From: Thelephora terrestris | Lineage: Eukaryota > Basidiomycota > Agaricomycetes > Thelephorales > Thelephoraceae | Direction: 5' to 3' | NCBI GenBank assembly: GCA_015956445.1 | Contig: WIUZ02000011.1 | Coordinates: 1,079,501 to 1,143,500 of the forward strand | Length of the DNA stretch: 64,000 nt | Part shown: in pieces, positions 1 to 64,000 of the stretch | Numbering within the stretch: position 1 is the first letter of the stretch | Layout of the letters: every line of letters starts with the position of its first letter | Notes under the pieces: generated by a model | What the model was told of the DNA's origin: nothing | Database searches by the model: none | Seen by the model: only the letters and a program-made list of their open reading frames with translations | Translations under genes and position numbers: made by a program

Positions 1-202
1 GGCATTGACGGACGTGAAGAGAGAGATGCACGAGAGTCTCCAGCATGACGTTCTGGGGTGCCGGGATTGTTGGCAGGATCCGGTGACTCGAGTGTACTCG
101 TACTGTCCTCAGAGCATACACAACCCTCACCACTTTGCCCATCATTGTCCGTTTCCCCAGGATTGTACTTGTGACGTAGACCCTTTTGTCCTGGTTTAGT
201 TT
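1..202 (+). CDS. Possible 3' end of a cysteine-rich protein (partial)
   Basis: A reading frame is open from the left edge and ends with TAG at 200-202. The visible 64 residues hold several Cys and His (CRDCW, then a CPQSIHNPHH stretch and CPFPQDC), which could be a small metal-binding tail. No start codon is visible, so the gene would begin outside the window. It is short and I do not recognise it. It may equally be a chance open frame. Confidence 0.22.
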
Positions 203-1203
203 TATAGTATTTGTTAGCCGCCTTTGTACTTTTACCACTGCGAATAAGACCAATGTCTTGAATCACTTGTGTGATCTTAGCTACTATGTCACGTGTTCGT
301 GACAACGTGGTCCAAAACGCGATGGACGAGTGTTCTCCGGTAGGTTGTCCGAATTCACAGCAGGAGTGCCGAGCCTCTATCTGACAGATCCCTATCTTCG
401 TCTGAGGGCAGATGTAAGAGCCCGAGGATGGCGCCTCAAACTGGTGCTTGATCAAGAGAGCGACAAGGAACTCCTTTTTGTAAGTGCGTTCGCCGATTCT
501 TGATACAAGTCCGAGAGAGAGAGGAGAGCAAACATGTTCAAAGAGGTACTCGATAAGCTCTTCAGTGGCCTACAGCAAATACACCGATGCTGCAAGGAGA
601 AGAGGACTCCCCGAGATATCAAAGATGGAGAATCCTCAGCTACTCTACTGGTACCTATATAGGAGAGTGGCCGGGACAGAGATAACCCTATCTAATAATA
701 ACTCGGAGTAAAGAAGGGCCGAGAGTAAGCCAGAACAGTAAGCGGCCCGGAACTTAGAATAGAAATAACAAAGGAATGACTAACGGGTCAGGGTTCGTGA
801 GAAAACAAAAAGGGGTCATGACGTCGTGTGGGAAAGGAATGGCAAAGAACAATATCACATGTGAAGACAAACCAATGGGAGGACGACGCGTCAGCTCGTC
901 TGATCGGGGTAACAAAAGACCGAGTGGGGCTTGAATGTCCAGGCAAATGTATGGGGAGTCTGGACCGGTGAAACGATGGACCGACCCAATAGCGAATAGG
1001 GCGCGAGCGCTATCGATGGATCCATCAACTCTTCTTCCTAAACCAACACTCCTACCAACCAACTACTCATCCTATTATGCCCATGATCCGTAGGAAATAA
1101 GGGATACTTCCTTCCTGCTCCCAGTGTGGCGTACCCCAGTTATCGAGAGGTGCGTTGTCACGCGCACACCGGTGGTTGGCGTCAACTGACATCGCATTCA
1201 CAG
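203..1203. other. Non-coding stretch upstream of the interrupted gene
   Basis: No convincing gene is seen. About 20 bases at 335-356 (a CCGGTAGGTTGTCCGA core) recur near 4936. The run at 785-835, with GGGGTCATGACGTCGTG, resembles the run at 5895-5940 upstream of the intact paralogue, so this is probably shared upstream sequence of the duplicated family. The first exon expected for the 1204-4063 gene copy is not recognisable here. Confidence 0.35.
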
Positions 1204-1713
1204 ATCTTTGCAGTCGCCAACAAGGTGGATGCTCGTCAACTGGAGGCGACGATCGTTAATCCTCCCAAGTATTTAACCATGGACGACAAGTTGTGGTTCC
1301 ACAACTTGATCGACCACAAGCTGCAAGAGTCAATGCATGGGGTGACGTTCGATACCAAACTGCGCATGCCGTGGGAGACTCCTGTAGTGTCAGCATTGTG
1401 GGGTCTTCTGCAGATGGGAATCTACGACCTAGGAAATGGCCCAGGAAGGTGGCCTGGAGCTACTCGCTCTCAACACTACACTGCAGCCGTTGGTCACCGT
1501 CTCTGGTTTCTATTGCGGACGGAACAGAAAGCGGTGAGTCGATCTGTGCATCCCACTTGTGGGATAACACTGATTGGCCTTGTAGAATGAGCGTTTGAAG
1601 CGCGAGGTGAAGGAAGCGAAGGACGATGCTCGCAGGATGTACTCAGAGATGCTGGACACCAAGAAGACTCTCCTCCTAATGAACGACATGCTTCGTGTGA
1701 CGTTCGAGAGTGA

Positions 1714-2214
1714 CACTGGGGGCAGGGGCACCTGGAATCAGTGATTACATCTTGATTACATGGTGAGTTCATGTGCACTTTTCAATGATTGTAATCGCCG
1801 ATTCCAGGTTGATTACATTTCAAATGTTACCTTGACATGTAATCCAACCAATGTCCACCAATTCCATTTGAAATGTTCTCACCAAATGTTTCTGGGATGC
1901 TTTCAACCTGTCAGCAAAAATGATACTGCAATGTAATCAGCATGTTCTTCAATTGTCTGAGATGTAATCTAAATGCACTCAAAAACATGAGATGTTTTCA
2001 CAATGTACCCACTGGGCACATTCAGGAAACATTGCTTGGGAACATCTTGAGGAAATTTGAAATGGAGTTGGTGGCAACAGTTGGATTACATGTCAAGGTA
2101 ACATTTGAAATGTAATCAACCTGGAATCGGTGATTACAATCATTGAAAAGTGCACATGAACTCACCATGTAATCAAGATGTAATCACTGATTCCAGGTGC
2201 CCCTGCCCCCAGTG
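1714..2214. mobile_element. CACTG-type MITE 1 (501 bp) with 3-bp TSD
   Basis: The ends are CACTGGGGGCAGGGGCACC and its exact reverse complement. The inverted repeat stays near perfect for about 137 bp per side and imperfect for about 30 bp more. Flanking TGA at 1711-1713 and 2215-2217 is a 3-bp target duplication. CACT- ends plus a 3-bp duplication are the hallmark of the CACTA (CMC/EnSpm) superfamily. Subterminal copies of ATGTAATC / GATTACAT on both arms look like transposase-binding repeats. There is no coding capacity, so it is non-autonomous. It is inserted in the coiled-coil exon of the host gene. Confidence 0.85.
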
Positions 2215-2721
2215 TGAGATGCTGGCGATGCGAGAGGAACACAACCGACTGGTCGAGTCGTTGAAAGAACGAGACGACACCATACAGAGGGACTTGATTG
2301 AGGTTGACCAACAGCTCAACCGTCATAGAAGGGCTTTGAACGAGTTGGACACCAAGGTTGGCGTGATGTTCCCCCGTAGTTATCGGAGGAAACTCATTCC
2401 ACTTCTCAGGTTGACATGTTGGATGATGCCTTGCCCCTGCTGGGTGCTCGGGTCGAATCCATGAGCGAGCGGTTGTGCCACTGCCGTACTCGTTCGGTGG
2501 CGGCCATCCGTGACGAGTCCGATGACAAGTCGATTCCGGACAGGATGGCTTTGCCAGCCTCTGGCAGTTCGTACCACACGCCGGCGTGTACCGATGGCGG
2601 AGAGGAGGTCATCCATGAGACGTCTGAGGAGACGGCAGTCAACCCGGTTAGTAGTTCACCCGAGTTGGAGTACGCGGGGGAGAATGAGGTGGCCGTTCCG
2701 GTTCCGCCTCCTTCAGTCTCT

Positions 2722-3561
2722 CACTGGGGGAAAGGGGTCACTTACCCAGCGATTACATTGTGATTACATTGTGATTTTTTAGACAATGTGTCCAGCCTGT
2801 GGCCAGGAGTTACATGTTGAGTTCTTTTACAAAGTACCCATCAATGTGACCACAATGTGGCCAGTGGGTCCATCTTGATCACTTTCACAAAGTACCCATC
2901 AGTTCGATCACAATGTGCCCTGTGGGTCCATGCAGGATACATTGTAAAAGTATCCATCAAAGTGGCCACTGGGCACTTTGTGAAAGAAACCCCTGATTTC
3001 TTTCACAATTTTGTTCACAATGTATCCTACTGGGTGCCTGAGCCACTCATTGAGAGTTCTTTCAAAAGGTGCCCAGCAATGCAACCACAATGTCCCCAGG
3101 GGGTTCTTCTTAATGTTTTCACAATGAACTCTCAATGTGGTTGGATTTCACAACAAACTTTCAAAGAAACCATTGAGTATCTGGTTGAAAAGTTTGTGGA
3201 CACATTGCTGGATACTTTATGAAAGAACTCTCAATGAGTGGCTCAGGTGTATGCTGGACACATTGTAAGCAAAATTGTGAAAGAACACAGGGGTTCCTTT
3301 CACAAAGTGCCCAGTGGCCACTTTGATGGATACTTTTACAATGTATCCTGCATGGACCCACAGGGCACATTGTGATCGAACTGATGGGTACTTTGTGAAA
3401 GTGATCAAGATGGACCCACTGGCCACATTGTGGTCACATTGATGGGTACTTTGTAAAAGAACTCAACATGTAACTCCTGGCCACAGGCTGGACACATTGT
3501 CTAAAAAATCACAATGTAATCACAATGTAATCGCTGGGTAAGTGACTCCTTGCCCCCAGTG
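2722..3561. mobile_element. CACTG-type MITE 2 (840 bp) with long palindromic arms
   Basis: The ends are CACTGGGGGAAAGGGGTCAC (left) and the complement of CACTGGGGGCAAGGAGTCAC (right). The inverted arms run about 345 bp each (2722 to about 3070, and about 3215 to 3561), so most of the element is one hairpin. Short open frames recur on opposite strands only because of this palindrome. The target duplication is TCT at 2719-2721 and 3562-3564. Both arms carry GATTACATTGTGATTACATTG motifs close to the ends, as in MITE 1. The two elements share end sequence but differ inside, so they are related families rather than copies of one element. Confidence 0.85.
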
Positions 3562-4435
3562 TCTCCGGTGCGTGGACAGTATTCCATTCGTGCCCGTCGA
3601 TGGGTTCCTTACAACGGTGCTCGTCATCCAGCCCATCGAATGTGTCCCAGCAATCCCGACATTGTCCGCCAGGGAGGAGACATCGAATCCACCATCCTAT
3701 TCCGACGCGATGATGTTGCAGTGTCGCCTGGATCACGGCAAGCTAATCCCGGTAGAGTCCGTCGACGTGAACGAGTTGACAAACCTTATGCTCTCGTCAG
3801 TCCTGCGTGCAGCAGAGGCCGTGAGGTTGGTGACTCAACTGACTGAGAGGGTGGAGGGCTGGTCAGCACAGAGGACTCAGGATCAGACTATGGTCGATTC
3901 AGCGAGGAGCCGCCTTCGCACCAAAGTTCAGCTGGCCGTAGCTCATCGTCTGGAGGAAGCTCAGGTCGTCGAGATGGTCGACGAGGAAGTCATTGAGAGT
4001 GCCTCGGAGGGGACGGAGGAGGAGGTTGCCAGTGCTGAGGAGTACTGGCAAACTAGGTCTTGACAACTAGGGTTTGTACGCCCTAGTCCTCGTCCATAGA
4101 GTCCGTGCGGATTCAACTCCGTCGGTTGGTCGTCTTGTGTCTTTGTTGTGGGTGTGCCAGTGCAATATTATCTGTGTCTTTTGTCCGTGTTCTTGGATGA
4201 TGTGTGCGTCGTGAGTGAAGAAACTGATAAGGGAAAGGGGTATAGGTAAGGAAAGTAGGCGAAAGTTGGGTGTGAAAATGGTTCAAAAAGAGGGTAAAAT
4301 TCAGCACACTGACAATGATCGGGTGGGGATTTCCCAGGATTGATGGGATCGCAATTGGGGCTGAGGGTTTGTTTATCCTTTTTAGGACATCAATGGATAA
4401 TGGTTTATTGTCTTTACCCTTTTGAGCATCTCATT

Positions 4436-4612
4436 GTTCTGGATGTATATATTCTGTGGGGTCTCTTGGTCTTTTCCCCTCATCGTCTCTTTTCCACTCC
4501 CACAATCTCACAACAACTTCCCCCTTTACAAACAACCTCTGTTATCATGTCTCTCAACGCTACTGCCACCCCCTTTGTCACCGCTGAACTCGCTGAACAC
4601 TCCGGGTAGTCG
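4436..4612 (+). other. Possible promoter and first-exon remnant of a third family copy
   Basis: A TATATA box near 4446 is followed about 95 bp later by an ATG at 4546. Its leader (ACAACTTCCCCCTTTACAAAC) resembles the leader of the intact gene at 6185-6208 (AACAACTTCCCCATCATC). The frame is only about 20 codons, starting MSLNATATPFV. No recognisable second exon follows. This looks like the decayed 5' end of another family member, but the match is short. Confidence 0.3.
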
Positions 4613-6130
4613 GATACCCTAGAAAGAGTGGACAAGCAGTTGAGGTAGATACTGGTTGAGTGTTGAGTTCTGTACGACCACTGGAACAGAAGATCTGTTC
4701 AGAGATGCCCGAAGATGTCTGGGGAATTGCCGGGGAAGACCACAGCAACTAGAGTAAAGCGCGAGATTTGAGACAAAGCAGAGAGGGATAGGAACAGAGG
4801 TTGCAGAGAGTTGCGATGGAGAATCACCGTGTCAGGGCCACTCTACCCCAACAACTACCAGTTCACTGAGCCGACTCCGCAGAGTACTCACTAGTCCAAC
4901 TAGCTTGTGAGAGAACGATCACGTCTCTATTCTTCCGGTAGGTTGTCCGAGGTCACTACAAGTCAGGTCGAAATCCTAAAGAGAAACCCAACCTAAACCG
5001 TACTTCGTTCGGTTTAACAAGCAAGGGTTGATCCCTACAGCAGGATTGATGACTCCACCAGTTGATCGACTGGACGCTCGAGGTATTCTAATATGACTGC
5101 TGAGAGTCTAGAGTTACGAGGCGCAGTTGACGCGCAGAGCGGGAGGGAGAGCAGATGGGGATGTCTTGGATCAAACAAGAAACTCTGACTTGGCCTTAAC
5201 TGCAACTGGGCTGAGAAGGGCAGAGGATTTCCTGAGGTAACAAAACTAAGGTACTACGATACAGCCACAGTTGCTACTTATACTAAAGGAGTGGCCATGA
5301 CGTCAATACCCTAATATACCCTTATTAAGTCCAGAACAAAGGGAGATAAGGAGTGTGAGAACGCTAAGTAAGGGAAGCGAACAAAGGTGACGTGTGGGAG
5401 AATAAAAGACAAAGGGCCTTACTAGCGTGTGAAGGATTGTATAAAAGATAAGGAATGTCCGCATGAAACATAGGGGTAAAGATAACACTAGTCCAAAACG
5501 GAAATAGGAGCATGGGGTCGTGAAAGTTCGTACCTGGGGATCTCACCCAAGGGCCAGGTGTCAATCTCCCTTTACATGGCCTCTGCCAGCTGGATTCGGG
5601 AGTAGAGACATTCAACATCCCTTGTTGTCTGTAGGCGGTAACAGCATCACGGACTAGTGGCAACCTCAACGTACGTCCGAACATGAGGAGGTCGGGCCTA
5701 GACTCATGGGACATGAGGGATTACAGATTCGCCGGCGTTTCACGCTAACGGCTACTCCACATTCGCTTGGCTAACCAGAAGGAGTCTAAGGCACTCCTTA
5801 CGGATAACGGCGATTCCTTCCTCCGGTTAGGAGACTGTGATGTGACTGTCCACGTGTGTGATCAGGGTCCAGGGTTGATCGTAATCGTAAGGTCATGAGG
5901 GGTCGTAAAAAGGGGTTCGTGATGTCATAAAGGGGTCATCAGGGTCTTGAGACCTATTTTTAGTGCATGCGCGTTCTAGGCGTTCCGGAACGAAGTTCTT
6001 CCAAGGCCGTCCCGCGGGCCGAGGTGTCAGCTTGATGTAGTAAGCCAACGATGATGGTACAGGGGCGGAAGTTGATGTGACCCGGACCAATGAGGTTCGT
6101 CGAGGTAGGTCACGTGAAGGATCACCGATC
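4613..6130. other. Intergenic stretch, no gene recognised
   Basis: Only short frames without homology cues occur here. The stretch around 4936 repeats a roughly 20-base piece found at 335-356, and 5895-5940 repeats sequence from 785-835. This fits duplicated upstream DNA of the gene family on either side. Confidence 0.35.
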
Positions 6131-6132
6131 TA

Positions 6133-6140
6133 GGCTATAA
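6133..6140 (+). promoter_or_regulatory. TATA-like box of the intact coiled-coil gene
   Basis: GGCTATAAGAAGG lies about 70 bp upstream of the ATG at 6209. The leader between them is rich in CAACAACTTCCCC, a CA/CT-rich character common in fungal 5' leaders. Confidence 0.4.
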
Positions 6141-6208
6141 GAAGGACGTCTTCTTGGAGCCATCCTTGATCAGCAACACCAACAACTTCCCCATCATCTT
6201 ACCACAAC

Positions 6209-7947
6209 ATGTCCTTCCCAAACAACCATACCTACAAAGTCGCCAACGGCATCTCCACCATCTCCCGTATCGACCGTCGTGCTGCTAACCGCAAGACCTA
6301 CGCCTGTGCGGCGGGAACTCCCTATACCACGGATGACCAGGTATGGGGGAGACCTAGAGCTTTGTGTGCTAGCACTAACGCCTTCCTCTAGGTAGAGGTT
6401 ACGTTCTTTCGGCGTTGATGTTAAACTAACGGCTTCTAGATCTTGGAGGTCGTCACGGAAGTGGACGCCGAACGTCTCAGGGAGACGATCCCTCACTTGA
6501 TGGGGTTGACCTGGGATGACGAGCTCTGGGTCCGTACCATAATCGCCGAGAAGGTGGCCTTCCAGATGAGGGGTAGGTTCGGGGAGCTGGAGCATCCAAT
6601 CAAGAAGGAGCTCTGGTACACCCTGCAGAGGGGGATCTACGATCAGGACCTGTTGGAACACGGAGCTACCGTTCCCAGGGCTGTCCGTCATGCTACCGCT
6701 TCCACTAGCCTTTTGTGGTCGCTCGTTCGGGAGGGAGAAAGCCGGGTAGGTTTTCTGTCTGAATATTCGAGTATGACTCTCGACTAATCAGACTGCCTAG
6801 GTTGAACGATTGGAGCGCGAAGTGAAAGAGGCGAAGGCAGACGTCCTTCGTCTGTCAGCGGAGGGTCTTCAGATGAAGGAGACCTTGGCAGCCTTCCAAC
6901 AAGGAACGAACGAGGCGTTGGAGGCAATGGTCGCCAACCATCAGGAGTTGATCGCCGGGTTGAAGGTTAGGGACAACAACATCAAGGGGGCATTGGCCAG
7001 GAGGGATGAAAAGGTAATGCTGCTTTCATCATTGCTCAGAATGATGGAAGCTGACATTTCCTAGACCGAAGAACTCGAGAACGTGGTGGCTGTGTTGACG
7101 GCACAGGTCGAGTCCTTACAGGACAAAACCTGCAACTGCAAGGAGGGTCCCAAATTGGTTGGTCAGGGGACCGCCGATGTTCCGTTCGAGTTGGAGTACG
7201 CCGACGAGGTGGTACTCCCATCTCCTAACCCATCGTCCTATGCGACGCCTCCGATTGAGAACGCGGTTCCCGTTCCGACTCCGGCTCCGGCTTCCACTCT
7301 GGCCGCCTCCGACAAGGAGAACTGTCCTCGCTGCCTTTTGCAGCCGATCAGTCGGATGGTGAAGATCGAAGATGAAGTCATGGAGGTCGACTGGGCCGAA
7401 GATGTTCCGAGGGCCATTGAGGTACGTCTGGTGACAACAGGGCAGCGATGTAAACGCTCTCGACGCCGTGTTGCTCATCGCATGGCTCCATCGGCTAACC
7501 CTTATCCGCGTCCAGTTGAGTCGGATGGTGACCAGTCTGGTCGAGGTGGGGGACGAGAGTTCCGCTATCGGGTCAACCGTCCCTACCGACAGGTCGAGTC
7601 GGAGATCCAGCTTCGCCACCAGCGTAGACTCGCAATACAGGATCCCACCCAGGGGTCCGACGAGGGAGACGGAGGGTCGCTTGCCGACTACGTCGATAGT
7701 GCTGTCGAGCAGTCACCCAGTGATGGCGATGTGGGACCAAGTGTTCCAGAGTTCGGTGACATCTGGGAGGCTGATCGGTCCGCTCGAAGGTATCTCTTCC
7801 TATCGGCTTGAACTTGTCGTTCAGCTGAGTGCCGAAGATGGTGATGCCATGTTCGGAGAGGTCCTTGCAAGGAGGGGCCAGCACTACGATCTCCGGGATG
7901 GACAGTTGATGACCTTCAGGCCTGCCGTAGATAGAGTCGATTTTTGA
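6209..7947 (+). CDS. Unrecognised coiled-coil protein, intact family copy
   Basis: Proposed exons: 6209-6340, 6440-6745, 6801-7013, 7065-7421, 7516-7947. All four introns are short, GT-AG and phase 0, giving 479 residues. Residues about 45-146 form a compact globular segment (DDELWVRTIIAEKV; ELWYTLQRGIYDQDLL). Residues about 147-245 are a charged heptad-like coiled coil (VERLEREVKEAKADVLRL). The remainder is Pro/Ser/acid-rich, with a CPRC pair near 7337. The last exon could be read in another frame without the final intron, ending at 7811. The same exon borders in the 1204-4063 copy support exons 2-4. I know no family for it; paralogy suggests a lineage-specific gene. It might act in nucleic-acid or protein scaffolding, but nothing in the sequence shows that. 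Confidence 0.6.
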
Positions 7948-8920
7948 TGGGATTGGATAGCACTTGTATAGCTCGTTGTGGATTCGCTGGGAATAGTACG
8001 CGCGTGTGTGTGTTTCGAATGATTGGTGTGAAGGATAAGGAGTGCGAAGCATTCAAAACATAAGAAGTGATAAGAAGAGTTCGAAGAAAGAGCGGGTTAT
8101 AAAAAGTTTAAAAATACCATGTTCCTGACACACCGCGATGTCGTAGAGTAGCAGAGGTAGGCTGGTAGGAGTAGCACTAAGACACAGGGAAACAGAGAAC
8201 TTGACTTGAGAACTGGAGAGCGAACCGGGGAACTGGAGAACTCAGACTGGAACTGAACTGGGGGATCTGAGTCGATGCATTCCAGGCTATCTAAGACACG
8301 GTATATAAAGGAAACCAAAGAATCTCCTAAATAGGCAGTGTCAAGGATAGTCTGTGAGAGAGAAGGGGAACGGAAAAGCAAAACTAAGGAAAACTTGGTG
8401 AGAGGGGTAACTACTAGGGGGCAACAATGACGAAGGCTGAGTAACTACAGGGACAATGACGAAGGGGTGACGACGGCAACGAGAGAAAGCCATGTCATAC
8501 AGGAGAAAGCGCAGGAGAACAGCACTCGAGAGCGGAAGATAGCAATGGAGGCAAATGCCCAGAGAACGGAACAGCGCGGGGAATGGAACTAATCGATCGA
8601 CTGGGAAGTTCCGATTGATAAGGAATCGCGGGGACGAGAGCGTAGAACGATGAGATAACTGGAGATCAATTGCAGGAGGAGTCAATTGCAATAGATAGCG
8701 ATGCATCATGGAAACGAGAATCACTTTAATCAACTTTCAAGTGATCGAAAGTTGAAAAGTGGCCAAAGGTTCATGCCGCTTTGCAAGTGTGTGCGCCGCG
8801 CGGTTCCGTCTTTCAAGCTCTTTGAAGTGACCTCAAAGGCGGCAAAAGTGCCCAAAGTGACAGCTTGAATTTCAGTTGTTTGGTTCACTTCCATTCATGT
8901 TTAGGAGTTTGGGAAGAAAG
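7948..8920. other. Intergenic stretch, no gene recognised
   Basis: A TATATAAAGG motif lies at 8301, but no supported gene follows. At 8735-8875 several interleaved AAGTG / CACTTT and TTCAAG / CTTGAA words form imperfect inverted repeats, possibly a decayed small element. Nothing else is supported. Confidence 0.3.
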
Positions 8921-9932
8921 TCAATTTATTGCGCACATCCTGTAGTAACTACAACAACTATGGACATTAAAAGCTAATGCAGCAAGATATTTACAAAAAG
9001 CAGGGCTGTGGTACTCGTTGTTGTCAATGGCCTCGATGTTAACCACTACCTCTGGTTCTGCCTCTTCGTTGGCTTCTGGGTCGCCAGACTTGATGATGCC
9101 AGGAGGGAGGGGTGGCACGGTCCCGAATTGCGGGGGCGACGAAGTCTGGGAACACAAAGGTGGTGGCGGTGGAGATGGCGGGGGAACGTGACATGTGTGA
9201 GCGGCGGAGCCTGGAAACCGCACGAGAGGATGAGAGTGGTATTCAGCGGGGTGTTTTTCTGTAGAATAGTTAGTCAGGCAAGGAGGAGCCGAGAACATAA
9301 AAACACATACCTCAGGCTGGTGCTCCTTTGAAACAAGAGTGAGTGTGTCGTCCTCAAGAACAATCCCATCCTCTGGGGTAAACTGCCACTGTTCTGAGCA
9401 CACTGAGGCAATGAGCTGTTCAGTGGAGTGTCCAACTTTGTCAACAGCGGAGGCCCAATCTACACACAAACACTTTGTTTCGTCGGGCGTCATGATTGGG
9501 TCAAGAGTGTTGAACCATTTTTCAGCGATGAGAGCAAGGAAGAAGAGGGCAGCTTTGCGAAGTTTGAGGGGCCGAGCATCGTGTAACGCGAAGCAGATAC
9601 CGCGGGCGAAAGAAGATTGGGTCGGGTCGACGTTCTTGAGGGTCTCGATGCACTTGGGAAGTGGAGGCATAAGCCAGCACGTGTAAAGCGCTCTGAATCG
9701 GCTCGTCCTGGCCCAAACAGTTGAGCTGGCCATTGCGACTGCAATTAGCATGGTTGGAACTGCACAGCACCAGTTCAGCCACAAACCCTTGAACGCGAGG
9801 CATCAGTAAATATTCAGAAGCTGAAAAGAGAGACTTACCGTCAAATCCCTCTTGTGAATTTATACCCTCGTCAACCTCACACGAGCCCAGGATGGTAACC
9901 GCGCAACCCTGGCATGGGGAATGTGGCAACAT
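8921..9932 (-). CDS. Hypothetical protein with a conserved-looking helical core
   Basis: Read on the minus strand. The start is an ATG at 9932 (MLPHSPCQGCAV). An intron of about 51 nt probably follows (GTAAGT near 9838, AAG near 9788). The core encodes FARGICFALHDARPLKL, then KAALFFLALIAEKWF and KCLCVDWASAVDKVGH, a helical segment that looks like a real protein. A Pro-rich then acidic tail ends at 8921. Between about 9640 and 9700 the upstream piece (AELVLCSSNHANCSRNG) and the core lie in different frames and the only possible intron would be 28 nt, so a frameshift is likely. A second possible intron is 9259-9310, but using it shifts the tail frame. I do not recognise the family; a conserved fungal hypothetical is my guess. 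Confidence 0.5.
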
Positions 9933-10460
9933 TCATAAGTGCAGGACCTAAACAGCAAAGGAAATATCACAGCGGCGAGTACTAGAGTTGAGTATACAAT
10001 GGCACAAGGAAAGGACTTGACAAAAATGATAAGGAGCGCAGGCGTGGTGGAGGTTTTGGGGAAAGAGAGGAATGCGTGAAAATATCAGAGAAGACCTCTG
10101 GAATGCCACGTCACACGGATCACGGTTGCTGTCCTCTCTTCGGAAGTTCTCATTTTACGTTCCTCTTACCATGTGACGGAGACTGGACCCACCGGTTTAG
10201 TCACTTTGGGGGCTTTTCAGCAATCAATGGCCTTTCTCCCTGTTTTGCCCCATTCGTGCTCTTTTTCGATCACTTTAGGCAGTTTGACACTTCGTGAAAA
10301 AACTGTTTTCGTGATGTGGCAAAGAGCTAGAATGAGGGTTGAAATGATGGCAAAAGGCGAGGGGAACAAGGTGTTGGGGATATAAAAGTTCTGGAGGGTC
10401 AAGTAGTGAGTGGAAGAAGGCAGAACGCGAGGATTCGAAACAGGGTTCCCGGGGAGCCCC
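9933..10460. other. Left flank of the foldback element, no gene recognised
   Basis: No supported gene. The final 20 bases (GGTTCCCGGGGAGCCCC) touch the foldback left end at 10461. The right flank begins CCCTGTGTCCCGGG, so a CCC target duplication is possible but cannot be proven in such a C-rich context. Confidence 0.35.
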
Positions 10461-10587
10461 TTCAGCTATCTTTTCTCCATGGGTCATGGACCATACATCG
10501 TGACAATTCTCCATGGGTCATGGGCCATGCAACATTGTACAACGCGTTGTACAACCCATGACCCATGGAGAAAAGATACCATTGTAC
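10461..10587 (+). repeat. Left terminal inverted repeat of the foldback
   Basis: Inverse match of 20922-21028. It contains three CCATGGGTCATGG palindrome-bearing words and the TTGTACAACGCGTTGTACAA motif, where the right copy reads TTGTACAACGTTGC... and TTGTACAATGCGTTG. It is cut from its array by the copia insertion at 10587/10588. Confidence 0.75.
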
Positions 10588-10835
10588 TGTTGGAAAACGC
10601 AGATCCCGTGCCAAAGGCCCGGCTATGAGCCGTGAGGATCGGCCCGACTCTTTGAGGTTGTATGTGGCGCTTTGATATGTTTCACTGTCTTTCGTCTTGC
10701 ATCCAGTTCTCTTTGTCACTTTCACTTCTTTGATATATGTAGCTTACGCGTACACCACCCAACTGTATATAAAGCTAGCTATTTATCTCGAATGAACTAT
10801 CTGTTTTTACCCATCTTATCTTGCGCACGCCGTTA
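10588..10835 (+). repeat. Left LTR of the copia element
   Basis: 248 bp, starting TGTTGG and ending CGCCGTTA. It carries a TATATAAAG box near 10765, the likely promoter for the genomic transcript. It matches the right LTR at every position I compared. Confidence 0.93.
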
Positions 10836-10851
10836 GGTTATGAGCCCGGCG
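10836..10851 (+). promoter_or_regulatory. Primer-binding site, half-tRNA-iMet type
   Basis: GGTTATGAGCCCGGCG abuts the LTR. Its complement contains GGGCTCATAACC, the anticodon arm (CAT anticodon) of initiator tRNA-Met, not its 3' end. Some copia-group elements are known to prime from a 5' half of tRNA-iMet cleaved in the anticodon loop, and this site fits that mode. Confidence 0.75.
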
Positions 10852-10983
10852 TTGTAACTCTCTTGCTCATCGAGTCAAACGACCTAGACGACCTACTTTC
10901 GCCGACCCCAACGACCCTCGTTATTGCTAGACGACCCCTCTGCACCACCTACCCCTTTCCGACACTCGAGGAGCGCACTTACC

Positions 10984-13900
10984 ATGTCAGACTCGAATTC
11001 TAACTTTTCTATCCTCTCCACTGTCCCCAAACTTGACCCCGACGGCACCAACTGGCATCTGTTCAAGATCCTGTTCGCGAATTTCATGGATGGCCATGTC
11101 CTTGAACGACTTTACAAACCCGAGAACTACCCTGCCGAGACGTACGAAGACGTCGAACCGAAGCCATCCAAGAAGGATGGAGAAGACGAGAGTGACCTCC
11201 AGAAGCGTATGGACGTTTGGGAGGAAGGAGAGAGCCGGTGGAAGGAAGAAATGAAGTCCTGCAGAAAGGACAACGCGAAAGCGATAGCTGCTTTAGCAAA
11301 GGTACTCCCCACCTCTGTCTACATCGATATATCAAAGGATAAGCACTTCTGCGGCATGTGGAAAGCCCTCGAAACGAGATTCGAGGCACTCACCGAGCAC
11401 CAAAAGTCAAATCTGAAGGGTCGCCTCTACCAGATGGTCTGCAACGAGAAGGACAACGTCATCGCCCACCTCGAAGATATGGAATCCATCTACCAGCAAC
11501 TTGCCAGCCGCAGCATCCTCATTCCCGACGAGGATTACGTCGACGCGATCATCCGCTCCCTACCTCAGTCGTACTCCAACATAATATCGTCGACGGTCAA
11601 CATAAATCGAAAAATGAAGCTACCTACCTTGCCAGCCGAGATTAAGGACATCGCTCGCAAAGAATACGAGGCTCGACAAAGCATGCAGCCCCGAGGAGGA
11701 AGAGCTCGATCGAACGAGATCACCTTGCACGCCGACGCGAGAGGACGCGGGAGAGGCCGAGGACGAGGACGAGGAGGTCCCAGAGGAAGAGGAAACTCCA
11801 GAGGAGGAGGCGGAGGAGGCGGAGGAGGAGACCGAGGAACCGGCGACAGAGACCAGTCAAGATTCACCTGTTTCAACTGCGGAGGCAAAGGGCACAAGGC
11901 CGCCGATTGCCCGAGCCCCAGGAAGCCCCGAGGAGAGAAGCGAGACGAGAGGAACGGAAATGGGGAAAGGAGAGAGCGGGAAACCGCTGCGATAGCGGAG
12001 GACGAATTTGAGGAAGCCTGGATGGCTATGGCCCAAGGTACCAGCGTGTTTGCTGACGAAGTGGCATTGGAGCCAGAAACCCCCTCCTATCCTGAAGAGA
12101 TCCCTGTTCCCACCGAAACGACCTTAGAACAGGCCCTCGCGATGCCATCGAATGGACGACGGACAAGCAACTCACCTTCCACGGAAATCTACGACTCCGG
12201 GTGTACTCGACATATGACACCTGATCGACACCGCCTAATCAATTATCGGTCAATCGCACCGAAATCTATTGGCGCCGCAAATCAAGAGTCGTTCTCAGCG
12301 ATTGGTGAAGGAGATATGATTGTCTACGCACCGAACGGCTCAACGCCCACGAAAATCCGTCTCCGCAACGTCCTCTACGCCCCGAACATGGGCTGCACCC
12401 TCATCTCCATCAGCCAAATTGATCAGGCCGGCTATTCCGTGGCCTTCCAGGATGGAAAGTGCGTCATCCGGAACCCAAAAAGCCAAGTTGTCGCCCAGAT
12501 CCCGAGATCCCGTGGACTCTATCGAGTTGAAGAAAACCCCCTTTACGCCCTGAGTGCTGAGACACTCACCCTCGATGAACTTCACCGACGCCATGGGCAC
12601 GTTGCCCACTCGACTCTAAAGAAGATGGTCAGCGAAGGTCTTATCGCTGGAATCAGGCTGAAAGAAGAACCTCCTACCCCCTGCAAACCCTGCCTACTTG
12701 CGAAAGCGAAGAGGAAGCCGATCCCGAGTTCCCGCACCGGGAAGCGATCCGAGAAGCTCGGAGAGCTCATCTATAGTGACGTCTGGGGACCTGCCACTAC
12801 GCGAACCGTTGGGCACGCCGAGTACTACGTCATCTTCGTTGACGACGCGAAGCGTTGGATCTCGATTGATCTGATGCGTAAGAAGTCAGAAGTCCTCGCC
12901 AACTACCAGAATTACGAAGCGTGGCTGAGGACCCAGTTCGGTGTGGACATCAAAACCTTTCAGTCCGACAAGGGAGGAGAATATACTTCCGGTGACTTTC
13001 TGCAACACACCAAGTCGAAAGGAACGGTTCATCGCTTCTCGGTCCACGACGTTCACGGCCAGAACGGTGTCCCGGAGCGAGCACACTACACCCTGCTCGA
13101 TGGCGTTCGAGCCCTTCTATCCACAAGCGGACTACCGGCATCGCTCTGGGGAGAAGCGCTTAAGCACACGGTCTGGATCCGAAACCGATCGCCCGCAAAA
13201 GCCCTCGATGGAATGACGCCTTATGAGGCTCTGTATGGAGAAAAGCCGAGCTTGAAGGGAACGAGAGAGTGGGGGAGCCTCTGCTGGGTGACGAAGAAGA
13301 CGTCCAAGATCCGCGAACGCGCCGAGGAAGGCCGATGGATTGGTTTCGACGACTCGAGCAAAGGGCACAGGATCTACTGGCCCACCAGGAGAACCATTTC
13401 TGTGGAATACGACGTCAATTTTATGCCCGCTCCTGACCCGCCGCTGCTCGAGGGGGAGATAGAGAATACCGATTTCGATTTTGATGATTTCGACGACCCT
13501 CAAGAACCTTCTAAAGTCACCGCCAAACCCGTCGAAGTCCATCAAGAACCTGTCGATCAGAGCGATCAGGAAGCTGTCAAGACGTCAAACCTTGACGAAC
13601 GTCAAACCTCGAACGACGAACCTGCCGAGCAATCTAAGTCCCTCGAGGAGCCTGTTCCTAATCCCGAACCTGCCGGAAATCCTCCAGCCGTAAAGGCACC
13701 CGCAAGACGACCCTGGTATCAAGCTTACCACGATCAGTCCAACGTTCTCGAGTCCCGACTCCGACCCAGAGACAAGACAAGCACCCCTTCTAAAGATCAA
13801 GAACCTCAGGGGGAGTCCGGACAAGAGGAACTCGCAATGGTCGCTGCGATCTCCTTCCACGAAGGAATGGAACCCAGGACTATTCAGGAAGTCTACGGAA

Positions 13901-15432
13901 GGCCGGATAGATCGCAATGGGAGGAGGCGATGAAGGAGGAGCTCGAGAAGCTGATTAGGAGGAATACTTGGAAAATCATTCCAAAACCCGAAGGAGCCAA
14001 TATCGTCGGATCCAAGTGGGTTTTCCGACTCAAGAAGGATGCCAATGGGAACGTCACATCTCACCGAGCGAGACTGGTTGCCCAAGGATTCACGCAAGTC
14101 CACGGAGTCGACTTCGATGACACCTTTGCCCCGATCGCGCGGATGGTCTCGATCCGGACGGTTCTAGCACTCACGGCTAGATTAGATTGGGAGATCCATC
14201 AAGTGGATGTCAAGTCTGCCTACCTTTACGGCGAACTCAACGACGATGAAGTCATCTACATGAAACCCCCTCCTGGCGAGATCAAGATCTGCAAAGACGG
14301 CTACGTCCTTCGACTCCTGAAGGCGCTCTACGGACTCAAACAGAGTGGACGCCGATGGTACCAAGTCCTCCGGAAAGTCCTTGGAGATATCGGTCTAACC
14401 CGATCTGAACACGACCACGCAGTGTTTTTCCGCCGCGAAAACGGAACCCTCACCACCATCCTACTTGCCCACATCGACGACTTCACCATCACCGCTGCGG
14501 ATTCTGCCCTCATCAAAGCGACGAAAGACGGACTTCGAAAACACCTCGAGATCCATGATATGGGTGAGATTCACTGGATGCTCGGACTCGAGATCAAGAG
14601 GAATCGTGAACTCTGCACCATCTCCCTATCCCAACGCTCCTACATCGATTCTATCATTACTCGCTACGGTTTCGAAGACGCCAAGCCTTTATCCATCCCC
14701 ATCGTCGCCAACTCCACCTTATCTCGAAACGACTGTCCAACGACCACCGCTGACATCGGCAAGATGGCCGGACGCCCTTATCGAGAAGCCGTCGGATCTC
14801 TGATGTATGCCGCTGTCGGAACCCGTCCCGACATTTCCTTCGCTGTTGGACAAGTCGCGCGTTTCTCAGACAACCCCGGACAACCACACTGGGAGGCCGT
14901 AAAACGAATCTTCTGTTATCTCAAAGGAACACGTGACCATTGGCTCGTCTACGGAGAGCAAGGCCCTTCGATCTCTGGCTATACCGACGCTGACGGAATG
15001 TCCAACGAGGACCGACACGCCATCTCCGGATTCGCCTTCCTTATTGATGGAGGCGCCGTGTCCTGGAGCTCGAAACGCCAATCGCTTGTCACCCTCTCGA
15101 CCGCCGAAGCTGAATACGTTGCCGCCACCCACGCCGCCAAGGAAGCCATCTGGCTCAGAGAATTTATCTCTGAAGTCTACCAACCCCAAGGCCCGATGCC
15201 TCTCCATTCCGATTCCCAATCCGCCATCGCTCTGGCTCGCAATGAGCAATTTCACGCACGCACGAAACACATCGACATCAGATTTCACTTTATCCGTTAT
15301 GTAATAGAAGCCGGCAAGATTGTTATCGACTACTGCCCTACCGAAGATATGGTCGCCGATACCCTCACGAAAGCTCTGCCAAGCGCCAAGGCCAAACACT
15401 TCGCGTCGGCCCTAGGCCTTCGGAAGGTTTGA
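10984..15432 (+). CDS. Copia Gag-Pol polyprotein
   Basis: The open frame runs from 10924 to a stop at 15432. The ATG at 10984 (MSDSNSNFSILSTV) is the more natural Gag start. Order of parts: Gag, an Arg-Gly-rich tract (about 11720-11850), a CCHC zinc knuckle (CFNCGGKGHKAADC, about 11869), an aspartic protease with DSG (about 12193), integrase with an HHCC region (about 12590-12700) and catalytic core (about 12780-13250), reverse transcriptase (LYGLKQSGRRWY, about 14330; IDDF, about 14476) and RNase H (about 14970-15400). The order protease-integrase-RT-RNase H is diagnostic of Ty1/copia. It looks whole. The protein would form virus-like particles and carry out reverse transcription and integration in the family's usual way. 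Confidence 0.93.
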   Translation: MSDSNSNFSILSTVPKLDPDGTNWHLFKILFANFMDGHVLERLYKPENYPAETYEDVEPKPSKKDGEDESDLQKRMDVWEEGESRWKEEMKSCRKDNAKAIAALAKVLPTSVYIDISKDKHFCGMWKALETRFEALTEHQKSNLKGRLYQMVCNEKDNVIAHLEDMESIYQQLASRSILIPDEDYVDAIIRSLPQSYSNIISSTVNINRKMKLPTLPAEIKDIARKEYEARQSMQPRGGRARSNEITLHADARGRGRGRGRGRGGPRGRGNSRGGGGGGGGGDRGTGDRDQSRFTCFNCGGKGHKAADCPSPRKPRGEKRDERNGNGERRERETAAIAEDEFEEAWMAMAQGTSVFADEVALEPETPSYPEEIPVPTETTLEQALAMPSNGRRTSNSPSTEIYDSGCTRHMTPDRHRLINYRSIAPKSIGAANQESFSAIGEGDMIVYAPNGSTPTKIRLRNVLYAPNMGCTLISISQIDQAGYSVAFQDGKCVIRNPKSQVVAQIPRSRGLYRVEENPLYALSAETLTLDELHRRHGHVAHSTLKKMVSEGLIAGIRLKEEPPTPCKPCLLAKAKRKPIPSSRTGKRSEKLGELIYSDVWGPATTRTVGHAEYYVIFVDDAKRWISIDLMRKKSEVLANYQNYEAWLRTQFGVDIKTFQSDKGGEYTSGDFLQHTKSKGTVHRFSVHDVHGQNGVPERAHYTLLDGVRALLSTSGLPASLWGEALKHTVWIRNRSPAKALDGMTPYEALYGEKPSLKGTREWGSLCWVTKKTSKIRERAEEGRWIGFDDSSKGHRIYWPTRRTISVEYDVNFMPAPDPPLLEGEIENTDFDFDDFDDPQEPSKVTAKPVEVHQEPVDQSDQEAVKTSNLDERQTSNDEPAEQSKSLEEPVPNPEPAGNPPAVKAPARRPWYQAYHDQSNVLESRLRPRDKTSTPSKDQEPQGESGQEELAMVAAISFHEGMEPRTIQEVYGRPDRSQWEEAMKEELEKLIRRNTWKIIPKPEGANIVGSKWVFRLKKDANGNVTSHRARLVAQGFTQVHGVDFDDTFAPIARMVSIRTVLALTARLDWEIHQVDVKSAYLYGELNDDEVIYMKPPPGEIKICKDGYVLRLLKALYGLKQSGRRWYQVLRKVLGDIGLTRSEHDHAVFFRRENGTLTTILLAHIDDFTITAADSALIKATKDGLRKHLEIHDMGEIHWMLGLEIKRNRELCTISLSQRSYIDSIITRYGFEDAKPLSIPIVANSTLSRNDCPTTTADIGKMAGRPYREAVGSLMYAAVGTRPDISFAVGQVARFSDNPGQPHWEAVKRIFCYLKGTRDHWLVYGEQGPSISGYTDADGMSNEDRHAISGFAFLIDGGAVSWSSKRQSLVTLSTAEAEYVAATHAAKEAIWLREFISEVYQPQGPMPLHSDSQSAIALARNEQFHARTKHIDIRFHFIRYVIEAGKIVIDYCPTEDMVADTLTKALPSAKAKHFASALGLRKV

Positions 15433-15439
15433 GGGGGAG

Positions 15440-15687
15440 TGTTGGAAAACGCAGATCCCGTGCCAAAGGCCCGGCTATGAGCCGTGAGGATCGGCCCGAC
15501 TCTTTGAGGTTGTATGTGGCGCTTTGATATGTTTCACTGTCTTTCGTCTTGCATCCAGTTCTCTTTGTCACTTTCACTTCTTTGATATATGTAGCTTACG
15601 CGTACACCACCCAACTGTATATAAAGCTAGCTATTTATCTCGAATGAACTATCTGTTTTTACCCATCTTATCTTGCGCACGCCGTTA
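15440..15687 (+). repeat. Right LTR of the copia element
   Basis: 248 bp, the same length and sequence as the left LTR, preceded by the polypurine tract GAGGGGGAG and followed by the TGTAC duplication. Confidence 0.93.
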
Positions 15688-15692
15688 TGTAC

Positions 15693-17735
15693 AACCCATG
15701 ACCCATGGGTAATGGAATAGTATACGTTGCCCATGCCCCATGGGTTGTACAACACTATCCCTTCCCCATGCCTCATGGGTTGTACAATGCTATCCTTTCC
15801 CCATGGGGCATGGGTTGTACAACGCTATCCAATTTCCATGCCCCATGGGTTGTACAACACTATCTGTTCCCCATGGGTCATGGGTTGTACAACGCTATCC
15901 TTTCTCCATGGGGCATGGGTTGTACAACGCTATCCTTTCTCCATGGGGCATGGGTTGTACAACGCTATCCGATTCTCATGCCCCATGGGTTGTACAACAC
16001 TATCCGATTCCCATGCCCCATGGGTTGTACAACACTATCCATTCCCCATGGGGCATGGGTTGTACAACACTATCCATTTCCCATGCCCCATGGGTTGTAC
16101 AACGCTATCTGTTCCCCATGGGGCATGGATTGTACAACGCTATCCGTTCCCCATGCCTCATGGGTTGTACAATGCTATCCGTTCCCCATGGGTCATGGGT
16201 TGTACAACACTATCAGTTCCCCATGGGTCATGGGTTGTACAACACTATCCTTTCTCCATGGGGCATGGGTTGTACAACGCTATCCATTTCCCATGCCCCA
16301 TGGGTTGTACAACACTATCTGTTTCCCATGGGGCATGGGTTGTACAACACTACCCATTCTCCATGCCCCATGGGTTGTACAACACTATCTGTTCCCCATG
16401 GGTCATGGGTTGTACAACACTATCCAATTCCCATGCCCCATGGGTTGTACAACGCTATCCATTCCCCATGGGGCATGGGTTGTACAACACTATCCAATTC
16501 CCATGCCCCATGGGTTGTACAACGCTATCCATTCCCCATGGGGCATGGGTTGTACAACACTATCCATTTCCCATGCCCCATGGGTTGTACAACGCTATCT
16601 GTTCCCCATGGGTCATGGGTTGTACAACGCTATCCATTCTCCATGGGGCATGGGTTGTACAACACTATCTGCTCCCCATGGGGCATGGGTTGTACAACGC
16701 TATCCATTTCCCATGGGTCATGGGTTGTACAACACTATCCATTTCCCATGCCCCATGGGTTGTACAACACTATCTGTTTCCCATGGGGCATGGGTTGTAC
16801 AACACTACCCATTCTCCATGCCCCATGGGTTGTACAACACTATCTGTTCCCCATGGGTCATGGGTTGTACAACACTATCCAATTCCCATGCCCCATGGGT
16901 TGTACAACGCTATCCATTTCCCATGCCCCATGGGTTGTACAACGCTATCCATTTCCCATGCCCCATGGGTTGTACAACGCTATCCATTTCCCATGCCCCA
17001 TGGGTTGTACAACACTATCCGTTCCCCATGGGTCATGGGTTGTACAACGCTATCTGTTCCCCATGGGTCATGGGTTGTACAACGCTATCTGTTCCCCATG
17101 GGTCATGGGTTGTACAACGCTATCCTTTCTCCATGGGGCATGGGTTGTACAACACTATCTGCTCCCCATGGGGCATGGGTTGTACAACGCTATCCATTTC
17201 CCATGGATCATGGGTTGTACAACACTATCCATTTCCCATGCCCCATGGGTTGTACAACACTATCTGTTTCCCATGGGGCATGGGTTGTACAACACTACCC
17301 ATTCTCCATGCCCCATGGGTTGTACAACGCTATCCATTCCCCATGGGGCATGGGTTGTACAACACTATCCAATTCCCATGCCCCATGGGTTGTACAACGC
17401 TATCCATTTCCCATGCCCCATGGGTTGTACAACACTATCCTTTCCCCATGGGGCATGGGTTGTACAACACTACCCATTCTCCATGCCCCATGGGTTGTAC
17501 AACACTATCTGATTCCCATGCCCCATGGGTTGTACAACACTATCCATTCTCCATGGTGCATGGGTTGTACAACACTATCTATTTTCCATGCCCCATGGGT
17601 TGTACAATGCTATCCAATTCCCATGCCCCATGGGTTGTACATCACTATCCAATTCCCATGCACCATGGGTTGTACAACAGCATCTTGTGCCCATGGGGCA
17701 TCAGTTGCAGAATGGTGTCCTTTCTCCATGTCCCA
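15693..17735 (+). repeat. Left 35-bp minisatellite array of the foldback (about 57 units)
   Basis: The unit is 35 bp: GGGTTGTACAACACTATCC, then a variable 4-6 bases, then CCATG-SSSC-AT, where SSSC is CCCC, GGGC or GGTC. Each unit holds two self-complementary words, TTGTACAA and CCATGG or CATGCCCCATGG. Because 35 is not a multiple of three and the unit has no stop in any frame, all three plus-strand frames stay open for about 2 kb and spell the same cyclic 35-residue pattern. That explains the long open frames without coding. Confidence 0.92.
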
Positions 17736-17999
17736 TGGATTATATCACTATTCCAGGAAAGGAGATACTTTATAAATCAACCATTAGCTGTGTGAATTTG
17801 AAAAAATTAGACTCTGTTTGTATGCATGATAGACCATATATCAGTTTGTGGCTCTAACCTAATGGAAACTAAACTTAACCTGATAATAGCCACAACCTAA
17901 TCCCCAATCTAACCTGAGCCAATGTAAACTTGACCCATGAACCTAAGCCTAACCTAATCCTAAACCTGGTCTAATCCCAAATCTAACCCTAACCTGACC

Positions 18000-18083
18000 T
18001 GACCTAACCTAACCTAACCTAACCTAACCTAACCTAACCTAACCTAACCTAACCTAACCTAACCTAACCTAACCTAACCTATA
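18000..18083 (+). repeat. (CCTAA)n / TTAGG pentamer array, left half
   Basis: About 16 near-perfect CCTAA pentamers. The mirror array at about 18748-18812 has only about 9-10 perfect TTAGG units, so the two halves differ here by slippage. The surrounding 200 bp is degenerate CCTAAT/CTAACC text. TTAGG is the insect telomere motif; most basidiomycetes use TTAGGG. Confidence 0.85.
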
Positions 18084-18747
18084 CCTAACCTAACCTGGTA
18101 TGGGCAAACCTAACCTACCTATCATGACCTGTTTCAGCCTAATGTCATGTATGCCGGCCAAGACTAACTTCACCCAGTTGCAAACATATGACTTGGGTCA
18201 CAGGACCGTAAAGCAAACTGCAGTCCCCTCACTCTGTGCCCAACCATCCCATAAGCCCACAGACGCACATATATATCATCAGCAACTCAGCATCATGCTT
18301 ATCACCCATGTTCAACCACAAACCACTCTCACCCTTTGTTCTGTGCCATCTCACAGACAAACCACAACTCAAGTTCATCCACCTCCTTGGGCCCACAAGC
18401 AAGTGGCCTACAAACATATGGTTTATAGACTTATAACATATTCCACACAAGGATTAATATGGGTGGGTGAGCTAGAGTTATGGTTAGGCTTTGAGATAGC
18501 ACAGAACAAAGGGTGAGAGTGGTTGTGGTTGAACATGGGTGATAAGCATGATGCTGAGTTGCTGATGATATATATGTGCGTCTGTGGGCTTATGGGATGG
18601 TTGGGCACAGAGTGAGGGGACTGCAGTTTGCTTTACGGTCCTGTGACCCAAGTCATATGTTTGCAACTGGGTGAAGTTAGTCTTGGCTGGCATACATGAC
18701 ATTAGGCTGAAACAGGTCATGATAGGTAGGTTAGGTTTGCCCATACC

Positions 18748-18812
18748 AGGTTAGGTTAGGTATAGGTTAGGTTAGGTTAGGTTAGGTTAGGTTAGGTTAG
18801 GTCAGGTCAGGT
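18748..18812 (+). repeat. (TTAGG)n pentamer array, right half
   Basis: Inverted partner of the 18000-18083 array, shorter and interrupted once (GGTATAGG). Confidence 0.8.
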
Positions 18813-19084
18813 TAGGGTTAGATTTGGGATTAGACCAGGTTTAGGATTAGGTTAGGCTTAGGTTCATGGGTCAAGTTTACATTGGCTCAGGTTAGATTGG
18901 GGATTAGGTTGTGGCTATTATCAGGTTAAGTTTAGTTTCCATTAGGTTAGAGCCACAAACTGATATATGGTCTATCATGCATACAAACAGAGTCTAATTT
19001 TTTCAAATTCACACAGCTAATGGTTGATTTATAAAGTATCTCCTTTCCTGGAATAGTGATATAATCCATGGGACATGGAGAAAG

Positions 19085-20921
19085 GACACCATTCTGCAAC
19101 TGATGCCCCATGGGCACAAGATGCTGTTGTACAACCCATGGTGCATGGGAATTGGATAGTGATGTACAACCCATGGGGCATGGGAATTGGATAGCATTGT
19201 ACAACCCATGGGGCATGGAAAATAGATAGTGTTGTACAACCCATGCACCATGGAGAATGGATAGTGTTGTACAACCCATGGGGCATGGGAATCAGATAGT
19301 GTTGTACAACCCATGGGGCATGGAGAATGGGTAGTGTTGTACAACCCATGCCCCATGGGGAAAGGATAGTGTTGTACAACCCATGGGGCATGGGAAATGG
19401 ATAGCGTTGTACAACCCATGGGGCATGGGAATTGGATAGTGTTGTACAACCCATGCCCCATGGGGAATGGATAGCGTTGTACAACCCATGGGGCATGGGA
19501 ATTGGATAGTGTTGTACAACCCATGACCCATGGGGAACAGATAGTGTTGTACAACCCATGCCCCATGGGAAACGGATAGTGTTGTACAACCCATGGGGCA
19601 TGGGAAATGGATAGTGTTGTACAACCCATGACCCATGGGAAATGGATGGTGTTGTACAACCCATGCCCCATGGGGAATGGATAGTGTTGTACAACCCATG
19701 GGGCATGGGAAATGGATAGCGTTGTACAACCCATGACCCATGGGAAATGGATAGTGTTGTACAACCCATGACCCATGGGGAATGGATAGTGTTGTACAAC
19801 CCATGGGGCATGGGAAATGGATAGCGTTGTACAACCCATGCCCCATGGAGAATGGATAGCGTTGTACAACCCATGACCCATGGGGAACAGATAGCGTTGT
19901 ACAACCCATGGGGCATGGGAATTGGATAGTGTTGTACAGCCCATGACCCATGGGGAACAGATAGTGTTGTACAACCCATGGGGCATGGAGAATGGGTAGT
20001 GTTGTACAACCCATGCCCCATGGGAAACAGATAGTGTTGTACAACCCATGGGGCATGGGAAATGGATAGCATTGTACAACCCATGGGGCATGGAAAATAG
20101 ATAGTGTTGTACAACCCATGCACCATGGAGAATGGATAGTGTTGTACAACCCATGCCCCATGGGGAAAGGATAGTGTTGTACAACCCATGGGGCATGGGA
20201 AATGGATAGCGTTGTACAACCCATGGGGCATGGAAATTGGATAGTGTTGTACAACCCATGACCCATGGAGACAGGATAGCGTTGTACAACCCATGGGGCA
20301 TGGAGAATGGATGGTGTTGTACAACCCATGACCCATGGGGAACAGATAGCGTTGTACAACCCATGACCCATGGGGAACGGATAGCGTTGTACAACCCATG
20401 GGGCATGGGAAATGGATAGCATTGTACAACCCATGACCCATGGGAAATGGATAGTGTTGTACAACCCATGCCCCATGGAGAATGGATAGTGTTGTACAAC
20501 CCATGCCCCATGGAGAATGGATAGCGTTGTACAACCCATGACCCATGGGGAACAGATAGTGTTGTACAACCCATGGGGCATGGGAATTGGATAGCGTTGT
20601 ACAACCCATGCCCCATGGGAAATGGATAGTGTTGTACAACCCATGGGGCATGGAAAATGGATAGTGTTGCACAACCCATGCCCCATGGAGAAAGGATAGC
20701 GTTGTACAACCCATGACCCACGGGGAACGGATAGCGTTGTACAACCCATGGGGCATGGGAATTGGATAGCGTTGTACAACCCATGCCCCATGGGGAAAGG
20801 ATAGCATTGTACAACCCATGAGGCATGGGCAAGGGATAGTGTTGTACAACCCATGGGGCATGGGCAACAGATACCATTGTACAACCCATGGGGCATGGGC
20901 AACGGATACTATTCCATTACC
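19085..20921 (-). repeat. Right 35-bp minisatellite array of the foldback (about 51 units)
   Basis: The same 35-bp unit as the left array, reversed. On the minus strand all three frames are open for the same reason. The outermost and innermost units match the left array unit by unit, including rare variants (CATGCACCATGG, TACATCAC). The interior order of variants differs, and near 20865 the right arm has an extra ACAGATACCATTG unit. Confidence 0.9.
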
Positions 20922-21028
20922 CATGGGTCATGGGTTGTACAATGCGTTGTACAACGTTGCATGGCCCATGACCCATGGAGAATTGTCACGATGTATGGTC
21001 CATGACCCATGGAGAAAAGATAGCTGAA
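20922..21028 (-). repeat. Right terminal inverted repeat of the foldback
   Basis: Reverse complement of 10461 to about 10567 with a few changes. It ends GGAGAAAAGATAGCTGAA at 21028 and is followed by CCCTGTG. Confidence 0.75.
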
Positions 21029-22011
21029 CCCTGTGTCCCGGGAGGAGATGTGAAGCGGGGAAGAACGTCCAAGGAGCAATAGAAGCGGTCCAGTGACCAG
21101 GGTGAAGGTTGCCTCGAGGCAGTTGCGAGGCCGAGAAGAGTCCAGAACACAATGGAGTCGAGCAACCAATAGGAAGGAATCAGAGAATGGGAGATTTGAT
21201 GTCACGACACTGCCTCTCCTTATGAGGCCAACACTTCCTACGACATCAACAACCATTTGTACGACACTCCCGCCACCATTGCTCATGACAATGAAGTCGC
21301 TCAAGACTTCCTTCGTTAACACGAGGCTCCTTCCCAAGTCTGGGATCAGGCCGGATACAATGCCCCTGTTCAGAACAAAACACATAGCGACAACTCGTAT
21401 TGCGCACTACCATTCCCGGGGCCTTCACAAAGTTTCGCGCAAATCCGTTATGATTCCACCCTGCGACCTCCCTTCTTATAAACACTAACCTCCTCGTAAA
21501 AAGGTTTGTTTGTACACCATACCATGCAGGTTTAACACTGCTCTGTTGCCGTTATCTCCCATAGGTCGTAGGTATCCATGTAATGATTTGTAAAAATCAA
21601 GGCGAGATGTTTCAACAACGAGTCTGGTTTTGGGAGTCAACATACGCTTGAGCTACACCTGAATGTCGAATAATGACCGTACAAGACGCCGAAACTCAGT
21701 GCACAAGACGGTCGAATGAACTCCGCCTCGTTATACTATGATTCGATGCCAGGAAGGGGAAAGGAGTAGCCTGCAGCCTGCATGTCCCAGCAAACACCCA
21801 CGAAGACGTCAACGGACCCCAACACCGCAATGAATTTGAGACAAAGGCTACTTGCTACAGTATAGCACGTGTACAACTGTCTGATTCTCGAATTGCTACA
21901 AGACAGCGCGAAAGATAAGATACGAGGGGACAACGGACTTAGATGTTGGGTCATCTGCGGCTAAAATAAACATCAATAAACTGCCTGAGGCATGAGAGAA
22001 AAGCAGTTATT
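21029..22011. other. Intergenic stretch between the foldback and the PKA subunit gene
   Basis: No gene with recognisable features. Short frames on both strands overlap and lack motifs. The 3' untranslated region of the PKA regulatory subunit probably occupies the last few hundred bases. Confidence 0.35.
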
Positions 22012-23601
22012 TTACCTGGTAGAGTATCGGGGACCATATGCCTCTCCGGCCTTTCGCTCCATGATCTCACGGAGCGGTCCGAGAAGTCGAGTAAACGCCT
22101 GGGCATCCAACGCTGCAACCTTGAGTTTCGGCTTCGACGGATCAGTGCGGACGACTGCGCTGACCGTCGCAGCGCGAGGTGCGAGGCGAAGCAGCGAAAG
22201 CTCTGATGCAAGAGCAAGTTAGCCACATGCCGACGAAGGCGAAGAAGAGGACCCATTACCTCCGAAATAATCTCCTTTCGCAAGGTGCCCAACAGTGATT
22301 TCCCTCAATTGACTATCTTCCGCAGACTGTGTCTGCGTAACGATAGCTTCTCCTTCCTCGACGAAGAAGAAGGTATCACCCATCTCTCCTTGCTTTACCA
22401 CATCCTCACCATCTGCCAAGACCCTACTAACCAGGGCATCGGCAATTTTGCTCTTTTCTTCGGACGAAAGGGAAGACAACAGGGTGACCGACGAGAGAAA
22501 TTGCTCATACATCGTCCTCCGCCTGTGTGCAGCTTTGAGGATGATCGTCCTGAACGTGATTCGATCCAGAGACCAGAGCGTCGATTGCTCGACCGACAAT
22601 ACGGTGGCCGCTCGGGGGTGTCCGTACATCAAAGCCAGCTCTCCGAACGAGCTTCCTTGTTTGCATTCTGCAACCTTTTTTCCAAATTCTGGGTGGTAAT
22701 CCGGTTGAAGGAATTTCTCCTCCGTGGGGAGGGATGTCGGGCTCAGTTTACCTGATAGCCAGGATGGTGGAAGGGGCTCCGGGCGGATGTAGCAGTTGAG
22801 ATGTCCAGACTCAACGACATAAAAGTACTCGCCGACGTCCCCTTGACGTATCACAATCTCGTCAGCTTCGACCTTCATCTCCTGCATTGCATTCAACACT
22901 CCGGTTTCCTGCTCCTCGTCGAGATCCCGGAAAATGAAGTTGTTCGCAATCGAACTTCTAATCCTGCGAAGTTGGTCAGGGGTTTTCGAAAACACCGGCA
23001 GGGGTTCTGTGGTTTCGCTATCGACAGCAATGGATTCTGCGCTGACGGACGTTCGTCTGGCGAAAATCGTGGAAGACGGAGGAAGGAGATAGTCCCCGGG
23101 TCCGGAAGGGGAGAACTGGGATGGAGCTGGGCTCTGGTTCGTGTTTTGATAAGTGGAATACAGGCCGGAGTTTAGCATCGAGTCTACTGGCGAGTTGGGT
23201 TCGAGGTTGAAGGTAGGCGGAGGAGGAGCGAGTAAATCTTCCGCATTCTCCTCTAGTAACGCGTTTCCTGGGACGTTAAGGGTTCCAAACGGACTGGGAC
23301 CCCTGATGTTCGCGAGAGACTGTCGGTGTCTGGGAGGAGCGCGGGAGTAAGGTGACACCGCCTCGGCCGTGGAATCTTCCAGTAGCTGGCGGTTGGGTTG
23401 AATCGGGGTGTCCACAAAATGGTCGTTGGGTAGCGAGGTGCGGTAATTCAGAAGTCGAGAGATTTCGTTGCGGCTGCGGGTCCTCTGTTCCTCCAGACGC
23501 TGCTGGAACCAGTTAGAGCACCATTGAAGAGCGTCCTGAGGTTGGACGCGGTTGGCATCCCTCGTCAGCTCAGCGATCAGAGTTTCAAATGTCGACGCCA
23601 T
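22012..23601 (-). CDS. cAMP-dependent protein kinase regulatory subunit
   Basis: Exons 22260-23601 and 22012-22202 with one 57-nt GT-AG intron; 510 residues. The start at 23601 (MASTFETLIAEL) is chosen because it directly opens the N-terminal dimerisation/docking helices (to about residue 45). A Ser/Pro-rich linker follows, then the inhibitor site RRTSVSAES, which places a Ser where the catalytic subunit would phosphorylate it (RII-like). Two cyclic-nucleotide-binding domains follow: the first has the phosphate-binding cassette FGELALMYGHPRAATV, the second FGELSLLRLAPRAATV, read across the intron. The protein holds PKA catalytic subunits inactive until cAMP binds. It is divergent from RRP8 with 185 bp between starts. 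Confidence 0.95.
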
Positions 23602-23786
23602 GGAAGTTGAGTTCTGGAGAGAACGAGGGGGGAGAAGATAACGGTTTTTTATCTTTTGTTGGGTGGACGTGGACAAGGGTTAGGGGATAGACCGTAGCAA
23701 ATCGACATTTTCCTTTCTTGCAACAAAGGCTTCGTGGGAGCGCTGCGATTGCAGGGATAATAAAGCCTCCGAAAGCTCAATCGAAC
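23602..23786. promoter_or_regulatory. Shared divergent promoter region (PKA-R / RRP8)
   Basis: 185 bp separate the two ATGs. No clear TATA box is seen. Both promoters must lie in this short interval or in the leaders. Confidence 0.4.
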
Positions 23787-25207
23787 ATGCCTCCTCCGCT
23801 CTTCGAAGTTCCTGGCTGGTCGGTCTCGGCAGAACCTGCTTCGTCGTCATCCTCGAAAAAGTCTGGAAAACGGAAGAGACCGTACGATCCAGATGCGCCG
23901 TCGGAGAAAATCGAGTCTGCTCAGGTCAACCTCGAAAAACTGGTGAACAGCCTCGGCCGAGTCGATTCAGTGAAGCGACCACCGAAGAAAAAGCACAAAG
24001 GCAAACAAATTCTTGACTCCTCTGAAGGAGTTGCGGACAATAGCCCTACCATTGTCACCCCGCAAAAGGACTCTGTAGGGAAGGCGAAAACCAAGGATGT
24101 GAAAAAGCCTTCAAAGAAACCAACTGAGACGTTGCCCAAGTCCAAAGAGAAAGGCAAATCCACATCACAAAATCCCAAAGATATGGCAGATTCCGCGGGT
24201 CAAAACCTCACAACCTTTCAGAAGGGAATGAAAAAGAAATTGGACGGTGCACGTTTCAGGTGAGTCGTGGATTTACAATAATACAACCCGTTATCCATTA
24301 TTCCCTATGGACCCGTCAAAGGCGCATATTCCTCCTCGTTTTATGACATCTGACGCGTTTTACCTCACTCTAGGTGGATCAATGAAACGTTATACAAGTC
24401 CGATAGCCAAAAGGCGGTGGAACTGATGCACGATGACCCAAGCATGTTCCAAGAAGTACGTCCCCCATTCTCTCATCTCCGAAACAATTACGACCGGACA
24501 CGCAGTATCACGCAGGCTTTCGCCAGCAGGTTCAATCGTGGCCATCGAACCCCGTGGACGATTACATCAATGAGCTGAAAACCTGTCCTCATGGAACGGT
24601 AATCGCGGATCTTGGATGCGGAGATGCTGCCCTAGCTCGCGCCCTTGTTCCACATGGATTGAACGTATTGTCATATGACCTCGTTCCTGACGGGATGTAT
24701 GTGATTCAAGCAGATATATGCGCGAGCATTCCTCTACCGGGCTCGGAACCCGACGAAGGGGTAGGAGAGGGTCACATCGTGGACATGGTTGTATGCACGT
24801 TGAGCCTCATGGGCTCGAACTGGCCGAAATGTATACGTGAAGCCTGGAGGATTCTTAAACCAACGTGTGTCTCGTTTGTTGCTCACCCTTTTCACACAAT
24901 GAGCCAACGGTGTGACGCAGAGGGCGACTCAAGATCGCCGAGGTCTCGAGCCGCTTTGAAAACGTCGAGCAATTCGTCTCCCTCATCTCGTCAGTCGGAT
25001 TCAAGCTCAAATCGAAGGTATGTATTGAACATCTGCCCCTACGGGTCTCCGCTTACACTGAGGCGTTCCGCCCAGAACGAGAAAAACACCCACTTTACGA
25101 CTTTCGAATTCCAGAGGATTCCCAGGAAGGGGAAGACGGAGAAAGATTGGGAGAAACTTATGTCGAAAGGGAAAATCCTCAAACCATGCGAATATAAACG
25201 TCGTTGA
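23787..25207 (+). CDS. RRP8: rRNA (adenine-N1) methyltransferase Rrp8
   Basis: Exons 23787-24259, 24374-24455, 24506-24864, 24921-25017, 25076-25207; 380 residues. Start MPPPLFEVPGWSVSA, the typical short N-terminal block. A Lys-rich disordered nucleolar-type region (residues about 20-150) is followed by LTTFQKGMKKKLDGARFRW and the methyltransferase fold: SAM motif I IADLGCGDAAL, YDLVPDGMYVIQADI, VVCTLSLMGSNW, then GRLKIAEVSSRF across an intron, and the family-specific C-terminus LKPCEYKRR. In yeast Rrp8 makes m1A645 of 25S rRNA and aids early processing in the nucleolus. All five exons join in frame. One acceptor (24920) is required to keep the RLKIAEV motif. Confidence 0.95.
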
Positions 25208-25927
25208 CTTCCGTACCTTCCGGAAAGCTGTGGTTGGATACATTATGGATATCGCACGTCGCACATGTCTCTCACTCCTTGCGGTTGATCGTGCGGTTGT
25301 GTTTTTGTAGAACTGACTCTCCATACACGCTTACCCTTCCAAGTTAACGAGCTTTCACGGAAGCGCGCCGACGCGCTTTCGTGCACTCGGCTCAACATAT
25401 TCCCAACGAAGGGTTTATAAGGTAAGGCAAGAAAAACCCGGGTGATCAGTCGATTGCGTGGAGGTTCGGAGTTGTACTATCGTTGAATGCATCGCCCAAG
25501 TGATGATTGATCTTCGGGCGCTGACTCATATGCATAAAGGACCCAGGATTTCAAAGAGTCAGTTGCTGGGTCAACACATTACTTTGGATTCTAGTAAGCT
25601 GGCCGCTCGTGTCAATCACCCGCCGGACGACCCACTCTCAAGCCCAAGATTGGTCTCGCCAGGGCTCTGAATGACCGAAGCTTTACTAGACAACTTCCCG
25701 TCACGTGTATATGTATGCATGGCGGCTATGATGTGTTACGATGCCAAGGCATTTGGCACGAGTTTGGCATTCCACAGGAATGCTCCGGCGCACCACCTAG
25801 GGACGGGACTTTGAACCTTCTCGTACCGGATTTTCAGCCTCACGGAACAATCCACAAGGCATCCATAGAAAGAAACCTGGCTTGCAATCTGTGAAGTTTA
25901 CATATTCTCTTCGCCACCACGCTATGA
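25208..25927. other. Intergenic stretch, no gene recognised
   Basis: The 3' region of RRP8 followed by short frames without motifs. Confidence 0.35.
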
Positions 25928-25934
25928 ACTCATG

Positions 25935-27273
25935 CCCAGTAAAAAGTTCTCACGACGTGTGTTGACTTCCGGTGATCCCCGTCGATGGTAAAGCGCCCGT
26001 CGACCGGGGTCTATGGGAGTCCAAAAATCGAATATTTCATTTACCTCCGTAGATTTTTTGTGCATCCTGCGTAACGCATATTTTTTTACGCCTATTTTCG
26101 TGCAATATAAACGACTCTGGTCGACTTCGGGTGACCTGGGGCGACCATTATTGACTACTGTCGACTTGTTTTTATTGTTGCAATGCGCGCCGCCACTTGC
26201 TTCCATCGGTTGCATTCGATTCGGAACGACATTTGTTGATTGCTGTAGATCTACAGCGACTTATGTAGACTAGTACACAAATGTGAGATAATTAATACAG
26301 TTCCTCTCCGACTTGCGTCCTCGCACGGTTCTGCGCCTTCCGTTCTGCCAGGGAGGCACGTGATCGACATACACCATTGAGAGGATTGCTGTGAAACGAC
26401 ATATCCTCGCGTCCAGCCGAGCCTAGATACAAAACAAAGTGGGATGAGGTACTGGTTAGATGAGATACCACGTCAAGTAACCATTTTACGCACTGTACCC
26501 GTGTCGTTCCGAACTTCCCTCGTCGTGCTCACTTGTCTACATAGGCGGCAGCATCTTGACATGCAAATGATCGCCTGGAGGTTGTGCCTGTGTGGCTGTT
26601 ACGTTAGGAGCAGTAAAAGTGGGCAAAATCGTAGGAAATGGGAGGAGGGAGGAGGGGGCACAGTAGCGGCTGACGACGTCAAAGTGGTTGGGGGGCAAAA
26701 GGAGTTTGAGGGAGGCAGTCGGGTTTGGTTTGTTTTAACTTATGTTTGAGGATCGCCGATCGCGATGACGTATGATATAAAAGATTGCACCGTGGCTGGG
26801 AATCAACTTCGCGAGAGGTCGCCCGCGCAAATGGGGTTACTTATTGTTGGTATCCCCAGTGTAAAGATTTCTTTCAATCTTCTTATGATGCTTTGGACGC
26901 TTGCACCATTTGTTGTCTTCGGGAGTACACTTCATCAAAGATAATTATTTACATTTATTGTGCGCCTGGACCGTGGAAACAGAACAGAGGCCGAAACGTT
27001 CATGAGGAGATCATGTCAGAGGATTTGGACTTAGAGAAGTTTTTCTTGACGAGGTGAATTTTGTTCGGTCGTATTGATTCGAAACCTTAAGGGAATTATA
27101 CATATTATAATTATCTATGGTGGCGCGCACACGTCGTCGAAGTGCAAAGACGCATGTTGAAATTCGTCGAAAACGGCGGCCAAATCGATGGACCTCGTTC
27201 GGGGTCGCCCGGGGTCTACGCGATCAACCAGGATCCATACCGATCCGTGCCGGTCAACGAACTTTTTACTGGG
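25935..27273. mobile_element. DNA transposon remnant or MITE, 15-bp TIR and 7-bp TSD
   Basis: CCCAGTAAAAAGTTC at 25935-25949 is matched by its exact reverse complement at 27259-27273. Immediately outside, ACTCATG occurs as a direct repeat at 25928-25934 and 27274-27280. Weaker inverted similarity continues inward (GTTGAC, CCCCGGTCGACGG-like words). The 1.34 kb interior has only short frames, and a TGATATAAAAGATT box near 26773 precedes a frame of about 90 codons (26785-27057) with no recognised domain. The 7-bp duplication is unusual; it does not match CACTA (3), Tc1 (TA) or hAT (8), so I do not assign a superfamily. Confidence 0.6.
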
Positions 27274-27309
27274 ACTCATGTACCAACCAACCGCATATTT
27301 AAAAACCTT

Positions 27310-30300
27310 CATGCAAGCGCCCGCACCACGTATTGCACTCGTCGCGCCGCAGAAAGAGAGAGAAGGGGATTTCTCCTTTTCGTAGTTTCCTGGTCGGTTT
27401 CATGTCTAACGTTGCAGTGTCCGGGCGTCTGTTTCCGCGTTGCACAGATGGAACACAACCACCTCGGATCAAACGCGCCAATTTCACGACTCCTCGAAAT
27501 CGTTGAGAAAAGGTTGGATAACATCGCTGCCACCCTCAGGTACGGTATGATATTCCCAAGCCTTGGTTGTGGTTGGCTTACTGTAGTGTTTTCTCCTGGA
27601 AGTCCTACTGATGCTGCGACATCCAAGCAGGTTAGAACGCGGGTGTCAGACTGACTCGAATCAACGAGCCGCTGATTCCGATTTGACCCAGATCGATGCC
27701 ATGGTTTTGAAGATCTCGTCAGTACTGAGGAAAGCCAGGAACATCAAGAACCGCTTCGCGCCCATAAACCGAATCCCTCCGGAAACCTTCGCTCTCGCTG
27801 CCACGTTCCTTACCAAGCAACGCGACGTGCTCAACGCCACAGCCGTCTGTCAACAATGGAGAACAACATTGCTCACTTTTCCCCATGTGTGGCGCAAGGC
27901 GGGTGGAGATTCGTCGGAACTCGAGGCGTACCTAGAACGGTCCAAGTCCATTCCTATCGAAGTCGACTTGATCTCCACGGAGCTGGTCACCTCCATCGTC
28001 CCCCACGCCTTTAGACTCGTGCATTTGACAGTATCAATTATAATACCGGGTGGCCTCAAGCAGGTCGCAGAACACCTATGCGAACCCATCCCCACACTTC
28101 GCTCCCTAAAATTCCTCACCAAAAATCCCCAACTGTTCGAAATTAGTCTCCCCTTAGGTCTCTCCGAAGGCATCTTCCGGCACCTGCAGACCCTGCACCT
28201 GCATGGTATTTTATCGTTGTACGGATCCCCAAGCTTCCCGCACATAACCGAACTATTCATGTGCACGGGAGATTCAACCTACATTCCAATCCGCCGCCTC
28301 TTGAGTACATTGGGGCAACTACCAGGACTAGTAAAAGTCAGTCTGCTTTTCCAGGCGAATTGGTACACCGACGTCCCCTCGGCCCAAATCGTGACACTTT
28401 CTCGCGTGGAGGAGATTTCCCTACTCACGCCTGACATTTCTGGTCCATTAAGTGGAGGAGCCATCTCGCCTATCCTTCAAGTTCTTGAGCTCCCAAAAGC
28501 CACAGTAGTTTCCTTGCGATCCCCATTTCCCATGGCGCCCACCATTCCTGTCCTTTCCTATCTGTCCTTTAGCAAACGTCTTCCGAATTATGCACAACTC
28601 CTGGAGCTACAAATCGAAACCGAAAGTGGGTCCGGAAAGATCACCTTCAGAAGCGCTTCTCAAGCAGTGCTCACCTACCACACCGGCAGTTTGTACAATT
28701 ATAGGCGGGAGCTTCATCTCTGGGGAGGGCTTCCAATCTATTCCGTACGGAGGGTAACTGCGGTCCAATCGGACCTGATGCTTGGCGAAGAAGACAAGTG
28801 GTTGGCAGGTTTGCTTGGAGCACTGGGGTTCCTGGAGGTCTTGGAACTTAGTGGTGACTGTGGTCACGTCCTTAGGCGGTTGCGTCAACGGATGGTGAGA
28901 GGTGCAGTATGTGTTCGTATTGACACCCTCGTCGTCCGTGGTGGGGAATACGCGAAAAGTCAGGCATCAAAGCTCGACGGGATCAAGGGCGCAATAGGTT
29001 TTGAAGGCATGACAGTGACTTACATTCCGGACCCCGGTGCATACGAAAGGTTCTTGGATTTTGAGAGTTCAAGCGAGGGGGATTCGGATTCGGATAATGA
29101 TTACACAAGTGATGACAGTGACTAGGATGATAACGACGACGGGCGAGGATGGTCACGGGATTGGTGAAGGTGATGGTAATGACAACATTTACGACTATTG
29201 AGCAGACTATATGTATTAGGTCGTTCGGAGATCTCGAGGAAAGAGAGTAATCGGTTTTCACCCATGAAGCAATTCTCTCTGTCCTCGCCGCCGCCTTTCC
29301 TCAACAGTGTACCCAGGATTGAACTGGTAGGAGCAGAAATTCGTACCGTCCTCAATCCCGTCAGAGCTTTACAACGCGATCACCGGGCCCCTCCCTATGT
29401 GAGGGTACAAGTGAGGACTGATAGTTAGCTTGTAGGACGACCTACGTTGGACCTCCACGCCCGTTCAACTCCGGGGACCATCAACGCTTGTAGCGCACCG
29501 TGATCAGATCGCCGAGTCTGAAGGTGGGTCAGAAGGTGCCCGGTCCCCATCTTTTACCCAAGATGTGCGGCGATGGCCCTACGGCGAGTTTTGGTGGCCA
29601 AGGCCAGGAGCGTGATGAAAACAAAGGCACGAGCAGACATTATCGCGAGACGGGCCCGGAATTTCCAAACGAAGGTGAATAATGACCGGGACTCGGTAGT
29701 TCTTTTCCTGGAGACTATCCCGAGGCTCAAATTCTGCTCAGAAAAAGTGGCGTAGGGACATCACAGTAGCGGAAGAACGGAAACGGAGGGTCGGACGTTG
29801 AGCTTCTAAGCGTCCACGCCGTGGGAGCTATCGGGGTTTACCTCACACACCTTCGCCACAAGAATGGAGACAATAATCCCAGGTTTCTTGACTATCGATG
29901 CTGGTTGATGATTCAAGCCTCAAGAGCTGCACGAAATAGGCGCCGCCGAGGTGATAGCCCGACTTTTACGGATTGAAGTCACAGCTAAACGCTGCGCACA
30001 GTCGTGTTCGAGGCGACCGTGGAACAGCGCTCTCAAGTTCTATTGGGCTATTAGAGAGCATGTCTCACGCGATCACTCTCGCTCGGTGTCTCGGAAGAGA
30101 GTTGAACCGGGCAGGGCAGGCAGCAGCGTCGAACAATAGCGAACAATCCGCACACCCCTTCTAGCTCCTGCGGTTGCCAATTGTCGGTACCAGTAAGTAT
30201 GACGTCGTGCAGGGTCGCCCATAGGTGGGTTTTTTAATTGCGGGGGAGCTCCCTTCACCCGCTCAAAAGTCTCGGGGCCCGCGCTAGCCTGCGTGATCGC

Positions 30301-30750
30301 CCATAAATCGGTTTGAGGCGGGCCGAAGGGCTTCAGAGACTCGCCGTTCCAGACATGGCCCATGGGGATACGCAAATTAATTCACCGCTGGCTCGGAGAA
30401 TGGGACCAATGTAAACCGAGGGTTCAATAACACAAATACGCGGCGACGCCCGTGCGGTTGCACTGCAAGACAAAGGCATTGATACATGCCTTGTGAAACA
30501 AACTCGAAGATTCCGAGCGAAGCATAAATCGAACATGTGAGTTAGGAGTAGATAAGAGGAGAGCAAGCGCGTGTACAACTGGCTCCGCCGAAAGCAGTTT
30601 GACCAGCAGACCCAGCGCAAAAAAAGGAGGCTGGGTTGGTCAAAGCGAGCGCGTAGAAGCGTCTAGGTCTCAAGATGGCTCGGACCGTACCCAGGAGGAG
30701 GGATCGTGGGAATCCACCCCCATTGGCTCACCACGTGTCCACCCCCGCGC
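27310..30750 (+). repeat. Segmental duplication block 1
   Basis: This stretch, with F-box copy A and about 1.6 kb downstream, is matched in reverse orientation by 45180-48330. Anchors outside coding sequence are GGGCGATCACGCAGG (block 2 near 45254, complement near 30295), GGTGGGTTTTTTAATTGCGG (30222, complement near 45320), and AAGATGTGCGGCGATGG (29558, complement near 45995). About 360 bp (roughly 30330-30690) in block 1 has no partner in block 2, so one copy gained or lost it. Confidence 0.8.
27448..29125 (+). CDS. F-box protein, family copy A
   Basis: Exons 27448-27539 (92 nt, phase 2) and 27631-29125; 528 residues. Exon 1 gives MEHNHLGSNAPISRLLEIV and a short amphipathic helix. The F-box is near residues 72-115 (INRIPPETFALAATFLTKQ, NATAVCQQWRTTLLTFP). 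The rest is a degenerate leucine-rich/beta array with an acidic tail (SSSEGDSDSDNDYTSDDSD). F-box proteins of this shape dock on Skp1 in SCF ubiquitin ligases, with the C-terminal part binding the substrate. It lies in a block that recurs inverted at 45.2-48.3 kb. Confidence 0.85.
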
Positions 30751-31846
30751 TCTGTGGTTGGCCCGCGTTTCGGAAACATGTGGTCATCATCCCTAAAAAT
30801 CGGGACGCTAGTGGCTCTTGGCAGCTCTCCGCCCTTGAGGTCAATCCCTTCCCGCGTCCCGCCACAAAGAGCATATCGTCGTGGCTATCTCGTCTCCACA
30901 AAAAAATGTTTCATGTATAACCCAAACTTACGGATTTCAGGGAAAGGAGTTCCCTGGGACGGTTACGAAAGCGAATTCATAACATCTGATTGGAGGTGTG
31001 AAATGAAAAACCACCGAGCCATCCATGAATTTCCTTTCGCCCGAAGAAAACGCCGTCCAGGCTGCGTCTTGGTTGGCCGAGATCCACCTGGATGGAGGGG
31101 TCGTGAGAAAAGTTCTCATTGGCTCCTCGACTACACACAAGCGCCCAAGACCATCTCCAATCCTCGCACTCGAGGCTAAAGGAGTGCTCCGGGTCATCCG
31201 CCGCCTGAATTTCATCGAATCTTTTCCCGAGATACAGGCGACCATGTTTCTCTGACGGTTTCCTCGAAAGCGCGGGTATCGATGGCACCAAAGACATATC
31301 CGACTGCTTCCTTGCTGTCGCCTCGCTTCATTACGAACCTCCATACACGGGGTGGCTTTACGTGAAGGACACGGCATCAGGAGGCAAGGGAGCTCTGCGC
31401 AATCATGGAGGGTTACACCAGGTTTTCAGCATCGCACGTAAAAAAACATAACTCTAAGCAAGGCTGCTTCGCTAGCTTGGATCACAGTGCATCTCGTCAG
31501 CCTTTACAGTAGGGTGTACCTGAGCCAACGATGGTGCACGCAACAGTTTGAACTCGACGGATTTCCGGATCATGATCTACATGCCGGGTTAGCGATTGGT
31601 GCTTCCTGATTGGGTGGAGGCAACGAGCGGTCGATGTGATCCCGAATGGCTTTCGATGTGATCCCAAATGGTTACATAATCAACCCAGATGCGTTATCAT
31701 TGGACCGATCCCATCAGTAGCCAATGCGGATGGAGCGATTCGAGTTCCCATTGGCTCGCCTTCACCTCCCGCCTCGTCCAGACCCTCCTGGACCCGCCCC
31801 GCCCTCTTCCTCGGGTGGAGCAGGTGCCATGGCTACAATTCCCATG
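30751..31846. other. Intergenic stretch, no gene recognised
   Basis: Overlapping short frames on both strands (30937-31377) with no domain cues. The last part is the 3' side of EMC10. Confidence 0.3.
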
Positions 31847-32718
31847 TCATGTGAGACGGCGTTTGGAAGGACGGAAACTGTACTGACCGAGGATAACCAT
31901 GAAGCCGAGAATATAGATCCAGTACTTTTGGAGGAACGTCTTCTCGGGTGCAGGAGTGACGACCTGGCCTTCAGGGGTGAGAGGTGGAGGTGAGCGCAAT
32001 TCCGGGCTAGAGTCAGGTTCGATCAGATTCCAGATCATAGACACACATTTGCCAAGCTGTCACCCCAGCGGACCAACCAGAGCACGGGAGCCGGATCTGG
32101 CTGGTCGAGAGAGGGAGGCCAGGATGACAGATAGGGTGAGGTACGCACAGGGGCGGAAGTCTCGGCCTCTGGACATTAACCGTGGTGTTCGGGAACAGGA
32201 TAGGTTTGATCCCTCGAGTCTCGACCTGCACACTGGAAGAACAGCCGCCATCAGCCGGGACAGGGGAAAGGAAGTAGCTGATAGCAGATGGTTCCCCGCT
32301 GCTGGTTAAATGAAGGAAGATGGTGTCGGAGGACGCGGTAGGCAAGTGACACTATAACAGATTAATTCGAGCTTGCAGCAGGTTATCTATGAAAGCACAT
32401 GCTCACAGCCTTTACGGAAGATATAATCCGGGTTTCCGGGGACAGATCAGACTCTCGCTCAAAAGCTAGCTGGTATAGAGCCCCGTTCAGCTTTTCTACG
32501 GTGTCTAGCTGAGAAATGAACTCTGAAAACGACGCGAGATCGGTCTGGAGGCTGGGCGCATCAGCGACCGCGCCATCATGCAGAGTGCCACGTAGAGAGA
32601 ACTGCGCGTCGGGCGCGAGAGTGGGGTGGTAAAGTCTGTGATAGAGAGACTTTGCGTCTAGACCACAGACGAGAACCGCAAGTATTGCTAGCCAGGTGGA
32701 TAAGCGGACGTGATGCAT
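31847..32718 (-). CDS. EMC10: ER membrane protein complex subunit 10
   Basis: Exons 32407-32718, 32145-32351, 32045-32100, 31847-32006; 244 residues. The N-terminal signal peptide is MHHVRLSTWLAILAVLVCGL, followed by SLYHRLYHPTLAPDAQFSLR, a characteristic EMC10 opening. The lumenal domain spans exons 1-3. The signature TPEGQVVTPAPEKTFLQKYW is followed by a single membrane span (IYILGFMVILGQY) and a basic tail, RPSKRRLT. EMC10 is a lumenal/peripheral subunit of the complex that inserts tail-anchored and multi-pass proteins into the ER. Splice sites for exons 3 and 4 were chosen because only they keep the frame; exon 3's exact edges are the least certain part. It is divergent from the gene at 32953. 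Confidence 0.87.
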
Positions 32719-32952
32719 CGGATTTGAAGAAGGAACAGGTTTGAGCCAATGATCGTGGGCGGATGGTTTGATTGGACGGATACCAAAATAAGATATCATT
32801 ACCATAAATGGAAGGAGAAGGTGATTGGACGTTGGGTCTCGACCTCTCGTCGAGTTGGTCGAGGCCGACCAGCTTTCAATCAAAAGGCTTCACTGGAAAA
32901 TGTCTCCCCATCGCCTTCGCCTTTCTCCCCCTCTCCCAGCACAAGCGAAACA

Positions 32953-33519
32953 ATGCAACGAGCCCATCTCCCGACCCCTCCCCAATCGCCTTCCGCGAGG
33001 CAGCTCTCCATTGAGCCAATCAACAACTCCCTCGCCCTCTTGAATAACCTGACCGCTTTTTACCAACAAGAGCGCTATTGGACACATCACACCCGTGCCG
33101 CTTTGGAGTCCGCCCTCGCCTCCACCGTCAAGGGCACAATAACCCTCTCCGCCGACTCCGATGACGCCGACTCTCGCTCCTCCTCCTCTCCACGATCCTC
33201 TCCTTCCGCTCTCTCCTCTGTCGCCGGCTTCTCAGATGACTCTGACTACGCCTCCATCAAAGCCGAGCCGCTCAGCCCAAAATTAAAGTCCATGGATCTT
33301 CAGCAGAGGAGGAGGAACAGGAAGAAGAGCAACCTTCGACTCAAACTCGGCGGCATCACCCCACCCATCATTAAACAGCAGGGTTCCCGCCCCAGTCAGC
33401 GGATCCTCGAGATGTTCGCCGAGTTGGTCGAGTCACGGATGGAGAGCTGTGAACGTGTCACGAACATGGTTAAACGCTATCACCGAGACCGCGATATGCA
33501 GATGCAGCGCGTCGTATGA
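32953..33519 (+). CDS. Hypothetical Ser/Pro-rich protein with a basic helical C-terminus
   Basis: 188 residues from MQRAHLPTPPQSPSARQL. This start is chosen over the longer upstream frame because the EMC10 5' region occupies that DNA. Residues about 20-60 look helical (NNSLALLNNLTAFYQQERYW). A Ser/Asp-rich linker follows, then a basic patch (QQRRRNRKKSNLRLKL). The C-terminal helix runs from QRILEMFAELVESRMESCE to KRYHRDRDMQM. Without introns it reads cleanly to TGA at 33519. No family recognised. The basic patch could be a nuclear localisation signal. Confidence 0.6.
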   Translation: MQRAHLPTPPQSPSARQLSIEPINNSLALLNNLTAFYQQERYWTHHTRAALESALASTVKGTITLSADSDDADSRSSSSPRSSPSALSSVAGFSDDSDYASIKAEPLSPKLKSMDLQQRRRNRKKSNLRLKLGGITPPIIKQQGSRPSQRILEMFAELVESRMESCERVTNMVKRYHRDRDMQMQRVV

Positions 33520-35574
33520 TCTTTCAGGTGAATACTCCCCGTTCCCTTGCGACGTAGAGGCCCAGGTGCTAATCTAAATCTGATTGATAGGTTATCGATG
33601 ATGTTCCGATCCCCCACCTTCCGCCCGTTCTCATAATCCACACCTCGTAGTTTAGCGTATAATCATTAGTCCGTTTCCGCATACGTCTCGTTCTCATCTT
33701 TCCTCCTTGTATTCTCTGTTTTATTCAGCACTAGTCATCTCTTCTCCTGGGTTCCGAATAAAATCACTGTTGACCCATTCCAAATCCGTCCGACGTCCGC
33801 GCAAACTCCGACTAACGCTCTGAAGCTGATTGGAGGGGACGAATCAGAGATATTCCCACGAACGCTCCCGCCTTGACTTTGAGCCAGGCCGTCCCATTGG
33901 CTGGGGCTGAAAAGGCGTCGTGCGCCCCCCTCTCCAAGAGCTACCGTCGCTCATGCGGCTACAAGGCAGGATGCCCAGATCTTTCTACACCTCACGAATC
34001 ACCTGCATCTCGACACCACGGACGTTCTCATATCAGATCTATCCTAACAATATCTGAATTTCTTCAAAACGCGGGCTCTGGGCCCGTACGGGGCGCGGTA
34101 AATCGGCTGCGACCCCTTATTTACCCCACCCGCGCGATTGTTCCACCAATCCGCGTGAAGATCCCCCTGAGCACGAACCCGATTTCCATCTGGCGGCCTC
34201 GGGTGGTCATCACGGATTTGCCGTGTCTACCTCTCGCTTAGGAACGCTCCAGGCCGGTTCTCGCTCATTCTAATTTTTTGGCCTATAGTGTGGCTCTATG
34301 GCACGAGTCACAGCCCCTGCCTCTCGACTGCGCCTAGAGTATTATTACTCAGCGTTCCCGCCCCCGCCACTCGGTAATAAACTAGGGTCGTTCCGAGAGG
34401 CCGAACGAAGTTTCGATTTTTTAATTCCTTTTCTCAGATCACCGGAGAGCTCGCCAGGATCGGGGGCGGCGCTTTCCCGATACACACATCGTTGTAGGTT
34501 TGCCACTCAGCACGCCATAATGGACCCCACATCGAGGGCGCCCATGCAGGTCTCAGAGCCAACTAGAGCTGACCGAGACTTCCATGAGGCCTCGCCGAGG
34601 CGGTACGGTGGCTCTAACCAACTCCCCAATTCTCGGCGTTTACACTATCATCTGGTCAGCGAACTGCTAGCTTTTCGTTCACTTTCACCACCCCCAACGC
34701 TTCGTTACTTACGCCAGGTGGGTGCGGCCTCCACGCACTGCTCATTACTGTGAGCGCGGCCCAGAAAACAACATCAAATCGTCGATACCATGTGTTCCGG
34801 ATGGGCTGTCAGATTTTTTTGGCGATTCGCGGGTGATCGAGGCTCAGTTCGGAAGCCTGGGTGCTTGCAAATCTCTTACTGTCGCAAAATACCGGTTACG
34901 TTTTCTGTAGTAATGAATCAGAACTCCTTCGAACACATACATACCTGAACTCCCTCGACCCTTCCGTCTCAGCGAGGTCACTCATCCATTCCTCTGCTCC
35001 GTCGATCATGATTGGCTGGAGAGCCAGCTGCGCCCGCAGTGGTCCACACCGACCTCAGCGCCTATCATTACGGGTTTCATTTCCCACGGCTTCTCAGTAC
35101 CGCCCCCTCATTGGGCAGCTTCAAAAAAAGTTACATTTAAATCAAGCCCGTGAAAACCACTTAGGAAGGCCAGGGTTTCAAAGGCTGTACCACCCACACA
35201 CACACATTTACGGACCCTTCCTTAAAAGTTGTGCAACTAATGCGGGCGCGTTCGCAGGTACCTTTGGAAGGCGGCCTATCGACACGCAAATAGCTGTAAT
35301 TATTTCTTGAAATCATGTCGTGATTTTGTACTATGGATGTTTAGTTCGTGTGTAATGGGATGCTGAGTCGTGGGGCGGAGCCTCTCCGATTCCGTCCTCA
35401 GAGGACCTTCCTTCACCAGCCCTAGGAGATCCGTAACTCCGATTGAACGAGAGATGCATCACGCTTGAAGCACCATTGAAACAACGGGGTCTTCCCCAGG
35501 CTTAGCGTAAACCTATCGTATATGCGCAAGCAAAGGTCAATCTTAATTCGATCCAAACCAGGTACGTCTGTGGG
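33520..35574. other. Long intergenic stretch, no gene recognised
   Basis: About 2 kb with CT-rich and poly-T runs and short overlapping frames (33873-34241, 34298-34753, 34861-35310). None has a domain, plausible introns or a good start. No tRNA or rRNA was recognised. Confidence 0.35.
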
Positions 35575-37224
35575 CTATTCCTCATCCCGAACCTCATCCC
35601 GCTCGTCGTCCAAATCCCCTCTACTCGTCCCCGCCTCTCTTTCCTCATGGACTCTGGGATCTGAGGCGCAGATCAGGGTCGTGGTGACACCAGCAGCATC
35701 AGCCAAGCGTTTCAACTTGAGCGCCTGGGGTCTCTCGTGTTCCCCGCAACGTACGGTGAGGGTTTCAACGCCAGAATGCATCCTATCCTGCGTCATCTCA
35801 CCACACAACCACCGGAGCCCTTCACCACATTCACCCCCGAGTTCCAGATGTTCCAAAAATTCTAGGTCCTGCAACAACCTGCTAAGCCAGTCGAACTCCG
35901 AGCCGATCAGCTGGTGGCCCATGTTCACAGTCAACCTCCGCACGGTACGAAGAGGGAGTTGTCTCCAGATTCGGCTTTCGTGGGACTCGTAGTCCGATAA
36001 TGGCCCCGCAAGGTATTTCAGAGTCGCTCCAGAAGGGCTTCGGAAAGTGACTTCGTCGGATGACATGCCGATATTGACTTGCAACTCGGGGAGTTGAGCA
36101 AGGTTCGGGAGGTGTTCACGGAACGTCGTGTGAGGAAAGATGGGGCGATAGTACGTCAACCTTGGCAATGATTGCACGCAAAGCGACGTGAGCTTTGGGA
36201 GCCGGAGGTATTGGAGGATGTCTGGAAGGTGTGCATCCGTCACGTGGTCGGCGAACACGGACAGGCTCATCTCCTGCACGTGCGAGAGTGTGACCACCCG
36301 ATGATCCTCGTTGGTGTATAGGCTCGCGTGGAATGTGATGGATACCCTCTCCAGCGACGGAAGTTGCTCGAACGTCCTCAAGAACCGGTCCATCGGCGTC
36401 GAAACGTATCTGATCGTGTGCAGTACGAGTTCGGTGACGTTGGGAAAGGACTGGGGTCCAAGGAACGTCGAGATTCCTCTCAATTCCAGCTTCTTCGTCT
36501 GTGAAAGGAATGGGTTGTCGAGATCTGGGGGGAATTCCAACGCATGTGGGTGAGGCGGGATGACGGTGACGCGGAAGGTGTGCAGCATGGGGAGGGGATT
36601 TCGCAGCCGTTCCGCAATCTGGCTGAAGTTTGATGATTTGACCAACCGGACAGTTAACCCAGCCAGTCGGGAGGCATGGGGGATGACGAACTCAACAAAC
36701 GAAGGGTATAGGAGGCTAACATCGAGCGGTGTAGACTTGGATCGCTCGATGTACGCCTTTATCTCTGGTGAATTTCCACCGGCGTTGCGCCAGAGACGGG
36801 GAAAGGAGAGTAATGTTTCTCTCCAGTGTCGACAGACCGCAGTCGCGTTGACCAAGTCGCGCTCTTTCGCGAAGAACGTGGCAACATGGGCCAGTGTTTC
36901 CGGAGGGATCCGGTTGACGGGTGCGAGGCGGTTCTTGATGTTCTTCATCCTCCTAAATATCGTTGGCATCCTCGAGATCGCATCGTTGATCTAGGTACCG
37001 ATCGAACGTCAGAGTTTGCTTTCGTTGGTGTGACCTTGTCCAAACCTGCGCAGCTGTCTTGACATCTGTTTCACTGCCGAGCGGAAGAACTGGGAGTGAG
37101 TTTCTGTGAACGGCGCTCGAGGAATATTCTACCTGAGGGTGCCAGCGATGCTATCCAACCTCCCTTCGATGACGTCAAGGAGTTGAGAAAGCGGCGGCTG
37201 GAGATCGGGTGGGGCCTCCTTCAT
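35575..37224 (-). CDS. F-box protein, family copy D
   Basis: Proposed exons 37133-37224 (92 nt), 37035-37053 (19-nt microexon), 35575-36990; 508 residues. Exon 1 reads MKEAPPDLQPPLSQLLDVIE and ends in phase 2. Direct splicing to the big exon breaks the frame; the microexon restores it and gives SCAGLDKINDAISRM, parallel to copy E. The F-box follows (VNRIPPETLAHVATFFAKE, NATAVCRHWRETLLSFP). A leucine-rich beta-helical region then runs to a strongly charged tail (EEREAGTSRGDLDDERDEV). Likely an SCF substrate adaptor. It is the closest relative of the pseudogene just downstream of its start. Confidence 0.8.
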
Positions 37225-37589
37225 TGTGTGGCACGGGAGGTTTGGCTGCAGTATCCGCAAGTGACAACGGTTCGGGGATGCTGGAGAGTTATGCGTTCAA
37301 CGTCAACCGTGACGTTCCGATCTCCGGTGATTGACTTTTGGTGAAACGTGATCGAGAGCATTGCCAACGTTACCTCGAGCTGAAAACGATTTCCTTATTT
37401 ACTCCAACACAAGGTTACAATATCTGAACGTAGAGGTCAGATGTCATATTTTCGGCCAGAAATCCCCCTCAAGGCCCTCATGACTACTACTGGGTCCACA
37501 TCACCAGAACCAGGGTTCGAATCCGAAGAGGGGTCTTCCCTTCCGCCAACTCACGACACCGACGCAGTTGCCCTCGAGGTTTCCCCCGT

Positions 37590-38645
37590 GATGTTTGCAC
37601 GCAAAGTGATATGAGCTTTGGGAGTCGCATGTGTTAGAGGACGTTTGGAAGGTATGCAAACGCCGAAGTGGATAAGCTCATCTCTTGCACGCGTGGAAGT
37701 GTGGCCATTCGGCCTCCTCAGCACGGAATCACCAGGGGAACTTGATGTGGACTCTCCCCAGCAGCGGAAGTTGTTCCAAGGCTCTCAAGAGCAGGTCCAT
37801 CGATGTGCGATTGGTGCTGTGTAACGAGTTCTGTGACGCTGGGGAGGGTTTCTGGACCACGGACCCGGAATTCCGTGATTCCTTTGAGTTCTAACCTCCG
37901 AATGTACAAAGAAAGAATTCCCGGGACTTGAGGAGACTTCTAACCAGTAGTGCGAACGAGGGGGACCAGCTAATGTGCAACGTGGGGATAGGACAGGGCA
38001 GAAGTTCTACGTAGTGGTCGACTTGAAGTTCGACCATTCGCCCAATTCGATGGTCAAACCGTGACTGACCAACCGGCAGGAGGCGCCGGGGACGATAAGG
38101 GGTGGCAACCGAGGGATTTGAGAGGCTAACGTCGAGTGGAGTGGACTTCAATCGTTCAATGTACGCTTGTATCTCAGACGATATACCTCCAGCGTGACGC
38201 CAGAGTCGGGGAAAGGAGAGTAGCGTCTCTCTCCAGTGTTGGCAGACCGCAGTGGCGTCGATCAGGTGGCGCTCTTTCTTGAGAAACGTAAACGTGGCAA
38301 TATTTCTGGAGGGAACCGACGGACAGGCGCAAGGCAGTTCTTGATTTTCTCCATTCTCTTCAACATCGCCGGGGTCCTCGCGATTCTATCACTGATCTAG
38401 GTACCGGTCCAGCCGGCGTTGGCTTTCATCGTCGTGACTTGGTAGTGACATTGCACAAACCTGCATAGCTACCTTGCCATCTACCTCTCTGCCAAGAGGG
38501 CAGATTAGCTTATGAGTTCGACGTAAATAACACTTGGAAGAAGTTCTAAGCTTGCCAGCTATCTTCTTTAGTCTTCCTTCAATCATTATCGAGGAGTTGA
38601 GAAAGCGGCGGCTCAAACGTAGATTGTGCGCCCTTCGTGGCGTGG
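37590..38645 (-). pseudogene. Decayed F-box gene copy F
   Basis: Matches copy D on the minus strand. The exon 1 region lies at about 38560-38640 (GCCGCCGCTTTCTCAACTCC), but its ATG position reads ACG. The F-box region (about 38200-38330) and leucine-rich part (37600-38150) are in several frames. The C-terminal half of the protein is shortened, and only an acid-coding scrap remains near 37500-37590. Frame breaks and the missing start show it is dead. It sits in tandem between D and E. Confidence 0.75.
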
Positions 38646-38903
38646 TGTAGGTGGTCCGGTGGCAACGTTTGCGAACCAGAGAGGGGGTTGTCAACTTGTT
38701 GGCGTGTGAATGAGAAAGTTTACCCAGATGATGGAGGAAAAAGCACCTGGACCCAGATGTCATGGTATTCTCACACGTGAAAAACCTCGTTATGACGTAT
38801 AGTATGCTTCAACCCAACAAGGGAGATCGCTGCATACTACTTGCATAATACACACTATTCGACCTTGAGAAAGTATCGTACCGTACAATGTATCACGGTT
38901 GCA

Positions 38904-40468
38904 TCAACAGCCCTCGTTACTAACTAAATGTGTTATTGTCAACGGAAGGCCGACGTCTTGCCTCGCATCATTGAACGCCGCAAGATCAACTTCAACGCCT
39001 TCTCCACCGTACACCACGAGCCGGCGAAGGGCCGGACAAAGCCCCTTCCACTTCCAGCTTCCTCGCCAAAATCGCAGTACCTGAGTCCACCTGCCCCTTA
39101 TCTCCAGGTCCTCAACCCCCTCCAATGCCCCGAGCATTCCAAAAAGCCATTCCATGTCCATATCGCGAACTTCAATGGCGAGCGACCGTACGGACCACAG
39201 AGGAAGACCTCCAAGGACCTCGCGCGTTTTTTCAAAGCTTGAGAGTTGCCCGATGAAGATGTCGAGGGTGTGCTGACTTTCGTTTTGGAGGTGGATTTCG
39301 GTAAACCATGAGCGGGGAACGAGTACTGCTTTCGGCAGCTCAGAAAAGTTTGGAAGTAGTCCGGAAAATGATAAAGGAAAGCAGGGGCCGATGGATTCAA
39401 GCGTATAATGTGAATGGACATCGAGCTTTTCGAGCTTTGGTAGGTAGAGTCCAGGGAGAACGGGTCCCATACGAGCACCGCCCATGTCATTGGTTGAGAG
39501 AAGTGATAAAGTTCGAAGGTTCTGGAGAGTTACGATGCGATCTCCGGCGGCGGTCGTCGGTATCCCCCGCGAGCGAAATTCGATGAAAAGGATCTCCAAA
39601 GCCGGTAGTCGTTCCAACGTGCGTAAAAGGCTTGCAGTGTCCAGTGAGATGTCGGAATTTGTGTGCAGAGTGAACGAGGTGACAGAATGGAAGGTGGGGG
39701 GGCCGGAGAAGGAAGAAATATCTTCCGCGAGAATTTCTTTTAGCGACGGAAAAGAGCCGCCGAGGAAAGAGGGAGGGATATCCAAATTGTGTCCTACATG
39801 ACGAGAACGTATGCTGAGCGTTCGCAGGGACGGGGCCGGTTCGGGGAGGTGCACCGCAACTTGGTCCATGTGGGATTGTCCCACTAGATCCAAGCGTAGG
39901 GAGGCCACACGCCTGATGTGTGGGCGGAGCAATCGAGCTAGGTTTGACGATGTCAGGCGCACGTTGAGAGGACGCCACCTGGAACGCTCGAGGTATGCCC
40001 GAATTTTTGAGGTCGAAGAGCCACTGATGTTGCACCACAAGTAAGGGGTGGCCAGTAATGTCGTCCGCCAGTGTCTACAAACGGCGGTTGTATTTATGAG
40101 GTCCCTTTCGTTCTCGAGGAAAGTGGGGATGTGGCCGAGGAGCTCCCTGGGGAATCGGTTTATCCGCGCGAAGGAGTTTTTGAGATATCCAGACTTTTTC
40201 CAGATGCCGGAGGCCCTCAATATAATCTCGTCCATCTAAATCGAGGAGGGGTTAGAAAATATGCGGTTGCATTAGGGTGTCATTTCAAACCTGTTTGTCG
40301 AACGGAGCCCCGGCTGAACAACTGTTATGAAATTGTGAGCGAGTGACCAAGGCATCGTCGGTGGCTGGGGAAATACCTGTAGGCACCCAGCATCTCGTCC
40401 AGCTTTCTTTCAATGGCATCGAAAAGCTGGGAGAGAGATGGGTCTCGTTCAGAGTAGGAATCCCCCAT
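38904..40468 (-). CDS. F-box protein, family copy E
   Basis: Proposed exons 40377-40468 (92 nt), 40291-40321 (31-nt microexon), 38904-40235; 484 residues. Exon 1 reads MGDSYSERDPSLSQLFDAIE. The microexon encodes CSAGAPFDKQ and joins in frame to MDEIILRASGIWKK. The F-box is INRFPRELLGHIPTFLENE and NTTAVCRHWRTTLLATP, followed by a leucine-rich region. The C-terminus lacks the long acidic tail seen in copies A-C. The same exon 1 length and phase as A-D show common ancestry, though the protein is more diverged. Probably an SCF adaptor. Confidence 0.8.
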
Positions 40469-41096
40469 GACGTGCGGGTCGACCATGACGAGACTTGGTG
40501 AAGTTGAGGTCTCTGCAGTTCTTTAGCCCCTCAGTTTATCACAGGTCCATCAGAGACTACTTACCTCTGCACGAGCTGGCAGCAATGGAGGAAAGTGGAG
40601 GTGAGGCGAAACATTATATGGTCCGCCCTCAACCCACGCCTTCGGACCGGCTCATTACAACCCTGCCCCAGTCGAGTTAGGTTTGTGTATGGGTTCCGTC
40701 ACTCGCCGCTAGTTACGACATGTTACGCTGGTGAAGCGCTCTCAAATCACTTCATTCACGACCGCTGCCTGTCAGTGTGAATTCCAGATATTGGGTCCCG
40801 CGTGCCATGGGGAAGCCGTTGAGCCTCGGGAAGGAGTCGAGACCCATTTGAGTGATCTGAGATGGGCTATCGAAGCGTACGGGCATTCAAACAAAAGAAT
40901 TACTGATAATCAGACCGGGTCGTGGGACGGAATTGACGACATGTTGATCGTCGATTTAGCTTCCCCTAAGGTCACGTGCGGTATGCCATTTTGTTGCGCA
41001 ATCGCTACATTCGATCGCGACATCGTCACTCAAACGGGAGGAGGCGAGGCTGATTAAAAAATGTGAGCTCTTCCCTTCCGGTCTTTCGAAGCCATC

Positions 41097-44000
41097 ATGG
41101 CCATACACCCAAACCAGCCGGGGAACGAGACCCCCTTGTCCTCCACCTCTACGTTGTCCGTTCCAGCTTCTCCTCATCTCAAGCCCCTCCAATATTCTTC
41201 TATTGGACGCACGCTATCAGCTTCGAATCATGTCGAATATCTCGCATCCAGGACAGCACGGTCAAATGCAGTTTTCATCTACGATCTCGCCGAGCAGGTT
41301 GGTTTCGGCACCCTGACCAAAGCCTGGAGTCAAACCCAACAAACGAACACTTCCGACGGCAAGGGCGCAGTCCAGCATTCGCCAGATATGGCCCCAGTGA
41401 CCCCCCTACAAACCAGGGCGGGTGCGGGTCTTACCCTGCTTGGCCGGCTCTCACACGATTCCTCCAGTTCTTCCGATTTGCAGAGGAAAAATGTGGTCAC
41501 CGCGTATACTACCCCCGCTGGTTTGAAAGCTATGGCCGGTTCCCTCGCCTATCTCCCACCCGCTTCGCCGACCAATAAACTCGTCATTCAAGTCCCGACC
41601 GTTTCCCCAATTGGCGAGGATTTCACGCTTTCTCCGACCCTGGCTGCGCTCGGCTCTGTTCTCCCGCTTCTCCCCGCTTCTGCAGCGGTCCTCCTCTCCG
41701 CCGCACCAAAAGAAACAGTTGATTTGGCACTGTTATCATACACCATCCGTGATTCCCACATCATTCACTTCTTCGATCATTGGGGCTCAGCAAGAGAGGT
41801 CGGACACCTGTTAGAGCCATATCCTGACTCCCTCTCCTCTACCAACCCCAGCCAGGAGTCGCTCACCCGGGCCCTTGAAGACGCGGGGTACAAATTTTTC
41901 GATTATCACGGTGATCTAAATGCGGAAACCGTCCTCGTGGTACTCAACGGTCCACTAGCCCTTACGATATCTTCTTTGATCGCGGGTGTTTCCGGTCTCG
42001 CTGTCGTAGTTGTGAGGGTTCTCAGGCCCTGGGACGAGGACAGTTTCTCCAGTACCTTGCCGAAAACGGTTAAGAATGTTCACGTCCTCGAGGATGTGTC
42101 GCTCGAAACTGCTTTGGGGGTATTACATGCGGACGTCCTTGGCTCCCTTGTTTCCTCTGCAGCGGTCGGAGAACGTCCCTTACCCGTTGTGAGGAGCGAA
42201 AGGATTGTTCCTCGTCGTCTACAAGCGTTCCTCGAGGACATCTCGGCACTGGAGGATTTCATCTCCGAGATTATTCCCCATTTCACTCCCCGGGTTTCCA
42301 CAACTTCCCCCTCGACAAAGATTATCCAGTTCTACAGTACACCAGGAACTCCGCTCTCTTGTGTTCCTCAAATCACCGAGCAAACGTTTTTCCCAACTCC
42401 AAAATCGCTGATCTCCAGCAGGTTACTCACCAGTCACGACCTTCTGACCCGTTCGAGCGGTATTGCACTTGACCGTATCACGCTTGCCAAGGCGAAGTCC
42501 CCCACGCCATCGAGCGGGGACCGACCAGCAGACTTCATCGCGGTTCTTGATCAAGCATTGTTGAAGACTCATGTGGTCCTGGAAGCCGCGAAACCTAGCG
42601 CCACCATCCTCGTTGTCACTTCGTGGACCGCTCAAGAATTGATCGCCAACCTTCCCGTCGAGACGCTTTCACTCATTCGCAAAAAAAATCTCCAAATTTG
42701 TGCTCTCGACGTGAAGAAGCTGGGTTTCAACGCCAATGCCGCAGTCACCGAAGCACTTGAACCAGTCCTCGTCTACATCGCCTTCCTTAGGTTGTACCTT
42801 GGGGCAGCGACCAAGGCCGATGTTTCAATTCTTGCCCTCGCCAATCCTCTTATAAGGGCAGTCAGTAATCTCGAGGGCATTGATATAGAGAAGCTGGTTG
42901 AATTTGTGTGGGATGAGTTGTCCAGGGTGACCGTCCCTGCCAAAGGTAGTCAAAATCTGTGGTGCCCCACTGTTATCCCCTAATCGATAATTCGTAGATC
43001 CAGTCCCTCTCAAGGCCCCCTCCCCCCCTCTCAAGAGATTTGTATTCAACGCAATTGCTACCCAGGTCGAAGGCGAAACACATGTCAACGGAGCTAAGCT
43101 GTCTTCATGGCATGATGCTGCGAAGCATATACTCTTCCCATCGATCTTCTCTCCTTCCTCGGACATTTCCATTTCACCAGAGACATACCCCCAAAACCCC
43201 CGCCTGCGTCCCGAAATCCCCGACCGTACTTTCTTGGTCACCTGCACGGTCAATAAGCGACTCACTCCTCTGGAGTACGATCGAAATGTATTCCACCTGG
43301 AGTTTGATACCTCTGGCACCGGGTTGAAGTACGCCATTGGTGAAGCTTTGGGTGTGCACGGTTGGAACGATGGACAAGAGGTGCTGGATTTCTGCCAGTG
43401 GTATGGGGTCAACCCCGATGGGCTCGTCACCCTTCCCGTCCCCTCTTCTTCCTCTTCAACTGAAGGACATACTCGATACCACACACGAACGATTCTCCAG
43501 GCACTCCAGCAACAAGTTGATATCTTCGGCAAGCCACCCAAATCGTTTTACACAGACCTTGCCGCGTTCGCCACCAACGAAATCGACCGTCTTGCTCTGT
43601 TATTTATCGGTAGCGCCGAGGGTTCGTCCACCTTCAAGAAGATGGCCGAAATTGACACGGTCACCTTTGCGGATGTGCTAAAGCAGTTCCAGAGTGCCCG
43701 TCCGGGTGTTGAAGTCCTCTGCGAGTTAGTGGGGGACATCAAGCCGAGGCATTACAGTATTGCAAGTTCTCAGGCTGTCGTCGGAGACAGAGTGGATCTG
43801 TTGATCGTGACCGTCGACTGGCGGACGCCGTCAGGTTTGTTCCCTTCTTTGATATTTATAAGGACGCGACATTTACTCAGTCCCGCACATCTACAGGCAC
43901 TCCAAGATACGGTCAGTGCACACGATACCTTGCAGGGCTCAAACCTGGTCAGAGAGTTACCGTCTCCATCAAACCCAGCGTGATGAAGCTTCCACCCGAC

Positions 44001-44480
44001 TCTCGAAAACCACTTATCCTCGCCGGACTGGGTACAGGAGCTGCCCCCTTCCGCGCATTCCTCCAACACAGGGCCTGGGAAGCGGCGCAAGGCATTCCTA
44101 TTGGCCCTATCTACTACTACTTTGGCTCTCGTCACCAGTCTCAAGAGTATCTCTACGGAGAAGAGATCGAGGCGTTCATCGATGCGGGGGTTATCACAAA
44201 AGCCGGACTGGCATTCTCCAGAGACGGACCGAAGAAGGTCTACATTCAACACAAGATGGTTGAGGATGGAGATATCCTCGCTAAGAGTTTGTTGGAGAGC
44301 GAGGAGGGGGCCGGTGGAGGAGTATTCTATTTGTGTGGGCCGACATGGCCTGTCCCAGACGTATATGAGGCGCTCGTCAACGCGTTGGTTAGGAACGGGA
44401 CTGGGTTTAACGCCGTATCTGCGGGAGAGTACTTGGAAGGTCTCAAGGAGGAGGAGAGATACGTGTTGGAGGTGTACTGA
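41097..44480 (+). CDS. MET10: Sulfite reductase (NADPH) flavoprotein component
   Basis: Exons 41097-42945, 43004-43834, 43897-44480; 1087 residues, normal for the fungal alpha subunit. The first half (to about residue 600) is the pyruvate:ferredoxin oxidoreductase-like region of fungal Met10 (NHVEYLASRTARSNAVFIYD, TYTIRDSHIIHFFDHW-like segment). The second half is the FAD/NADPH reductase module: RTFLVTCTVNKRLTPLEYDR, then FAD-binding RHYSIASS at about residue 885, GQRVTVSIKPSVMKLP, LAGLGTGAAPFRAFLQHR (NADPH site), YYYFGSRHQSQEYLY, and YLCGPTWPVPDVYEAL. It lacks an obvious FMN flavodoxin domain, as in yeast Met10. It passes electrons from NADPH to the haem subunit (Met5) for sulfide formation. 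Confidence 0.95.
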
Positions 44481-45179
44481 GTGTTTATCCCATCTAAATT
44501 CGTCCACTTTCATATATATCCCCCTCGGCAAGAGGTTTAGAATAGTTCACCACCAAAGTGTAATAGGATTTCTGGGGCTACCATATACGGAATTCTTCTG
44601 CAGCGTGGAAGGCTAAGGCGTGCGTTGGGTCATTTCTCTACCTCTTGGGGGTGTTAGGCAAGTGAACATCCTGGCGCACGCAGAAGAACTCCTTATGGGA
44701 GCGTCTGCGACACTCGGGTAGATGAGGCCGCCCGTGGTGATCATGTGTTTATCGTCAACTACTGCGACCAATCCCTGTAGCGTAGGTTGCGGGAGTAACC
44801 TGGAGAAAGGAGAGAAGCCAGAGCTTCGTAACTGAGGAATTTAGTCAGACCATACGACTCGATGGTAGAAATTGGCACAGGGTGGTCCAGATCCGGCGCA
44901 TCCCAATAGTTTAACACGTGGGTGACTAGAATGGCCGTTCCTCCTGTAGCGATAAAGAGCGATAAGAAGGTCAAGGAGGAGCACCATCTTGACGGTTGAG
45001 TTGAGGGAGGTCTCGCGTAGCCTAATATGCGATCGGCTGGTACACGAGTTCATAGCGTGCCAGTGGCGAAGAGAAGATGTAAACTCCACAGGTTGCAAGC
45101 TAAGCTTCCTTTCTGCGGATGCCTTGTGGATTGTTCCGCGAGGCTGAAAAACCGGTACGACAAGGTTCGGGGTCCTGGC
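44481..45179. other. Intergenic stretch between MET10 and duplication block 2
   Basis: A minus-strand frame of 71 codons (44759-44974) starting with a hydrophobic FLSLFIATGGTAILVTHVL segment could be a gene fragment, but it has no partner exons. No other feature is seen. Confidence 0.3.
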
Positions 45180-48100
45180 CCTAGGTGGTGAGCCAATGGG
45201 ACTGGATTCCCACGATCCCTCCTCCTGGGTACCCGCTTCAAGCCGATATATGGGCGATCACGCAGGCCAGCGCGGGCCCCGAGACTTTTGAGCGGGTGAA
45301 GGGAGCTCTCCCGCAATTAAAAAACCCACCTATGGGCGACCCTGGACGACGTCATACTTACTGATACCGACACCTGACAACCGGGGAGCTAGAGGGCTGT
45401 GCGGAATGTTCGCTACTTATTGTTCGCCGCTGCTGCCTGCCCTGCCCAGTTCAACTCTCTTCCTGGACATCGAGCGAGAATCGCCGAGATTGACCGCGTG
45501 AGGATGTGCTCTCAGTAAAACTTGAGAGCGCTGCTCCACGCAGCGTTCAGCTGTGACTTCAATTCGGAAAAGCCAGGCTATCACCTCAGCGCCGCCTATT
45601 TTGTGCGGCTCGTAAATCACCAACGCCACGGGGAACGCCACCCAGCATCGGTAATCAAGAAACCTGGGCCTATCGTCTCCATTCCTGTGGCGAAGGAAAC
45701 CCAACGGCTCCCACGGCGTGGACGCTCAAACGCTCAACGTCTGACCTCCGCTTCCGCTCGCCCGCTACTGTGGTATCACTGGAGCACCCTCGCATAGGCA
45801 GGATGACTCGGGACTACTTGTGCTCAGTGGACTTTCAGCCTAGAGATAGTATCGCGACACGGGATTTCCCAACGAAGGTGAATAATGACCGAGGCTTGGT
45901 AATTCTTTTCCTGGAAACTGTCTGCTCGTGCCCTCGGCTTCATCACGCTCCTGGCCTTGGCCACCCCAATTCGCCGCAGGACCATCGCCGCACATCTTGG
46001 GCAAATCGATGGGGACCGTCAAGTTCAGACTCAGCGATCTAATCACGGTGCGCTACACGTGTTGACGGCCCCCGGAATTGAACGCGCGTGGATATCTAAC
46101 GTATGTCGTCCAACAGCCAAGTATCAGTCCTCCCTTGTACCCTCACCTAGCCTGGAGGAGCCCGGTGATTGCGTTGTACAGCTCTTACGGGATTGAGGGC
46201 GGCACGAACTTGTACTCGTACCAGTTCAATCCTGGGTGCACTGCTGAGGAAAGGCAGCGGCGAGGACAGAGAGGATTGCTTCATGGGTGAAAACCGATTA
46301 CTCTCTTTCCTCGAGATCGCCGAGACGAGTCATAGACCTGAAGTGGCAAGTTCTTTCATTTATCATAACTGGACTTTCTTCGCAGCACAACTGACCAAAC
46401 AAGACCATTGAACGACCTAATGCATAGTCTTCTCAACAGTCGTAATTGATGACATTACCATCATCTTCCCCATCGCCATAACCATCCTTGCCCGTCGTCG
46501 CTATCATCCTCGTCACTTTCATCACTTGCGTACTCACCATCCGTATCCGAATCCCCTTCGCTTGAACTCTCAAAATCCGAGTACTCTTCGTATGTATCGG
46601 GGTCCGGAATGTAAGTCACTGTCATGCCTTCAAGACCTCTTGCGCCCTTGGCCCCGTCGAGCTTTGATGCCTGACTTTTCGCGTATTCCCCACCACGGAC
46701 GACTAGGGTGTCAATACGAACACACACTGCACCTCTCACCATATCTTGACGCAACCGCCTAAGAACGTGACCACAGTCACCACTAAGTTCCAAGACCTCC
46801 AGGAACCCCAGCCCTCCAAGCAAACCAGCCAACCACTTGTCTTCTCCGCCAACCATCAGATTCGATTGGACCGCAGTTACCCTCCGAACGGAATATAGTG
46901 GGAGGCCTCCCCAGAGATGAAGCTCCCGCTTATAATTGCGTAAACTCCCGGTGTGGTAGGTGAGTACCGCTTGGGAAGCACTTTTGAAGGTGATCTTTCC
47001 GGACCCACTTTCGGTTTCAATTTGTAGCTCCGGGAGTTGTGCATAATTCGGAAGACGTTTGCTAAAGAGCGGATCGGGAAGGACAGGGATGGTGGGCGCC
47101 GGGGGAAATGGGGATCGCAAGGAAATTACTGTGACATTTGGGAGCTCGAGAACTTGAAGGATGGGCGGGATGGCTCCTGCACTTGATGGACCAGTAATGT
47201 CAGGCGTGAGTAGGGAAATCTCCTCCACGCAAGGAAGTGTCACGATTTGGGCCGAGGGGACGTCGGTGTACCAATTCGCCTGGAAAAGCAGACTGACTTT
47301 TACTAGTCCTGGTAGTTGCCCCAATGTACTCAAGAAGCGGCGGATTGGAATGTAGGTTGAATCTCCCGTGCACATGAATAGTTCGGTTATGTGCGAGAAG
47401 CTTGGGGATCCGTACAACGATAAAATACCATGCAGGTGCAGGGTCTGCAGGTGCCGGAAGATGCCTTCGGAGAGACCTAAGGGTAGACTAATTTCGGACA
47501 GATGGGGATTTTTGGTGAGGAATTTTAGGGAGCGAAGTGTGGGGATGGGTTCGCATAGGTGTTCTGCGACCTGCCTGAGGCCACCCGGTATTATAATTGA
47601 TACTGTCAAATGCACGAGTCTAAAGGCGTGGGGGACGATGGAGGTGACCAGCTCCGTGGAGATCAAGTCGACTTCGATAGGAATGGACTTGGATCGTTCC
47701 AGGTACGCCTCGAGTTCCGACGAATCTCCACCGGCCTTGCGCCACACCTGGGGAAAAGTGAGCAATGTTGTTCTCCATTGTTGGCAGACGGCTGTGGCGT
47801 TGAGCACGTCGCGCTGCTTGGTAAGGAATGTGGCAGCGAGAGCGAAGGTTTCCGGAGGGATTTGATTGATGGGCGCGAAGCGGTTCTTGATGTTCCTGGC
47901 TTTCCTCAGTATCGCTGAGATCTTCAGGACCATGGCATCGACCTGCATCACAGTCAGCGATTCATCAACCCTAACACTGGCGGTGCCTGCGCTCGAACCT
48001 GCTTGGATGTTGCAGCATCGGTAGGACTGCCAAGGAGAAAACCTATACAGTAAGCCAACCATAACCAAGGCTTGGGGAATACTTTAGCGTACCTGAAGGT

Positions 48101-48330
48101 GGCAGCGATATTATCCAACCGTTTCTCAAGGATTTCCAGGAGTTGTGGAATTGGCGCGTCTGATCCGTGGCGGTTGTGTTCCATCTGTGCAACGTGGAAA
48201 CAGACGCCCCCGGACACTGCAACGTTAGACATGAAATCGACCAGCAAACGACGCAAAGGAACGAACCCCTTCTCTTTTTCTGCGGCGCGACGAGTGCGAT
48301 ACGTGGTGCGAGTGCTTGCCTGAATAGTTG
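45180..48330 (-). repeat. Segmental duplication block 2 (inverted copy of block 1)
   Basis: Reverse-orientation partner of 27310-30750, carrying F-box copy B plus about 1.3 kb of its 3' flank. Similarity is strong in coding sequence and remains visible in the non-coding flank (for example AAATAGGCGGCGCTGAGGTG near 45590 against the block 1 copy near 29937). Confidence 0.8.
46461..48184 (-). CDS. F-box protein, family copy B
   Basis: Exons 48093-48184 (92 nt) and 46461-47970; 533 residues. Exon 1 is MEHNRHGSDAPIPQLLEIL. The acceptor at 47971-47973 (TAG) is used because the acceptor position equivalent to copy A (near 47999) would hit a stop. The protein is very close to copy A throughout the F-box (INQIPPETFALAATFLTKQ) and leucine-rich region, with an acidic tail ending SDESDEDDSDDGQGWLW. 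The change of acceptor between A and B is the main structural difference. Confidence 0.83.
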
Positions 48331-48689
48331 ACCGTCAAGGTTTTAGACAAGTTCGGTAAGGTCCCCTATTTGAAACTTTACGCGAACCTACCCTGTGCGT
48401 TAGCCGACTATGTGATAACACCCAGAAGCCCCCCACTTGTTGTACACGGGAAGAATATGGGGACGACAAACACCAGGGTTCTAGGCGGTACCAGCAACCA
48501 ATGATGATGCATTAATGATGGATGGCATGCCGCACTGCGAACACGCGCCGGCTCTCAAAAAATGAGGACCACTTTAGGTACCTCAGCCAGAGCCTGGCAG
48601 CGGCACGCATGTCGCGTAGTTCCTCTATGCAACGCCACCTAGGGTTATCAACGTCGGTAATGGTCTATCGTTGGCAAAGTACACCAGGT

Positions 48690-51073
48690 AAAGCTGGATG
48701 GTCCCCATGGCGTGGATGCTCAAGCGCTCAGCGTCCAACCCTCGTTCCCGCTCTTTCCACCGCCGTGGTGTCCATAGATCAGCCTTGTGTAGGCAAGATA
48801 ACTCTGGGCCACTGAAGACCTTCATGGACAAAAACACCGAGTCCCGAAACATCAAAACATCGTTCGGAAACCCTGTCTGGCCGCGAAGTGGTCTGCTCGT
48901 GTCCTTATCTCCTGCCCTGGGCAACCTTGGCTTCTGCGAGCCCACTCCGATTTGTTGTCGAACAATGCCCTCGCCTCTTGGACAAACAGTGAGATGTTTC
49001 TTCAGATCTAATTTTTTACTATGCGTATCGCTCCTTGGAAACGAACAGGCGTGAATGTTGCGTTCAAGCCGGGTGACAAGCCAACCGTCCGAACTCTCTT
49101 GTCATCTCACCTGGGGCGAGCTCAACGATGACGTTGTACAGCTCTCGCGAATCGAAGGCGGTACGAATTCGCGCGTGCGCCATTGTATTTCTGGGTGTGA
49201 TCCCGAGGGAAAGTTGCGGCGAGAACGGGGGTTCACAGAGAGGTTTGTTCTATGGTAAGAACCGATTTTGAAACGAGGCTGCCCGAACCAGTACCGTCCC
49301 TCCCGCTCTCATCAGTTCTCATCGCCTTCCACATCTTCTTCCTCATCGACTTCGTCCTCATCTCCGTCCTCGTCAACTTCATCGCCGTCGCCGTTCTCGC
49401 CATTCTCGTCACTCTCGCCCGAATAACTACCATCCGAATCAAAATTGCCTTCGCTCGAGCTCCCAATATCTGAGAACTCCTCGCGTGAACCAGGGTCCGG
49501 GATGTATGTCACCGTCATGTTTTCAAGTCCTAGTGCACCCTTGACACCGTCAAACTTGAATGCCTGGCGTTTGGCGTATTCTCCACCACGGACGACGAGG
49601 GCCTTGATCCCAACAGATACCTCGCCTCTCGCCATCCAGACACGGAGCCGCCTGAGAACGTGACCACAGTCACCGTGCAGTTCCAAAAGCTCCAGGAACT
49701 CCAGCTCTCCAATGAGGCCGGCCAACCATATGTCTTCTTTTCCATGTCTCAAATCCGACCGGACCGCAGTCACCCTCCGGACGGAAGAGATTGGAAGGCC
49801 TCCCCATAGTCGAATTTCCCGTAGATGGTCCTCCAGCGGTCCGGTGTCGTAGGCAAGTACTGCTTGAGAAGCACTCCTGAATATGATCTCTCCGGACCCC
49901 CTTTTGGTTTTAATTTGTAGCCCCGGGAGTTTCGCGTAATTCGGAAGACGTTCGTTGAATAAGGCACCGGGAAGGACAGGGATGGAGGACGACATGGGAA
50001 ATGGGGATTGCATGGAAACCACCTTGGCCTTTGGGAGCTCAAGGAATCGGAGAATGGGCGGGACGGCCCCTTCATCTAACGGACCGGTAATGCTAGGTGT
50101 GAATAGACAGATCTCTTCCAAGCAAGAAAGCGTGACAATTTTGGGCGAGTGGACGTGGGCGTACCAATCCGCCTGGAAAATTAGGCAGAGTTTCACCAGT
50201 CCTGGTAGTTTCCCCAAGGTGTCCAAGAGACCGGTTGTTGATTTGATGGTGGGATAACCCGTGCACAGGTATAATTCAGTGATGTGTGGGAAACTTTGGG
50301 ATCCGCGAAACGACGAAATCCCGTACAAAACCAAGGACTCTAAGTGCCGAAAGAGGCCTTCAGACAGACCTAAGGGAAGCTCGATTGCGTACAGTTGGGG
50401 ATTTTGGGTGAAGAATTTTAGGGAGCGAAGTGTGGGGATGGGTTCGCATAGGTGTCCTGCGACCTGCTCGAAGCCAGCGGAGTCTTTGACTGACACCGTC
50501 AAATTCACAAGTCGAAAGGTGTGGGGGACAATTGAGGTGACCAGGCTCGGGGAAAATAAGTCGACTTCGATAGGAATGGACTTGGACCGTTCTAGGTACG
50601 CTTCTAGTTCCGGCAAGCGCCCACCGGCCTTGCGCCACACCTGGGGAAAAGAGAGCAATGTTGTTCTCCATTGTTGGCAGACGGCTGTGGCGTTGATCAC
50701 GTCGCTTGAATTGGTAAGGAATGTGGCAGTGAGGGCGAGAGTCTCCGGAGGGATTTGGTTTATGGGGGCGAAGCGGTTCTTAATGTTCCTGGCTTTCCTC
50801 AGTATCGTTGAGATCTTCAAAACCATGCCATCGATCTGCATCAAATTGGAATCAGCGACTCTGACACCGGTGGTGCCCGCGTTCGAACCTGCTTGGATGT
50901 CGCAACATCGGTAGGACTGCCAAGAAGAAACGATTACAGTGAGCCAGCCATCACGAACGCTTGGGAGACCCCGTGCCATACCTAAGGGTAGCAGAGATGT
51001 TATCCAACCCTTTCTCGACCATTTCCAGGAGTTGTGAAAGTAACACATCTGATCCGAGACTGTTGTTTGCCAT
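48690..51073 (-). repeat. Segmental duplication block 3 (tandem to block 2)
   Basis: Same orientation as block 2. It carries F-box copy C and about 0.6 kb of flank. Flank anchors: ATGGCGTGGATGCTCAAGCG near 48706 matches CGGCGTGGACGCTCAAACG near 45715, and ACGTTGTACAGCTCTCGCG near 49131 matches CGTTGTACAGCTCTTACGG near 46173. It is more diverged than the block 1/block 2 pair, so it is an older duplicate. Confidence 0.7.
49312..51073 (-). CDS. F-box protein, family copy C
   Basis: Exons 50982-51073 (92 nt) and 49312-50860; 546 residues. Exon 1 is MANNSLGSDVLLSQLLEMV. The acceptor at 50861-50863 is equivalent to copy B and gives RVADSNLMQIDGMVLKIS. The F-box is INQIPPETLALTATFLTNS and NATAVCQQWRTTLLSFP. 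The C-terminal tail of about 45 residues is almost wholly Asp/Glu/Gly/Ser (DGDEVDEDGDEDEVDEEEDV), longer than in A and B. Repeated GAC/GAG codons suggest growth of the tail by slippage. Confidence 0.83.
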
Positions 51074-51625
51074 CTGTGAAACCATCGCCCACAATTAGAC
51101 ATAGAACACAACCGGCAAACGATTGCAAACGAACAAGCCCTCGCTTCGTTCGTATGGTAAAACGAGCGCACTGCGTGGCACGGATGCAGGGTGAATCGTT
51201 GATCGTCAATGTTTTAGACAACTTCGGTGTGATCCCATATTTGAAACTTTATGTAAAGCTGTCGCAGAGAGTTTATTCCGTGATAGTTAACGCCGCAAAA
51301 ACGACCCATGACTGAGGGTGAAAAACTTGTAGAAATAACGCCTGGTAATGAATGATGTTGGCCTCTTGAGATAGTGTCTGGTGCCAATAAACATGGGTAT
51401 CATGGAAGCCTGGAGGAAACGGGGGAGCGGGAAGGGACAAGCTGACAGACTTTGATCGGATCGGAGAGGGCTCTTCCCCCAACTTGCATCAGTCTCTCAT
51501 AGACCGCCGGCGGCAACGATGCCGCCTAAACTGAGACTGACGAATACCTCAGCAGCCCCTCTTACACACGGGGTAAACCCCAGATGCATACAGACAAGTG
51601 GAAGTGAGCCCCCAGGTCCACAACG

Positions 51626-52894
51626 ATGCATTCTGACCCCCCGTTTGACGTGACCCGCGCAGTTTTCAAACTTCCAGCCGAGCTCATCCTCGAAATTTTA
51701 GCCTATTTTGGAGATCCTCATCGCAACATTCTATACGAGAAGAGCGGACGATACGGAAGTCTGGAACCGAAGGCCGTGGAACGGTTGACGGTCATCCGAA
51801 GATTAACCATGACTTGTTGGCACCTGCGCAACAGGCTGCTCCCGGTTCTCTGGAAACATGTGGAAGGGTGTAATATGTACCCTAAGCACCGATATCATGG
51901 CCCGCATATGACGTCCCAACCGGCCGGTGGTCTGTACGCACAATGCTCATATCTGTTGCTCAACCCAACGATTGGCGTCTATGTCGAGTGCGTGAACATT
52001 AACATTTGAATCTATAAGTGAAACTCACGCATTATCATTCTGCAGGACCCTCTCCGTCGATCTGTACTTCAAATACGCCCCCAAGGATTTGATGTCGAAA
52101 TTCATCGACTGTCTGGTCCGTTTGCCCAACCTAAGGACCCTGGAGGTTTTCAGCGCCAGCCACCTCAGCCCCATAACCAGAGGACTCAAACGTAAATCTG
52201 CCAAATTCCCTAGCGTGCGTGAACTGGCCATCAGTAATAGGACGGCCAAGTTCATCGGGTGCTGCCCGAACGTGGAAACCGTGTCCGCCCCAGATCAGCT
52301 CTCCTTGGGGGGTGCCACGGTCCTGAGCTCATACGGAAAGAGGTTGGAAAAGCTGAAGCGCGTTGTAGGAGTAGCCGAGGACAGTGTTCGCTTGGGTAAG
52401 CTTGAAGACGCGTTGTGGTTTCTATTCACTTAAGTTATGCCACCAAAGTGGTGCAGGGTTGCCCGGACCTCCAAGAGATCGGTATCAGGGCTTGCGCTGG
52501 GATTGTCTACGGAACTGTTGTGAGTTTCCCGCGTCGAGGGATCCAGGAACTCATGTACCTATTTTAGGCTGAGGCCAGTGCCAAGATCGTTGAACCCCTG
52601 CGATCACTGAAGCGTCTCGCCGTCGTGGAACTTGATTACGACACACACCTGTTTTCTTCTGACGAAATGGATGAAATAGGGCATGAAGTGTACAAGGACG
52701 GAAGGGACGGGTATATAAAGGAGTGGAAGCGGCTTCTAATTCCAGTCCTCAAGGATAGCCATTCTCAAGAACGCAAGTTTTTGAGGTGGATACACTCTGA
52801 AAATCACTGGTATCGTGATCCCCCCAACGGAGTCACTGATGTCGTGGAGAATGGAGAGCTAGAAGTGTTCCCCACAACATCCCTGATCGTGTAG
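51626..52894 (+). CDS. F-box-like protein, second family, copy G
   Basis: Exons 51626-51987, 52046-52395, 52449-52519, 52568-52894; 369 residues, all phases consistent. The N-terminal F-box-like motif is VFKLPAELILEILAYFGDP and then RRLTMTCWHLRNRLLPVLW. Leucine-rich stretches follow (LMSKFIDCLVRLPNLRTLEV). The C-terminus is LIPVLKDSHSQERKFLRW and an end ENGELEVFPTTSLIV. The exon 2/3 donor-acceptor pair (52396, 52448) was chosen because it alone keeps VVQGCPDLQEIGIRACAG in frame. Distinct from copies A-F and paired in tandem with copy H. Probably an SCF adaptor. Confidence 0.75.
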
Positions 52895-53160
52895 AAACGG
52901 ATACCCGGGTTGTCATCTACCGTCTTTATCGTTTTCTCGCAAGCGAATTGTTGCTAGCATTGACGTTTGGGTGACATTCCTTGACGACGCCTAGAGCACT
53001 CTGGACTCAGAAGCAATCCCGGGTGGGTCCTCGAACTCTCTCTCACTTACTTACCTGATCTGATTGAGATATCGGGCGCCGGGAGCAAAAGTCACCGAGC
53101 CGGTGCATCAAAGTCACTTTTAGTTAAAGTTTGGTCAAAGTCCCAAAGACTTTGCACGGA

Positions 53161-53168
53161 CTATAAAT
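53161..53168 (+). promoter_or_regulatory. TATA box upstream of F-box copy H
   Basis: CTATAAAT about 123 bp before the first ATG (53291) of the copy H region. It follows a run of AAAGTC / AAAGTTTGG direct repeats at 53092-53155. Confidence 0.4.
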
Positions 53169-53359
53169 CAGTGCCACCTGTTTCTATGTCTTCGAGTGGT
53201 GTTTACCGCGACCCATCTCCTCGCTAGGGTGGCCACCTTGTCATTCAACCCCTGCTCCCAAAACTCTTTCCCTCACCTCCTGCGAAACCGATGCCGCGCA
53301 TGCGCAAGTATCCAGTAGACTTTGTCATTTCCGATTAATACCTGACCTTCGTTGGAACA

Positions 53360-54557
53360 GTTCTGAGCCTCCCTCTCGAGCTAATCCTCGAGGTTCTTTC
53401 ATACTTTACAGACCATCGAAGCTTCATTCGCGAAAACTACAATGGCAGAGGGATGTACGCGCGCATGGGGAAGGAACACGCCGAACGGTCGATTATCATT
53501 CGAAGGCTGACCATGACATGCTGGTCACTGCGTAACCGACTTCTTCCACTTCTTTGGGCCGATACCGAGGGATGCGTCTCGCACACTCGTTACGACTACA
53601 CGACTGGGACTGGAGGCGGGGGCTTACATTTGTACGCTCAGTGCATCTACTTGTCCAATCACCGGGCGATCGCCGCCCACGTCCGGTACGTACCCGTCCA
53701 TCCTTCACACCCAACTCGTCCCTCACAAACAGCCACTTCCTCAGTATTTTTTCCGTTGATTTGAGCTTCTTTCATGCCCCCGAAGATCTTGTCACCAAAC
53801 TTGTGGATTGCTTGGTCCGACTGCCCAACCTGAAGACGTTGGAGATCTTGAGCGCTGGCTCCCGAGCCCCCATCTCAAAGGCGCTCAAGCGAAAATACGC
53901 CGTGTTCCCGAGTATCCGTGAGCTGCGCATTACGCCCGCGTGTCACCATTTCGTCAGGAAATGTCCAAACCTGGACAGTTTGATCTTCACCAGTACCATG
54001 GACACGCATGCCCCTTCTACCATTCGTTCGCATGGCGGAGGACTGAAGCGTCTCGCGGGGGTGACTGTCTATGATCGAAACGTTCTACATTGTGGGTCTC
54101 TGAAGCATGTCGTCCTATCGAACAGTCGCTCAGAGGCGTTTTATCATAGGGGTCACGTGGGGCTGCCCGAACCTTCGAGAGATTGGCGTCGTCGGCTCCA
54201 CCAAAGTGAGTATATCCCATTCGGGGGGGAGGGGTGGGCTTCCTTGCCACACACGTGCTGAGAATCCTCGAATCGCAGTCCGACAGGGAGCAGTTCAAAT
54301 TGTTCCGGAAGCTGAAGTACCTTGCGGTCATCGATATCGACCTCGCGCAAGAGAATGACCACCCCGCGGACTGGGAGAGTACACGGGTGATTTACAAGAG
54401 AGAGCTCGTTAGAATCCTCAAAGATAGCCCCTCGAGAGAGCGCAAGTTCTTGAGATGGAAGGTCGTCCAGCGTCGCACGCGCGCTCTCGACGATGATAGG
54501 CCTTACGATGTTGTGGAGAAAGAAGAATTGGAGGTGTGTCAAGAAACATCCTTCTAA
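53360..54557 (+). CDS. F-box-like protein, second family, copy H (5' end uncertain)
   Basis: Exons: the first ends at 53685, then 53745-54081, 54134-54205, 54279-54557. The first exon carries LSLPLELILEVLSYFTDHR and RRLTMTCWSLRNRLLPLLW, aligning with copy G. Later parts are EDLVTKLVDCLVRLPNLKTL, FIIGVTWGCPNLREIG, and RILKDSPSRERKFLRWKV ending EELEVCQETSF. I could not join the ATG at 53291 to the first exon in frame: a stop lies at about 53335 and the only acceptor fits phase 1. The start exon may be missed, or the gene may have lost its start. The rest is open and well spliced. Confidence 0.65.
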
Positions 54558-55050
54558 ACATTTGAATGACTGCGCCTTGTGACTGCCGCTGTGCATATGT
54601 ATCTATACACCGTGAATCGTATAATTGATCCCGTTTCCTGGCTGGGGGATCTGGCCGGAGCTGATTGCATTGATCGACTTAATTCGCGATGCCATGTGGG
54701 CAGTACCTTGCAAAGGTTCGTGCACACACACACAAGTCCACCACGGTGGACCCAGAGAATAAATTTTGGAATGCTTTATAGCTTATATTTCAACATGGCA
54801 TGACATGACTAGGCTAGAGAGACAAATAGAAACAAAAACAAACAAAATGATGCGCAAAGCAAACATGACGAGGTTGCGAGCAGAGATCGAACGTAAACGA
54901 GGGGCTAATTCGAAAGGGTCCCGCCTCCCCAGAGAGCAAACGTGCGAGGGCTTGATGGAAACATGATGATGATGAGGAAAAAAATTATATATGAATGAAA
55001 TGAATGAGAGCGGGGATGGATAGTCTTTGTGTTTTCACACACGAGCCCGT
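54558..55050. other. Convergent 3' region, no gene recognised
   Basis: Between the ends of copy H (plus) and the UIM gene (minus). It is A-rich, with ATGATGATGAGGAAAAAAATTATATATG near 54965 that probably contains 3'-end signals for both transcripts. Confidence 0.4.
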
Positions 55051-57592
55051 TCAACCCCACTCCGGAACGAACGGCGTGACCAAATCCGCATAGTTATCGT
55101 CATTCCGTCGTTGATCTCTCCTCCCCCTTCCAAACACGTTCCTGAACATGTTCACCACCCCAGTAGGCTTGTCAGGCTCGTCGTCCTCCATACCCAACTC
55201 AACCTGGGCCGGATAAAGCATATCCAAAGTCTTGGCCAACCGCTTCATCCCACCCGAGTTATCGTGTGCCATTCTCCGAGAGTCCTCGACAGCGGATGCG
55301 AGATACATTGCCATGTTTGGGAAACTTATGGGCAGGGTTGGGTAAGGGGTGCTCGAAGTGGCCGGGATGGTATAGTATTTCGACACCGGTGTATCTGGGC
55401 CGTCGCGAAGAAGAGGAGGTAGGGGGGTCGCGTTGTAAGACCAAGGTAGGGTGTTAACATCACCATTCGAGAACTTGTGGGGAGCGTTCGAGGGTGATGG
55501 GTTGTCGATAGTCATGTAAATGACGGTTCTCCAATCCTGGGAAGTGGCGTTGACCTTCGAACAGCTTAGCAATACAATTACCGTAAAAGAGACGTGGTAC
55601 GTACCTTTACAAATTGTACAACGGTACGGAGCTTTGGCTCCTGCTTGGAGGCCGCCAAAACTTCAACGGCTGGCTCAATTCTAGACCCGCTCAATCGAGC
55701 CATCATCTTCAAAAGGTGGCGCCAATCCGGTGCCTGGATATGGAACGGGACATATCTCCCAGTAGGCAGAGAGATAACATTTGGGACCCCGCCCTTCAGT
55801 GTCGTTTTGATGGAGGAAATCTGAGGTGGATTGAACCCGAGGGCTACAAAGGGAAAAGGTCGTAAACAATACTCCCCATGTCTGTGCAGGTTCGGGGGGA
55901 CTTACAAACACCGTATAATAATTGTGAGTCGATGAACGAGTTCGCTGGAACGGGGTTGGCGGATGAACTCGGGGAATCCCCTGGAGGCGCATCGTACGGC
56001 TCTTCCACAATTTGGAATGGGGTCGGGATCGTTGGCACCGGTGGGATCGGCTCAGCACTGCTAGGGCTGATAGGTACTGTATTTAAAGACTGAGACCGAT
56101 TGCCAAGTGACTTGTCGGGTTGAGCGGGGATAGGCGAATGACGGCTACTAGTAGGTGTAACAGCGGAAGCGGACGAGCTCCTGCCTAAAGACGAGTGGTT
56201 GACTGGCGATATCGGAGAAGACTTCTCGGGGACGGATGTCCTGGCGGAGACTACGTGATGATACAGAGGGGGAGGGGGATCAGAATCGGAATTAACAATG
56301 GAAAACTTCGGTCGTTGAACATCTTGGCGTTTCCGTGAACTCGTAGATGGTGGCGGCGACGGGTATATGGTAGTCTCGGAGCTCGGAAACACAGGAGGTT
56401 GAGGCCCGTGATTAGATGGTCCAGCAGCAGCGGACCTCTCCTCTTCCTCGGCAATCCGCCCGGCGAAAGCCTCATCATCATCGGTGCTTGATTTCGCGGG
56501 GCGCATTAACGGCGACGACGCTTTGCTGGTGGGTCGGGATGCCGAGGAATGAGGAGGATGTGAGGGAGCAAGGGACATTTGAGGAGAGACCGGAGGTTCA
56601 GAGACAGGTAACGGGGAAGGGAACGAAACTGGTGAAGTAGTCTGGGGGAATGTTGAAGGACCAGCACCCGCAGTCGAAACGGGTGTGCTCCAAGATGAAG
56701 CGTGCTTCATCGACTCTTCAATCGCCCTCGCAATATCGTCCTCTTCCTGGGAGGACATTCCAGATTGCTCCTTTAATTCCTTCTCAGAGAGTGCGATCGC
56801 AAGTGCCAGCGCTTCCTCTTCGTCATCCACAGGTGCGCGTTTCACGTCGCTCTCGAATCTAGGAGGTGAACCAGTGGGAAAATGAGGTGGGGGTACAGGT
56901 GAGGCTGTTTCATACGGAGACTCATACAGCGGAGACGAATCTGATCGATACGAATAGCTAGGTGATGGTATCGGGATTGATGGTGGGGGTGGATGGACTG
57001 GAGAGGTGCGTTGAGCAGCGCTTTGGGGGTTGTTCGACTGGTAAGTCGGAGGAAGGGGTGGAACAGGCGGTGGTGCGTTCTGCGGCGGGATACGATTTAC
57101 GGCGGGAGAAGAACTCGACCGACGGGCGGACATGGGAGCCGGACGGATGGGTACCACGGCATCTTGGGTTTGGTTGCTGGGCGAGGAGGGCTGATAACTT
57201 GGATATGTGGGCTGGAACGCCGGCGGTCTGGGGGGAGGCACAGTTATATGTGGGAAATGTTGGGCTTGGGGGAACTGCGGGGAAGGAAAGTGAGGGACTG
57301 GAGGAGGTGGTCCAGTGTAGGGATTGTGGTCTGCGACAAAGGACTTTGCGCGAGGACGAGCTGCATAACCCCCAGGAATGAGCTGATTTGGCACCGGCTG
57401 GGCGTACCTATGTGGCATTTGTTGGCTGACCACAGTAGGATAGAGCGCCGGAGCGGTGTAAGGGTTGTGTTGATCATGAGGGTATAGGGGAGCGGGAGGG
57501 CGGGGATGATTGTGGTTTGGCGGAGCAGAATGAGGATACGGCTGAGACCACGACTGAGGCAAAGAAGATCTGTGGACCGCCGGACGATCCAT
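55051..57592 (-). CDS. Proline-rich protein with ubiquitin-interacting motifs
   Basis: Exons 55906-57592, 55605-55843, 55051-55554; 809 residues. The first about 240 residues are Pro/Tyr/Gln-rich and disordered (MDRPAVHRSSLPQSW, many PPPP runs). Two clear UIM helices follow: EEEALALAIALSEKELKEQS and QEEDDIARAIEESMKHAS, with the Ala-x-x-x-Ser core. A third, weaker acidic helix is DDEAFAGRIAEEEERSAA. A Ser/Pro-rich middle leads to a C-terminal region across exons 2-3 that looks folded (GRYVPFHIQAPDWRHLLKMM, TVVQFVKVNATSQDWRTVIY, NMAMYLASAVEDSRRMAHD). UIMs bind ubiquitin on cargo or ligases, often in endosomal sorting. The C-terminal domain is one I cannot name. Confidence 0.8.
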
Positions 57593-57996
57593 GAGTCAAA
57601 CTGTCACTGGAGCACAAGGGTCGCAAAAAAAAAAACAATGCTTGATGCTTTTCTTTTAAAGGGACGAGGATAGCGCCCAACCTCAAACGAAGTCTCACCT
57701 CAAAGCCCACTGATCGGCAGGTACGGAATGACACGTGACACTCCGATATCATACCCGCATATCGCAGTGCACTGGTTGTCCACTTTCTCAGGGGAAGAGG
57801 CCTCACTGCTCTTCTCCCATCAGAGACCAACACCGGTTTGCACAGCGTTGAGCCCGTTCGCGAAACCGTCGTTAAGACGACCCCCTACGCGAACTACAAG
57901 GACCAAAGCGCTCGTTGTAACCTCCTGTCCATTATTCAAACGTGCTGACAAAAGATGCTCAACTCGTGATTTTGTTTTGCGCCTTAATAACGCTGC

Positions 57997-58254
57997 ATGG
58001 ACCATAAACAGGTCCAAGTCGTACTACGCCAGGGTGAGTGGCACATCCAGCTTCAGCGCCCCAAGGCCTCGCTCCGTCGTTACGGTACGCGAATTCCGCA
58101 TAAAATCCGCAACTGGTTTACTTATTTCCCAAGAACGGTCTGGTCAGGTTTCTTCCTCGCTAGTGCAAGTCGACCCCACTGGATCATCTTCTCAGGGTTT
58201 GTTGCTTTGGGTACAAATTACATCCCGCACGTCCTCTCTCCCCTTCTGTTATGA
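57997..58254 (+). CDS. Possible small membrane protein
   Basis: 85 codons with an ATG at 57997. A basic N-terminal half (LRQGEWHIQLQRPKASLRR) is followed by HKIRNWFTYFPRTVWSGFF and a hydrophobic end (WIIFSGFVALGTNYIPHVL). The composition is protein-like with one or two membrane segments, and the basic amphipathic start would suit mitochondria. An overlapping longer frame (57728-58258) is low complexity and less likely. Family not recognised. Confidence 0.4.
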   Translation: MDHKQVQVVLRQGEWHIQLQRPKASLRRYGTRIPHKIRNWFTYFPRTVWSGFFLASASRPHWIIFSGFVALGTNYIPHVLSPLLL

Positions 58255-58261
58255 CTAGGGA

Positions 58262-59303
58262 CGTGGGCGGTATTCGAGAAATCGAGGAGGCGCTCTGCCA
58301 TTCACAGTGGCCTCCCCATCTCCGCGGATTGCCCGACCATTTCTCATGTCATTGGGTGCCTGGATCTTAGCCCGTTCCTCGCAATCTTGATTTAGAAATG
58401 AAGGTTTATTATTTAATATTCTTGGCCCTCTCACCTCGTGATTCCCTCGTTCAAGTCAAGTCCCCATGGTCGTCACTCAGAATCTTACCACGACACAGCC
58501 GCAAGATGGTAAGGTGGGATTCACCGTTCGATCTAGAGCAAGCCTAGATTGAGACCCTGTTCATGGGAAATGCTTATCGGTATGCTTATCCCTGATGCTC
58601 GACATCACCAAATACACAAGTTGGGCTAGGGCGTTCCCTATGTAACACGCCCTACGTCGCGCACGTCCCGCGGTTCCCTCGTCGAGATACCCTATCCGGA
58701 TCCATGAGTCTGTTTTGAGATCCAGCGCTTCAGCATCTGCAGTGAGGCTCATTTCGCCCTCTCATATATCAATTTCACCTCCGATCATCGATCATCATCA
58801 CCCAGGTGTGCTGCACATACTTACTTACTGCGGTACTTTGACAATAACTTTGCAATTCCTGTGCAAATGTCAGGTATGATCCTGTGGATCCCGTTGCTTG
58901 GTGGTTTACTCCTGATGATCTCGGTCGGTTGGTTACGACCATGCTTGGCTTCGGGCTCGGGGAGGACGTGAAGAAACCACTTGTTTGAAACGGGAATGGA
59001 AAATTGGCTCACGCGTTAAGGGTTCATCAGCGCTTCAAATGGGAGCTGACACAGATAGAAAGTCCTCGTTTGATGATCGAGGACCATGGGTGCCAGACTA
59101 GGAATGACAAAACTGGGTCCCCGTCCGTCTTCTTCTGGCGCGCATTGTCCAGGAGGCAGCTTCGTGGCTGATGGGGGTACTCGCGAAACCATTTCGTCAG
59201 CCTCCGTCTAGTTCGCAATGAATAAATGTCCCAATGACCATATGTGCACAAGAAGTGCTGCCACAACAAAGTAGCGGTGTTGCCGCGTTATCATTTATAC
59301 CAA
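58262..59303. other. Intergenic stretch, no gene recognised
   Basis: Short frames on the minus strand (58561-58752, 58821-59012, 59027-59269) without domain cues or joinable exons. ATCATCGATCATCATCA near 58785 is simple sequence. Confidence 0.3.
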
Positions 59304-60449
59304 CTACTGGAACTTGGGGTTTCGTCCCAGGTCATATGCGGTAGCGAACATTGCCAGTTTGGCATCTACTACATAACCCTCCTGTGAGGCGAGTAAAGGT
59401 GAGCGATACACACCCCGAAACAACGGAACCGCACGAACCTTCGAATCGTATTCTACGTCCCGTTTCGTGTCAGACTACAAGAACCCCAGGAAACACTACC
59501 ATCTACTCACCTTTGAGAATCTGATTCAGCTTGGAGAGTTCCACGATACGAAGCGTGATCGACTCTCCGTCGTCGAGCTTCTGTTCTGGCGTCTCTAGCT
59601 GATCCTTGCAAGTGACAGCGACTGAGACGAGTTTCATTATTGAATTCGTCATTCCTGAAAAACGTAAATCAGAAGATTTTATTCGCTTTATTTGTTGCTG
59701 GATGCCCCTCAACCTGGATCAGTAGCGAGCATTGGAGACACATCGACGACCTCCTCGCCGATGTAGCCCGTTTCTTCGTGCAACTCCCGCAGCGCTGCTT
59801 TTTCTGGAGTCTCGTTCTCATCCATTAGTCCTGAAAGACCGTTAAAAATGCCGAAGTAGAGTCGACTTAGACGCATAGCCATACCTGCTGGGAGTTCTGC
59901 ACAAACAAAAACGAGGTAGGAGCGTACTTCAGGCAACGGTGTCCTATGTCTAATGATCACTGAGCCACCCACCGACGACAAACTTTCCAACGGGAGGGCG
60001 GTATTGCTCGATTATGATAGTGGACAAGGGGAATGCATTCGTCTTCGAGCGGATCAATGCGAAGATCGCCACAGCTGCGCGAATCGGAACGCCAGAGGTT
60101 CAGTACTCAGTTTCATGCTCGTAAATTTTCGAGAGATCTGCAGCACCATCTATCCCGGTCGCTTTCCTCGTAGTACGTTGCGCGGATTCCCAAAAGCGCT
60201 GATGAGATAATCAGATTGCGGGGCGAGTCCCACCTCAATTCCCGTTCCCTTGCCGCACCTGCACGCCTTTGTCGTCCTGCCACGTAATCTTCTTCAACGT
60301 CACCCACCTAAACGATTGAAGAAACCCGGATCAGCGCTCATCTTTGACCCTGCAACCATACAGAGATGAAACTGAGGGGGTTGAAGATCTCACTTTGCCT
60401 CGGATAAGGGGAGGCTCTCCTCGGACAGGATCTTCGGCTGGTTAGACAT
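59304..60449 (-). CDS. YSA1: ADP-ribose / ADP-sugar pyrophosphatase (Nudix), nine exons
   Basis: Proposed exons on the minus strand: 60394-60449, 60259-60307, 60147-60198, 59973-60074, 59885-59896 (12 nt), 59714-59830, 59511-59654, 59439-59452 (14 nt), 59304-59381; 207 residues, a normal YSA1/NUDT5 length. Landmarks: [64 protein letters not shown] and the Nudix box [20 protein letters not shown], then [13 protein letters not shown] and [19 protein letters not shown]. The two microexons code ELPAG and EYDSK, and only their use keeps the frame. An in-frame upstream ATG (60590) would add an Arg/Ser-rich N-terminus that could be a mitochondrial presequence. The enzyme splits ADP-ribose to AMP and ribose 5-phosphate. 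Confidence 0.88.
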
Positions 60450-61116
60450 GGGACTCGCTCTGAATGACCTGGATTGTAGCGATAGTTGGGATCGTAGCGT
60501 GACCGACCCAGTAGCGTGACACTGGGACTGGGTTAGCGTTCGATGACGTCGGGTGGTTCGTAGAAAGGGCTTCATATGATCGGTTCCCACGTATGCTCAT
60601 CCACGAAATCGCCGAGACGGTACTCCTCCTATTGAAGTATATAACCTACGGTGGGAAACGACATATGGTCGACATGTACTATCAACGAGTTTCACCGTAA
60701 GCTGGAGGAGGAGGACTGGCTACTACGAGCAGCCGGGCCAATTTGCTCCCAATACACGGATTCAATTCTTTTCACCGGGACCCACACCACCATCACCAAA
60801 CCCTACATATCACGATATGTAACATAAGCATGCCAAATCTCAAATCCTCTACCTCAGATGCTGACTCGTCACCAGATAGATGATTTCTGCGAGTTCGCAT
60901 ATCGTTCAGACAAATCATCTCGAACAGCTGATGGGTTTTCTACTCCATCATTAGACCCCTGGCTGAGATCTTCAGGGTGCCCCGAGTACCGGGGGACTTC
61001 TGCGGCTTTCGTAAATACGCAACCGTTGGGCGGATGGAACGTAAAATTACACGAAAATATAGGCATGTTAGGCGGGCTCTCTACATTGCGGAGGCGAATG
61101 GTGTTGGTCATGTTGG
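60450..61116. other. Intergenic stretch between YSA1 and GAL7
   Basis: The YSA1 promoter side and GAL7 3' side. A frame at 60858-61250 (plus) overlaps the GAL7 end in antisense and has no motif. Nothing else is supported. Confidence 0.35.
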
Positions 61117-62419
61117 TCATGATTCGTGGAGGCATTCACGCAAATGACTCGGCCTGTCGAGATAGTGTACCTCGTCACATGCTCGAAGTTTGGCAGCCGC
61201 TTGCTCAGGAGTCAAATCCCTCTGTGGCTCAGCGAGCATTTCGAACCTGAATTTTGTCGTCAGCCCTCCTGATATGCTGAGAGGCAAGGACGCACCCGAC
61301 AAGAAATTTTCGGACGCTGGCACTACGAAGTAGTGGGGGGTAGAAGTGCAAATGTAGATGGATGTCAGAATATTCACCATCGGCGTCGGCGGGTGCCGTG
61401 GGCGTGGGGAGTTGGTGGATGCCCATAGAATAAGCAAATGAACAAGAGAAGAGGTTGTCGTATCGCCTCGCCAACTGGGAGAGAATCGCCGCAAAAGCAC
61501 CTTTCTCCTCCCGGGTCAGGTGCAGTATGGAAGGAATATGCCTGTGATACGGAGTGACTTTTTTTGGTTAGGGTGAAGTAAGTTTCACAGTCATCGACGC
61601 GTACGGAGTATTTCATATGGCCAGACTGCCCACCAGGGGACGACCGCAACCCAGTGTTCATTCTTCAGGACTACTCGCCCCTCGTCACGGGGTAAACTAA
61701 CCTCAAAGTACGCATACTCCAAAATCAGGTTGGGTCGTCCGCCTGGACCTTTCGGCGCGTCAGATCTCGGTAGGTCTGTACGTGAAGCGTACCGGCTCTG
61801 AGACTCGATCTCTTTCGCGGGTTCAGAGGGGATTTCTGATAGCGACCAAACCTGGCCGTGCGGATGAGGGTTTGAGCAGCCCATAAGCGAGCCTTTATTC
61901 TGCTTGCGTATTCGCGAAACCGGTCCTTCAGGAAATTACAGCTGAGATCGCACGCACTTCGAAAATCTGGACATATTTTATTCCATCCTCCGCACCCCTC
62001 TTAGTGTACACCGCACACCATTGTTCGATAACGTGCTCAATATCTGGAATGGGAAGTTGAGCGAGCGTCCAGTCGTGTCTGGGGTGGAAAATGATGACGT
62101 CGCATCCGCCTTGAACGGGTTCCGCCTTCAATAAATGGTGAGGTTCTGGAGGCGCAGCTGGCCCAGGAGAAGGCAACACCGCGGCGAAATCGTTCACAAA
62201 AACCATCGTGTGTTCGTAGGCTTCATTTTGGTGGCCACCGGCCCTGGCGTTCCCGGGACAAAGATAACAGTTTGGATCGTACTGTAGGAGATCAGTGGAT
62301 TGCGGCTGTTCCGTCTGGCCTTGCCAAGGTCTCTTGTTGCGATGTGGTGAGACGAGGACGTGTTCCCCTGTCAGAGGGTTGTGTCGTCTGTGTGGGTGGA
62401 TGGTTGGGTCGAAATCCAT
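61117..62419 (-). CDS. GAL7: Galactose-1-phosphate uridylyltransferase
   Basis: Exons 61958-62419, 61605-61899, 61296-61557, 61117-61246; 382 residues. The start MDFDPTIHPHRRHNPLTGEH is the standard family opening. Landmarks: SPHRNKRPWQGQ, CYLCPGNARAGG (zinc/UDP region), VFVNDFAAVLP, then the catalytic SNPHPHGQVWS whose middle His takes the UMP, HWVAVVPWWAVWPYEIL, GIHQLPTP, HLHLHFYPPLLRS, and FEMLAEPQRDLTPEQAA. It swaps UMP between UDP-glucose and galactose-1-phosphate in the Leloir pathway. The intron 2 acceptor (after AAAAAAAG at 61558) was chosen since it yields TPYHRHIPSILHLTREE in frame. It is divergent from EFR3, with 159 bp between starts. Confidence 0.95.
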
Positions 62420-62578
62420 GAAAGGGATGGCCGTGAGATTGGAGGAGATTGGCGGCGGGTTGAACCTACCGCCCCACTGAAGCGCCCATACGCTTTGATG
62501 ACCCCCGCCCACTGGTAGTTACAGACCCCCTTCCACTCCGTCAAACTGTCTTTATTCTGCTTTCCGTTCTGCTCGCCC
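62420..62578. promoter_or_regulatory. Divergent promoter region (GAL7 / EFR3)
   Basis: 159 bp between the two start codons, with no clear TATA box. No CGG-N11-CCG Gal4-type site was seen by eye, so classic Gal4 control is not supported by this interval. Confidence 0.35.
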
Positions 62579-64000
62579 ATGAACCTCCGTCTCACCCCAA
62601 ACCACGTCCAATTAATTTCCGCTTGTTATCCGCCTCAACCTTCCACCACGAACCCGGTCCCGAACGCCCAGGAGCTCTCCCGCCTGCTCTATTATGCTTC
62701 CAACAAGCCCGGAAAGGTCTCCAAACTCGCCGCAGAGCTCGACAAACGAGTTAAACTCGAAGCAAGAAAGGCACAAGTGGGAAATGTCCGTGCCAGAGCG
62801 TACGTCCGGTCACCCCTGACCTATTCGCGCTCATTCATGTGTGGTTCTAGGAGCCTCCTGATCACACTCTCAATCTACAAGTCCTTGGTCAACGAATGTC
62901 GAAGAGACATCTCCCAGCTCTCCGCAGCGCTCATCTCCTCTGTGAACATCGCCTTGAACGCACTGTCATCCGATCTCGAGTTAGCGGCCAAGGCTGCGAG
63001 TGTGGTGCGTCCGGCGCGCTAATCCCAGAATGGCAAACCTCGAGCTAACTTTACTTTAAAGTTAACGGCCTGGCTCGCTTACACAGATGGTCATGTTATC
63101 AACGTCGAGCAGACCGTGTCGAAGGAGTACATGTCTATCCTGGACGTGTTCTCTACCATGAGTGCCGTGGAGTCAAAGTCGGCCGATAATGAAGTGCGAA
63201 ACAGGCATGAGTTGGTTGACTCGGTTATATTTGGACCCCTAAGTGACACGTTTCCAGGACACGCCTGATTGGGCTGGCAGTCCTCCATGGAGTGGCCTCC
63301 TCGGAGGTGCTCTTCAACTGCAGAAACTACTTCAAGGACCAAATCACGACCATCGTCACGGCAGTCATGAAAACAATCTTCCAGGTCGACGTCCTAGAAT
63401 TGGATATTCTGTAAGGGCATTAGAGTGGCATACCCGTGAACTTATGTAAACTGACCAAAGATTCAGTGCAACATCCTTGAAGGACCCTTCTGCTTCTGCA
63501 ACATACCTACCCCGACTGCGGCCGGTCAATGAACGGCGGGCGGCCTCAATACATCTGCACACAGATGGCGAAAGTGGTCCCTCCTTATCCGATGTCGCCA
63601 GTTCCGCGCTTTCGATCTTTAGGGCCATGTTAACCCAATCAAACGGTGCACAGATCGGGTTCATCATGCAAGCCGCATTCAACAGTCTCGACCAAACGAA
63701 CAACTGGACGAAGACTGATCACTGTTGCTGGCTGGCGCAGGCTGGGGCGGAGTGGGCGCAGTATCAACACCGTTATGCTGTCCCCAGTCGGCTGATTGAA
63801 CGGTTACTGGAAACACCCGATGCCACTTCACTGCCAATGCACACCGCTCTTACCTCCATGGTCATCACCGTTTTCACTTCCCCAACTCCCCTCGTCAACA
63901 TCTCCACCTCTGATGTCGTTTCCAATCTCATCAACCTCGTACTGCGGAGAACCGCAGTCAATCCGGATGATCCATTACTTCCAGCCCTCGTTGAGAGCAT
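62579..64000 (+). CDS. EFR3: EFR3 plasma-membrane PI4-kinase scaffold (partial)
   Basis: Exons 62579-62799, 62851-63004, 63062-63204, 63258-63410, then 63467 past the window end. The N-terminus MNLRLTPNHVQLISACYPPQ, then LSRLLYYASNKPGKVSKLA and a basic stretch, match the Efr3 opening. TAWLAYTDGHVINVEQ, RLIGLAVLHGVASSEVLFN and later helical repeats follow the family's HEAT-like rod. Efr3 anchors the PI4-kinase Stt4 complex with Ypp1 at the plasma membrane, using Cys and basic residues at its N-terminus; a Cys is present at residue 16. Intron 3 (63205-63257) begins GC rather than GT. Only the first about 400 residues are in the window. Confidence 0.93.

Follow-up and report, generated by a model that had tools for sequence, protein, structure and literature searches.

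A foldback element of Thelephora terrestris with unlike terminal heptamers, probably a copy of a mobile transposon family

The element at positions 10454-21035 of the window, the 64,000-nucleotide stretch of Thelephora terrestris DNA analysed here (contig C3, 1079501-1143500, in an assembly of 40.6 Mb and 60 contigs), is very probably one copy of a non-autonomous family of foldback DNA transposons that is mobile. What moves is the segment that opens with GAGCCC(C) and closes with (C)CCTGTG, and 7 bp of target are duplicated on insertion. The initial annotation of this DNA had read the structure as a foldback family, a reading upheld by 52 inward pairs of unlike ends in the genome, by 7-bp target-site duplications (TSDs) around all 33 elements inspected (three with one mismatch) and by empty sites. 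Very long inverted repeats with tandem repeats inside them and a TSD of fixed length, both present here, are the marks of the foldback class.

Structure of the window element

The two ends, here called A and B, enclose the following parts, given in window coordinates together with the flanking duplications and a nested LTR element.

10447-10453, no strand: target-site duplication TCCCGGG, 7 bp, A side
10454-10460, plus strand: A terminal heptamer GAGCCCC, with no inverted counterpart at the other end
10461-10582, plus strand: A-side sub-terminal inverted repeat with CCATGGGTCATGG motifs, of which 107 bp (10461-10567) are matched
10583-10587, no strand: 5-bp TSD TGTAC of the nested LTR element
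10588-15687, plus strand: nested copia-like LTR element
10588-10835 and 15440-15687: LTRs of the nested copia-like element, 248 bp with 0 differences
10924-15432: unbroken ORF of the nested copia-like element
15688-15692, no strand: TGTAC, second copy of the TSD of the nested LTR element
15730-17679, minus strand: A-side array of the 35-bp unit, 55.7 copies
17745-18383, plus strand: A-side core arm, including (AACCT)n at 17940-18096
18384-18461, plus strand: central loop of 78 bp, which occurs in either orientation in other copies
18462-19059, minus strand: B-side core arm, including (AGGTT)n at 18748-18864, 92% to the A-side arm
19125-20934, plus strand: B-side array of the 35-bp unit, 51.7 copies
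20922-21028, minus strand: B-side sub-terminal inverted repeat
21029-21035, minus strand: B terminal heptamer CACAGGG, read inward
21036-21042, no strand: target-site duplication TCCCGGG, 7 bp, B side

The duplication TCCCGGG is perfect and lies just outside both borders. The initial annotation had placed the element at 10461-21028, which is correct for its inverted part and leaves out seven further bases at each end. Its description of the ends as inverted likewise applies to the first 107 bp, which return inverted at 20922-21028 with 98% agreement, and not to the outermost heptamers, GAGCCCC at A and CACAGGG at B, which are not mutually inverted and lie outside the sub-terminal inverted repeat. 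The two opposed 35-bp arrays were recovered at 15730-17679 and 19125-20934, and the palindromic core as the arms 17745-18383 and 18462-19059 (92%) around the 78-bp loop, both as initially described. The best ungapped pair of arms, 15849-18041 and 18763-20955, is 2193 nt long and 91% complementary.

The nested copia-like LTR element is young. Its insertion explains why only 0.52 of the window element is covered by the element's own inverted repeat; when it and one of its TSDs are subtracted from the annotated span, 5463 bp remain, in agreement with the 5.46 kb given initially. The window element also contains 28 exact copies of the 13-mer CCATGGGTCATGG or its reverse complement, and the remaining 53,418 window bases contain none.

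Copies across the genome

The check proposed at the outset, a search for further copies that sit at unrelated loci between short duplications, was positive: the 107-bp terminal inverted repeat (TIR) is present at full length and at least 98% identity in at least 40 places, with 40 of 121 candidates scored, and TSDs accompany copies of the family. The palindromic core was counted by hand in at least 40 places, with 40 of 130 candidates scored. Ends were sought with a 16-base pattern for each, allowing at most one mismatch, and with the reversed pattern as control, which yielded 63 A ends and 59 B ends in the 40.6-Mb genome and 0 for the control. Sorted by place, these 122 ends form 52 inward pairs of unlike neighbours versus one like pair, with 16 ends unpaired, and about 50 two-ended copies are present in the genome. 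The like pair (B..B), on contig C12, joins ends of different subfamilies (L046 and L047) and thus probably represents two broken copies. The first 40 bases separate three sub-groups.

The unlike neighbour pairs span 459-12478 bp, with a median of 4450. The size of the window element, initially regarded as unusual, is therefore ordinary within the family, and this copy is long because of the copia-like insertion. Coverage by the element's own inverted repeat reaches at least 99% in 20 of 32 elements, and array sizes are unequal between the two arms of one element. Since the heptamers differ, the orientation of the core relative to the ends can be scored; the loop is present in 26 of the 32 elements, 10 one way and 16 the other, which suggests core inversion by exchange between arms as a simple explanation.

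Tandem duplications of an end were observed at two loci, L028 (6044-7658, with an 807-bp step) and L035 (893-2400). The first has three A ends, the outermost of which shares its exact TSD with the B end, and the second has two A ends with a junction identical to that of L028, so that a compound-ended copy was probably itself copied.

Target duplications, empty sites and nesting

The flanks of 33 two-ended elements, 32 tabulated ones and the outer element of L024, were inspected for TSDs. An exact 7-bp TSD is present in 30 of them and a TSD with one mismatch in the remaining three (L021, L037 and L042), with exact flank matches of 5, 6 or 8 to 11 bp in 0/33 and of 4 bp in 1/33. When flanks were swapped, 0 of 1056 comparisons matched exactly at 7 bp and 2 of 1056 matched with one mismatch. 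No strong target consensus was found among the 29 exact TSDs tabulated, GTANTAC being absent.

Empty sites were examined by joining the flanks of each element with one 7-mer and comparing the product against the collected loci. A paralogous site is continuous through the junction for at least 10 of the 33 elements, some of these matches being weak. The clearest case is the outer element of L024, the empty site of which corresponds to window positions 5234-5473 over 240 of 240 gapless positions at 98.75%. Gapless empty sites were also found for L027 in four loci (89-93%) and for L044 in eight loci (81-86%), while those of L021 and L031 match at 94% with one or a few gaps. Weak empty sites were found for L036 (partial, up to 83%), L041 (about 71-75%) and L042 (about 80-83%). 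For L016 and for the inner element of L024, the surrounding tandem array makes a match easy. Insertion is also visible as nesting in both directions with a second family (family 2, the family of the window element being family 1), as a family-2 element lies in a family-1 array (L024, TSD GTACAAC) and a family-1 element lies in a family-2 array (L016).

A repeat at about 5234-8013 of the window carries gene-like ORFs (window ORF 7083-7811) and has foldback elements inserted in it. It is also present in L010, L020, L029, L031, L035 and L037, and its ORFs as taken from L037 had no match in Pfam.

A second family with a common plan

Family 2, with the ends GAGCCCA and CACAGGT, has a structural plan in common with family 1; its listed ends, at 14 places for A and 14 for B, make up at least 10 inward pairs. 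The family-2 element in L024 (697-4363) contains a 45-bp unit with CCGTACGGCGCCGTACG, 27-bp arrays and opposed CTAAC/GGTTA tracts. Its ends can be aligned with family-1 ends across GAGCCCnTTCAGCTA and CACAGGnTTCAGCTA, the CCATGnnnCATGG sites falling at corresponding positions, and it carries 39 exact copies of the 13-mer CCATGGGTCATGG or its reverse complement, the sub-terminal positions of which match between the two families. The first site of this copy is inverted between the ends: in equivalent surroundings, one end reads ACC and the other GGT. A further family-2 copy, C3:428467-440682, is the host of the family-1 element of L016. A sub-terminal pattern for family 2 and its relatives, allowing up to two mismatches, gave 146 matches including family-1 ends, and its reversed control gave 0.

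The site CCATGnnnCATGG is a near-palindrome, CCATG-nnn-CATGG, with a variable centre. Among 1941 centres of the 35-bp unit from 32 elements, GGG (686), ACC (538), CCC (512) and AGG (118) were counted, and inverse forms are balanced for GTG/CAC (24/23) and GAG/CTC (9/7), as if in these forms and in GGG/CCC small hairpins had flipped. ACC and GGT are unbalanced (538/3) and the inverse of AGG is outside the 15 commonest centres, so that inversion accounts for only part of the pattern. A 22-base piece of the unit had no exact match in viral and prokaryote collections, a comparison that is uninformative for fungi.

Candidate transposases

KDZ is the commonest of the four transposase families searched in the genome, with 125 rows of profile matches, compared with three for the hAT dimer and two for MULE; the P-type RNase H profile (PF21787) had 0 matches in the genome and its control was without a match too. 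The 125 rows were condensed by hand to 58 KDZ places, and none of these falls within an interval of under 40 kb bounded by neighbouring family-1 ends; one further place, C58:1453926, judged by eye, is outside such intervals too. A KDZ partner with diverged ends may exist. No transposase was found in the elements with listed ORFs (L037, L010 and L036), of which 10 ORFs were scanned against Pfam; nine had no match at 0.1 and one had a weak Mim2 match below its cut-off. Two further ORFs scanned from other loci are likewise not transposases.

The KDZ load is heavy genome-wide, with stop codons in many of the 125 match rows. Two unpaired ends have a KDZ place in their neighbourhood: a family-2 A end at C13:560716 (minus strand), about 10 kb from C13:550614, and a B end at C8:885677, about 21 kb from C8:863749. 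At C1:3357625, next to KDZ genes, a 13-mer resembling the B end was taken as a chance match, as no family sequence follows it in the 51 bases examined.

One of the KDZ (Kyakuja-type) transposases that are abundant in this genome is tentatively put forward as the most likely mobiliser, at a chance somewhat below even. Kyakuja elements are characterised, in the cited part of their description, by 7-bp TSDs, 5'-CA..TG-3' termini and a lack of TIRs (PMC12730594), and the termini of the present family, read from the B end, are CA..TC rather than CA..TG. In Cryptococcus, KDZ1 is reported with 8-bp TSDs and 241-bp TIRs, and KDZ2 and KDZ3 with TSDs of 4-8 bp (PMC12810828, as excerpted); the length of the TSD is thus not diagnostic of KDZ.

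That the same family is moved by a transposase other than KDZ, whether hAT7-like, MULE-like, P/Galileo-like or of an undescribed superfamily, has a nearly even chance, its mobility not being in dispute. This would agree with the 7-bp TSDs reported for hAT7 families of rust fungi (PMC12730594) and for Galileo foldbacks (PMC4168063), and with the association of the most similar end plan, the asymmetric heptamers of Tm1, with a MULE-type transposase (PMC3169594). However, the hAT-dimer and MULE rows in the genome number only three and two, the TSDs of Tm1 are given as mostly 9 bp (PMC3169594), which does not favour a MULE-like mobiliser, and the absence of the GTANTAC target consensus from the family does not favour a Galileo-like one.

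Origins without mobility

The initial annotation had left two other readings in place, both of which leave the many copies with TSDs unexplained. In the first, the element is an immobile palindrome amplified locally by fold-back duplication after a chromosome break. Its near-perfect dyad symmetry, the unequal arrays in its two arms and the tandem end duplications of L028 and L035 would fit this origin, but the occurrence of 52 unlike pairs genome-wide, the 7-bp TSDs in 33/33 inspected elements (three with one mismatch) and the empty paralogous sites make it highly improbable. Least probable of all is an assembly artefact in which a single arm was mirrored through an inverted join. Long inverted repeats are prone to mis-assembly, but here the heptamers at the two ends are unlike, the arms disagree at about 9% of positions, the two flanks have only the TSD in common, and the plan recurs in dozens of places.

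Relation to known foldback elements

As a mobile foldback family, these elements resemble the FB elements of Drosophila, which have tandem repeats within very long inverted repeats, a 9 bp TSD and a transposase of the MULE-like class; TSD length and transposase class separate FB from the present family.

The closest published plan is that of the nematode MULE/foldback element Tm1. According to the cited part of its description, this element of root-knot nematodes ends in asymmetric 7-bp motifs that lie beyond the inverted repeat, its arms consist of tandem units that vary in number, most of its copies are non-autonomous, and a rare copy has one motif on both sides (PMC3169594); asymmetric heptamers are thus not unprecedented. 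The same source gives for Tm1, an animal family, TSDs of mostly 9 bp, a unit of about 14 bp, the motifs CGGTTAA/CCTACCC and a known MULE transposase (PMC3169594), whereas the TSD here is 7 bp, with exact matches of 8 to 11 bp in 0/33. The present family is set apart from Tm1 by its TSD length, its sequence, its near-total palindromy, a module plan common to two families and its fungal host.

Galileo, of the P superfamily in Drosophila, shares long, internally repetitive TIRs and a 7-bp TSD, and footprints and gel shifts place transposase sites in its TIR tandem repeats (PMC4168063, PMC3688188). It differs in its GTANTAC consensus and P-type transposase, and an asymmetric heptamer is not described in the cited parts of these papers (PMC4168063, PMC3688188). 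Kyakuja elements (KDZ, Agaricomycotina) have in common with the family the 7-bp TSD, one CA end and outermost bases without inversion, but the families described carry TET/JBP genes, and the cited part of the source makes no mention of foldback arms (PMC12730594).

The foldback form is reported to have evolved repeatedly, with different transposases (PMC3169594, in the part cited). Among titles and abstract beginnings in the open-access literature, a scope outside which most subscription papers fall, no fungal foldback family of such a kind was found. The present family has many copies with sharply defined borders, and left can be told from right by the differing heptamers, which allows core inversion to be counted directly. 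The role of repetitive foldback arms, as binding arrays or as structural by-products, thereby becomes a testable question.

A possible mechanism of movement

The elements move as a unit, and their insertion is staggered by 7 bp. This movement probably relies on a transposase supplied in trans by another element; an enzyme of the DDE type would pair one A end with one B end, cut at the asymmetric heptamers and transfer the element by cut and paste. The near-palindrome CCATGnnnCATGG, being both sub-terminal and tandemly repeated, is a putative repeated binding site for this enzyme, and long arms may allow more transposase to be loaded. There is a precedent in Galileo, where the THAP domain is reported to bind sites inside the TIR tandem repeats (PMC3688188, in the cited part). 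The length of the arrays would drift through unequal exchange or slippage, and the loop would invert through exchange between the arms.

It is possible, if rather doubtful, that these elements form a clade of fungal foldbacks whose transposase, of the KDZ class or an undescribed one, pairs two ends that must differ, and whose arms are runaway arrays of the putative binding site. If so, the retention of this site, of a core rich in CCTAA and of the end hexamers by two families with different units (35 bp and 45 bp) would mean that the plan is under transposase selection while the spacers turn over.

Other features of the window

Five ORFs on both strands (27611-29125, 35575-36969, 38904-40235, 46461-48068 and 49312-51171) are alike by eye and are probably a paralogous cluster; the first of them, 27611-29125, had no Pfam match at 0.001.

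A separate and unrelated foldback of 840 bp is present at 2722-3561, with arms of 306 nt that are 97% complementary, 58-bp repeats, the ends CACTGGGGG..CCCCCAGTG and an apparent 3-bp TSD, TCT. Positions 6633-7290 of L037 look like an empty site of this foldback, which resembles a short non-autonomous element of the CACTA type.
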